Shown: positions 1-39,777 of the stretch, piece after piece | How positions within the stretch are numbered: position 1 is the stretch's first letter | Layout: each line of letters begins with the position of its first letter | Translations under genes and position numbers: made by a program | The notes under the pieces: model-generated | What the model saw: the letters and a program-made list of their open reading frames with translations, nothing else | Told to the model about the DNA's origin: nothing | The model's database searches: none | Assembly (NCBI GenBank): GCA_010028905.1 | Contig: RGZZ01000006.1 | Coordinates: 1-39,777 of the forward strand | Source: Pseudomonadota bacterium | GTDB lineage: Bacteria; Vulcanimicrobiota; Xenobia; RGZZ01 | Direction of reading: 5' to 3' | DNA length: 39,777 bases

Positions 1-2
1 TC

Positions 3-768
3 ATCCTTGCTCGTCCCATGACGTCGCCCAGCGCCGCGGTAGATCAGGGAAAGGCAGATGAGCGCCGCCTTTCCACGGCGCGCAAGCAGGCGTCTGAAGA
101 CCCGAAGAATCCACAGTGGCCCTACGAGGTGGCCACCATTCTCGAGAGCCAGGGCAACGAGGCGGGAGCGGTTGAGCAGTACAAGGCCGCGCTGGCCATC
201 GATCCGGGGTACCCGCCCGCGCTCCAGCGATTTGCCAGCACCCTCATCATGACGAAGAAGTACGATGAGGCGCGCAAGGTTCTTGTCGACGGCATCGCCG
301 CAGAGAAAGACGCCATTGCGCGCCTGAACAAGTCGCGCGCCAAGGACGAGCCGGAGCTGGCCCCCAACCCTGAGTTCCAGGTGCTCCTCTTCGATGCAGA
401 CATGGCGCTCGGTGCGTCTCGCTCGGCAGAGGCACGCGAGGCGCTGCGCACGTTGCTGCGCATCAACCCGACGGTGTTCCCGCGCATGGTGCAAGGCTGG
501 GCATTCAACGTGGCGTTCCAGCAGAACGACAAGAAGATGGCGCTCGCGGGCATCCAGGTGGCCATCGAGGAGGCGGGCGCAGGGCACGAGCAGGCTGCCG
601 CGACTGAGCTCGAAAACCTCAAGAAGACGGTGACCACGATCAATTTCAACGCCGGTCGCGCCGACCTCTGGGGCTCCCGAGGCCACAGGGTCTGGGGCGC
701 CTGGTGCGGCACCCGAAGCCGCGGCTCCATCGGGAGCCGCTTCGAGCGCTGCAACAGCCACGCCTTGA
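3..768 (+). CDS. TPR-repeat protein, 5'-partial, apparent frameshift near 3' end
   Basis: The frame is open from the window edge, so the true start probably lies upstream; the first internal ATG is at 18. Residues after that ATG contain TPR-like helices (the ATILESQGNEAGAVEQYKAA and ALAIDPGYPPALQRFA segments), a fold used for protein-protein contacts. The frame keeps running to 968, but after about 645 it turns into non-protein-like sequence and crosses a terminator. The +1 frame, open after 631, instead gives a proline/alanine-rich tail (starting PVAPTSGAPEATGSG) that stops with TGA at 766-768, just before the terminator. Similar P/A-rich tails occur on neighbours, for example the solute-binding protein. 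I infer a one-frame slip between about 634 and 655, either a real mutation or a sequence error. No specific function can be assigned. Confidence 0.6.
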
Positions 769-796
769 GGTCAAGGCCGTGCGTCAGTGACTCAAG

Positions 797-823
797 GGCG
801 CTGCCTGCGTGCAGCGCCTTTTT
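797..823 (+). terminator. Rho-independent terminator after the TPR gene
   Basis: An 8-bp perfect stem, GGCGCTGC (797-804) and GCAGCGCC (811-818), with a 6-nt loop is followed by five T residues. It lies 28 nt after the proposed stop at 768, which supports that stop over the one at 968. Confidence 0.85.
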
Positions 824-1767
824 CACGCCTCAGGGCTCGGGCTGGTGCTCTGTGGAGGCGTGCTCTCAGGCACGATTGCCCGGCGCTCACGTCTCGTCGG
901 AGATACGTCTGGCGGGCGTCGGGGCGCTTCGCTCAAGCAGGCGACCAATGCCTCTTCATAGTCTCTGATCTTGAAGCCCTGAAGGCGGTAGAACGTATTG
1001 CCCAGAACCACGCGCAGCGGTCGGCGCGCGGGTCGATCGAGCGTTGCCGAGGCCACGGCATGAATCGGAAAGCCCTCATGCCCACCCACACGCAGGATGG
1101 TGCGCGCCCAGGCGTGCCAGCTGATTCCATCTCTCTCGCCTGAGTTGGTGATGTGGAAGGTGCCATAGGTACCGCCGCGCACCAGTCGCGCGATTGCCCC
1201 GGCGAGGTCGGCGCTGTAGGTGGGCAGCATGAACTCGTCTCCCGTGGCTTCCATCGGACGTCTGTCGGCCGCGCTGCTCAGCACCTGACGCACAAAGTCA
1301 TCGCCGTTCCTCGAGAACACGCTCTGAGTGCGGACGATGTGGAACTTCTTCAGGTGGTTGCGAACCACCATCTCTGCGGCGGCTTTCGAGTGCCCGAGAA
1401 CGTTCTGGGGATCAGGCTGGTCCCACTCTGTGTACGGCCCCTTCTTGGCGCCGCTGAAGACATCGCTGGTGCTGATGAGGGCAAATCCCGCGTCGTGCTC
1501 GAGGCAGGCCAGCACGAGGTTCTGCGTGGTCAGGACGTTCTGGCGCAACGCTTGCCAGGGCTCGCGCTCGCAGGCGTCTGCGTCGAGCATGCCGTCGGTG
1601 TGAATCACGGCCCGAGGGCGTAGGCGCATGAACAGCTCATTCACCCGCTCCGGGTCGGTGAGATCAATGCCGCGCTGACTGACCCCCATGATCTCGAGGT
1701 CCTGGCGCATGGCGAGCATGAGGTCGCGCCCGATTGGGGTGTCGCTGCCGGTGACGAGAATCTTCAA
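823..1767 (-). CDS. RmlD-like NAD(P)-dependent sugar-nucleotide reductase family protein
   Basis: The 314-residue product has the extended short-chain dehydrogenase fold of the RmlD (dTDP-4-dehydrorhamnose reductase) substrate-binding family. It starts with a Rossmann strand (MKILVTGSDTPIG), followed by ISTSDVFSG and a C-terminal domain with GTYGTFHITNSGE, the RmlD-type sugar-pocket region. Two hallmarks are altered. The glycine motif reads GSDTPIG, with the middle Gly replaced by Thr. The catalytic YxxxK reads LGHSK, so the Tyr is Leu while the Lys is kept. It may therefore bind a nucleotide sugar without the classical reduction, or act on another substrate. The start is TTG, with no clear ribosome site. 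A 35-residue Pro/Ser/Arg-rich tail ends at the shared terminator. It lies downstream of the solute-binding protein gene on the same strand (173-nt gap). Confidence 0.8.
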   Translation of the reverse strand: MKILVTGSDTPIGRDLMLAMRQDLEIMGVSQRGIDLTDPERVNELFMRLRPRAVIHTDGMLDADACEREPWQALRQNVLTTQNLVLACLEHDAGFALISTSDVFSGAKKGPYTEWDQPDPQNVLGHSKAAAEMVVRNHLKKFHIVRTQSVFSRNGDDFVRQVLSSAADRRPMEATGDEFMLPTYSADLAGAIARLVRGGTYGTFHITNSGERDGISWHAWARTILRVGGHEGFPIHAVASATLDRPARRPLRVVLGNTFYRLQGFKIRDYEEALVACLSEAPRRPPDVSPTRRERRAIVPESTPPQSTSPSPEA

Positions 1768-1940
1768 CGAAGCGGTTTTTCGTGCCGCCTGCGGGGGGTT
1801 CCTCGTTCGAGACGTCTCTCTGTGCCCTCACGCTCCTTCATGGAGGCTGCGTTTGCCGGGGCGGGCAATTTCTTCTTTTTGAGGAACAGGAGAGCGTTCG
1901 GCGTTCGCGGAGCCTCTTGCAGATGTTCGTGGCGCGCTGT

Positions 1941-3182
1941 CTACCGACTGGGAGCAACGGGTGCGGATGATGCTGCGGGCGACGCTGCGCCAGGCGAGAC
2001 CGCGGAAGAGGGAGACGGCATCTCAGGCTCCGGTGTGACTGGGGGCGGACGCGCAGCAGGGGAATCGATCTCGATGGCTTGCAGCAGATCGAGCTGCACA
2101 ACGCGCTCGAGGGACCTTGGCGGTGGACCGCTCGTGTTGCGAAGGTCGGTGATGTGCCAGAAGTCGACGAGTGTCTGCATCTCGTTGAACACGGATCGGG
2201 GGTCGAGCTTCTTGTTGTCGGTCAGCGTGAGCAGGTGCTGATGTTCGAGAAGAGAGGCTACCTCAGACGCAGGATGCTGCGCGTCACGCGCGACCATCTC
2301 GATGCCGAGGGTGCGGTCCTTGAGCAGTGCAGCCTCGAGCTCGAACCAGTGCTGCATGAATCGCATCACTTCGGCTCTTCGATTGGAAAGCGCGCCATAT
2401 CCCACCACGCATATGTCGGTGGGCCAGGAAAGTGCGGGCGAGCTTCTCGCGATGACCTTCGCGTCGCACTCGGTCACGGCGGTCTGCACGAAGGGCTCCC
2501 AGAGAACAGCGGCATCAACCCTCTTCAACCGCAGCAGCGAGACAGCGTCGCGGGGGTCGTCAACGTCGACGAAGTGGATCTCTGACAGCAGCACTTTGGC
2601 CGAATCGAGGAAGTAGGCCAGAAGTCGCAGGCCGCCGCCTCCGCTCACCACAGCGATGGTCTTGCCCTTGAGATCCGCCACCGACTCGCCCCGTGTCGTG
2701 ACAAGCGCATCGAAGCCTGTGCTCGTCGCGGTTTCGAAGAGCAGTGCCCCAGGGCTCATCCGGGTCGAGGCGAGCACGAATGAGTCGAGGGTGCCACAAG
2801 CCGCATCGATGCGGTTGGCGGCCAGCATCTGCCAGCGCTGCGCTGCGTCTGGCACGACGATGCATTCGATGGCCATGTCGTTTGAGTGGTCTGCGATGAA
2901 CTTGGGAAGCGCGAGGAAGAGCAGCGCGATCCGACGTTCGTCGACAGCGATTCGAAACGTGTTCGGGTCTCGATGCGATGCTGCTGGCGAAGGCGACACC
3001 GCGCCGGAGGGCGCAGCGGATGAAGGCCCTTCGTGTGGTGCAGCGGGAGAGGCTTCGGGCGCGGGAGGCGCAGCTGGGGAGCGCATGAATGGCAGACGCA
3101 GACCCACCATCCACATCGCTGCGAAGGCGACGAGGGGGGTGAGCATCAAGAGCACGAGGAGTCGGCGAAGCAGTGTCTTCAA
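1941..3182 (-). CDS. Membrane-anchored NMT1/SsuA-like solute-binding protein
   Basis: The 413-residue product opens with an uncleaved-looking membrane helix (LLRRLLVLLMLTPLVAFAAM), then a Pro/Ala/Ser-rich linker to about residue 70, then a periplasmic type 2 binding domain of the NMT1/THI5/SsuA class. Typical pieces are FRIAVDERRIALLFLALPKF, the AANRIDAACGTLDSFVLAS segment, DLKGKTIAVVSGGGGLRLLA and RVDAAVLWEPF. This family captures sulfonates, nitrate or pyrimidine-like ligands for ABC importers. No ABC permease or ATPase is adjacent, so the partner lies elsewhere or the protein acts as a membrane-bound sensor. The C-terminus is another Pro/Ala/Ser-rich tail. The start is TTG at 3182 (an upstream stop leaves no longer option) without a clear ribosome site; the ATG at residue 14 is an alternative. 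The ligand is unknown. Confidence 0.8.
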   Translation of the reverse strand: MKTLLRRLLVLLMLTPLVAFAAMWMVGLRLPFMRSPAAPPAPEASPAAPHEGPSSAAPSGAVSPSPAASHRDPNTFRIAVDERRIALLFLALPKFIADHSNDMAIECIVVPDAAQRWQMLAANRIDAACGTLDSFVLASTRMSPGALLFETATSTGFDALVTTRGESVADLKGKTIAVVSGGGGLRLLAYFLDSAKVLLSEIHFVDVDDPRDAVSLLRLKRVDAAVLWEPFVQTAVTECDAKVIARSSPALSWPTDICVVGYGALSNRRAEVMRFMQHWFELEAALLKDRTLGIEMVARDAQHPASEVASLLEHQHLLTLTDNKKLDPRSVFNEMQTLVDFWHITDLRNTSGPPPRSLERVVQLDLLQAIEIDSPAARPPPVTPEPEMPSPSSAVSPGAASPAASSAPVAPSR

Positions 3183-3263
3183 TGCGTTTCACGTGCGGGA
3201 AAGAGAGGCTGCACAACACATTCTCCGATGCACGGTTGCGTCCTGTCGTTCTCGGAGAACGAA

Positions 3264-3291
3264 AAACCCCGAGCATCTCTGCTCGGGGTTT
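3264..3291 (-). terminator. Rho-independent terminator of the histone-like gene
   Basis: An 11-bp stem, AAACCCCGAGC (3264-3274) and GCTCGGGGTTT (3281-3291), with a 6-nt loop lies 26 nt beyond the - strand stop at 3318. Read on the - strand it ends in five T residues. Confidence 0.85.
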
Positions 3292-3317
3292 CTGCAAGTT
3301 GCGCTCGCGGTGCGAGG

Positions 3318-3581
3318 CTACTTCTTGGGTGCCTTGGCGGCGGCCTTCTTGGCAGGCGCCTTCTTGGCGGGGGCCTTCTTGGCGGGGGCCTTCTTGGCAG
3401 GCGCCTTCTTGGCGGGGGCCTTCTTGGCAGCGACCTTCTTGGCAGCGGCCTTCTTGGCGGGGGCCTTCTTCGCGGCGGCGGGCGCGCTCGCAGGCTTCTC
3501 CGATTTGGACTTCGCGTCGCCGGTCTTTGACGCTCCGGGTTTCTTGTCGTCGTTGGCAGCAGGCACTCGACTATCCTCCAT
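3318..3581 (-). CDS. Histone H1-like Lys/Ala/Pro-rich repeat protein
   Basis: The 87-residue, strongly basic protein has about 35 N-terminal residues (MEDSRVPAANDDKKPGASKT...) followed by roughly nine tandem five-residue units of the type KKAPA/KKAAA, ending in KAPKK. Such tails occur in eukaryotic H1 C-termini, chlamydial Hc proteins, AlgP and the extended tails of some bacterial HU proteins, where they bind DNA and condense the nucleoid. Here the tail stands alone without an HU domain. The gene is a single transcription unit with a near-consensus promoter and a strong terminator. No Shine-Dalgarno sequence is visible before the ATG at 3579-3581; an AC-rich stretch follows an unusual palindrome in the leader. 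DNA binding is inferred from composition only. Confidence 0.8.
   Translation of the reverse strand: MEDSRVPAANDDKKPGASKTGDAKSKSEKPASAPAAAKKAPAKKAAAKKVAAKKAPAKKAPAKKAPAKKAPAKKAPAKKAAAKAPKK
3330..3472 (-). repeat. 15-bp tandem coding repeats (KKAPA units)
   Basis: About nine imperfect 15-bp units (+ strand form close to GCGGGGGCCTTCTTG) encode the Lys/Ala/Pro tail of the histone-like protein. Long identical stretches make this tract prone to gain or loss of units, so its length may vary between strains. Confidence 0.8.
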
Positions 3582-3599
3582 CGTGTTGTTGGTTGCTTC

Positions 3600-3620
3600 G
3601 ATCTTTTACTTGAAAAGATC
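3600..3620 (-). promoter_or_regulatory. Palindrome in the leader of the histone-like gene
   Basis: A perfect inverted repeat has arms GATCTTTT (3600-3607) and AAAAGATC (3613-3620) and a 5-nt centre. It sits about 10 nt downstream of the predicted transcription start and about 19 nt before the ATG, so it could be an operator or a 5'-end RNA hairpin. Confidence 0.6.
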
Positions 3621-3633
3621 TCACTATGTGGTC

Positions 3634-3662
3634 AGTATATCAACCTGATCATGAAGTGTCAA
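3634..3662 (-). promoter_or_regulatory. Sigma-70-type promoter of the histone-like gene
   Basis: On the - strand the -35 box is TTGACA (3662-3657, a perfect match), the spacer is 17 nt and the -10 box is TATACT (3639-3634). Transcription should start near 3628, giving a leader of about 46 nt. This is the best promoter match in the window. Confidence 0.8.
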
Positions 3663-3739
3663 TAAGAAGTGGAAACACTTGATGTTGCACGCATGCGATC
3701 GCACTGCGCGCACGCATCGACCGTGTTGTCGCGAGCATG

Positions 3740-3769
3740 AAAAAACGGCGCCATTGCGCCGTTTTTTTT
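3740..3769 (-). terminator. Terminator of the cystathionine beta-synthase gene, bidirectional form
   Basis: A stem ACGGCGC (3745-3751) and GCGCCGT (3756-3762) with a CATT loop is flanked by an A run on the left and eight T residues on the right, so it can work in either direction. It lies 31 nt beyond the - strand stop at 3800. Confidence 0.85.
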
Positions 3770-3799
3770 GTTGACCGAAAAGCGTTGCGCGTTGCGAGG

Positions 3800-5170
3800 T
3801 CAATGCCGCATCGTGACTTTTTGGAAGAAGTCGATGAGGTCGATCTTCGTGAGGATGCCCTTGGGCTTTCCGCTCTCCTCCGTGATGATGACGGCCGATC
3901 GACCCTCGAGCAGCGCCTGGTAGACCGATGTGATCGGTGTATCGAATGCAAATGTGGGAAGCGGCGCAGACATCACTTCAGCGACATCTTGCGAGAGGAC
4001 GTGCGGATCCTGGTAGATGAGATTCATCAGCGCAGTCTCCTGCACGGTGCCGGCCAGCGCGTCTCCGCCGTTGATGACGGGCACCTGAGAGATGCTGTGC
4101 TCACGCATGATCTCGATGGCGCGCGTCACGGGATCGCTGACGGAGACGGCGAGCAGCGGAGGCAGCTCGGTCTTCTTCTGCCGCAGAACGTCGAGCAGCG
4201 TGGGCGCTTCGCTCTCGTATTCCCAGAACCCATGCTCCTTCATGTAGTCGTCGCTGAAGAAGCGTGAGAGATAGTTGCGTCCGCTGTCTGGGAGAAGCAC
4301 GACAACGACCTTCTCATCATCGAGATGACGGGCCACCTTGAGTGCGCCCCAGACTGCGGCGCCGCAGGAACCGCCCGCGAGAATGCCCTCTTCACGGGCA
4401 AGGTGACGCGCGGTGATGAACGCGTCGCGATCGCTCACGATGATCTTCTCGTCGATGATCGACAGATCGATGGTCTCGGGAATGAAGTCTTCACCGATGC
4501 CCTCGATCTTGTAAGGGCGGATCTTGTCGGTGGTGTAGAGCGAGCCTTCCGGATCGACCCCCACGATCTTCACGCTGGGCTTGCGCTCCTTGAGATACTT
4601 CGCGACACCGCTGATGGTGCCACCCGTTCCCATGCCGGCGACGAAGACGTCGATGCGTCCCTCGGTCTGCTCCCAGATCTCCGGGCCAGTGGTCTCGTAG
4701 TGCGTGCGAGGATTCGTGGGGTTGGCATACTGATTCGGTTGAAACGCATTCGGGATCTCTCTCGACAGACGCTCCGCCACCGAGTAGTAGCTCTCTGGCG
4801 AGTCTTTCGGCACGGCGGTCGGCGTGATGACGACCTCAGCTCCGTAGGCTTTGAGCAGGCGGATCTTCTCCTGACTCATCTTGTCGGGCATCACGAACAC
4901 GCACCGATAGCCGCGCAGCGCCGCGGCCATGGCCAGCCCGACACCCGTGTTGCCAGACGTGGGCTCGACGATGGTGCCCCCCTTCTTCAGCAGCCCTCTG
5001 CGCTCGGCGTCTTCGATCATCTTGATGCCGATGCGGTCCTTGACGCTTCCGCCGGGGTTGAGCATCTCCAGTTTGGCGAGCACGGTGGGGCGAACCCCCA
5101 CAGTCATCCGGTTGAGCCTGACCAGCGGTGTGTGACCGATGAGCTCGAGAACGTTGCTTGCGAACTTCAT
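3800..5170 (-). CDS. cbs: Cystathionine beta-synthase with C-terminal CBS pair
   Basis: The 456-residue PLP enzyme joins serine (or an activated serine) to homocysteine to give cystathionine, feeding transsulfuration. It has the fold-type II signatures: SVKDR with the PLP lysine at residue 44, TSGNTG at 71-76 for the substrate carboxylate, and the phosphate loop GMGTGGTISG. From about residue 330 two CBS domains follow (VSVSDPVTRAIEIMREHSIS and SAPLPTFAFDTPITS), which in this family bind adenosyl ligands and regulate activity. I chose the ATG at 5168-5170 because the family begins there (MKFASNVLELIGHTPLVRL) and GAGGAAG precedes it; a longer in-frame extension to 5320 is not protein-like. O-acetylserine-using cysteine synthases are close relatives, but the CBS pair favours cystathionine beta-synthase. 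Confidence 0.92.
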   Translation of the reverse strand: MKFASNVLELIGHTPLVRLNRMTVGVRPTVLAKLEMLNPGGSVKDRIGIKMIEDAERRGLLKKGGTIVEPTSGNTGVGLAMAAALRGYRCVFVMPDKMSQEKIRLLKAYGAEVVITPTAVPKDSPESYYSVAERLSREIPNAFQPNQYANPTNPRTHYETTGPEIWEQTEGRIDVFVAGMGTGGTISGVAKYLKERKPSVKIVGVDPEGSLYTTDKIRPYKIEGIGEDFIPETIDLSIIDEKIIVSDRDAFITARHLAREEGILAGGSCGAAVWGALKVARHLDDEKVVVVLLPDSGRNYLSRFFSDDYMKEHGFWEYESEAPTLLDVLRQKKTELPPLLAVSVSDPVTRAIEIMREHSISQVPVINGGDALAGTVQETALMNLIYQDPHVLSQDVAEVMSAPLPTFAFDTPITSVYQALLEGRSAVIITEESGKPKGILTKIDLIDFFQKVTMRH

Positions 5171-5476
5171 GGGGGCTTCCTCGACGAACCTCTGATGTCG
5201 CGAGCCGTGGCCGGGCGTGCACGCGGGAAGTGGACGGCCCAAGGGCACTCGCGCGGAGCAGGCGTTGCTTCGCGAACCCAGGACGCGTTCCTCTTGCAAG
5301 CGTGCTTGAATCGCTCTCACGCATGGCGATCATCGGAGCTGATCACGACGAGCGTGCTCGGCCTTTGTTGCTGGGGGGCGAGCGCGGATATTCACGGATA
5401 CAGTGAATCAGGCAGCACGATGTCAGGCGAGCCTGGCACACGCGCGACGCTCGGCCTGCGCGTCAGCTGGCGCGCG
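5171..5476. other. Intergenic region without a supported gene
   Basis: These 306 nt between cbs and the 52-residue ORF (both - strand) contain no convincing coding sequence or promoter. The only structure is an inverted repeat, ATTCAC (5390-5395) and GTGAAT (5403-5408), with a 7-nt loop. It could be a weak terminator for the upstream operon or an operator for cbs. Confidence 0.5.
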
Positions 5477-5635
5477 CTATTCGATGGGGGCGCAGCCAGA
5501 CAGCAGCGACAGGACAGCGATGGCGATGCCCAGCAGGCGCCAGTCGTTGTGGCGAGCGATGACGAAGCAGGACAGCAAGGGGGTGCGCCAGTGCATCGGG
5601 GGAGACGCTGTGTCGCGCGGGTCGTTCGATGTCAT
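5477..5635 (-). CDS. Small 52-residue hydrophobic-tail protein, coupled to the oxidoreductase
   Basis: This short ORF reads MTSNDPRDTASPPMHWRTPL and continues through WRLLGIAIAVLSLLSGCAPIE to TAG. Its ATG overlaps the TGA of the upstream oxidoreductase gene (ATGA, 5632-5635), and a strong AAGGAGA precedes the ATG, both good signs of translation. The first 32 residues are polar; the last 20 form a hydrophobic segment ending in LLSGC, which looks like a lipobox although it lies at the C-terminus with only four residues after the Cys. It could be a tail-anchored membrane peptide or the start of a truncated lipoprotein gene. I know no family for it. Confidence 0.5.
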   Translation of the reverse strand: MTSNDPRDTASPPMHWRTPLLSCFVIARHNDWRLLGIAIAVLSLLSGCAPIE

Positions 5636-6687
5636 GTTGGATCTCCTTTCGTTTCCGCCGTTTCGTGGGTTGAACCGACTTCGATCTCACGTTCGAGCAT
5701 GGCCGACTCGTAGGCGTGCGCGAGGACGCCTGCCAGGCGAAGGCCGTCGTCTGCGTCGCGTGCGGGTGAGTGCCCGTGTCTGCGCACACGGTCGATGAAC
5801 GCGCGGGCGAGTCGCGCGTGCGCGGCCGACGCATCGAGCTGAGGCTGCAGCACAGATCGGGCCCCCTCGATCTCGAGAACCAGCCGGAGCGGCCACAGCG
5901 TTGCTCGACCTCGCTCACCGATGACCTCGATGTGCTCGCAGTCGCTCTCCAGATGCTGGGCCCAGGCTGTCTCGATGAGTGCAGATCGCCCTCCAGCGAA
6001 CCGTATCAGCACCGTCGCCGCATCTTCTACGCACGCGTCGGCGGGATCAGATGGGCGCGATCGCGTCACCGCACTCACGCGTTCGATGGCCGCGCCGCGC
6101 ATGAACCGCAAGGAGAGATCGAGCAGGTGCGTTCCGAAGTGGAGCAACGCGCCACCACCGCTGCGCCGCCGATCGGTGCGCCAGCCTTCGGGTCTTCCCT
6201 CGCGCTTCGCCACAGTCGCCTGCACGTGGGTGATACGTCCCATGATGTCGCTTTCGATGAGTCGCTCGAGATGCATCACGGCGGGGTCATGGCGACGGGG
6301 GAGCGCGAGCGCGTACACGCGGTTGCTCTCTCGCGCCGCGCGCGCTATGGCTTCTGCCTGCGCAACGTTGATGCCGGAAGGGGGCTCGCAGAGAACGTGC
6401 TTGCCGGCGCGCAAGGCCTGCTCGGCCACGGGAGCGTGCAGATCGTTGGGCAGCGCGATCACCACCGCGTCGATCTCGGGCATGGCGAGAACGTCGTGCC
6501 AGTTCGCTGTGGTCTCACGCACACCGAACTGTCGAAGCGCGGCCAGCAGCGCTGCCTGCTGGACGTCGCACACCACGAGCGGGAGCACGTCTTCCATCTG
6601 CGAGAAGATCGGCAGATGGATAGCGCGCAGCGCGTGCCCTCCTCCGATGAAGCCCATGCGGATCACACTTGACACATCTGCGCACAT
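5632..6687 (-). CDS. Gfo/Idh/MocA family oxidoreductase-like protein, altered active site
   Basis: The 351-residue product has an N-terminal Rossmann domain (MGFIGGGHALRAIHLPIF, DAVVIALPNDLHAPVAEQAL) and the alpha/beta C-terminal domain of Gfo/Idh/MocA sugar and inositol dehydrogenases. The family's EKP motif, whose Lys is catalytic, reads EPP (GKHVLCEPPSG), and the second motif GGGxLxDxGxH reads GGGALLHFGTH, so the Asp is His while the terminal His remains. The normal hydride-transfer chemistry is therefore doubtful. The start could be ATG 6685-6687 or the ATG ten codons later, right at the Rossmann strand; neither has a strong ribosome site. It overlaps the 52-residue ORF by 4 nt. Substrate unknown. 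Confidence 0.8.
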   Translation of the reverse strand: MCADVSSVIRMGFIGGGHALRAIHLPIFSQMEDVLPLVVCDVQQAALLAALRQFGVRETTANWHDVLAMPEIDAVVIALPNDLHAPVAEQALRAGKHVLCEPPSGINVAQAEAIARAARESNRVYALALPRRHDPAVMHLERLIESDIMGRITHVQATVAKREGRPEGWRTDRRRSGGGALLHFGTHLLDLSLRFMRGAAIERVSAVTRSRPSDPADACVEDAATVLIRFAGGRSALIETAWAQHLESDCEHIEVIGERGRATLWPLRLVLEIEGARSVLQPQLDASAAHARLARAFIDRVRRHGHSPARDADDGLRLAGVLAHAYESAMLEREIEVGSTHETAETKGDPT

Positions 6688-6759
6688 TGGCGCAGCGCCA
6701 TGTTTTCCCTGTCACGATCTGCGCTCGTCACCGTGATGGGAATGACAGGAACGGCGGGA

Positions 6760-6803
6760 GGACTTGCGGGCGCAACGCCCGTAAGGACGTTGCAGGCGAG
6801 TCC
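6760..6803 (+). ncRNA. Candidate structured leader upstream of ridA
   Basis: Two mutually exclusive pairings can form here: CGGGCG/CGCCCG (6767-6772 with 6776-6781) and GCAACG/CGTTGC (6772-6777 with 6788-6793). The first can be closed by GGACT/AGTCC (6760-6764 with 6799-6803). Arms are short, so chance is possible; it resembles no riboswitch class I recognise. It ends 90 nt before ridA. Confidence 0.25.
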
Positions 6804-6893
6804 CGGCCATCACGACGCTGGGCGCGCTTCGGTCGACGTTCGGTCACGCGCATCGCGGATCGCGCAGCGTGCATCGCTTTGGGGAGAACAAGC

Positions 6894-7295
6894 ATGTCTG
6901 ACACCTCTTCACCTCATCAGGTGGTCCATTCCGATGGCGCGCCACGTGCCATCGGTCCGTACTCGCAAGCCATCGCCGCGGGGGACTGGATCTTCTCAGC
7001 GGGGCAGCTGGGGCTCGATCCGGCCACAGGCGAGCTTGTTGACGGCGGTGTGCAGGAGCAGACCCGTCGCGCGCTCGAGAACATCAAGGCGGTGCTCGAG
7101 GCCGCGGGTGCGTCTCTGCGTGACGTCGTCAAGGCGACCATCTACGTTGTCGATCTCGGAGACTACAAGCTGGTGAACGCGCTGTGGGCCGAGTACTTCC
7201 CCGTGGCCCCGCCGGCGCGCACCACCGTTCAGGTGGCCGCGCTCCCGCGGGGAGGGCTCATCGAGTTCGATGTCGTGGCGCACCGACAGGGCTGA
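6894..7295 (+). CDS. ridA: RidA family enamine/imine deaminase
   Basis: The 133-residue protein belongs to the RidA/YjgF/Rid family, which hydrolyses reactive enamines and imines such as 2-aminoacrylate formed by PLP enzymes. It has the whole family pattern: AIGPYSQAIAAGDWIFSAGQ near the N-terminus, EQTRRALENIKAVLEAAGAS in the middle, and the carboxylate-binding Arg in PPARTTVQVAALPRGGLIE near the C-terminus. I chose the ATG at 6894 because GGGGAG lies 8-9 nt upstream and the family begins about ten residues before the conserved block. Its TGA overlaps the next ATG (TGATG, 7293-7297), so the DUF2993-like gene is translationally coupled. Protection of the nearby PLP enzymes (cbs, cysteine desulfurase) is plausible but only inferred. 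Confidence 0.93.
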   Translation: MSDTSSPHQVVHSDGAPRAIGPYSQAIAAGDWIFSAGQLGLDPATGELVDGGVQEQTRRALENIKAVLEAAGASLRDVVKATIYVVDLGDYKLVNALWAEYFPVAPPARTTVQVAALPRGGLIEFDVVAHRQG

Positions 7296-8080
7296 TGGGC
7301 ATCACGCGGTCCGCCCTGATGCGTGGGGGATTTCGCTTGATCTCGCGTGATCGGTCGGCGCTTGTCATCCGCGTGCTGCTGATCGCCGACGTGCTCGTCG
7401 GCGGCCTGCTCGCTTTCTGCCTCGGTCCGGGCCCCGCCTGGGTCGAGGCGCGCGCGCGTGGCCGGCTGCAGCGCGCGCTGGGGCCCGCGAGCGCCTACGC
7501 GGTCGAGGTGGGGGCGAGCTGGATCGATCTTGCCGCTGGCGACGTTCCTGTCATGCGCTTCAACGCGCGCGATCTGACACTGCCGGACGGTCTGCAGGTC
7601 GACCGCCTCGACGCCAGGGTCGAGGGCATGCACCTCCAGGGCTCGCGCATCACGGCACTCACGCGTGTGGCGTTTCGCGCGCGCATCCTGCAATCCGCGC
7701 TGAACCGCTATCTGCCCATCCGTCCGAAGCGCCTGCCCCTGGAGCCCCGGGTGAGCCTCACCCTCACCGAGGGAAGGGTGGAGGTGCGATCGGCCAACGT
7801 GCTGCTGAGCCTGGCCCTGCCCCTGCGAGCCATCGGTCGCCTCCAGGTGACCTCGCCGACCCGTCTCACCTTCACGGTTGACCAAGGCAGCTTTGGTGTC
7901 GAGCGATTGCCAGAGATGCTGCGAGCGCTCACGGTTCTCGACCTCGACGACTCCCCCTTTGGCGTTCGCATCCGCAGCCTTCGCGTCGGCGAAGGCTGCA
8001 TCGAAGTCGACGGTGACGCGGCACCGCCCTTGCCTCTCGAGATGTCTGCGGCCGCGAGCGGGGCTTCGTCGAGCCATTGA
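7295..8080 (+). CDS. DUF2993 (LmeA-like) lipid-binding family protein
   Basis: The 261-residue product has a short basic N-terminus, one membrane helix at about residues 24-44 (VIRVLLIADVLVGGLLAFCL), and an extracytoplasmic domain of the DUF2993 type: a first amphipathic stretch (ARGRLQRALGPASAYAVEVG), the LQSALNRYLP motif, and alternating strands of the tubular lipid-binding kind. In mycobacteria the LmeA members act in cell-envelope lipoglycan assembly; in cyanobacteria and other groups the role is unknown. The start is the ATG overlapping the ridA stop. It should sit in the envelope, anchored in the inner membrane. The family call rests on pattern and length. Confidence 0.65.
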   Translation: MGITRSALMRGGFRLISRDRSALVIRVLLIADVLVGGLLAFCLGPGPAWVEARARGRLQRALGPASAYAVEVGASWIDLAAGDVPVMRFNARDLTLPDGLQVDRLDARVEGMHLQGSRITALTRVAFRARILQSALNRYLPIRPKRLPLEPRVSLTLTEGRVEVRSANVLLSLALPLRAIGRLQVTSPTRLTFTVDQGSFGVERLPEMLRALTVLDLDDSPFGVRIRSLRVGEGCIEVDGDAAPPLPLEMSAAASGASSSH

Positions 8081-8121
8081 AGGAGTTTGCTCCGATGTGA
8101 TGAACTGTGGGGGCCTGTCCT

Positions 8122-8136
8122 CCGGCGATGCGCCGG
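8122..8136 (+). repeat. GC-rich hairpin after the DUF2993-like gene
   Basis: CCGGCG (8122-8127) and CGCCGG (8131-8136) form a perfect 6-bp stem with an ATG loop, 42 nt after the stop. There is no T run, so termination is uncertain. Confidence 0.4.
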
Positions 8137-8204
8137 TGAAGAGGGGGCTGTTCGTCTGTGAAACGACGATAGCGCCCGTGACAACGCAGATTTTCATGTA
8201 CAGA

Positions 8205-8277
8205 GACACGTGTCCACTGCCTCGGCTCTGGCTGGGCGTTCCGCATCTGGCGGTCCGACCAGCCAGCATCGAGGCAG
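8205..8277 (+). promoter_or_regulatory. Palindrome plus three-tier hairpin in the leader of the zinc mini-protein gene
   Basis: A perfect 10-bp palindrome GACACGTGTC (8205-8214) is followed directly by a nested hairpin. The outer stem is CTGCCTCG/CGAGGCAG (8217-8224 with 8270-8277), then a 3x3 internal loop, a middle stem CTGGCTGG/CCAGCCAG (8228-8235 with 8259-8266), and an apical stem CCGC/GCGG (8241-8244 with 8250-8253). It ends about 12 nt before the ribosome site of the next gene. The two perfect 8-bp arms at symmetric distances are very unlikely by chance. Confidence 0.65.
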
Positions 8278-8303
8278 CCAATATCAATTGAGGTGAATGA
8301 GAA

Positions 8304-8564
8304 ATGGCCAAAGGTTCTTCCAAGAAGCCCGGAGATCCGAAGTGCCGCAGTTGCCGCGGCCTTCTCGAGGGGCGCCCCACCGTTCGAATCGGTGGATACA
8401 AATGGCACCAGGAGTGTGCCGAGAAGAAGGGCAAGCACGTTCCCCGCGAGTACCGTGAGCCGCGGGTGAAGAAGACCGAGGCGCCCGCTGAGGCGGCTGA
8501 GACCGTCGAGATGGCTGTGGTCGAAGAGGTCGCGGTCGAGGTTGCCGAGGAGACCGTCGCCTAG
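8304..8564 (+). CDS. Small putative zinc-binding protein with half-LIM-type motif
   Basis: The 86-residue protein has a basic N-terminus (MAKGSSKKPGDPK), then C14-x2-C17 and H36-x2-C39 (CRSC ... HQEC), then a hinge (RVKKTEAPAEAAETVEMAVV) and an acidic tail rich in Val and Glu (EEVAVEVAEETVA). The spacing C-x2-C-x18-H-x2-C matches the first zinc module of LIM domains; it could also be a simple treble-clef or zinc-ribbon variant. GAGGTGA stands about 8 nt before the ATG. The basic front and acidic tail could suit a small nucleic-acid or protein adaptor, but no function is known. It has its own structured leader and terminator, so it is probably a single transcription unit. Confidence 0.7.
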   Translation: MAKGSSKKPGDPKCRSCRGLLEGRPTVRIGGYKWHQECAEKKGKHVPREYREPRVKKTEAPAEAAETVEMAVVEEVAVEVAEETVA

Positions 8565-8596
8565 GTTCGATCTCCGGCCTGACTACCTGTCCATCC

Positions 8597-8623
8597 AACG
8601 AGCGGCTCTTGAGGCCGCTCGTT
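8597..8623 (+). terminator. Terminator-like hairpin after the zinc mini-protein gene
   Basis: AACGAGCGGC (8597-8606) and GCCGCTCGTT (8614-8623) form a perfect 10-bp stem with a 7-nt loop, 33 nt after the stop. The following T run is weak (GTTATCGTTC). Confidence 0.65.
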
Positions 8624-8697
8624 ATCGTTCTGCCTGGAACGGGTTGCTCTACCGCCGGCTGTGCGCCAGGCACGGGGCTTCGGGGAAAGGAGAAAGA

Positions 8698-8760
8698 GCA
8701 GGTCAATTCGGGGCGGTGGGGAATCTCTTTTGAACGACCTGCGGTGGAACACCACGCAGG
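8698..8760 (+). promoter_or_regulatory. Possible alternative pairings in the lipoprotein leader
   Basis: GCAGGTC (8698-8704) can pair with GACCTGC (8736-8742), or the CCTGC part of the latter (8738-8742) can instead pair with GCAGG (8756-8760) in a bulged hairpin that includes GTGG/CCAC. The layout resembles an attenuator, but the arms are short. The leader before the lipoprotein start is long, and I found no clear promoter in it. Confidence 0.25.
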
Positions 8761-8818
8761 AGACCGGTGCTACGCCCCGTCACAGGCGCTGCTGGTGCAC
8801 CGAAGAGGAGGTAGACAC

Positions 8819-10201
8819 TTGAGCGTTCGCATCGACGTCTTTTCTCGGGCCGCGGCGGTCCTCACGATGGTCGCGCTGCTGGCGGGTTGCATCAACGGTG
8901 CAACGGTACGCACGGGCAGCAAGGATACCGGTGGCGGCGGTGGTGGAGGCACGCCGACCCCCGCGCCCACCTCGTCTGCCTCTCCGTCAGGCAGCGCAAC
9001 GCCTTCGGTCAGCGGAAGCGTGGCCCTCGACAGCGGCAAGACCAACATCTTCGATGTGACATCTGATGATACGTTCGTGTACTACACGGTTCAGGTGTCG
9101 AACAACGGGTTCTTGTATGCCGTTCCCAAGAGCAGCACGGGCACCGCGGTTCCCATCAAGCTGGCCGACAGCGGCTTCGTCAACCGACCGTGGGGGGTTG
9201 CCTGCGATCCCGGCACGACAGGCTACGTCTACGTCGTCGACAACCTCACGTCGAACCAGGGCAAGCTCTACCGCGTTCCGAAGCCGGTGGGCGGGGCGTC
9301 TGCCGGCAATCCCGAGCTCATCTGCGGCAACATGCAGGCGCCAACCTTCGTCCGCATCCAGGGGTCGAGTGTTCAGGGCGGGGCCACCCTCTATGTGTCA
9401 GAGAACATCCCCAGCGGCCGCATCTACCGCTTCAACAACACGTTCGGGTCATCTGCCAGCCTCAACCAGGACGCGAACCAGAAGGCCTTCATCGTGTTCG
9501 GGGCCCAGTCGACGCCGCCGTACAACATGCACCTGTTCTCGGTGAAGGCGGGAACGGCGACCTCACCGAGCACCTACCTGTTCTTCACGCGCATGGACGG
9601 CGGCCTGCTCTCCGCCACCCAGAACGCGGTGTGCTATGTCAACACCCAGAACCAGCCTCCCCAGGGCGGCTACCCGGAGAGCTCGCAGTTCGTCGTCACC
9701 GTGGCGACCGGACTCATCTTCCCCACCGACGTGTGGCTGCACCAGCGCGGATCTGAGCTCGAGGTCATGTGGCCTGAGTTCAGCCAGACCCTCGGTGGCG
9801 TGCGCAAGGCGAAGTTCACCGACACGGCAGTGCGCGGAACCTCCATCGGCGTCGGCACCGGATCGGTGTCGACGCTTCCGCCCACCAGCCTGAGAGTCGA
9901 CGAGACCACCGGTGTCGCCTATGTGTCGCGAAATGCCCAGCAGGTCAATGGGGGCGGTTTCGTCACCATCAACCTGGCCACTGACGTGGCGACCGCGCTC
10001 ACCTTCTCCAACAACGGGAGCGTGTCCGGAGGTGTGAACTTCCCGTGGCAGTTCATCGGTGAGCCTGGCTTCGGTCTTGTGGCCACCGAGTTCCAGCTCG
10101 GGCAGCCGTCTACCCAGCCGTCGAGTCTGGTGCGCCTTGTCACCAACGTCGACTTCAGCCCGCCGGTGCAGTCAGACGGAAACTACTACGTCAGTCCCTA
10201 G
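8819..10201 (+). CDS. Secreted lipoprotein, probable beta-propeller-like repeat protein
   Basis: The 460-residue protein starts with TTG at 8819, chosen because AGGAGGT lies 6 nt upstream and the resulting N-terminus is a clean lipoprotein signal (basic start, VLTMVALLAGC with the lipidated Cys at residue 24). A Gly-run and a Pro/Thr/Ser linker follow to about residue 60. The rest is strand-rich with recurring phrases such as DDTFVYYTVQVSNNGFLYAVP, GTTGYVYVVDNL, ATLYVSENIPSGRIYRFNN and TGVAYVSRNAQ, suggesting blades of an NHL/YVTN-type propeller. It should be anchored to the membrane facing outwards. Propeller lipoproteins bind proteins or sugars; the ligand here is unknown. It converges on the radical SAM gene across a large hairpin. 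Confidence 0.75.
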   Translation: MSVRIDVFSRAAAVLTMVALLAGCINGATVRTGSKDTGGGGGGGTPTPAPTSSASPSGSATPSVSGSVALDSGKTNIFDVTSDDTFVYYTVQVSNNGFLYAVPKSSTGTAVPIKLADSGFVNRPWGVACDPGTTGYVYVVDNLTSNQGKLYRVPKPVGGASAGNPELICGNMQAPTFVRIQGSSVQGGATLYVSENIPSGRIYRFNNTFGSSASLNQDANQKAFIVFGAQSTPPYNMHLFSVKAGTATSPSTYLFFTRMDGGLLSATQNAVCYVNTQNQPPQGGYPESSQFVVTVATGLIFPTDVWLHQRGSELEVMWPEFSQTLGGVRKAKFTDTAVRGTSIGVGTGSVSTLPPTSLRVDETTGVAYVSRNAQQVNGGGFVTINLATDVATALTFSNNGSVSGGVNFPWQFIGEPGFGLVATEFQLGQPSTQPSSLVRLVTNVDFSPPVQSDGNYYVSP

Positions 10202-10242
10202 AAGCGGTGCGCCTGCGAGTCTCTCGGCCGCAGGGCATTCGT

Positions 10243-10291
10243 GACAGGTTGAAGGCCTCCAGCACACGGTGCTGGAGGCCGTCAACCTGTC
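10243..10291. terminator. Very long near-perfect hairpin between convergent genes
   Basis: GACAGGTTGA (10243-10252) plus GGCCTCCAGCAC (10254-10265) pair with GTGCTGGAGGCC (10269-10280) plus TCAACCTGTC (10282-10291). That is 22 bp with one A/G mismatch and a 3-nt loop. It lies between the lipoprotein stop and the radical SAM stop and probably separates the two transcripts, although neither side has a T run. Confidence 0.6.
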
Positions 10292-10315
10292 GGGGGGACG
10301 GCGACTCGACTCGCT

Positions 10316-11626
10316 TCAGCGGTAGGACATGCCGCCTGGAGCAGCCGCGGGTTCGGGCATCACGAAGCAGTTGGGGTCGATGGCGCTGCCGCTCTGGGTC
10401 GCCATGATGGCACGAATGCGGCAACCGCCTCGGCACGAAGAGAAGTAGTCGCACTTGTGACAGGTCTCGTTACCGGGGAAGCCGCGGAACTTCTTGAAGG
10501 CTTCGGCGGTCTGCCAGATCTCCTTGATGCTCTGCTGCTTCACGTTGCCCGCGGGGAAGTAGTCCATCGTGAAGGAGCACGGGGCCACATTCCCCTGTGA
10601 GCTGACGTAGCAGTAGAGATTGGCCCCCACGCAACCGAATCCGCGATAGATGACCTTGCGCTGCGTGCGGTACGGGAAGTGGGCCATCTCGATTCGCACA
10701 GACGAGTTCTCGGCGATGCGGGTGATGGCCTTGAACACGGTCTCGGCTTCTGCCTTGCTCAGCATCATGCGCGGGTCTTGCGCCGCGAAGCCCTGGGGCT
10801 TCACATAATCGACGCTCCACGTGTCGCACTTCAGCTTCTGCACCATTCTTGCCAGCGTGAGCAGCTCGGTCTGGTTCTGCTTCATGATGGTGGTGTGAAT
10901 GGTGATGGGCGTCTTCTCGAAGATCTCGCGCAGGGCCTTGATGCCGCGCATCGCGCGTCGATACGCGCCCTTCTTCCCGCGGAAGTAGTCGTACGACTTC
11001 TCGGTCGAACCGTCGAAGCTCACACGAATGCTCTTCAAGCCGACTTCTGCGAGCTTCTTGGCGGTCACGCGGCTCACGAACAGGCCGGTCGTGGACAGGT
11101 TCACGCTCAGCCCCTTCTGACGCGCGTAGGTGACGATGTTCACGATGTCGGGGCGCATGAACGGCTCACCGCCCGCGATGGTGACCTCACACACGCCGCT
11201 GGCCGCCATGTCGTCGAAGAGCCGCTGCAGCTCTTCGAGCGAGAGCTCACCGGGTGCCGCGTCGCGTGACTTCTGCGAGCAGTGGCGGCATCTCAGCTGA
11301 CACTCCTGGGTGACGGTCAGGTGGACGCGGAGCGGCGCAGAGATGATGTTCATGGCGGGCGTTGTGGGCAGCATCTCGCCGGTGAACCGACCGCTGGCGT
11401 CGAGCAGGTCAATGGATTGGCACAGCTGCACGAACGTCTGGAACGACTGCTGCGTGAGGCGGCCATCCATGTTCTTGAAGACCGTGTCTATCGGGTGCTT
11501 GAGGCTCTCTTCGAAGATGAACGTGGCGTCCCAGTCGAAGGGGATGTAGTCGCCGCGCTCGCGGTCGTAGATGAGCGATCCGAAGTACTCTTTGCGGCCC
11601 ACAAAGCGCTTGTGGCTGCTCGCCAT
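10316..11626 (-). CDS. Radical SAM/SPASM enzyme with PqqD-like N-terminal domain
   Basis: The 436-residue protein has three parts. Residues about 8-80 (FVGRKEYFGSLIYDRERGDY through SIDLLD) look like a PqqD/RRE-type peptide-binding domain. The radical SAM core follows with C109-x3-C113-x2-C116 (CQLRCRHC) for the 4Fe-4S cluster and the TIAGGEPFMRPDI segment. A C-terminal SPASM domain carries the pattern GNVAPC, then CHKCDYFSSCRGGC and a last Cys in DPNCF, holding auxiliary clusters. Enzymes built this way usually modify ribosomal peptides, or a cofactor precursor as in PqqE/AhbD. I use the ATG at 11624-11626 (MASSHKR); GGGAG is 12 nt upstream, and the TTG at 11683 lacks support. A 21-residue ORF with CxxC lies 63 nt upstream. 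The substrate is unknown. Confidence 0.85.
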   Translation of the reverse strand: MASSHKRFVGRKEYFGSLIYDRERGDYIPFDWDATFIFEESLKHPIDTVFKNMDGRLTQQSFQTFVQLCQSIDLLDASGRFTGEMLPTTPAMNIISAPLRVHLTVTQECQLRCRHCSQKSRDAAPGELSLEELQRLFDDMAASGVCEVTIAGGEPFMRPDIVNIVTYARQKGLSVNLSTTGLFVSRVTAKKLAEVGLKSIRVSFDGSTEKSYDYFRGKKGAYRRAMRGIKALREIFEKTPITIHTTIMKQNQTELLTLARMVQKLKCDTWSVDYVKPQGFAAQDPRMMLSKAEAETVFKAITRIAENSSVRIEMAHFPYRTQRKVIYRGFGCVGANLYCYVSSQGNVAPCSFTMDYFPAGNVKQQSIKEIWQTAEAFKKFRGFPGNETCHKCDYFSSCRGGCRIRAIMATQSGSAIDPNCFVMPEPAAAPGGMSYR

Positions 11627-11689
11627 GTATGTGTTCGTCTCCCGCTGGAAGGGTCGCGCCGCTCGTCGGGCGCGCACGTACAACCTGGC

Positions 11690-11755
11690 TCAGGGGTAGG
11701 GAAGCACGCTTCCTGAATGAAGAGTTCTCACGCTTTTTCGACAGTTCCGACACAT
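11690..11755 (-). CDS. Candidate 21-residue CxxC peptide upstream of the radical SAM gene
   Basis: This short ORF runs from ATG at 11753-11755 to TGA and encodes a 21-residue peptide that begins MCRNCRKSV, is rich in Ser, Arg and Leu, and ends in PYP. GAGAGGG lies directly before the start. Its place in front of a radical SAM/SPASM gene raises the possibility of a RiPP precursor or leader peptide, but the sequence is so short that a chance ORF is quite likely. Confidence 0.2.
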   Translation of the reverse strand: MCRNCRKSVRTLHSGSVLPYP

Positions 11756-11822
11756 TCCCTCTCACACGGCCCTGGGGGACCTCTGACGTGTGGACCGCTG
11801 CGGAGGAACAGTCGAGATGCGC

Positions 11823-11851
11823 TTGCGACCCCCTGTCGCGCGTGCTATACT
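11823..11851 (+). promoter_or_regulatory. Promoter of the cysteine desulfurase/mnmA operon, probably leaderless
   Basis: A -35 box TTGCGA (11823-11828), a 17-nt spacer and a -10 box TATACT (11846-11851) lie directly before the ATG at 11858. Only six bases separate the -10 box from the start codon, so transcription should begin at or next to the A of ATG. No ribosome site is present. Confidence 0.7.
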
Positions 11852-11857
11852 CCGCGC

Positions 11858-13048
11858 ATGCACGCGCATCTCGACTGCGGTGTCCACCTCGACTGGGCGG
11901 CCGGCGCGCCTCTCGCGCAGGTCGCGCGCGAGCGCATGACCACGTTCCTGGCCTGGGGAGGCGGCAATCCGTCGAGCACCCATCGCCGCGGGAAGCAGGC
12001 GCGTCTCGCCGTGCAGGATGCGCGTGAGGCGGTGGCCAGGCTCATCGGCGCAGATCCGTCGTGCGTTGTCTTCACCAGTGGCGCCACCGAGGCTGACAAC
12101 CTGGCCTTGCGCGGAGGCGCCTGGTCGGCCCGCGAGGGGAGCGGTCGTCGACATGTGCTGGTGAGCGCCATCGAGCATCCTGCGGTGCTCCGGGCGGCTG
12201 ACCAGCTCTCTCGCGAAGGGTTCGACATCGAGCGTGTCTCGGTCGGGCGCAGCGGCGTGGCCATCGCGGAGCGGTTCGCAGAGCGGCTCCGCGCCGATAC
12301 CGCGCTGGTCTCCCTGATGGCGGTCAACAACGAGGTGGGCACGGTGCAGCCCATCGCCTCCGTGGCCGCGCTTGCGCACCAGGCGGGCGCCCTCTTCCAC
12401 TGTGACGCGGTGCAGGCCGTGGGATGGCAGGCTCTCGACGTGCTCTCGCTGGGGGTCGACCTGCTCACCGTCTCATCGCACAAGCTCGGCGGCCCTCCCG
12501 GCGTGGGCGCGCTCTACGTTCGTGAAGGCCTTGACCTGGTTCCCCAGGTCGTTGGAGGAGAGCAGGAGAACCGCCGTCGCGCAGGCACGGAGAACGTCCT
12601 CGGGATCGTGGGGCTGGGTGCCGTTGCCGACCAGGTAGCGCGCGAGAGAGGTGCTGCATGTCAGCGCTTGCGCGATCTCGAGCGTCAGCTCGTCGAAGGT
12701 GTTCTCGCTCGGGTGCCGCGCGCCGCGCGTCTCGGGGACCCGGGTGCGCACGCGCCCCACATCGCGTGCTTCCTTCTCGATGACGTGGATGGTGAGACCC
12801 TGCTGTTCTCGCTCGACATGGCGGGCATCGCGGCATCCAGCGGTGCGGCCTGCGCCAGTCGCAGCCTCGAGCCTTCCCCCACGCTCCTGGCCATGGGTCT
12901 TGCCCGGGCTGAGGCCTCGAGCGCGCTGCGCCTGTCGTGGGGCTGTTCGACCACGGATGGCGATGTGGCGAGGCTTCTCGAGGCACTGCCCCGCCTCGTG
13001 GAGCAGAATCGTGCCGCGTCTCGCCGCGCATCGCGTGTTGCGCCATGA
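11858..13048 (+). CDS. Cysteine desulfurase (NifS/IscS family)
   Basis: The 396-residue PLP enzyme takes sulfur from L-cysteine as an enzyme-bound persulfide and passes it to acceptors. Visible class V aminotransferase features are the GGNPSSTHRRG entry motif (about 35-45), FTSGATEADNLAL (72-84), the His of AIEHPAVL, HCDAVQAVGW (181-190), the PLP lysine K209 in SSHKLGG, and the catalytic cysteine C332 in SSGAACASRS. The short loop after that cysteine is typical of group I, IscS-like enzymes. It overlaps mnmA by 4 nt (ATGA), so its main client is very probably the tRNA thiolase. The start ATG sits six bases after the promoter -10 box, and no other in-frame ATG fits the family. Confidence 0.92.
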   Translation: MHAHLDCGVHLDWAAGAPLAQVARERMTTFLAWGGGNPSSTHRRGKQARLAVQDAREAVARLIGADPSCVVFTSGATEADNLALRGGAWSAREGSGRRHVLVSAIEHPAVLRAADQLSREGFDIERVSVGRSGVAIAERFAERLRADTALVSLMAVNNEVGTVQPIASVAALAHQAGALFHCDAVQAVGWQALDVLSLGVDLLTVSSHKLGGPPGVGALYVREGLDLVPQVVGGEQENRRRAGTENVLGIVGLGAVADQVARERGAACQRLRDLERQLVEGVLARVPRAARLGDPGAHAPHIACFLLDDVDGETLLFSLDMAGIAASSGAACASRSLEPSPTLLAMGLARAEASSALRLSWGCSTTDGDVARLLEALPRLVEQNRAASRRASRVAP

Positions 13049-14175
13049 CCAGGCGCATCGACGCGCCCGCTGAGTGCGCCGTGCCCGCGTCCGCGTCACA
13101 AGGCCGCGTCGCCGTTGCCATGAGCGGAGGGGTCGATTCATCGGTGGTGGCGGGGCTCCTGGCCAGAGAGGGCCACGATTGCGTCGGGCTCACCATGCAG
13201 ACCTGGCCTGCCAGCACCCACACTGGCACAAAGGTCAGAGGGTGCTGCTCGGTCCGGGAGGTGCTCGACGCCGAGCAGGTGGCGGAACGTCTCGGGCTGC
13301 CCCACTACGTGCTGAACATCCGCGATGATTTCGAAGCCACCGTCATCGATGACTTCGTTCGTGAGTACGCGGCGGGCCGAACGCCCAACCCGTGCGTGCG
13401 ATGCAATCAGCACATCAAGTTCGCCCTGTTCCTCGATCGCGCGCGCGCACTGGGCGCGCAGCGCGTGGCGACAGGTCATTATGCCCGCATCGCGTGGCAT
13501 GCCGAGAGCGCGCGATGGAGATTGCTGCGTGGGCGTGACCGGAGCAAGGACCAGTCGTACGTGCTTCACACGATGACGCAGGATCAGCTGGCGCACACGC
13601 TCTTTCCCCTGGGCGATCTCACCAAGGAAGAGACACGCGCACTCGCGCGCGACATGGGCCTGCGCGTCGCGGGCAAGCCGGACAGTGTGGAGATATGCTT
13701 CCTCCCCCAGGGGAACCACGCCGCCTTCGTGGCGCGGCGTGCGCCAGACGCTGTGCGCCCGGGCCCCATCGTCGATCTCGAGGGCCGGGTTCTCGGCGAG
13801 CATCTCGGTCTGGCGCACTACACCGTCGGTCAGCGGCGAGGCCTCGGCCTCTCATCGACGCAGCCGCGCTATGTGGTTCGCCTGGATCCCGCTTCGAATG
13901 CCGTTGTCGTGGGTGGGGTCGAGGCGCTCGACTGCACGGTGTTCACCGCATCTTCACCGAACTGGATATCGCTTGCGTCGCTCGATGCGCCGATGGAGGT
14001 CTCAGCGCAGGTGCGATACGGGGCCATCGACCTTCCGGCTCGGGTGGCGCCGACGGCAGGCGGGCGGGTCGAGGTCCGTCTGCACGCCCCCGCGCGTGCG
14101 GTAGCCCCAGGGCAGTCGGTCGTGTTCTACGACGGCGACGTGGTGGTTGGAGGCGCGACCATCGAGCGCGCCTGA
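13045..14175 (+). CDS. mnmA: tRNA-specific 2-thiouridylase
   Basis: The 376-residue enzyme makes 2-thiouridine at the wobble position (U34) of tRNAs for Lys, Glu and Gln, using ATP and persulfide sulfur. The N-terminal PP-loop is SGGVDSS at residues 27-33. The two catalytic cysteines lie in NPCVRCN (residues 115-121) and in SVEICF. HYTVGQRRGLG and the small C-terminal beta-barrel (QVRYGAIDLPARVAPTAGG, VVFYDGDVVVGGATI) complete the family pattern. The start ATG overlaps the cysteine desulfurase stop. The N-terminus has about 20 residues before the PP-loop strand, slightly longer than in E. coli. The pair forms a compact sulfur-donor/thiolase operon. Confidence 0.95.
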   Translation: MTRRIDAPAECAVPASASQGRVAVAMSGGVDSSVVAGLLAREGHDCVGLTMQTWPASTHTGTKVRGCCSVREVLDAEQVAERLGLPHYVLNIRDDFEATVIDDFVREYAAGRTPNPCVRCNQHIKFALFLDRARALGAQRVATGHYARIAWHAESARWRLLRGRDRSKDQSYVLHTMTQDQLAHTLFPLGDLTKEETRALARDMGLRVAGKPDSVEICFLPQGNHAAFVARRAPDAVRPGPIVDLEGRVLGEHLGLAHYTVGQRRGLGLSSTQPRYVVRLDPASNAVVVGGVEALDCTVFTASSPNWISLASLDAPMEVSAQVRYGAIDLPARVAPTAGGRVEVRLHAPARAVAPGQSVVFYDGDVVVGGATIERA

Positions 14176-14185
14176 GCGGCCTTGA

Positions 14186-16078
14186 TCAGCGGGCGATGAC
14201 GGCCGCGCCGCTCAGGCCGCTCAGCGGGATCTGATCGCGGACGCTGCTCGAGGCCGTGTCGATGATGGTCACGCCTCCGGGCGTTCCCGTGCAGATCACC
14301 CACAGCTCGTCTCTTGCCGCGGTGGTCAAGAGGCGCGACGGGAGCGAGCCCGTGCTGATCTGCTTGATCAACGCCCCCTTCGCGGTGTCGAACACGAAGA
14401 CGCCGCGACTGGCGGCCATGGCGACATACAGCTTTCCGCCATCGGCAGAGAGCACCGCCGCCACCGGCTGGCTTCCGCCGCCGAGGTCGGTGATGGTCTG
14501 CTTCACCTCGTGGGTGTCGGTGTCGATGACCGCAAGGGCGTCGGGCTGCTGGAGGCACACCCAGAGCTGATCGGCGCCTTCGCGCGTCGGGGCGACCGCA
14601 AGGCCCCAGGGGGTGCCTGGAACGGTCACCACCGCGCTCGTCTTGCTCGTGTCCGGGTCGACGAACGATACGGTCTGGTCCTTGCCGTTCGAGACGAACA
14701 GCAGCGCGCCGTTCGACGAGACGGCCAGATCGTGCGGCTGGTTTCCCACAGAGACGATGCCCTGCATCTGTGGTGGGTCTAGATTGACGTTCACGCGAGA
14801 GACGTTGCGTGTGCTCTCGTGAAGCGTGTAGAGGAGCCCGTGTCTCTCATCGACGATCATGCGCGTCGGACTCATGTCGACGCTGATCACGGGGAACTTC
14901 TCGGGTGGGAGATCGGTCTCCGTCGCGAAGCGCAGGATGCGGTTGGAGCCTGCGTCAGACACGTAGAGCCATCCCATGTGCGTGGCAAGATCGCCGATGT
15001 TGGCGGTGAGCGTCTGGCTGTCGGCGATCTTTCGATCGGCCACCCGCGTGGCGATGAGCTGATGGTTGCCTTGTGCGAGATAGGCGACAGCACCGCTCTT
15101 CTTGTAGGTGATGCCGGGGTGCGTCACCCAGTAGGCCGCGATGAGCACGACCATCAGCGCGACCCCCTCGCCCACCACGTACTTCAGGGGCTGAGAGGCA
15201 AAGCGCAGCGCCCACGCCTTCACCGTCTCGCCCATGGGGGGCGCTTCCCTGGCGACGGGCATGATGACCGTGGCGGCGCTTCTCTTCGATTCGGTGGTCT
15301 TGGGGGCTTCGGGAAGGGGATGCAGGGCCTGATCGAGCGCCACACGGATCTCGTCGAAGCTGCTGTGGGTCTTGTCAGCCGTGCCCTGCAGCAGCTGGTT
15401 GAGCAGCGCAGCGGTTGCCGGGCTGAGGGCTGTCGCTGCCGGCAGGACGTCGTGGCTGGGGTGCTGCTTCGTCAGCAGAACGCACAACGTATCGGCGAAG
15501 CGGCGGAACTCGCGACGCACGTCAGCCGGATCGTCGGCGAAGACGTTGCCGGGATCTTCGGCGCGAAAGAACCGGTCGAGTCCGAAGTTCACGAGCTTGA
15601 TTCTCTCGTCGGGCGTGAGAATCACGTGCGACGGGTCGAGCGCGTCGAAGATGAAGGGGCGCGGACGGTTGTGCAGGTACGCGAGGGCGTCGCAGATCTG
15701 CAGGCCCCAGGGCAGGACCTGGGACTCGCCCAGCGGGTTCACGCTCATGTCGCTCAAGACCTGGAGAGAGACCCCGTCGACGTGTTCCATCACCACATAC
15801 TCGCGACGCGCCTCGTTGAAGGTCTCGAGTATGCGGGGAAGGTTGGTGTGCTCGAACTGCATCGCCGACTCGACGGCTTCGAGGAAGCGCCCCCGGCGGT
15901 TCGCCAGCGTGGTCTCATCGAGTTCAGGAGAGGGAATGAGCTCCTTCACGACCCACGTGCGGTCGGTCACCTTGAGGTCGCGGGCGAGGTAGACCCCTCC
16001 AGCGTTGCTGAACGAGATCACCTTCTTGATCTGGTAACGGTTGTTCAGGAGTGTGCCAGGGGCCAGCTCGAAGCTCAT
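14186..16078 (-). CDS. Membrane pseudokinase fused to a YVTN-type beta-propeller
   Basis: The 630-residue protein has an N-terminal Ser/Thr-kinase-like domain (about 1-255), a linker, one membrane helix at about 302-319 (VGEGVALMVVLIAAYWV) and an extracytoplasmic YVTN/NHL-like propeller (for example GLLYTLHESTRNVSRVN, LFVSNGKDQTVSFVDP, KLYVAMAASRGVFVFDTAKG). The ATP-anchoring lysine is kept (K45 in VVKEL), but the glycine loop reads FSNAGGVY, the catalytic loop normally reading FRDLKPSN is FDALDPSH (144-151), and DFG is NFG (164-166). Three essential positions are therefore lost, so catalysis is unlikely. The architecture suggests a sensor whose outside propeller signals to a docking kinase-like domain. 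The start MSFELAPGTLLNNRYQI fits the family, with AGGCGAG just upstream. Confidence 0.85.
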   Translation of the reverse strand: MSFELAPGTLLNNRYQIKKVISFSNAGGVYLARDLKVTDRTWVVKELIPSPELDETTLANRRGRFLEAVESAMQFEHTNLPRILETFNEARREYVVMEHVDGVSLQVLSDMSVNPLGESQVLPWGLQICDALAYLHNRPRPFIFDALDPSHVILTPDERIKLVNFGLDRFFRAEDPGNVFADDPADVRREFRRFADTLCVLLTKQHPSHDVLPAATALSPATAALLNQLLQGTADKTHSSFDEIRVALDQALHPLPEAPKTTESKRSAATVIMPVAREAPPMGETVKAWALRFASQPLKYVVGEGVALMVVLIAAYWVTHPGITYKKSGAVAYLAQGNHQLIATRVADRKIADSQTLTANIGDLATHMGWLYVSDAGSNRILRFATETDLPPEKFPVISVDMSPTRMIVDERHGLLYTLHESTRNVSRVNVNLDPPQMQGIVSVGNQPHDLAVSSNGALLFVSNGKDQTVSFVDPDTSKTSAVVTVPGTPWGLAVAPTREGADQLWVCLQQPDALAVIDTDTHEVKQTITDLGGGSQPVAAVLSADGGKLYVAMAASRGVFVFDTAKGALIKQISTGSLPSRLLTTAARDELWVICTGTPGGVTIIDTASSSVRDQIPLSGLSGAAVIAR

Positions 16079-16224
16079 CTCGCCTGGAGACTTCGAATGG
16101 ATACCCCAAAGTCCTCCGCGTCCACAGGAACGCGGTCGCGGGCGCACGAAGCCCGCAACGCCGAGCGCGCGCCGAATCGGGCAGCGTGCCCAGCGGTCCA
16201 TTCAAGCGAAGAGGAACCGTCAGC

Positions 16225-17562
16225 ATGTCCCACAGACCGGGGTCTGCCTTCCCGCTCAGTGCCAGAGGCGCCTCAGATGAGGCGCACGATTTCGATTTCC
16301 TCGCCTCTGACGTGCAGCGGCACGTGCTCCCGAACGGGCTCACCATTCTCGTGAAGGAGGTCTATCCCGCCTCGGTGGTAGGTCTCTCGATATGGTCTCG
16401 CGTGGGCTCTCTCGACGAGGTCGACGCCAATGCTGGCATCTCCCACTTCCTCGAGCACATGTTGTTCAAGGGCACGCCGAGGCGCCCCGTCGGACGCATC
16501 GCGCAAGAGGTCCATTCCATCGGCGGCTACCTCAACGGCTTCACATCGTACGACTGCACCTGCTACTGGATCGTGTCGCCGTCTCGCTGCTTCTCCACAG
16601 CGCTCGACATCGAGGTTGACGCCATCTTGAACCCGCTGCTCGATCCGGACGAGATCGCCCGAGAGGCGCAGGTCATCGTGGAAGAGCTCAAGATGTACGA
16701 GGACAAGCCCGACTCCTATCTCTATCAGAAGCTCATGGCCACGGCGTTCCAGACCCATCGGTATGGGCGCCCGGTCATCGGGTTCGAGAGCGTCGTGCAG
16801 GCCATGACCGCCGAGCAGCTCGAGGCCCACTACCGTCGCTTCTATCGTCCCAACAATCTCTGCGTGGCCGTCGTGGGCGACATCGAGGCGGCCCGGGTCA
16901 TTGCCGAGATCGAGGCGCAGCTCGGACATCTCCAGCCTGGCGAGGTGATGCGTGACGGACTCGCGCCCGAACCTGTGCAGGTGACGGCACGCGGCTGCCA
17001 TCTCGAGGGTGATATCACCACCGCCCATCTGCAGATGGGGTTTCACACGCCGAGCGTGTTCCACGATGATGCGCACGCGTGCGACATCCTCTCCTCCATC
17101 CTGGGAGAGGGACGCTCGTCTCGTCTCTACCGTCGTCTTCGCGAGCGTGACGGCATGGTCACGGGCGTGAGCGCGAGTCTCTTTGCGGGGAGCCACCCTG
17201 GGCTCTTTGTCATCGACGCGACGCTGCCCCCGGATCGCGTCGATGACGCATTCGAGGCAGTGCAGCAGGAAATCGATCGACTGTCTCAAGAGGGCGTGCA
17301 AGAGCACGAGCTGGTGAAGGCGCGCAATGCGGTCGAGGCCGGGCATGTCTTCTCCCAGGAGACGGTAGAAGGGCAGGGGCGTCAGCTCGGCTATCACGAG
17401 ATGCTGGGCGACTATCGCCTCGCCGAGCAGTACGTCGAGCGCCTGTATCGCGTCACGGCTGATGATGTGGTGCGTGCCGCCCGCACCTATCTCACGCCGC
17501 AGCGCTGCAACCTCGTCACCTATCGGCCGAGGGGCGCTGTCTCTCCGCGGAGCCTGGCATGA
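16225..17562 (+). CDS. M16 family zinc peptidase, catalytic subunit
   Basis: The 445-residue protein is a PqqL/mitochondrial-processing-peptidase-like M16 metallopeptidase. It has the inverted zinc motif HFLEH (H74, E77, H78), the downstream EEL helix that supplies the third ligand, and two alpha/beta repeats. It opens with VQRHVLPNGLTILVKEV, typical of the family, and has no signal peptide, so it is probably cytoplasmic; M16 enzymes cut short peptides in a clam-shell chamber. AGAGGAA stands 9 nt before the ATG. It overlaps the next gene by 4 nt (ATGA), and that gene encodes the non-catalytic partner, so the two should form a heterodimer. It is divergent from the pseudokinase gene (146-nt gap). 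Confidence 0.9.
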   Translation: MSHRPGSAFPLSARGASDEAHDFDFLASDVQRHVLPNGLTILVKEVYPASVVGLSIWSRVGSLDEVDANAGISHFLEHMLFKGTPRRPVGRIAQEVHSIGGYLNGFTSYDCTCYWIVSPSRCFSTALDIEVDAILNPLLDPDEIAREAQVIVEELKMYEDKPDSYLYQKLMATAFQTHRYGRPVIGFESVVQAMTAEQLEAHYRRFYRPNNLCVAVVGDIEAARVIAEIEAQLGHLQPGEVMRDGLAPEPVQVTARGCHLEGDITTAHLQMGFHTPSVFHDDAHACDILSSILGEGRSSRLYRRLRERDGMVTGVSASLFAGSHPGLFVIDATLPPDRVDDAFEAVQQEIDRLSQEGVQEHELVKARNAVEAGHVFSQETVEGQGRQLGYHEMLGDYRLAEQYVERLYRVTADDVVRAARTYLTPQRCNLVTYRPRGAVSPRSLA

Positions 17563-18815
17563 GCCGGACACGCCGCGAAGCCCCTCCCGTAGAGATTTCC
17601 CGCACGACGGGTGGAACGACCATCATCGTCAAGGAGAACCATTCGGTCCCCATCGTATCTGTGGCGCTCTATCTGCGGGGGGGCGCGATGGCCGAGGTCG
17701 AGGGGCGTCAGGGAATCACCACGCTCATGCAGCGCATGCTCATGAAGGGAACGGCCACGCGCAGCAACGAGGACATCGCAGACGCCCTCGAGTTCGTGGG
17801 GGCGACCATGGCGCCGTTCACGGGCAAGGACGTCTTCGGCGCCACGCTGAACGTGCTCTCGAAGCATCTGCCGGCCGCGCTCGAGGTGTTCGCCGACTGC
17901 TTGACGCGACCCGCGCTTCCGGAAGCGCACCTCGAGCAGGAGCGAAGCGTTCTCATCAGTGACATCGAGAAGCGGCGCGACGACAGCCTGTCGCTCTGCC
18001 TCGAGCTGTGTGAGCGCGAGCTCTTCCAGGGCCACTCGTACCGTTTCCCCGTCTCGGGGGACATCGATTCGCTGCGCGGTCTCACGGCAGAAGATCTGCG
18101 CGCGTGGCATCACCGGTTCTATCGCGCTGACATGATGTCGATTGCGATTGTGGGCGATGTGGAGGCCGCTCGCGCGCGTGACCTCGTGGCCGCGGCCCTC
18201 GGGGGGCTTCCCAAGGGAGAGGGGCTCGTCTCCCCTGTTGAGGGTCTCGGGTCGATTCACGCGCCGCGCGAGGTTCTCGAGACCCGGGAGAAGCGCCAGT
18301 CGGCCGTGGCTCTCGGGTTTCGTGGCCCCGCCTGCGGCCATGCCGACTTTGCCGCGTTCGATGTTCTCGACCACGTTCTCAGCGGGATGGGGTCTCGCCT
18401 CTTCCTCGAGCTGCGCGACAAGCAAGGCCTTGGCTACGTGGTCAACAGCACCTTCGATGCCCGTGCGCAGGCGGGGGCCTTCAAGCTGTACCTCGGAACC
18501 AGCGAGGATCGACGTGCCCGGGCGCGAGCCGCGCTCGAGGAACAGGTTGTCCGGCTGCGTGAGGAGGCTGTGGGAGACGAGGAGATGGAGCGCACGCGGC
18601 GCTACATGCTGGGTCTCCATGAGATCGCCCTGCAGCGCAACAGCGCTCAGGCCTCGCGTCTTGCGTTCTACGAGATCATGGGCCTGGGATGGCGCTTCGT
18701 CGATGACTATGCGGCGCGCGTCGAGGCGGTGCAGTCGGCTGACGTGCTGCGGGTAGCGCAGACCTATCTCGACCCCGCGCGGCGCGTGGTGGCCGAGGTG
18801 GCGTCTCGCGGGTGA
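17559..18815 (+). CDS. M16 family peptidase-like protein, non-catalytic partner subunit
   Basis: The 418-residue protein has the same fold as its upstream neighbour, but the zinc motif is lost: the position of HxxEH reads T55-L-M-Q58-R59. It keeps the C-terminal Arg/Tyr segment (SRLFLELRDKQGLGYVVNS) that grips substrate in trans in M16 heterodimers. This matches the alpha/beta division of labour in mitochondrial processing peptidase and bacterial two-gene M16 pairs. It starts at the ATG overlapping the stop of the catalytic subunit, which supports fixed stoichiometry. Confidence 0.9.
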   Translation: MSRTRREAPPVEISRTTGGTTIIVKENHSVPIVSVALYLRGGAMAEVEGRQGITTLMQRMLMKGTATRSNEDIADALEFVGATMAPFTGKDVFGATLNVLSKHLPAALEVFADCLTRPALPEAHLEQERSVLISDIEKRRDDSLSLCLELCERELFQGHSYRFPVSGDIDSLRGLTAEDLRAWHHRFYRADMMSIAIVGDVEAARARDLVAAALGGLPKGEGLVSPVEGLGSIHAPREVLETREKRQSAVALGFRGPACGHADFAAFDVLDHVLSGMGSRLFLELRDKQGLGYVVNSTFDARAQAGAFKLYLGTSEDRRARARAALEEQVVRLREEAVGDEEMERTRRYMLGLHEIALQRNSAQASRLAFYEIMGLGWRFVDDYAARVEAVQSADVLRVAQTYLDPARRVVAEVASRG

Positions 18816-18845
18816 GCGGCAAGCGCGTCGCGCGCTCAGGCCGAC

Positions 18846-19286
18846 CTAGACGGCGCGCTGCTGGGCCTCGAGGTCGATGAGGGAGATGAAGTCTTCGATC
18901 ATGCCTCGGGCTTCTGGGTCGTTCAGGATGACGCGCTTCAGCCGGGCCTCCATCTGAGGGTACCCGGGGTCGTCCTTGATCCGGCCCCCGAACTTCTTCT
19001 CGAATGCAGACGAGACAAGCTTCTGAGTGGCGTCATCGAGAAAGGTCTCGGAGTTGCGGTCCATGTTTGCGATCTCGTCGCGTGCGGCCTCGAGGAAGGC
19101 CTCGAACTGGGGCTTGGAGAGCCGTGCCGCCTCCGCGCTGAACTCGGAGACGTCGCTCATCGGGCTTCCGCCGTCAACCGACTCCATGCGGGCTTCCTTG
19201 ATCTTCTTGTTGACCTGGAGCCGCACCTCATCAGTGGCGGGAAGGCCTTGAAGCCCAGACGCTTTCAGCGGATCGATGGGATCCAT
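18846..19286 (-). CDS. 146-residue protein of unknown function, divergent from the flagellar operon
   Basis: I recognise no firm family. The N-terminus MDPIDPLKASGLQG and the segment DVSEFSAEAARLSK loosely resemble the start and middle of FlgM anti-sigma factors (NPI-type start, SxEAxxL pattern). The rest (ETFLDDATQKLVSSAFEKKF, YPQMEARLKRVILNDPEA) is helical and acidic and does not fit FlgM. It lies head-to-head with flgB, so a flagellar regulatory or structural role is possible but unproven. AAGGAGGT precedes the ATG at a wide spacing of 12 nt. Codon use looks like the neighbours. Confidence 0.6.
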   Translation of the reverse strand: MDPIDPLKASGLQGLPATDEVRLQVNKKIKEARMESVDGGSPMSDVSEFSAEAARLSKPQFEAFLEAARDEIANMDRNSETFLDDATQKLVSSAFEKKFGGRIKDDPGYPQMEARLKRVILNDPEARGMIEDFISLIDLEAQQRAV

Positions 19287-19316
19287 TCGGCGGACAGTAC
19301 CTCCTTGCTGCTGTGA

Positions 19317-19346
19317 GTTATATCACGCGCCGGCCGGCAAAGTAAA
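19317..19346 (-). promoter_or_regulatory. Promoter of the 146-residue protein gene
   Basis: On the - strand, -35 TTTACT (19346-19341), an 18-nt spacer and -10 TATAAC (19322-19317) lie 31 nt before the ATG. Confidence 0.55.
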
Positions 19347-19398
19347 GCCCGGAGAGCGGGAAGGGTCGCCGAGCCCTATGCATCGCCTTCGAGGCGTG

Positions 19399-19543
19399 TT
19401 ATACTCCGGAAGCCAGCAGCGCGAAAAAGTTTACATTGTTCACAGACCGGACGGCAATGTTAACATGCGTGCAACAAATCGGCAAGAAGTTCGTAACACC
19501 GGTCTTTTATGATGGCGGCAAGATCCAGTGGCACGATTGCCAC
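19399..19543 (+). promoter_or_regulatory. flgB upstream control region with GTTTACA/GTTAACA elements
   Basis: This region holds a -10-like TTATACT (19399-19405, no good -35), GTTTACA (19429-19435), GTTCACA (19438-19444) and GTTAACA (19459-19465), then an inverted repeat GTGGCA/TGCCAC (19528-19533 with 19538-19543) 24 nt before flgB. I cannot place the promoter securely. The GTTTACA/GTTAACA elements recur upstream of two other units in the window. Confidence 0.45.
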
Positions 19544-19567
19544 ATTCCTCACACTCGGAGGGACTCG

Positions 19568-19948
19568 ATGGACGCGTTCGGCTCATATTTCGGAACCGGC
19601 ATGCTCGAGAAGGCGCTCGACGCGGCGGCACTCCGCCAGCAAGTCATCGCCAACAACATCGCCAATCTCAACACCGATGGATATCGTCCGCAGGCGGTTG
19701 CGTTCGAAGAGCGCCTGCAAGAGGCGTGCCAGCAGGCATCCGACGACGATCCGAACAGCGGCGGCTTCCCCAGCGCCGTCCAGCTGGCCAGTGTAGAGCC
19801 TGAGGTCGAGACCAAGACCGGCCGTGTCGACATCAGCCGCGAGTCTGTGAACCTCGGCAAGAACCAGATTCTCTACAATGCCCTCACCCAGAAGATCTCG
19901 GGGTACCTGGGCGCACTCAAGTACGTCGTCGACAACAGCGGTCGTTAG
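19568..19948 (+). CDS. flgB: Flagellar basal-body proximal rod protein FlgB
   Basis: The 126-residue protein forms part of the proximal rod. It shows the axial-protein N-terminal motif (RQQVIANNIANLNTDGYRPQ, residues about 23-42), a variable centre with acidic residues, and a helical C-terminus (QILYNALTQKISGYLGALKYVV). GGAGG lies about 5 nt before the ATG at 19568. It is the first gene of the flagellar cluster, and it is exported through the gate encoded at the other end of the cluster. Confidence 0.93.
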   Translation: MDAFGSYFGTGMLEKALDAAALRQQVIANNIANLNTDGYRPQAVAFEERLQEACQQASDDDPNSGGFPSAVQLASVEPEVETKTGRVDISRESVNLGKNQILYNALTQKISGYLGALKYVVDNSGR

Positions 19949-20013
19949 TCTCAGGCAGGGCGAGCTGTGACTGGCGACGGTGCCAGGGCTCGTGACAGAG
20001 GGATGGAGGAAGC

Positions 20014-20496
20014 GTGGCAATGAACTTCTTCAGCAGCATGGATACCGCCTCAAGCGCCATGAGCGCCGAGCGGTTCCGGATGGATGTCATCTCCCAGAAC
20101 ATCGCGAATGCGAACACCCAGAACACGGTGGCAGGCACCCCGTACCGCCGCCAGGTGGCCAGCATCACAAGCGCCACCGACACGGGTGGCAAGCCGTTCG
20201 CGCTGCCGGTGGGGCTCGACGACGATGATGACGGCCCCAAGTTCCGCGGCCAGGGCGTTCAGGTGTCGGCGGTTCAGCAAGATCAGTCAGACTTCCGCTA
20301 CGTGTACGACCCGACCAACCCGAATGCCCAGAAAGAGGGCAAGTGGAAGGGCTACGTGGCCATGCCCAACGTGAACATCATCAACGAGATGACCGACCTC
20401 ATCGCTGCCAGTCGCGCCTACGAGGCGTCGGCGACCGCGGTGGAGTCTGCGAAGGGCATCGCGATGAAAGGTCTCGAGATCAGCGCGGGCCGTTAG
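20014..20496 (+). CDS. flgC: Flagellar basal-body rod protein FlgC
   Basis: The 160-residue rod protein starts MNFFSSMDTASSAMSAERFR with the axial motif DVISQNIANANTQNTVAGTPYRRQ, and ends in the FlgC-type helix VNIINEMTDLIAASRAYEAS. The start is GTG at 20014 (GGAGGA directly upstream, spacing about 5); the ATG at 20020 is possible. A DDDDDG stretch at about residue 69 is an unusual acidic insertion. Follows flgB after 65 nt. Confidence 0.93.
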   Translation: MAMNFFSSMDTASSAMSAERFRMDVISQNIANANTQNTVAGTPYRRQVASITSATDTGGKPFALPVGLDDDDDGPKFRGQGVQVSAVQQDQSDFRYVYDPTNPNAQKEGKWKGYVAMPNVNIINEMTDLIAASRAYEASATAVESAKGIAMKGLEISAGR

Positions 20497-20544
20497 GCTG
20501 AGCAGTAGGATTCATCCCCCCCATCGAAGCGAGGAGGTACCCAG

Positions 20545-20871
20545 ATGTCGGTTTCACCCTTTGCCCCCATCACCCCAGGCGTATCGTCGAAGGCTGATCT
20601 GAGCGCGGTCAACGGCGCCAAGGCCTTCAAGCTCGATGAAGGCGAGAAGAAGGAGTCGTTCCCGAACCTCTTCATGAGCTTCCTCCAGAATGCCAACGAC
20701 TCCCAGAACAAAGCGGGAGAGTACACGAAGGCGCTGGTGACGGGCAAGCTCACCAACACCCACGAGATGACCATCGCTGGCGCCAAGTCGGAAGTGATGC
20801 TGCATCTGGTGACGCAGATCACCTCCAAGCTCTCTTCCGCAGCGACGACGCTGTTCCAGATGCAGATCTGA
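20545..20871 (+). CDS. fliE: Flagellar hook-basal body complex protein FliE
   Basis: The 108-residue protein links the MS ring to the rod and needs no cleaved signal. The N-terminal half is disordered and Lys/Glu-rich; the C-terminal half carries the FliE signature (FPNLFMSFLQNANDSQNKA, ALVTGKLTNTHEMTIAGAKS, LVTQITSKLSSAATTLFQMQ). GAGGAGGT lies 7 nt before the ATG. Position between flgC and fliF is the common bacterial order. Confidence 0.92.
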   Translation: MSVSPFAPITPGVSSKADLSAVNGAKAFKLDEGEKKESFPNLFMSFLQNANDSQNKAGEYTKALVTGKLTNTHEMTIAGAKSEVMLHLVTQITSKLSSAATTLFQMQI

Positions 20872-21022
20872 CGGAGACGGGCGGTCTGCGAGAGGCGCGT
20901 GATAGAGAGACGAGCGCTTCTCGAGCCTGAGCGGACATGTTTGTTGGCGGCGGCTGCTCCCTCGAGGGGAGGGCGCCGAGGGACTGTGTGGATTCAAAGA
21001 CTGACGAGAGAGGTGTCGACCA

Positions 21023-22735
21023 ATGGCCACAGGGATTCAGACCGGGATCCGAACCGGTGCATCGGCCCCGCTGCCCACGGGTAAGGGACCCGCCGGCGGC
21101 GGAGGTGGCCTGTCCAAGGTGCTGGCGGCCTGGAACGGCATGAGCACCAAGCTGAAGGTGCTTGCAGGCGGAATCGTGGCCGTGCTCATACTCGGCATCG
21201 GCGGTTACGTCTATCTCTCGTCGGCCAACAAGCCCGTCGCGCTGTATCAGCGAAACCTGACGCCCGGCGATGTGCAGGAGATCTCCGCCAAGCTCGACCA
21301 GCTCGGCATCCCCTATAAGAATGAGGCGGGCAAGATCATGGTCGCGCCCAGCGAGCAGTCGCGCATCGTGGGCGTCCTGATCAACTACGGTCTCCCCCAC
21401 TGGACGCTGCAGGCGGCTCCGGAGGCAGGTGGCATGACGCCGAAGACCGAGTTCGAGAAGCGCCAGCAGGCCTCGCGTGACCTCGAGGCAACGCTCATCG
21501 ACGAGCTTCGCCAGGTCGATTTCGTGGCCGACGCGCGCGTGAACCTCGTGCAGTCTGACGACGACAGCCTCACGCAGCGCCCCGCCAAGGCGACCGTGCT
21601 GCTGAAGCTCAAGGTGGGCCAGCTTCCCAAGAAGGGCCAGATCCAGTCGATCATCAATCTCGTTGCCAGCTCTGTGCCGGGTCTTCAGCCCGACAACGTG
21701 AAGGTGACCGATACCAATGCCCGCGTCTGGAACGACGGTGGCAAGATCGCCAGCTACGGCACGACCGACCCGTCCGCCACTGCGAGCAGCGACGACGAGG
21801 TCTTCTCTGATGAGCACCTCGCCATCAAGAAGGCCTACGAGAAAGAGTACGCAAACAAGATCCGCTCCGCCCTGAACCAGATGATGGGCTCCGACAAGTA
21901 CACCGTGGCGGTCGATGCGGAGATCGATTTCAACCAGACCAAGATCGAGACCACCCAGGTGGGCGATCCCAGCGGCAACGGCCAGGTCGTCTCCGTCGTC
22001 AAGAAAGACGAGGAGCGCTACACCAACAATCCCGACAAGGAGAAGGGGCAGAAGAAGTCTGCCGCCTCCAGCGGGGGTGCGGTGCAGCAGACCGGCATGG
22101 CGGCCAGCAGCAATGATCCGAACAGCAACACCAACTACGTGAAGGTGAAGTACGAGCAGAAGGTCGAGTCGAACAAGGTCGTCAAGACCGCTATCCTCGC
22201 GCCCAACGTGGTCAGCCGTCTCACGGCCAGTGTTGCGGTCGATGGCAAGCACGACACCGAGCAGAAGCAGAAGCTGGCGCAGGTCGTGGCGGGCGCCATC
22301 GGTATGAAGCCTGAGCGTGGCGACAAGGTCGACGTCATCGACTGGGCCTTCACCCACGAGAACCCGGTCGCGGGCGAGATCAGCATGGGGCCGGAGCCCG
22401 TTGCGGTGAGCCGTCGCGACAGCGGGTCGAACAAGACGCTGATGGTGCTGGCGATGCTCGTCCCCACCACCGTGCTGCTGAGCGTGCTGACCATCTTCCT
22501 CCTGAAGCAGCGCCGTGTCCAGGCTGACCGTCAGGGTCTGGTGATGACGATGGGTCCAGGGGCGACCACCTCTGACATCTCTGACCTCCTCTCTGACAAG
22601 ATCGGCCGCAACACTGCGACCACACAGTCGACCCGCGTGAACAACACCGAGCAGCTCGAGAAGCTTGCGAAGGAAAAGCCCACGAAGGTCGCCGAACTGC
22701 TGAAGAGCACGTGGCTTTCTGACAGAGAGAGGTAG
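21023..22735 (+). CDS. fliF: Flagellar MS-ring protein FliF
   Basis: The 570-residue protein builds the inner-membrane MS ring. After a Gly-rich N-terminus there is a first membrane helix at about residues 46-66, two ring-building domains (VALYQRNLTPGDVQEISAKL, LVASSVPGLQPDNVKVTDTN), a long charged middle loop, and a second helix at about 473-495. The cytoplasmic end (KPTKVAELLKSTWLSDRE) is the FliG-docking tail. GAGAGAGGTG stands before the ATG. The following fliG begins within a few bases of its TAG. Confidence 0.95.
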   Translation: MATGIQTGIRTGASAPLPTGKGPAGGGGGLSKVLAAWNGMSTKLKVLAGGIVAVLILGIGGYVYLSSANKPVALYQRNLTPGDVQEISAKLDQLGIPYKNEAGKIMVAPSEQSRIVGVLINYGLPHWTLQAAPEAGGMTPKTEFEKRQQASRDLEATLIDELRQVDFVADARVNLVQSDDDSLTQRPAKATVLLKLKVGQLPKKGQIQSIINLVASSVPGLQPDNVKVTDTNARVWNDGGKIASYGTTDPSATASSDDEVFSDEHLAIKKAYEKEYANKIRSALNQMMGSDKYTVAVDAEIDFNQTKIETTQVGDPSGNGQVVSVVKKDEERYTNNPDKEKGQKKSAASSGGAVQQTGMAASSNDPNSNTNYVKVKYEQKVESNKVVKTAILAPNVVSRLTASVAVDGKHDTEQKQKLAQVVAGAIGMKPERGDKVDVIDWAFTHENPVAGEISMGPEPVAVSRRDSGSNKTLMVLAMLVPTTVLLSVLTIFLLKQRRVQADRQGLVMTMGPGATTSDISDLLSDKIGRNTATTQSTRVNNTEQLEKLAKEKPTKVAELLKSTWLSDRER

Positions 22736-22736
22736 G

Positions 22737-23721
22737 GTGAGCTCCCATCAGTAGCGGGAATCTTACAGCGCGGCAGAAGACAGCTATCCTCATAAAGTCC
22801 CTGCCGCCGGAGGTCTCCCATCAGATATTGATGGAGCTCGGGCCGGAAGGGCAGAAGATCCTTCTGGAGTCGAACTCCCTCAATGTCCCCGCTGATGTGA
22901 AGCAGCAGGTCATCGACGAGTTCCTGCAGACCACCGATGGCTCCGCCCTGGGCGGAGCCATTCGTGGGGGAACGACCGTCGCCTCAGGTGACCCGTTCGG
23001 CTTCCCCAAGCCCACCCCTGGCCCTTCTTCCCCGTCTGGCTCGTCCGGGGGGCGGCGGCCTCTCGACTTTCTGCGACGGGTAGACATCCAGCAGCTCTTC
23101 AAGATCCTCCGCAAGGAGCATCCGCAGACCATTGCGCTGGTGCTGAGCCATCTCGATCGCGGCCAGGCCTCTTCGTTGCTTGCAGAGCTCTCGCCCAACC
23201 TCCAGGCCGAGGTTGCCCGGCGTGTGGCGGAGACCGGACGCGTGGTGCCCGAGGTCTTGAACGAGGTCGAGAAGGTGCTCGAGCAACGCCTCTTCTCCAT
23301 CGTTGAGGGTGACTACAGCAGCGCTGACGGCAAGGAAGTGCTGTTCGAGATCCTCAGCAAGGCCGATCGCAGCACTGAAGACAAGATCATCAGCGGGCTC
23401 ACCGTGAAGAACCCGCACCTGGCGGGAGACCTCAAGACCAAGCTCTGCGACTTCGAAGACCTGAACAACGTCGACGATTTCTCGTTGCTGCAGGTGCTGC
23501 GCCTCACTGACACGCGTGATCTGTGCCACGCGCTGAAGGGGGCCAACAAGGATCTCGCGGAGCGCATCTATCGCAGCATGCCGCCGGAGACCGCTCGGGC
23601 GCTCCGAGGAGACGTGGAGGTTCTGCCTCAACCCTCCTGGGAAGAGATCAAGGCGGCCCAGCAGCAGATCCGAAACATCCTGCGTGGCCTGGTGGCGCTC
23701 GGCAAGATCAAGTTCAAGTGA
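22737..23721 (+). CDS. fliG: Flagellar motor switch protein FliG, apparent 1-nt frameshift at the 5' end
   Basis: FliG couples the stator to the rotor and sets rotation direction. The middle domain has EHPQTIALVLSHL and the C-domain has FEDLNNVDDFSLLQVLRLTD and ALKGANKDLAERIYRSMPPE. The N-domain begins GNLTARQKTAILIKSLPPEV but has no in-frame ATG, GTG or TTG before 22828. A GTG at 22737, with GAGAGAGG 5 nt upstream and two bases after the fliF stop, is in another frame and hits TAG at 22752. Removing one base (for example one C of the CCC at 22744-22746) would give a continuous start (MSSISSGNLTARQK) of normal length. A Pro/Gly/Ser linker lies between the N and M domains. Either a sequence error, an unusual ATC start at 22747, or real frameshifting explains this. 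Confidence 0.9.
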
Positions 23722-23733
23722 GTCTGGGCGATT

Positions 23734-23763
23734 CCGCCCGTTCAGTGGGGTCCGCACGGGCGG
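23734..23763 (+). repeat. Intra-operon hairpin between fliG and fliH
   Basis: CCGCCCGT (23734-23741) and ACGGGCGG (23756-23763) form a perfect 8-bp stem with a 14-nt loop. A competing stem CGGGCG/CGCCCG also fits just upstream. No T run follows, so an RNA-stability or partial-termination role is possible. Confidence 0.45.
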
Positions 23764-23813
23764 AAACGTTTCGGCCGCCCCTTCGGGAGCGGCTGTGAAG
23801 GTGGAAACGGCGC

Positions 23814-25154
23814 GTGATCATCAAAGGGAAACGAGGCGAGCACGCCTCCGAGGAAGAACCTCGACTCGCTCCCGCGGCGCCGCAGGGGCGCGAATCTGCC
23901 TTGATCAAGAGCAAGGGGGCGCCGCTGTCGGCCCCCGAGCCCCTTCCCACCGCCCGCCGCTCCTCCCTCGTGAAGCGCGGAACCTACAGTCACACCGAGG
24001 CTGATGAGGCGCCCCAGGCACACGCTCCAGGTCCCGTTGACGAAACTGATCGCGTCGTCATCCCCACGGGAGATCGCCCCGCGCCTGCTCCGATTCCGGC
24101 GTTCTCAGATCCATCAGAGGGGGGGCATGTGCCTCCGCCGTCGATGGGTCCCCCTGTTGATCAGCAGATCATCGAGGAGGCGAAGCGTCGCGCGGAGGCC
24201 ATCATGCGCCAGGCGCAGCTCGACGCCCGCAAGCTGCTCGAGGAGTCGAAGATCCACTGTCAGAACGCCCTCGAGCAGGCAGAGCGTGAGGGCTACGTTC
24301 TCGGTCAGCAGAAGGGCTACGAGGCGAGCACCAGTGAGATGGTCGAGCTCATCCTCCAGATCCGGCAGATGCTGGGCGATGTGGTGTACGCGCGTGAGAA
24401 GGTGCTGCGAAGCTCCGAGGGGGCGGTGGCCCATCTCGCGCTCCAGATCGCCGAACGCGTGACGCAGACCGCGGTCACCGTGAATCCTGAGATCATCAAG
24501 AACCAGGTCTCGTTTGCCCTCGAGAAGGTCAAGGACCGCGAGCACGTCACGGTGCGCGTGAACCCTGAAGATCTCGACGTGGTTCGCGCCCGCCGCGACA
24601 TGTTCCAGAAGATCCTCGAGGGACCGAAGACGTTCGAGATCAATGGCGATCCGAAGGTAGACCGAGGTGGCGTCATCATCGAGACCAATCTGGGAAATGT
24701 CGACGCGCGCATCAGCACCCAGCTTCAGGCGCTTCACGTGGCGGTCATGGAAGTCGAGAAGCGCATGCAGGAGGAGTGGGAGCGCGCCGCCATCGCCGCC
24801 CGTGAGCAGGCGATGCAGCTCGGACTGCCGCCGCACCTGGCGGAGCAGGCGCAGCTTCCGCCCCTCCCTCCCCTGCCGGAGTTCGACCCGGCGTCGATGG
24901 TGGATGAGGCGCAGCACTGGGAGGGCGCCGTCGAGCCGGATCAGGTCGTGTACGAGCAGGCGCCCGCCTACGGGGGAGAGGGCGATTGGCAGGCGCAGAC
25001 CTACGATCCGGCTGTGATGTCTCCCGCGCAGGTCGATCCGTCTGCGGGGTGGCCACAGGAGGCGCAGCAGGCGCCTGTCCAGTGGAGCGCGCCCGTGGCC
25101 CCCGCGGAGCTGGGGCAGACCCAGGTCGAGGAGGGCGCTCCGCATGATCAGTGA
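23814..25154 (+). CDS. fliH: Flagellar export apparatus stator protein FliH, with long C-terminal tail
   Basis: The 446-residue protein is the peripheral stalk-like regulator of the FliI ATPase. After a Pro/Ala-rich N-terminal third comes the FliH core: a coiled coil rich in Ala, Glu and Arg (IIEEAKRRAEAIMRQAQ, about residues 117-160), GYVLGQQKGYEASTSEM, and the globular part LALQIAERVTQTAVTVNP through VDRGGVIIETNLGNVDARIS. About 125 further residues, rich in Pro, Gln and Glu, follow from about residue 320 and are unusual for FliH. The start is GTG at 23814 with AAGGTGG upstream. Its end overlaps fliI by 11 nt. Confidence 0.88.
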   Translation: MIIKGKRGEHASEEEPRLAPAAPQGRESALIKSKGAPLSAPEPLPTARRSSLVKRGTYSHTEADEAPQAHAPGPVDETDRVVIPTGDRPAPAPIPAFSDPSEGGHVPPPSMGPPVDQQIIEEAKRRAEAIMRQAQLDARKLLEESKIHCQNALEQAEREGYVLGQQKGYEASTSEMVELILQIRQMLGDVVYAREKVLRSSEGAVAHLALQIAERVTQTAVTVNPEIIKNQVSFALEKVKDREHVTVRVNPEDLDVVRARRDMFQKILEGPKTFEINGDPKVDRGGVIIETNLGNVDARISTQLQALHVAVMEVEKRMQEEWERAAIAAREQAMQLGLPPHLAEQAQLPPLPPLPEFDPASMVDEAQHWEGAVEPDQVVYEQAPAYGGEGDWQAQTYDPAVMSPAQVDPSAGWPQEAQQAPVQWSAPVAPAELGQTQVEEGAPHDQ

Positions 25155-26484
25155 TCTCGGTCCCCTCGACCTCGAGAGCATGGCGCCGTGGGTGCGCGCC
25201 GTGGCGAACGCCACCACGGTGAAGATGCACGGCAAGGTCACCAACGTGGTGGGTCTGGCCATCGAGTCAGAAGGCCCGACCTGCAAGATGGCTGAGCTCT
25301 GCTACATCTATCCGAAAGACAGCGATGATCCCCCGATTGAAGCCGAGGTGGTGGGGTTCAAGGGCAATCGCGTTGTGCTCATGCCTCTCGGCGAGGTGCG
25401 AGGAATCGGCCCGGGCTGCGAGGTGCGAGCCACGGGCGGGCCGCTGATGGTTGCCGTGGGGCACGCACTCCTGGGGCGCGTGCTCGATGGCCTGGGAAAC
25501 CCCATCGACGGCAAGGGTCCCATCGATCCGGACGCGATGTACTCCGTCCACAACGAGGTGGTGAACCCGTTCCTGCGGCCGCGAATCACGAAGCCGCTCC
25601 AGACCGGGGTGCGTGTTCTCGATGGTCTGCTCACCCTGGGTCGCGGCCAGCGCGTGGGAATCTTTGCCGGTTCAGGTGTGGGAAAGTCGACGTTGCTCGG
25701 CATGATTGCCCGCAACACAGACGCAGACGTCAACGTGCTCACGCTCATCGGAGAGCGCAACCGCGAGCTGCGCGATTTCATCGAGCTCGATCTGGGAGAG
25801 GAAGGCCTCAAGCGCTCGGTCTGTGTCGTGGCGACCTCTGACAAGCCAGCGCTGGTGCGTCGCATGGGCGCTTATGTGGGAACCGCGGTGGCGGAGTTCT
25901 TCCGCGATCAGGGCAAGGACGTGTTCCTCATGATGGACTCGGCCACGCGATTCGCCATGGCGCAGCGCGAGGTGGGGCTGGCGGTGGGAGAGCCGCCAGC
26001 CACGAAGGGGTACACCCCTTCGGTGTTCGCGCTCTTCCCCAAGCTCCTCGAGCGCCCCGGCACATCGCCCACGGGCACCATCACGGCGCTGTACACCGTG
26101 CTGGTCGAGGGTGACGACATGAACGAGATCATTGCCGACACGGTGCGTGGCATCCTCGATGGCCACATCGTCCTGGCACGCAAGATCGCCCATCAGAACC
26201 GCTATCCCGCGGTTGATGTGCTGCAGAGCATCTCGCGTCTCTTCCCGGAGATCACAAAGCGCGATCATCAAGATGCCGCAGGCAAGCTGCGCAAGGTGCT
26301 CGACACCTATCAGAAGAACGAGGACCTCATCAAGATCGGCGCCTACAAGGACGGCAGCGATCCGGATGTCGACTACGCCAAGCGCATGTTCAAGGAGGTC
26401 GTGGGCTTCCTGAGCCAGCGCAAGGACGAGCCGACGCCGATGGACCAGACTCTCGAGATGATGAAAGCCCTCATGGCGCGCTGA
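25144..26484 (+). CDS. fliI: Flagellar export ATPase FliI
   Basis: The 446-residue hexameric ATPase energises flagellar protein export. It has the F1-beta-like Walker A (IFAGSGVGKST, about residues 172-183), the Walker B region (DVFLMMDSATRFAMAQREVG) and the C-terminal export-ATPase signatures (PATKGYTPSVFALFPKLLER, DGHIVLARKIAHQNRYPA). No frame defects. It begins inside the end of fliH and overlaps fliJ by one base, so the three ATPase-complex proteins are translationally linked. Confidence 0.97.
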   Translation: MISDLGPLDLESMAPWVRAVANATTVKMHGKVTNVVGLAIESEGPTCKMAELCYIYPKDSDDPPIEAEVVGFKGNRVVLMPLGEVRGIGPGCEVRATGGPLMVAVGHALLGRVLDGLGNPIDGKGPIDPDAMYSVHNEVVNPFLRPRITKPLQTGVRVLDGLLTLGRGQRVGIFAGSGVGKSTLLGMIARNTDADVNVLTLIGERNRELRDFIELDLGEEGLKRSVCVVATSDKPALVRRMGAYVGTAVAEFFRDQGKDVFLMMDSATRFAMAQREVGLAVGEPPATKGYTPSVFALFPKLLERPGTSPTGTITALYTVLVEGDDMNEIIADTVRGILDGHIVLARKIAHQNRYPAVDVLQSISRLFPEITKRDHQDAAGKLRKVLDTYQKNEDLIKIGAYKDGSDPDVDYAKRMFKEVVGFLSQRKDEPTPMDQTLEMMKALMAR

Positions 26485-26954
26485 TGCCAGCCAAGCGCTT
26501 TGTCTTTCGGCTGCAGACCGTACTCGAGCTCAAGATCAAGAAGGAGGATGAAGAGAAGAAGAAGCTCGGTGACCTCATCGCCTGGCAGAAACAGGAAGAG
26601 CAGATCCTTGCCCAGCTGGTGGCGACCGAGCAATCGACGCGCGCCTATCTCAAGGAGAAGCAGGCCACGGGTCAGTGGATCGAGGTAGACGAGCTCAAGC
26701 GCATCTCGTATTATCTGAAGAAGGTGGCGGGTGAGATCGAGGCACAGAAGCAGAAGCTCATCGAGATCGCCCGTCGCATCGAGGAGCAACGAGACGCTCT
26801 TCTGGCCGCCGTCAAAGAGAAGAAGACGCTCGAGACACTCAAGGAGAACCAGCACCAAGAGTGGCTGCGCGAGGTCGAGGAGGAAGAGGCCAAGGTCCTC
26901 GACGAGCTTGCCACCCTGAAATATGCCCGTGAAGGGTACGGCAACGAAGAATAG
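26484..26954 (+). CDS. fliJ: Flagellar export protein FliJ
   Basis: The 156-residue protein is an almost continuous antiparallel coiled coil (FVFRLQTVLELKIKKEDEEK, LKKVAGEIEAQKQKLIEIAR, EEEEAKVLDELATLKYAREG), matching FliJ, the central stalk-like partner of FliI that also recycles chaperones. The ATG overlaps the last base of the fliI stop (TGATG). Identity rests on length, coiled-coil pattern and position, as FliJ is poorly conserved. Confidence 0.88.
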   Translation: MPAKRFVFRLQTVLELKIKKEDEEKKKLGDLIAWQKQEEQILAQLVATEQSTRAYLKEKQATGQWIEVDELKRISYYLKKVAGEIEAQKQKLIEIARRIEEQRDALLAAVKEKKTLETLKENQHQEWLREVEEEEAKVLDELATLKYAREGYGNEE

Positions 26955-27016
26955 GAGCGGGGCCCGATCAGCCCCATCGGAACGCGAAAGCGTGTGGAAA
27001 GGCAGGGAGACAGACC

Positions 27017-27709
27017 ATGGGAATTCTCGACCGAATCACAGCCATCGAGACGCGCATGCACGAGATCCAGACCATGATCAGCAGCCAGCAGGTGGCGGCG
27101 CCCACCTCGGCGGCAATGTCTGGTCAGGCGTCGTTCCAGGCCGTCATGGGCGGCGTGATGGGGGCGCAAGGCATGCCCGGCGCCCCGTCTGCCGCGGCGG
27201 GGATGCAGCAGATGCTGCCCGGCATGACGCCCATGGGGCTGACGGGAATGGCGGGAATGCTGCCGGGCGCGGGAACCCCTTCTCCGATTCCTCCTTCCAC
27301 AACGGGCGCCCCCGCCGCCACGCAGTTCGATGACCACATCAAGGAAGCCGCCGAGAAGTGGGGCGTCGATCCGCTGCTGGTGCGCGCCGTGATCCAGCAG
27401 GAGTCGGCGTTCAACCCCAGCGCGACCTCGAGCTGCGGGGCGCAGGGCCTCATGCAGCTGATGCCAGAGACGGCGCGCAGCCTGGGCGTGTCGAACGCCT
27501 ACGATGCCCGCGAGAACATCATGGGGGGCACACGTTACCTGAAGGGGCTGCTCGAGCGCTTCAACGGCGACACCCGTCTTGCGCTCGCCGCCTACAACGC
27601 AGGGGCGGGGAACGTCCAGAAGTACGGTGGCGTTCCCCCGTTCGCCGAGACCCAGAACTACGTGGCTCGCATCATGAGCAACTACGAGGGCATGAAGACC
27701 CCGAAATGA
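27017..27709 (+). CDS. SLT-type lytic transglycosylase in the flagellar operon
   Basis: The 230-residue protein has a short N-terminal helix (GILDRITAIETRMHEIQTMI), a Met/Gly/Pro-rich low-complexity linker to about residue 100, and a complete SLT domain: catalytic Glu129 in QQESAFNP, then GAQGLMQLMPETA and LALAAYNAGAGNVQKYGG. It should cut peptidoglycan to let the rod through, the role played elsewhere by FlgJ or SltF. There is no signal peptide or lipobox, so export through the flagellar gate itself is the best inference; the N-terminal helix could be the export signal. It lies between fliJ and fliK, 62 nt after fliJ. Confidence 0.9.
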   Translation: MGILDRITAIETRMHEIQTMISSQQVAAPTSAAMSGQASFQAVMGGVMGAQGMPGAPSAAAGMQQMLPGMTPMGLTGMAGMLPGAGTPSPIPPSTTGAPAATQFDDHIKEAAEKWGVDPLLVRAVIQQESAFNPSATSSCGAQGLMQLMPETARSLGVSNAYDARENIMGGTRYLKGLLERFNGDTRLALAAYNAGAGNVQKYGGVPPFAETQNYVARIMSNYEGMKTPK

Positions 27710-27792
27710 GTTCTTCCGTGATGGCGGACACGGAAGCGTGCCCGCCGTCTGCGGTTCAATGAGTCGAGGAGATTGAAAGGAGGTAGAGGGCG

Positions 27793-28797
27793 ATGGACAA
27801 GATGACGGAACATCCGAACCTGATCTCTCTGATCAGCAGCAACAAGCCCGAGAGCGGCGCGCGCAAGCAGGCCGCGAACACGGAGGGCGACTCGTTCTCG
27901 AAGGTTCTCGAGAAGAAGACCGGCAAGACCGACGAGGCCGCTGAGAAGAGCCGCGAGACCATCGCGAGCGACAAGCCGACAGAGAAGGGGCGCGAGAAGA
28001 GCAAGGATCAGGTCGAGCTCGAAGAGCGTCTCAAGGCTCGCCTCAACGGCAAGCCCGGTGAGATGTCGATGGCGAACTACATCTACAACATCGTGCTGCA
28101 GAACCCGGATGCCCTCTCCCTCTCAGAGAAGCAGGCCTTCAAGGTCGGTGAGTTCTCGAATGAGGCGATCGACGCAAGCGAGTTCAAGAAGATGCTGGGT
28201 GAGCGCGGTCTCGATCTGAAGAACCTCAACCTCACCCAGCTGGCGCAGCTTGCGCAGACCACGAACAAGGCCCAGGTGACGGCCTTCCTCGACGAGCTCG
28301 TCAAGAAGCAGCGTCACGACGAGAAGGCGCCGGAAGGCGCGATGCTCGGCGTGAAGACCGACGATTCCCGCCCTGAGCAGGCGGAGAAGGAGCGCAAGAC
28401 AGCCGAGGCGCGTGGCACGGAGAGTGCCCGCACCGAGGAGACGTCTCCCCAGCCTCGGTTCGACCTGGTCTCTGAGAGCCAGCGCCCCCAGAGCACCGAG
28501 ACCTCGAGTCGCAAGGAAGAGCGGGAGAAGGTCATTGCCCAGATCATCGAGCGCATGGAGATCCAGAATGTGGGACGGCGCACCGAGCTGACGCTCAAGC
28601 TGAACCCGGAGTACCTGGGGGAGATGCGCGTCAAGCTCTCGAGCGAGAACGGCAAGCTCGAGGCGTCGTTCGAGACGACCTCGCGCGAGGTTCGTCAGTT
28701 CATCGAAGAGGGCTGGGAGGGTCTCCGCGACACGTTCACCCGCAAGGGTCTGAACCTGCAGAAGGTCACGGCCACCCTGGTCGAGAGCGTCACATAG
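27793..28797 (+). CDS. fliK: Flagellar hook-length control protein FliK
   Basis: The 334-residue protein is mostly charged and low-complexity, then has the C-terminal hook-length domain at about 255-334: RRTELTLKLNPEYLGEMRVK, LEASFETTSREVRQFIEEGW and DTFTRKGLNLQKVTATLVES. FliK measures the hook and switches export specificity by touching FlhB. GGAGGTAGAG precedes the ATG. The central region is rich in Glu, Lys and Arg rather than the usual Gln/Pro, so the ruler length differs from classic FliK. Confidence 0.87.
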   Translation: MDKMTEHPNLISLISSNKPESGARKQAANTEGDSFSKVLEKKTGKTDEAAEKSRETIASDKPTEKGREKSKDQVELEERLKARLNGKPGEMSMANYIYNIVLQNPDALSLSEKQAFKVGEFSNEAIDASEFKKMLGERGLDLKNLNLTQLAQLAQTTNKAQVTAFLDELVKKQRHDEKAPEGAMLGVKTDDSRPEQAEKERKTAEARGTESARTEETSPQPRFDLVSESQRPQSTETSSRKEEREKVIAQIIERMEIQNVGRRTELTLKLNPEYLGEMRVKLSSENGKLEASFETTSREVRQFIEEGWEGLRDTFTRKGLNLQKVTATLVESVT

Positions 28798-28801
28798 ACG
28801 T

Positions 28802-28838
28802 GGGGGGGAAGGCCTCGACATCGCCGAGGTGCTCCCCC
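28802..28838 (+). terminator. Weak terminator-like hairpin after fliK
   Basis: A G run (28802-28808) can pair with CCCCC (28834-28838), and CCTCG/CGAGG (28813-28817 with 28825-28829) lies inside. There is no T run, so it may only attenuate. Confidence 0.3.
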
Positions 28839-28882
28839 TCACGACGTCGGCACCTCTCGTCTAGGGGGTGCAGGTTGCCAAA

Positions 28883-28948
28883 GAGTAAACCTCGTTAACA
28901 AAGTGTTAACATCGCGTTAAAGGCTTCGCAATCACGCCCTGATACACT
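28883..28948 (+). promoter_or_regulatory. Predicted OmpR/PhoB-type activated promoter of the rod/hook gene
   Basis: GTTAACA (28894-28900), GTTAACA (28905-28911) and GTTAAAG (28916-28922) are three direct repeats spaced exactly 11 bp; GTAAAC (28885-28890) may be a decayed fourth. The last repeat falls where a -35 box would sit relative to the -10-like GATACACT (28941-28948). This is the layout used by OmpR/PhoB-family response regulators at activated promoters. The regulator itself is not in the window. Confidence 0.5.
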
Positions 28949-28989
28949 ACGAGTGCAGCAGAGCGTAGAAAATCCTGGAGGACGGCCGA

Positions 28990-29811
28990 ATGTTCGATTT
29001 CAACTACCAGGTCAACGGCATCATGCAGAACCAGCAGATGCTCAACACGTACTTCAACAACATGCAGAACCAGTTCACCCCTGGCTACAAGGCCGAGTCG
29101 GTGTCGTTCACCGACGTGCTGGGTCAGCAGATGGCCGGACGTGGTGCAAAGGCCAAGACCAACGGCATCATCTTCACCCAGGGTCAGATCTATGAAGACA
29201 AGAACCCCACGCACATGGCCATCAACGGCCAGGGGTTCTTCGCGGTGACTGACGGCCGTCAGACGCACTACACCCGCGATGGCCAGTTCCAGTGGGGCCA
29301 GGACGGCAGCCTGCAGATGGGCGACGGCAAGAAGGTGATGGGCTTCGAGCTCGACGCCAACGGCAACCAGTCAGGTGAGGCCAAGCCCCTCAAGTGCGCC
29401 ATCGACCCCCAGAACGGCCTCTACATGGGCAAGTACAACAGCGTGAGCTTCGATGAGAACGGCACGCTGTTCGGTGAGGTCACCGAGACCAACCCGGCCA
29501 CCAACCAGACGGTGACCCAGAAGGTTCCCATCGCTCAGGTCGCCCTTGCATCGTTCGCCAATGCGGGTGGCCTGCAGAAGAGCGGCAACACCACCTTTGT
29601 CGAGTCCAAGAACTCGGGCAAGGTGGCGCTGGGGGTGTCCGGCCAGGGCGCTCTCGGAAAGATTGCCACGGGCAGCCTCGAGATGTCGAACGTCGACTTT
29701 GCACAGCAGGCAGCCGCAATCGGCATGGCCAAGCAGAACTACGAAGCCAACTTCGCCGCCTTCCGCGCGATGGACAAGCTCACCGAGTCTGCTCTGGGCC
29801 TCATCCGCTAG
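28990..29811 (+). CDS. Flagellar hook-basal body protein (FlgE/FlgF/FlgG family)
   Basis: The 273-residue protein has the axial N-terminus (FDFNYQVNGIMQNQQMLNTY, then NNMQNQFTPGYKAES), the middle NGQGFFAVTDGRQTHYTRDG and the C-terminal GSLEMSNVDFAQQAAAIGMA helix. This length fits distal-rod proteins FlgF/FlgG rather than a full hook protein (over 400 residues), though it could be a small hook protein. No flgD (hook cap) is adjacent. It has its own regulatory region and a terminator, so it may be expressed apart from the rest of the cluster. GGAGGA lies before the ATG. Confidence 0.85.
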   Translation: MFDFNYQVNGIMQNQQMLNTYFNNMQNQFTPGYKAESVSFTDVLGQQMAGRGAKAKTNGIIFTQGQIYEDKNPTHMAINGQGFFAVTDGRQTHYTRDGQFQWGQDGSLQMGDGKKVMGFELDANGNQSGEAKPLKCAIDPQNGLYMGKYNSVSFDENGTLFGEVTETNPATNQTVTQKVPIAQVALASFANAGGLQKSGNTTFVESKNSGKVALGVSGQGALGKIATGSLEMSNVDFAQQAAAIGMAKQNYEANFAAFRAMDKLTESALGLIR

Positions 29812-29825
29812 GCGTTCCGCGATGC

Positions 29826-29876
29826 AAGGGGAGGTTGACGGGATCCGTCCCGCGGCCTCCCTTTCGCTTTTTGTGT
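29826..29876 (+). terminator. Terminator after the rod/hook gene
   Basis: AAGGGGAGG (29826-29834) pairs with CCTCCCTT (29856-29863) with one bulged G, and GACGG/CCGTC forms an inner stem. T-rich sequence follows (CGCTTTTTG). Confidence 0.6.
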
Positions 29877-30024
29877 CTTGTGCGCGCGTATCTCGGGTAG
29901 CGGGCGGCGGGCGATGCGTTGCTGGCAGATCTGCACAGCGAAGGGGAATTCTGCCCCTGCTCGTGCAATCTCCTCATGATGCGTGGCCCTGCACGCACTT
30001 CCATCGCAGATCGGAGGCTCCCTT

Positions 30025-31002
30025 TTGCGCGACGATTCCGGCGGCTCCTTTGATCAGGTCATGCGTCTGACGCGCGAGCACTCGGCGACGAGGCGGTACG
30101 CCATGGCGGACCGCTACGATTTCAAGCAGACCGAGAAGTTCTCGCAGGACCAGACCAAGTTCCTGGAGCGCATCTACTCGTCGTTTGCCGAGCACGCCAT
30201 CACCGTGCTCGCGCCGCTCCTCCAGACACGCGTCGACCTCGACCTGCAGCCCATCAAGCCGCAGCCCTATCAGAAGTACCTGAACTCCCTGCCTGACCCG
30301 ACCATGCTGGTCGTGTTCAAGGTCGATGCAGACACGCAAGGCCTCCTGAGCCTCGAGTACGAGCTGGCCTTCGGGCTCATCGATCGGCTCATGGGGGGGC
30401 GCGGTGTGAAGTTCGACGAGTATCGCTACTTCACCGATCTCGAGCGGGCGGTGCTGCAGCGACCCGTGGCTCGTCTTCTCGAGGCGTACGGCGAGGCGTG
30501 GCGCGACGTGGTCTCGGTGCGGCCCGTGTTCGGGGCGATGGAGCTCAACCCCCTGGCGGTGCACATCGTGCCGCCCAGCGAGACCATGGTGGTGGTCACG
30601 TTCCACGCGGTCATCGCCCAGAGCGAGGGCACCATCGAGATCTGCCTGCCCTTCAAGCACCTCAAGAGCATCGTTCCGAAGGCCAGCTTCGATGAGTTCC
30701 TCATGTCGCGGCAGACCGCTGCGGCCCCTGGCGGCCTGCCGCCCATCGTCACCAAGAACCTGGAATCGGCCAAGGTGCCCATCTCAGTCGAGATCGGTCG
30801 CGCGGAGGTCATGTTCCAGGATCTGCTGGGCCTCGAGGTCGGAGACACCATCAAGCTCAACACTGCAATCGGTGAGCCGCTGCGAATACGCGTGAACGAT
30901 CGAACGAAGTTCCTCGGGCACCCCGGCACGACCCGGGACGGCAAGCTGGCAACCAAGCTCGTGCGCGTTCTAACGGAAGGAGACGAAGAGTTTGAGGAAT
31001 GA
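30025..31002 (+). CDS. fliM: Flagellar motor switch protein FliM, short N-terminus
   Basis: The 325-residue switch protein has the FliM middle domain (YDFKQTEKFSQDQTKFLERI, FGLIDRLMGGRG, FHAVIAQSEGTIEICLPFKH) and the C-terminal FliN-like domain (VPISVEIGRAEVMFQDLLGL, LRIRVNDRTKFLG). The start is TTG at 30025, with GGAGG seven bases upstream. The usual N-terminal CheY-P-binding peptide (LSQxEIDALL) is not visible: the front reads RDDSGGSFDQVMRLTREHSA. Either this motor is not CheY-switched at FliM, or the contact is made by another region. The last bases overlap the fliN start. Confidence 0.93.
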   Translation: MRDDSGGSFDQVMRLTREHSATRRYAMADRYDFKQTEKFSQDQTKFLERIYSSFAEHAITVLAPLLQTRVDLDLQPIKPQPYQKYLNSLPDPTMLVVFKVDADTQGLLSLEYELAFGLIDRLMGGRGVKFDEYRYFTDLERAVLQRPVARLLEAYGEAWRDVVSVRPVFGAMELNPLAVHIVPPSETMVVVTFHAVIAQSEGTIEICLPFKHLKSIVPKASFDEFLMSRQTAAAPGGLPPIVTKNLESAKVPISVEIGRAEVMFQDLLGLEVGDTIKLNTAIGEPLRIRVNDRTKFLGHPGTTRDGKLATKLVRVLTEGDEEFEE

Positions 31003-31321
31003 GAGCCTGTTCGGCCATCACGACGAGCCGGTCGCCAAGGGCGTGCGGTTCGACATGATCGAAGCCAGTGAGTCGGGGGGGGCGCCGTCGTCCATCGACC
31101 TGCTGCGTGACGTTCCCCTCGAGGTCCAGGCGCAGTTGGGCAAGTCACGCAAGCTCGTGAAGGATATCTTGAAGCTCAATGTCGGCTCCATCATCGAGCT
31201 CGACAAGGAGGCCGGCGAGCCGGTTGACATCCTGGTGAACAACAAGCTGATTGCGCGTGGCGATGTGGTCGAGATCGACGGCAACTACGGCGTGCGCATC
31301 ATTGAAATCGTGTCTCGCTGA
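30992..31321 (+). CDS. fliN: Flagellar motor switch protein FliN
   Basis: The 109-residue protein has the SpoA-type core of FliN (VPLEVQAQLGKSRKLVKDIL, ILKLNVGSIIELDKEAGEPV, NNKLIARGDVVEIDGNYGVR) which forms the lower C-ring. The start is TTG at 30992, 9 nt after AAGGAG; an ATG at 30999 is out of frame. It overlaps fliM by 11 nt, coupling the two C-ring subunits. No FliY phosphatase domain is fused. Confidence 0.94.
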   Translation: MRNESLFGHHDEPVAKGVRFDMIEASESGGAPSSIDLLRDVPLEVQAQLGKSRKLVKDILKLNVGSIIELDKEAGEPVDILVNNKLIARGDVVEIDGNYGVRIIEIVSR

Positions 31322-31415
31322 CGTCGCTGTCAGCAAGACACGCACTCGGCCAGAGAAGGCAGGCGATCGCGTCATCAACGGGCTGCTGAGCATCGTGGAC
31401 CGGGGCAGGGCACGA

Positions 31416-32087
31416 ATGTGCGTGTGGACGGCAGTGCTGCTGCTGTTCCTGGGCACCGGCGTGGCCACGGCTTCGCCATCGCCATTGCCGTCGGCTGAAG
31501 CCGCTGTGTCTGCGCCCGCCACACATACGTCTGGCGAGCCGCTGCCGCACGACGCGACGCCGAACCCGGCCGCTTCGAGTGAAGCCCGCCGGGGAACGGT
31601 GAGCGATCCCGTCGGTGGCATTCCCTATGCCGAGGGGCCGCGTGAGTGGCGGCATGGCGAGGAGATCAACTGGGGTCGTCAGATCGCCACCACGATGATC
31701 TGGCTGGTCCTCATGTGCGGAGCCATCTGGCTCATTCTCCGGGTGCTGTACGGGCGGGTCGGATTCGGAGGCTTCGGGCAGGGCTCGAAGCGAACCATAC
31801 AGGTGATCGACCGGCACTTCCTCGGTCCCCAGAGGGCGTTGATTACCGTGCGTGTTCCGGGCAAGGTCCTGCTCCTGGGCATGACCGAGCAGACCATCAC
31901 CACCCTGGCCGAGCTCTCTCCAGAAGACCTGGAGGTGCCGACCCTCGCAGGGGGCATAGACCCTGGCGTTCGACTCGTCTCCGAGGTACCTGTGTCGAGC
32001 GAGCCCCCGCGTGACAACATCGTCGATCTCGCCGCGCTGTTCGGCCGTCGCGGAGCGCAGTCCGGGAAGGGAGATGACGCGGAGTGA
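31416..32087 (+). CDS. fliO: Flagellar biosynthetic protein FliO
   Basis: The product of about 223 residues has an N-terminal hydrophobic signal (VWTAVLLLFLGTGVATASPS), a Pro/Ala linker, one membrane helix (TTMIWLVLMCGAIWLILRVL) and a cytoplasmic FliO domain (IQVIDRHFLGPQRALITVRV, GKVLLLGMTEQTITTLAEL). FliO helps FliP assemble into the export gate. I use ATG 31416, which places the signal segment at the N-terminus; the frame is open further upstream but overlaps fliN without homology. Overlaps fliP by 4 nt. Confidence 0.82.
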   Translation: MCVWTAVLLLFLGTGVATASPSPLPSAEAAVSAPATHTSGEPLPHDATPNPAASSEARRGTVSDPVGGIPYAEGPREWRHGEEINWGRQIATTMIWLVLMCGAIWLILRVLYGRVGFGGFGQGSKRTIQVIDRHFLGPQRALITVRVPGKVLLLGMTEQTITTLAELSPEDLEVPTLAGGIDPGVRLVSEVPVSSEPPRDNIVDLAALFGRRGAQSGKGDDAE

Positions 32088-32893
32088 GCGGTGCAGCAGG
32101 TTCGATGCGACCCTACCGACGAGCCGTGGTTCTCTGCGCGCTCTTCTTCCTGGCGCTTGCGGGGGTTGCGCTGGCGCAGAACGCCCCCGAGCTGACCCTT
32201 CCCACCATCAAGATCGAGGAGGGTGGCAAAGGCGGAGGCGGCCTTGCGACGCCGCTTCAGATCTTGATGCTGATGACCGTGCTGTCGCTGGCGCCCTACA
32301 TCCTCGTCATGACCACGTCGTTCATCCGCATCAGCATCGTGCTGTCGTTCCTGCGCACCGCGATGGGCACGCAGCAGGTGCCGCCGACCCAGGTGCTCAT
32401 GGCGCTCAGCCTGTTCATGACGCTCTACATCATGTCGCCCGTGGGCAAGCGCATCAACGAGACGGCGCTGCAACCCTACTTCTCGAACAAGATCAAGCAG
32501 GCGGAGTTCATCGATCGGGCGTCAAGCCCGCTCAAGGACTTCATGTTCGCCAACACCCGAAAGACAGACATCGTGCTCTTCTTCCGCTTGAGCAATCTCA
32601 AGGAGAAGGAGTTCCCCGCCATCGAGAAGCCGGCAGACGTGCCCATCCACATCATGCTCCCGTCGTACATCGTGAGCGAGATCAAGACCGCGTTTGCCAT
32701 CGGCTTCCTTCTCTACATCCCATTTCTCGTCATCGACATGGTGGTGGCTTCTGTGCTCATGTCGATGGGCATGTTCATGCTCTCTCCCATGACCATCTCA
32801 TTGCCGTTCAAGCTCTTGCTGTTCGTCATGATCAATGGGTGGGAGATCATTCTCGAGGGGCTCGTGAAGAGCTTCAAGCAGCCGGTCTACTGA
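32084..32893 (+). CDS. fliP: Flagellar biosynthetic protein FliP
   Basis: The 269-residue export-gate core subunit has a signal peptide (MRPYRRAVVLCALFFLALAG, cut after VALAQ) and the conserved body LAPYILVMTTSFIRISIVLS, FLRTAMGTQQVPPTQVLMAL, LPSYIVSEIKTAFAIGFLLY and VASVLMSMGMFMLSP. The GTG at 32084 overlaps the fliO stop (GTGA); the ATG at 32105 is an alternative that begins directly at the signal peptide. Confidence 0.96.
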   Translation: MSGAAGSMRPYRRAVVLCALFFLALAGVALAQNAPELTLPTIKIEEGGKGGGGLATPLQILMLMTVLSLAPYILVMTTSFIRISIVLSFLRTAMGTQQVPPTQVLMALSLFMTLYIMSPVGKRINETALQPYFSNKIKQAEFIDRASSPLKDFMFANTRKTDIVLFFRLSNLKEKEFPAIEKPADVPIHIMLPSYIVSEIKTAFAIGFLLYIPFLVIDMVVASVLMSMGMFMLSPMTISLPFKLLLFVMINGWEIILEGLVKSFKQPVY

Positions 32894-32905
32894 CGGAGGA
32901 AAGCA

Positions 32906-33202
32906 GTGCTGTTCCTGGCCAAGATCACCTTCGATGACGGCTTCATCCTCGGCATCTGCAGCGAGGCGCTCTACCTCATCCTGCTGCTCTCTTCTCCCAT
33001 GCTCATCTCGGCGCTTCTGGTGGGCCTCGTGATCAGCATCCTGCAGGCCACCACGCAGGTTCAGGAGCAGACCCTCTCGTTCGTGCCCAAGATCGTCATC
33101 ACGTTTCTCTCGCTCATCCTCTGCAGCACCTGGATCGGCGGCATGCTCGGCGGGTTCGCGGTACGCATCTTCAGTCTCATTCCCAACCTGGTTGTGAAAT
33201 AG
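32906..33202 (+). CDS. fliQ: Flagellar biosynthetic protein FliQ
   Basis: The 98-residue, two-helix export-gate subunit carries the FliQ hallmark VGLVISILQATTQVQEQTLS, followed by FVPKIVITFLSLIL. It is a few residues longer than usual at the N-terminus. The start is GTG at 32906 after GGAGGAAAG, 12 nt after fliP. Confidence 0.95.
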   Translation: MLFLAKITFDDGFILGICSEALYLILLLSSPMLISALLVGLVISILQATTQVQEQTLSFVPKIVITFLSLILCSTWIGGMLGGFAVRIFSLIPNLVVK

Positions 33203-33213
33203 GAGTCGCGCGG

Positions 33214-34041
33214 GTGAACAACAGCCCAGAGTTCTACACCATATGGGCGGTCTGGCTGCTGATCTTCGTTCGCATGGTCGGCTTCTTCGTGCAGGCGCCC
33301 ATCTGGGGTTCCGCGCACATCCCCAAGCCGGTTCTCGCGGCGACCGCCGCCATGATCTCGGTGGTGCTGTTCCCGCACGTGCCCGTTCCCAAAGGGCTCG
33401 AGACCCTGGGAGAGCATCTGGCGGGAGGCGACTTCACGCCGTTGGCCTATTTCATCGCCGCGCAGTTCACGGTGGGGCTGGTGATCGGCTACATGTCGTA
33501 CCTCATCATGGCGGCTGTGCAGTTCGGCGCCGAGCTGCTCGATGTGCAGATGGGCCTCTCGGTGGCGGCCAGCTTCGACCCCGCAAGCCACGGTTCCGTG
33601 AACATGATCCGACGCTGGGCCTTCTATCTCGCCATGGTCTTGTATCTGCTCATGAACGGTCACTACAAGGCGCTCGAGGCCATGAAGTTCTCGTATCAGG
33701 TCATTCCGCTCGACGGCATCAACTTCAGCTACTACATGCTCGAAGATCTCATTCTCAAGACGGGGCTGATCTTCTCCCTGGGGCTTCAGATCGCCTCACC
33801 CGTCGTGGCCTCGCTCTTCATCACGCAGGTGGCGCTTGGACTGCTGGCCCGTGTGGCGCCTCAGATGAACGTGTTCATGCTGAGCTTCCCGCTCAACATC
33901 ATGATCGGCATGACCCTGCTCTCATCGATGTTGCTGCTGCTGCGTGAGCGCCTGGCGCAGCTCTTTGATGACAACATCCACTGGATGTGGCAGAACATCC
34001 GGTTTCTCGTTCCCCACACGAGTGGGTTCGCGATCTGGTAG
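33214..34041 (+). CDS. fliR: Flagellar biosynthetic protein FliR
   Basis: The 275-residue protein has about six membrane segments and the FliR pattern FVRMVGFFVQAPIWGSAHIP, IGYMSYLIMAAVQFGAELLD, GLQIASPVVASLFITQVALG and LLARVAPQMNVFMLSFPLNI. It closes the FliP/Q/R gate. Start GTG at 33214, 11 nt after fliQ. Confidence 0.95.
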   Translation: MNNSPEFYTIWAVWLLIFVRMVGFFVQAPIWGSAHIPKPVLAATAAMISVVLFPHVPVPKGLETLGEHLAGGDFTPLAYFIAAQFTVGLVIGYMSYLIMAAVQFGAELLDVQMGLSVAASFDPASHGSVNMIRRWAFYLAMVLYLLMNGHYKALEAMKFSYQVIPLDGINFSYYMLEDLILKTGLIFSLGLQIASPVVASLFITQVALGLLARVAPQMNVFMLSFPLNIMIGMTLLSSMLLLLRERLAQLFDDNIHWMWQNIRFLVPHTSGFAIW

Positions 34042-34059
34042 AGAGAGGAGGAAGACGAC

Positions 34060-35169
34060 ATGAGCGGTGAAGACAGCGACAAGACCGAAGAACCAACAGA
34101 GCACAAGCTGCAGGAGGCCCGCAAGAAGGGCCAGGTCTTCAAGAGCCAGGAGATCGTGAGCACCTGCATGCTGCTTGCCACCGCAGGCGTGCTCATGACG
34201 GCCGGCGGCTGGATGTTCGGTGAGGTCATCAACTTCACGCGGGCTCGCTGGACGAACATCATTGAGAACAGCGATTTCGCTGGGCGAGACCTGAAGCTCG
34301 ATTTCGCGTGGTGGACGTTTGCCTTCCTCAAGATCCTGGGGCCGCTCCTCGCTCTCGCCTTCGTCATGGCGGTGATCGCAAATGTGGCGCAGATCCAGTT
34401 CCTGTTCTCAACAGAGTCGATTCAGCCAAAGCTCTCGAAGATCAACCCCATCGAGGGGTTCAAGCGCATCTTCTCCGCCAAGTCTCTGATGGAGCTGGCC
34501 AAGCAGCTGGCCAAGCTCGGCTTGATCGGATGGATTGTCTACAAGGTCGTCAGAGAGTCGCTTCCATCACTCGTAAACCTCATCGAGCAAGACATCGGTT
34601 ACACGGTCACGACCACGCGCAGCATCTGCATTGAAATCATCAAGAAGGTGATTGTGGGCAGCATCGTCATTGCGGCAGTCGACTACATCTTTCAGAAGAA
34701 GCAGTACATGAAGCAGATGAAGATGTCGATGCAAGAGCTCAAGGACGAGTACAAGGACACCGAAGGAAACCCTCAGGTGAAGGGCAAGCTGCGCCAGCTC
34801 ATGCGCCAGGCGTCACAAGGGCGCATGATGGAGGGCACGGCGGGGGCCAACGCGGTGGTGACCAACCCGACCCACCTGGCCGTTGCGCTGCGGTACGAGC
34901 AGGGGCTTGATGGCGCCCCCAAGGTCGTGGCCAAGGGCGAGAACCTCATTGCGGCCCAGATCAAGGTCATCGCCGAGGACAACGACGTGCCGGTGCTCGA
35001 GAACGTCGAGCTGGCTCGGGCGCTGTTCTCGGCCTGCGAGGTGGGTCAGGAGATCCCTCCCGACCTCTACAAGGGCGTGGCCGAGGTGCTTGCCTACGTC
35101 TTCAAGCTGAAGCGAAAGCGTCAGATGCGTCGCAAGCGCGCGGCGCAGTCCACGGGGGCGAAGCGCTGA
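34060..35169 (+). CDS. flhB: Flagellar export switch protein FlhB
   Basis: The 369-residue protein starts DSDKTEEPTEHKLQEARKKG, has four membrane helices and the cytoplasmic autocleavage site N269-P-T-H (VTNPTHLAVALRYEQG). After cleavage it changes export from rod/hook to filament type, triggered by FliK. The C-terminus ends in a basic tail. GAGAGGAGG precedes the ATG. Chemistry and position are standard. Confidence 0.97.
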   Translation: MSGEDSDKTEEPTEHKLQEARKKGQVFKSQEIVSTCMLLATAGVLMTAGGWMFGEVINFTRARWTNIIENSDFAGRDLKLDFAWWTFAFLKILGPLLALAFVMAVIANVAQIQFLFSTESIQPKLSKINPIEGFKRIFSAKSLMELAKQLAKLGLIGWIVYKVVRESLPSLVNLIEQDIGYTVTTTRSICIEIIKKVIVGSIVIAAVDYIFQKKQYMKQMKMSMQELKDEYKDTEGNPQVKGKLRQLMRQASQGRMMEGTAGANAVVTNPTHLAVALRYEQGLDGAPKVVAKGENLIAAQIKVIAEDNDVPVLENVELARALFSACEVGQEIPPDLYKGVAEVLAYVFKLKRKRQMRRKRAAQSTGAKR

Positions 35170-35239
35170 GGGTCTGCGCCAGCAGGCTTCAAGGCCAGCG
35201 GGTGGGTGAAGTCCGAACGTCCAGGGAGATGCACGTCGC

Positions 35240-37354
35240 ATGAAGTTCAAAGCTGCAGACATCGGGGTCGCCGTGGTGGTCATCGGCATCATCCTCATGC
35301 TGATCGTGCCGCTGCCACCGACGTTCCTCGACATCCTCCTGACGATGAACATCGCCACCTCGGTGATCACGATCCTCATCTCGATCTACATCACCAACCC
35401 GCTCGAGTTCGCGGTCTTCCCGACCATGCTGCTCGTGGCGACCCTCTTCCGACTGGCGCTTGACGTGTCGGCCACGCGTATGATCCTGGCCGGCGATCCG
35501 CACTCTCCGGATTCGTGGTCGGTGCCCACAGACGGGACCAAGCCCATGCCGCTATGGGCCGGTCATGTGATTCCCGCGTTCGCCCAGATCGTCGTGGCGG
35601 GCAACATCGTCATCGGCCTCATCATGTTCCTCATCTTGATCATCATCCAGTTCATGGTGATCACGAGCGGTGCCGAGCGTATCGCGCAGGTCGCGGCTCG
35701 ATTCACCCTCGACGCCATGCCCGGCAAGCAGATGGCCATCGACGCCGACCTCCACTCCGGCCTCCTCGACGCCGAGGGCGCGAAGAAGCGGCGCAAGGAG
35801 ATCGAGCGAGAGGCTGACTTCTACGGCGCCATGGACGGTGCCGGCAAGTTCGTCAAAGGCGACGCGATGGCCGCCATCGTCATCATGATCGTGAACCTTC
35901 TAGGAGGCGTGCTGGTCGGGCTTCTCTATCACGGCTTGAGCGCCTCAGACGCATTCAAGAACTACGCCATCCTCTCCATCGGAAACGGTCTCGTGACAAC
36001 GCTGCCCGCGTTCCTGATGTCGACCTCGATGGGTATGGTCGTCACCCGTGCCGCCTCTGAAGCCAACCTCGGCGAGGACGTGGTGAAGCAGGTTGCGGCG
36101 CAACCCACCGCGCTGAAGGTCGCCGCTGGTTTCATGGGACTGCTCGGTACCTTCGACATCTTCGGATTGTTCGGCCACCAGCTGTGGTGGGTGTTCTACA
36201 CCCTGGGAGGCGTGTTCTGGGTGGTTGCCGGCAAGCTCGATCAGAAGTCGGTCGAGGTGGCCGTCCAGGAGACAAAGAAGGAAGAGCAGCAGAAGCAGGA
36301 GCAGACGAAGAACCCGGTCAGCGTCGTGCAGATCATGCAGATCGACCCCATCTCCCTCGAGGTGGGTCGCGGCCTGCTGTCGCTGGTCGATCCCAATCAG
36401 GGGGCCAAGCTGCTCGAGCGCGTCACGTCGATTCGCCGCCACATCGCCCTCGAGATGGGCATCGTGGTGCCGGGGGTGCGCTTCCGCGACAACCTGCAGC
36501 TGAAGCCGAACGCCTACAGCATCAAGATCAAGGACGTGGAAGTGGCCACGGGCGAGGTCATGGTGAACCAGTTCCTCGCCATCGGTCCCGAAGACAAGCT
36601 CAAGGGCCTGCGCGGAACCAAGACCCTCGATCCCACCTACGGCATGCCGGGCGTGTGGATCTCGCCTGAGCAACGGGGCGAGGCCGAGCGCCTGGGCTGC
36701 ATGATCTTCGATCCGGTGAGTGTCGTGGCAACGCAGCTCACCGAGGTGGTGCGAACCCACGCGGCAGATCTGCTGGGCCGTCAGGAGGTCAATGCCCTCA
36801 TCGAGACGGTGAAGAAGACACACCCCGCCGTGGTGAAGGAGCTCATCCCGGATCAGGTGAGCGTGGGCGAGGTTCAGAAGATTCTGCAGAACCTGGTGCG
36901 CGAGCGGGTATCGATTCGCGACCTGGTGACGATTCTCGAGACGATTGCCGACAACGTGCACATGACAAAGGACTCCGAGGTTCTCACCGAGTGCGTGCGC
37001 GTGCAGCTGTCACGCTCCATCTGCAAGGAGTACATGAACAACGAGGGCGTGATCAACGTGATCACCCTCGATCCCCAGATCGAGCAGATGGTGGGGCAGT
37101 CGATTCAGCGAACCGACATGGGATCGATTCTCGCCCTCGACCCGAGCATCGGCCAGGCGATTCTGCAAGCGCTGGGCCAGGAGGTGCAGAAGCTTCAAGA
37201 CCGTGGTCTGCAGCCCATCGTGCTGTGCGCGCCGCAGATCAGGCCATCGATCAAGAAGCTCACCGACCGTTCGTTCCCGAACCTTGTCGTGCTGTCGTGG
37301 AACGAGATCGCGCCGCGCGTGAACGTCAATCCGGTGGGCATGGTCACGGCCTGA
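35240..37354 (+). CDS. flhA: Flagellar export protein FlhA, with loop insertion
   Basis: The 704-residue export-gate component has eight predicted N-terminal membrane helices and a large cytoplasmic domain forming the chaperone-docking nonamer. The FHIPEP region is clear (LFRLALDVSATRMIL, AARFTLDAMPGKQMAIDADL). Between RMIL and AGHVIPAFAQIVVAGN there are about 22 residues (GDPHSPDSWSVPTDGTKPMP and more) where most FlhA proteins have about 8. The C-domain (LLGRQEVNALIETVKKTHPA, LVRERVSIRDLVTILETIAD, LSWNEIAPRVNVNPVGMV) is complete. It is the last gene of the cluster and converges on the aminotransferase. Confidence 0.96.
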   Translation: MKFKAADIGVAVVVIGIILMLIVPLPPTFLDILLTMNIATSVITILISIYITNPLEFAVFPTMLLVATLFRLALDVSATRMILAGDPHSPDSWSVPTDGTKPMPLWAGHVIPAFAQIVVAGNIVIGLIMFLILIIIQFMVITSGAERIAQVAARFTLDAMPGKQMAIDADLHSGLLDAEGAKKRRKEIEREADFYGAMDGAGKFVKGDAMAAIVIMIVNLLGGVLVGLLYHGLSASDAFKNYAILSIGNGLVTTLPAFLMSTSMGMVVTRAASEANLGEDVVKQVAAQPTALKVAAGFMGLLGTFDIFGLFGHQLWWVFYTLGGVFWVVAGKLDQKSVEVAVQETKKEEQQKQEQTKNPVSVVQIMQIDPISLEVGRGLLSLVDPNQGAKLLERVTSIRRHIALEMGIVVPGVRFRDNLQLKPNAYSIKIKDVEVATGEVMVNQFLAIGPEDKLKGLRGTKTLDPTYGMPGVWISPEQRGEAERLGCMIFDPVSVVATQLTEVVRTHAADLLGRQEVNALIETVKKTHPAVVKELIPDQVSVGEVQKILQNLVRERVSIRDLVTILETIADNVHMTKDSEVLTECVRVQLSRSICKEYMNNEGVINVITLDPQIEQMVGQSIQRTDMGSILALDPSIGQAILQALGQEVQKLQDRGLQPIVLCAPQIRPSIKKLTDRSFPNLVVLSWNEIAPRVNVNPVGMVTA

Positions 37355-37417
37355 TCCGCCGCCCAGCCCAGGTACGCCTCAGGGGACAGATCGTTGCGCG
37401 GCTCGGATGTGCAGCGC

Positions 37418-38764
37418 CTATCGCTTGCCGTAGCGCGCGCTCAGCTTCTCCTGCACGGCCGCGTTGAGATCGGTGACGAACTGATCGAGCTCGTCTGAGC
37501 TGAGGGCGCCCACCGCTGCAAGGCCGCGATCGATTCGGGCGAGCATGTCGTCGAGGAAGGCTTCGTCGACGATCTGGGGGGGGCTCACGCGCACCAGGGT
37601 GGGGGCGTGGATCGGGGCGAGCAGCAGCAGATGCTCCTCCTTGGCCAGGTAGCGCACCAGTGGCAGGCCCTGCCGACCGTCTGCGAGGACGAACGTGCGC
37701 ATCAATCCGAGCCCCTTGATCTCGACGACCATCGGATGCTTGCGCTGCAGCGCCTCGAGCCCCTCTTGGAGATACCTGCCGAGCCTCGCGCTCTGCTCGA
37801 CGAGGTTCTCTTCGATGACGGCGTGGATGGCGGCAATGGCGGCCGCACAGACGAGCGGGTTTCCGCTCCAGGTCGAGTTGTTGTAGGCGGGTTTCGCCAT
37901 GGAGGCCTGCTGCACCGCGGGGCCGTAGACGCAAGCCCCCGCGGCGAGAACGCCGCCTCCCATGAACTTGCCGAGGCAGATCATGTCGGGCACGACCCCT
38001 TCATGCTCGACGGCAAACATCTTGCCTGTGCGCCCGAAACCGGTCTGGATCTCATCGACGATCAGGAGCGCACCGTGCTGCGTGCAGAGCTCGCGCAGAC
38101 GGGTCAGGTAGCCGGGGGGGAGAACGGTGCAACCGCTGGCCGACTGCACGACCTCGACGAGCACGGCCGCCGTGGTGGGGCCCAGGCTCTTCTCGACGGC
38201 CTCGATGTCACCAAACGGAACAAGCGTGCAGCCATCGAGCAGGGGAAAGAACCCCTCGCGCCAGTAGGGCACGCCGGACACGGAGGAGCAGCCGATGGAC
38301 ATGCCGTGGAACGAGTTCTGTGTGCTGATGATCTGGGGGCGCTGCGTGGTCAGTCGGGCAAGCTTCATGGCCACCTCGATGGCCTCGGTGCCACTTGCGG
38401 TGACGAAGGAATGGTTCAGGTTCCCGGGCGTGATCCCGGCCAGCAGCTCGGCCAGCTGCGCCTGCGTGGGGTTGAACCCGAACTTCGGGGAGAGCGGGAG
38501 GCGGTCGAGCTGCGCCTTCACCGCCGCCACCACGCGCGGATTGCGATGGCCGAGGCCGAACACGCCTCCGATGGTGGTGCCATCGATGAACTCACGGCCG
38601 TGGCGGTTGCGTATCTTCGTGCCTTCGGCTTCGTACTCGACGAAGTCATCGGTGAGAACCTCGAGGTAGAGGGCGCTCATCGGATCGATGAATCGGTAGT
38701 AGGCGTCGATGGTGAGCTGCTCGAAGGGATCGAGCGCGGGCAAGGATGCGGCTGCCGTGAACAT
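37418..38764 (-). CDS. Class III aminotransferase, putrescine/ornithine type
   Basis: The 448-residue PLP enzyme has the class III pattern: [34 protein letters not shown], the cofactor-binding [20 protein letters not shown] (with D237) and the Schiff-base lysine K266 in LGKFMGGG. The pattern [20 protein letters not shown] resembles putrescine:2-oxoglutarate aminotransferases (PatA/YgjG type), but ornithine, acetylornithine or 4-aminobutyrate cannot be excluded. GGGAG lies about 10 nt before the ATG. No pathway partner is nearby. Confidence 0.88.
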
Positions 38765-38933
38765 GGTCGAGGGCTCCCGTCCAAGGCTGGGCGGCGGTGC
38801 TGCGCTACCCGAGAGAGAAGCGCGCGCGGACGCGCCGTGGGGCCAGTTTTCTTTGTGCCTCCAGGGCTTCCCTGCGGGGAGCGAGGAGACGGCGTGGCGC
38901 AGATGCTGAATCCGGGGAGGGCCGCCCGATCGC

Positions 38934-39010
38934 GTTTACAAGTTGGAAACGTTTCGTTTACAAGACCGCAACAAACCGCCCTTTACTTTGTCTCCCCCCC
39001 GTGTGATAAT
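38934..39010 (+). promoter_or_regulatory. Promoter and GTTTACA repeats of the first small paralogue
   Basis: GTTTACA occurs at 38934-38940 and 38956-38962, exactly 22 bp (two helical turns) apart. A core promoter follows: -35 TTTACT (38982-38987), a 17-nt spacer and -10 GATAAT (39005-39010). Transcription should start near 39017, 31 nt before the ATG. Confidence 0.65.
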
Positions 39011-39047
39011 AGGCTCAAGAACAAAACATCTGAGGAGGCGTACCAAG

Positions 39048-39290
39048 ATGATTGGTGGCGGAATGCAGAACGGCGCGGCGATGGCCCAGCTCCAGAACAA
39101 CGACTTCCAGAACGCCCAGACCATCTACACCCAGATCCAGGCTGACAACCAGAAGCAGCAGATGGAGCGCTGGAAGATCGCCCAGGACACCCAGACCAAG
39201 ATCTTCGAAATCCAGCAGGATGTGACCGCGAACAAGGCCCAGACCCAGGACAAGGCCTACAAGAAGTGGGACGAGTACATCCGCGCGTAG
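39048..39290 (+). CDS. Small Gln-rich helical protein, paralogue 1
   Basis: The 80-residue protein starts MIGGGMQNGAAMAQLQ and continues with NNDFQNAQTIYTQIQADNQ, KQQMERWKIAQDTQTKIFEI and QQDVTANKAQTQDKAYKKWD. It has no signal peptide or Cys, is predicted to be one long amphipathic helix pair, and is rich in Gln, Asn, Asp and Lys. I recognise no family. GAGGAGG stands 7-8 nt before the ATG, so translation should be strong. The middle 27 residues are repeated exactly in the next gene. Its size and all-helical nature recall small secreted or needle-like substrates of type III systems, but that is only a hypothesis. Confidence 0.75.
   Translation: MIGGGMQNGAAMAQLQNNDFQNAQTIYTQIQADNQKQQMERWKIAQDTQTKIFEIQQDVTANKAQTQDKAYKKWDEYIRA
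39096..39181 (+). repeat. Copy 1 of an 86-nt duplicated coding block
   Basis: This block is identical to 39692-39777 except for two synonymous third-position changes (tac/tat and gct/gcg), i.e. 84 of 86 bases. The second copy is cut by the window end, so the repeat may be longer. Confidence 0.95.
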
Positions 39291-39312
39291 TCGCTCTCGA
39301 GCGTCACGTGTG

Positions 39313-39341
39313 AAACAGCAGGCAGCACGCCTGCTGTTTTT
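39313..39341 (+). terminator. Terminator of small paralogue 1
   Basis: AAACAGCAGGC (39313-39323) and GCCTGCTGTTT (39329-39339) form an 11-bp stem with AGCAC as loop, followed by T residues. A second hairpin GGGCTGGC/GCCAGCCC (39348-39355 with 39363-39370) follows. Confidence 0.85.
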
Positions 39342-39589
39342 CGTTCTGGGCTGGCTGCGCGGGCCAGCCCGTTGTCGTTCTGGCCGATCTGCACCTCAAC
39401 ACGAAGAGGCGCCGTGCGGCTTGCGCGTTGTCGGCGTAGAAGGGCAGGCGGGGCTGGCTTCCCGCGCTTCGTGGGGCGAGCGGAGATGTTCACCTCACGG
39501 ACATCGTTCTCGACAGTCATTTTACCGTGGCTTCACTCGATCGTGAGACCCTGTGGGCAAGGGAAAACACGCGTAGGAGGTACACGGAA

Positions 39590-39777
39590 ATGGCTCTTCC
39601 TGCAATTGCGGGCAATCTGCTCGGGGGACTCGCGATGGGGGCGATGGGAGGCGGCGGTCAGTCGAATGCCGCCGCGCAGATGCAGCTGGTGAACAACGAC
39701 TTCCAGAACGCCCAGACCATCTATACCCAGATCCAGGCGGACAACCAGAAGCAGCAGATGGAGCGCTGGAAGATCGC
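39590..39777 (+). CDS. Small Gln-rich helical protein, paralogue 2, 3'-partial
   Basis: The frame opens with ATG at 39590 after a strong AGGAGGT and runs off the window. It has a different, glycine- and methionine-rich hydrophobic N-terminus (MALPAIAGNLLGGLAMGAMG, GGGQSNAAAQMQLV) and then the same 27-residue core as paralogue 1. The N-terminus resembles a glycine-zipper or membrane-insertion segment and could direct the protein to a different location. The function is unknown. Confidence 0.75.
   Translation, partial: MALPAIAGNLLGGLAMGAMGGGGQSNAAAQMQLVNNDFQNAQTIYTQIQADNQKQQMERWKI

Follow-up and report, generated by a model that had tools for sequence, protein, structure and literature searches.

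The window analysed here, the entire contig C6 (39,777 nucleotides) of the 5.7 Mb draft genome G000, ends in two tandem genes for small proteins that lie downstream of a flagellum-type export cluster. On balance we favour the reading in which these proteins would be exported and would polymerise, as the main and probably needle- or filament-like subunit of a non-motile type III-like machine derived from a flagellum. That the family belongs to the machine encoded by the cluster is very likely. The initial annotation of the tandem genes overlooked that they are physically linked to the export cluster of the window, a linkage that gives the best indication of their function; the annotation's suggestion that the proteins are perhaps secreted now appears probable, export being suggested by linkage to the cluster and by an N-terminal module that the proteins carry. 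The coordinates of all features are collected in Table 1.

Table 1. Features of the export cluster and of the tandem small-protein genes in the window.
Feature	Position	Strand	Basis
Export cluster: FlgB, FlgC, FliE, FliF, FliG, FliH, FliI, FliJ, transglycosylase, FliK, FlgE/F/G-like, FliM, FliN, FliO, FliP, FliQ, FliR, FlhB, FlhA	19568..37354	+	Gene calls, Pfam, NCBIfam, order in relatives
FlhA, non-flagellar type; small gene 1.7 kb downstream	35240..37354	+	TIGR01398 795 bits, over cut-off
Class III aminotransferase between FlhA and small gene	37418..38764	-	Pfam PF00202 on L054 homologue; same place in several relatives
Promoter-like site of copy 1, TTTACT-17-GATAAT	38982..39010	+	9/12 matches; shuffle mean 0.1
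Ribosome site AGGAGG of copy 1	39033..39038	+	Sequence
Small-protein copy 1, 80 aa (P0001)	39048..39290	+	ORF, strong ribosome site, full-length family match
N-terminal module of copy 1, ~23 residues, proposed export signal	39048..39116	+	Also on unrelated proteins C99, C350, C69, C153
Terminator-like hairpin after copy 1	39320..39339	+	Sequence scan
Ribosome site AGGAGG of copy 2	39575..39580	+	Sequence
Small-protein copy 2, 5' part (62 aa + 2 bases); rest on contig C195, bases 1-108	39590..39777	+	ORF; C195 synteny with L045

Comparison of the two adjacent open reading frames recovers the near-identity first reported for them: from positions 39096 and 39692, 84 of 86 bases are the same, giving 26 identical codons and two that differ synonymously. 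The strong ribosome site annotated for each gene lies approximately 9 bases 5' of the ATG in both copies, and the promoter and terminator assigned to copy 1 correspond to a promoter-like site and a terminator-like hairpin. The GTTTACA sites stand only in part. Two matches to CGTTTACAAG do lie upstream of copy 1 (at 38933 and 38955), but 11 of 100 shuffles likewise give two matches with one mismatch allowed, and the box is absent as a feature of the related loci compared; being neither clearly more frequent than chance nor common to related loci, it was rejected as the mark of a regulon. The identical “27-residue core” of the two proteins owes its limits to where the window stops, because homology continues to the C-terminus. 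The end of the contig cuts copy 2, and contig C195 opens with the missing 35 residues (46-80), 97% identical to copy 1, followed by genes for a medium protein, a long protein, a zinc ribbon, a LolA-like protein, p134, a LysM/NlpC-like protein, a metallo-hydrolase-like protein and a response regulator, an order that also follows the tandem copies of genome G002 (L045). The first 108 bases of C195 almost certainly encode the remainder of copy 2; since C195 supplies these residues and is syntenic with a related genome, copy 2 would comprise approximately 97 residues. Further copies had been anticipated and are present: besides the completed copy 2, the genome holds a full orphan copy on contig C151 and two larger proteins on C195 that end in the same domain.

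By profile search, 21 of the 149 genomes examined from one phylum carry the family; they are distributed over 16 of its 70 genera. Named relatives include Candidatus Eremiobacterota, UBP9, CPR1 and several metagenome-assembled genomes titled as other phyla, and from the named records we take the phylum to be Eremiobacterota. The titles of five records (L045, L047, L048, L053 and L057: Armatimonadetes, Bacillota, Chloroflexi, Burkholderiales) conflict with placement in one phylum, and these are probably mislabelled. The C-terminal half of the family is nearly invariant (consensus WKILQDTQTKIFEIQQDVTVNKAKTQDKMFNKWDEYIRS) and the first 15-30 residues vary between genera. With this spread and this degree of conservation, the family cannot be called young and expanding, as had been thought; only the local duplication is recent. 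Several copies occur per genome, some of them orphans away from flhA (on C151 in G000, C2 in G033 and C22 in G009), and the 70-residue family domain also ends two larger neighbours of approximately 130 and 245 residues. Several copies per genome and a near-invariant C-terminal half are as found in bulk structural subunits.

The proteins are rich in Ala, Gln and Met, and the view that the family is undescribed holds, with no match above cut-off in Pfam, NCBIfam or PDB sequences. The AlphaFold2 monomer is predicted as one helix spanning residues 6-79 (pLDDT 84, pTM 0.43), a model with no fold match among solved structures, and neither sequence nor fold bears a likeness to needles, pilins or flagellin above cut-off. 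In a scan for the known needle subunit SctF that covered the small proteins, neither a Pfam or NCBIfam needle model nor any PDB chain was matched. HrpA pilin was considered and rejected, as copy 2 alone matched it and both scores fall below their cut-offs (17.8 bits against 34 for NF053530; 15.8 bits against 25 for PF09589). In the Eudoremicrobium-like (g4) genomes, a helical-type protein of 80-84 residues occupies the position of the small gene (L066:17484-17729, and L067-L069), and medium and long proteins come after it in matching order; its position fits the family, its profile comparison is weak, and it looks unrelated.

The linkage between family and export cluster is strong. In 13 genomes (G000, G002, G005, G007, G008, G009, G012, G014, G018, G024, G028, G031 and G033) the small gene lies approximately 0.5-3.7 kb downstream of an FlhA of the window type on a single contig. 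Of the family-positive genomes, the 17 whose FlhA match is substantial all carry FlhA of this type, FlhA being fragmentary in the remaining four (G001, G011, G015 and G035); apart from these four, no listed genome without a window-type FlhA has a family member. Counting against the favoured reading, the f10 genomes possess this cluster but have no member of the small-protein family next to it. In most relatives, a 105-residue protein without a family match is encoded between FlhA and the small gene (L054:9143-9478 and homologues), and it is absent from the window. It is modelled as a helical hairpin whose best PDB fold match has an E-value of 3, so that gene position is what suggests a chaperone role for it.

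The initial annotation also described swapped N-terminal modules, and the exchange extends further than the family itself, the same module being found even on unrelated proteins. Searching G000 with the small protein returned four further proteins whose match is confined to the region around its first 25 residues, and which start with the module and then pass into a different body: a 128-residue protein on C99; a protein of at least 465 residues on C350 with DUF3060-like repeats; a 313-residue protein on C69; and a protein on C153 (L016:6051-6359) whose start seems decayed and in which a module-like stretch is repeated near the end. A profile of the module, searched against 23 genomes and thus giving a lower bound on carriers, added proteins from other genera: one of 199 residues in G026, one of 387 residues in G002 (Gly-rich, with weak EF-hand matches), and, at E-values not significant alone, one of 137 residues in G014 (E = 0.21) and one of approximately 134 in G011 (E = 0.24). 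With these, unrelated proteins bearing the module come from four genera. Of the six intact carriers, each scores best, among 14 genomes, against the small-protein N-terminus of its own genome; for the three carriers outside G000, the design of the search did not favour this outcome. The N-terminal alignment scores of six pairs (the C153 pair included, the G002 pair left out) lie above those of all 20,000 shuffles. Over 20 codons, the modules of copy 1 and of the C99 carrier differ by seven synonymous changes and one non-synonymous change, so the module looks kept by selection, not recently copied.

Type III secretion signals are generally degenerate. The first charged residue of the small proteins lies at a median position of 17, versus 3 in all called genes, and an N-terminus that is short, uncharged, exchangeable and co-varying with lineage would fit a type III export signal if that signal were specific to its gate. 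On these sequence features, we judge it probable that the module is an export signal. A different account makes the small protein a cytoplasmic part of the machine, an adaptor, stalk or chaperone resembling FliJ, FliH or FliS, with the module as a docking motif. Small size, close gene linkage and the single long polar helix predicted for the protein would all suit such a part; however, FliH, FliI and FliJ are already encoded in the cluster, several copies per genome with orphans far from the cluster would be unusual for a chaperone, and the module heads bodies of a secreted type, with repeats, Gly-rich stretches and EF-hand-like motifs. We consider this account unlikely, though not negligible.

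Somewhat less probable again is that the module serves assembly instead of export, its carriers being built into a polymer or decorating it. In flagellin-like subunits, the N-terminal helix serves both export and assembly, and a comparable dual role would agree with a module that runs into the predicted helix and co-varies with the small protein of its own genome. The near-uncharged extreme N-terminus and the unrelated bodies of the carriers nevertheless fit a signal at least equally well, and the two ideas are compatible.

The cluster that would export these proteins contains rod, MS-ring and C-ring genes (FlgB, FlgC, FliE, FliF, FliG, FliM and FliN). FliI, FlhA and FlhB were identified by NCBIfam models, and FlgB, FliJ and FliPQR were assigned by sequence and by a gene order that is the same in relatives. 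The gate proteins do not score as SctV, SctU or SctN: FlhA exceeds the flagellar cut-off at 795 bits and falls short of that for SctV (575 bits against 692), FlhB likewise passes as flagellar at 396 bits and fails as SctU (351 against 358), and the SctN score is 567 against a cut-off of 605. FliM, too, scores as flagellar. No gene for the secretin SctC was found in the locus, secretins being encoded only on other contigs. Among matches listed from the 149 genomes, the FlhA of the window is 58-100% identical to FlhA in 27 genomes and at most 51% identical to all others, and the FlhA tree sets the window type apart, with a well-supported split, from the clade that holds flagellar FlhAs and that of E. 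coli; support for the window-type clade itself is only moderate (88/88), and long branches occur.

Three observations on related loci may be recorded here. In several relatives the cluster contains two FliQ-like genes (L066:13528-13845, L077:6208-6812 and L051:1754-2343). The g4 genomes carry an extra, lone FlhA paralogue (L086:6641-8758, L087:3891-6008 and L099:9437-11542), 58-60% identical to the FlhA of the window and with no export genes nearby. Genomes G025, G039 and G055 (L092, L101 and L093) carry FlhA of a third group, placed on a long branch, with no flagellin match in G025 and G055, which is possibly another non-flagellar system.

Flagellin (PF00669) is missing from 16 of the 21 family-positive genomes; the filament cap FliD, hook cap FlgD and P-ring protein FlgI are absent from all 14 flagellin-less positives searched, and the stator protein MotB (MotB_plug) from 11 of these, with weak matches in G011, G028 and G031, all these absences coming from profile searches over many genomes, which are drafts. 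Where flagellin is present (G000, G001, G002, G007 and G026), it mostly accompanies a second, different FlhA: in G007 and G026, flagellin and FliD share a contig with another FlhA, and G000 has FliD and FlgI alongside an FlhA on C255. The absence of flagellin, caps and P-ring, together with a second FlhA accompanying flagellin, therefore indicates a secretion machine derived from a flagellum and not a flagellum. The reading that fits the cluster best is an export machine of flagellar descent that has no filament, caps or P-ring and, in most cases, no stator. A flagellum of the usual kind that is hard to recognise, motile and with the small protein in place of flagellin, would account for the retained C-ring genes and for the flagellar scores of FlhA, FlhB and FliM, but the missing parts just listed and the distinct FlhA in genomes with a real flagellum make it very improbable. 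Least probable of all is that the gene is an incidental neighbour of flhA whose N-terminal likeness stems from composition or gene conversion, as the orphan copies and the Ala/Gln/Met-rich composition might suggest, given linkage in 13 genomes of many families, alignment scores beyond those of any shuffle and a synonymous excess that speaks against recent conversion.

We therefore return to the small protein as exported subunit. The machine would retain a flagellar base (FliF/G/M/N/E, FlgB/C and one FlgE/F/G-like protein), the ATPase complex FliH/I/J and the export gate FliPQR/FlhAB, and would have shed flagellin, filament cap, hook cap and P-ring, with the stator gone in most genomes. Its gate would read the near-uncharged N-terminal stretch of approximately 22 residues as a signal, and the long C-terminal helices of exported subunits would pack side by side to form a needle- or filament-like structure that lies beyond the rod. 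The neighbours of approximately 130 and 245 residues, which have the same C-terminal domain, may be junction or tip subunits; the 105-residue helical hairpin, whose gene precedes the small gene in most genomes, may, from its position, be a chaperone; and the other proteins with the same N-terminal signal would be cargo. A broader proposal, which we hold tentatively as a possibility, is that the conversion of a flagellum to secretion took place in Eremiobacterota separately from the origin of the known injectisomes, with an unrelated single-helix needle or filament subunit and with a lineage-matched signal, common to subunit and cargo, that defines the secretome.

The evolution of secretion machines from flagella is a standing question. 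The described route has one origin, with the Myxococcales intermediates (PMC3459982), and in the open-access literature we found no such system described for this phylum. If the proposal is true, the cluster represents another intermediate, in which filament and cap parts were lost and rod and C-ring kept, in a phylum almost without cultures, and its cargo could be read from genomes through the lineage-matched N-terminal signal.

Among known systems, the non-flagellar type III intermediates of Myxococcales (the “Myxo” group of Abby and Rocha 2012), which are without FlgBCDEK and FliEG (PMC3459982) and of which the system of Myxococcus xanthus has been termed a “needleless T3SS*” (PMC12075869), resemble the cluster in having a flagellum-related export apparatus and in lacking motility parts, a secretin in the locus and a known needle subunit. 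They differ in that the cluster of the window has FlgB, FlgC, FliE, FliG and an FlgE/F/G-like protein, a flagellar-scoring FlhA and a conserved small helical protein of its own. With the bacterial flagellum the cluster has in common the export apparatus, the rod and C-ring genes and the order FliP-Q-R-FlhB-FlhA, whereas genomes with only the window-type system are without flagellin, FliD, FlgD and FlgI, and usually without MotB. Compared with an injectisome, export gate and ATPase are present, but SctC is not in the locus. By analogy, the small protein resembles SctF needles and the HrpA pilin in its length of approximately 80 residues, its variable N-terminus and conserved helical C-terminus, and its gene beside the export apparatus; it differs from them in matching no family above cut-off and in being predicted by AlphaFold2 as one helix, not a hairpin. 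An export tag common to subunit and cargo would be unusual for type III systems, and would make their substrate lists predictable.
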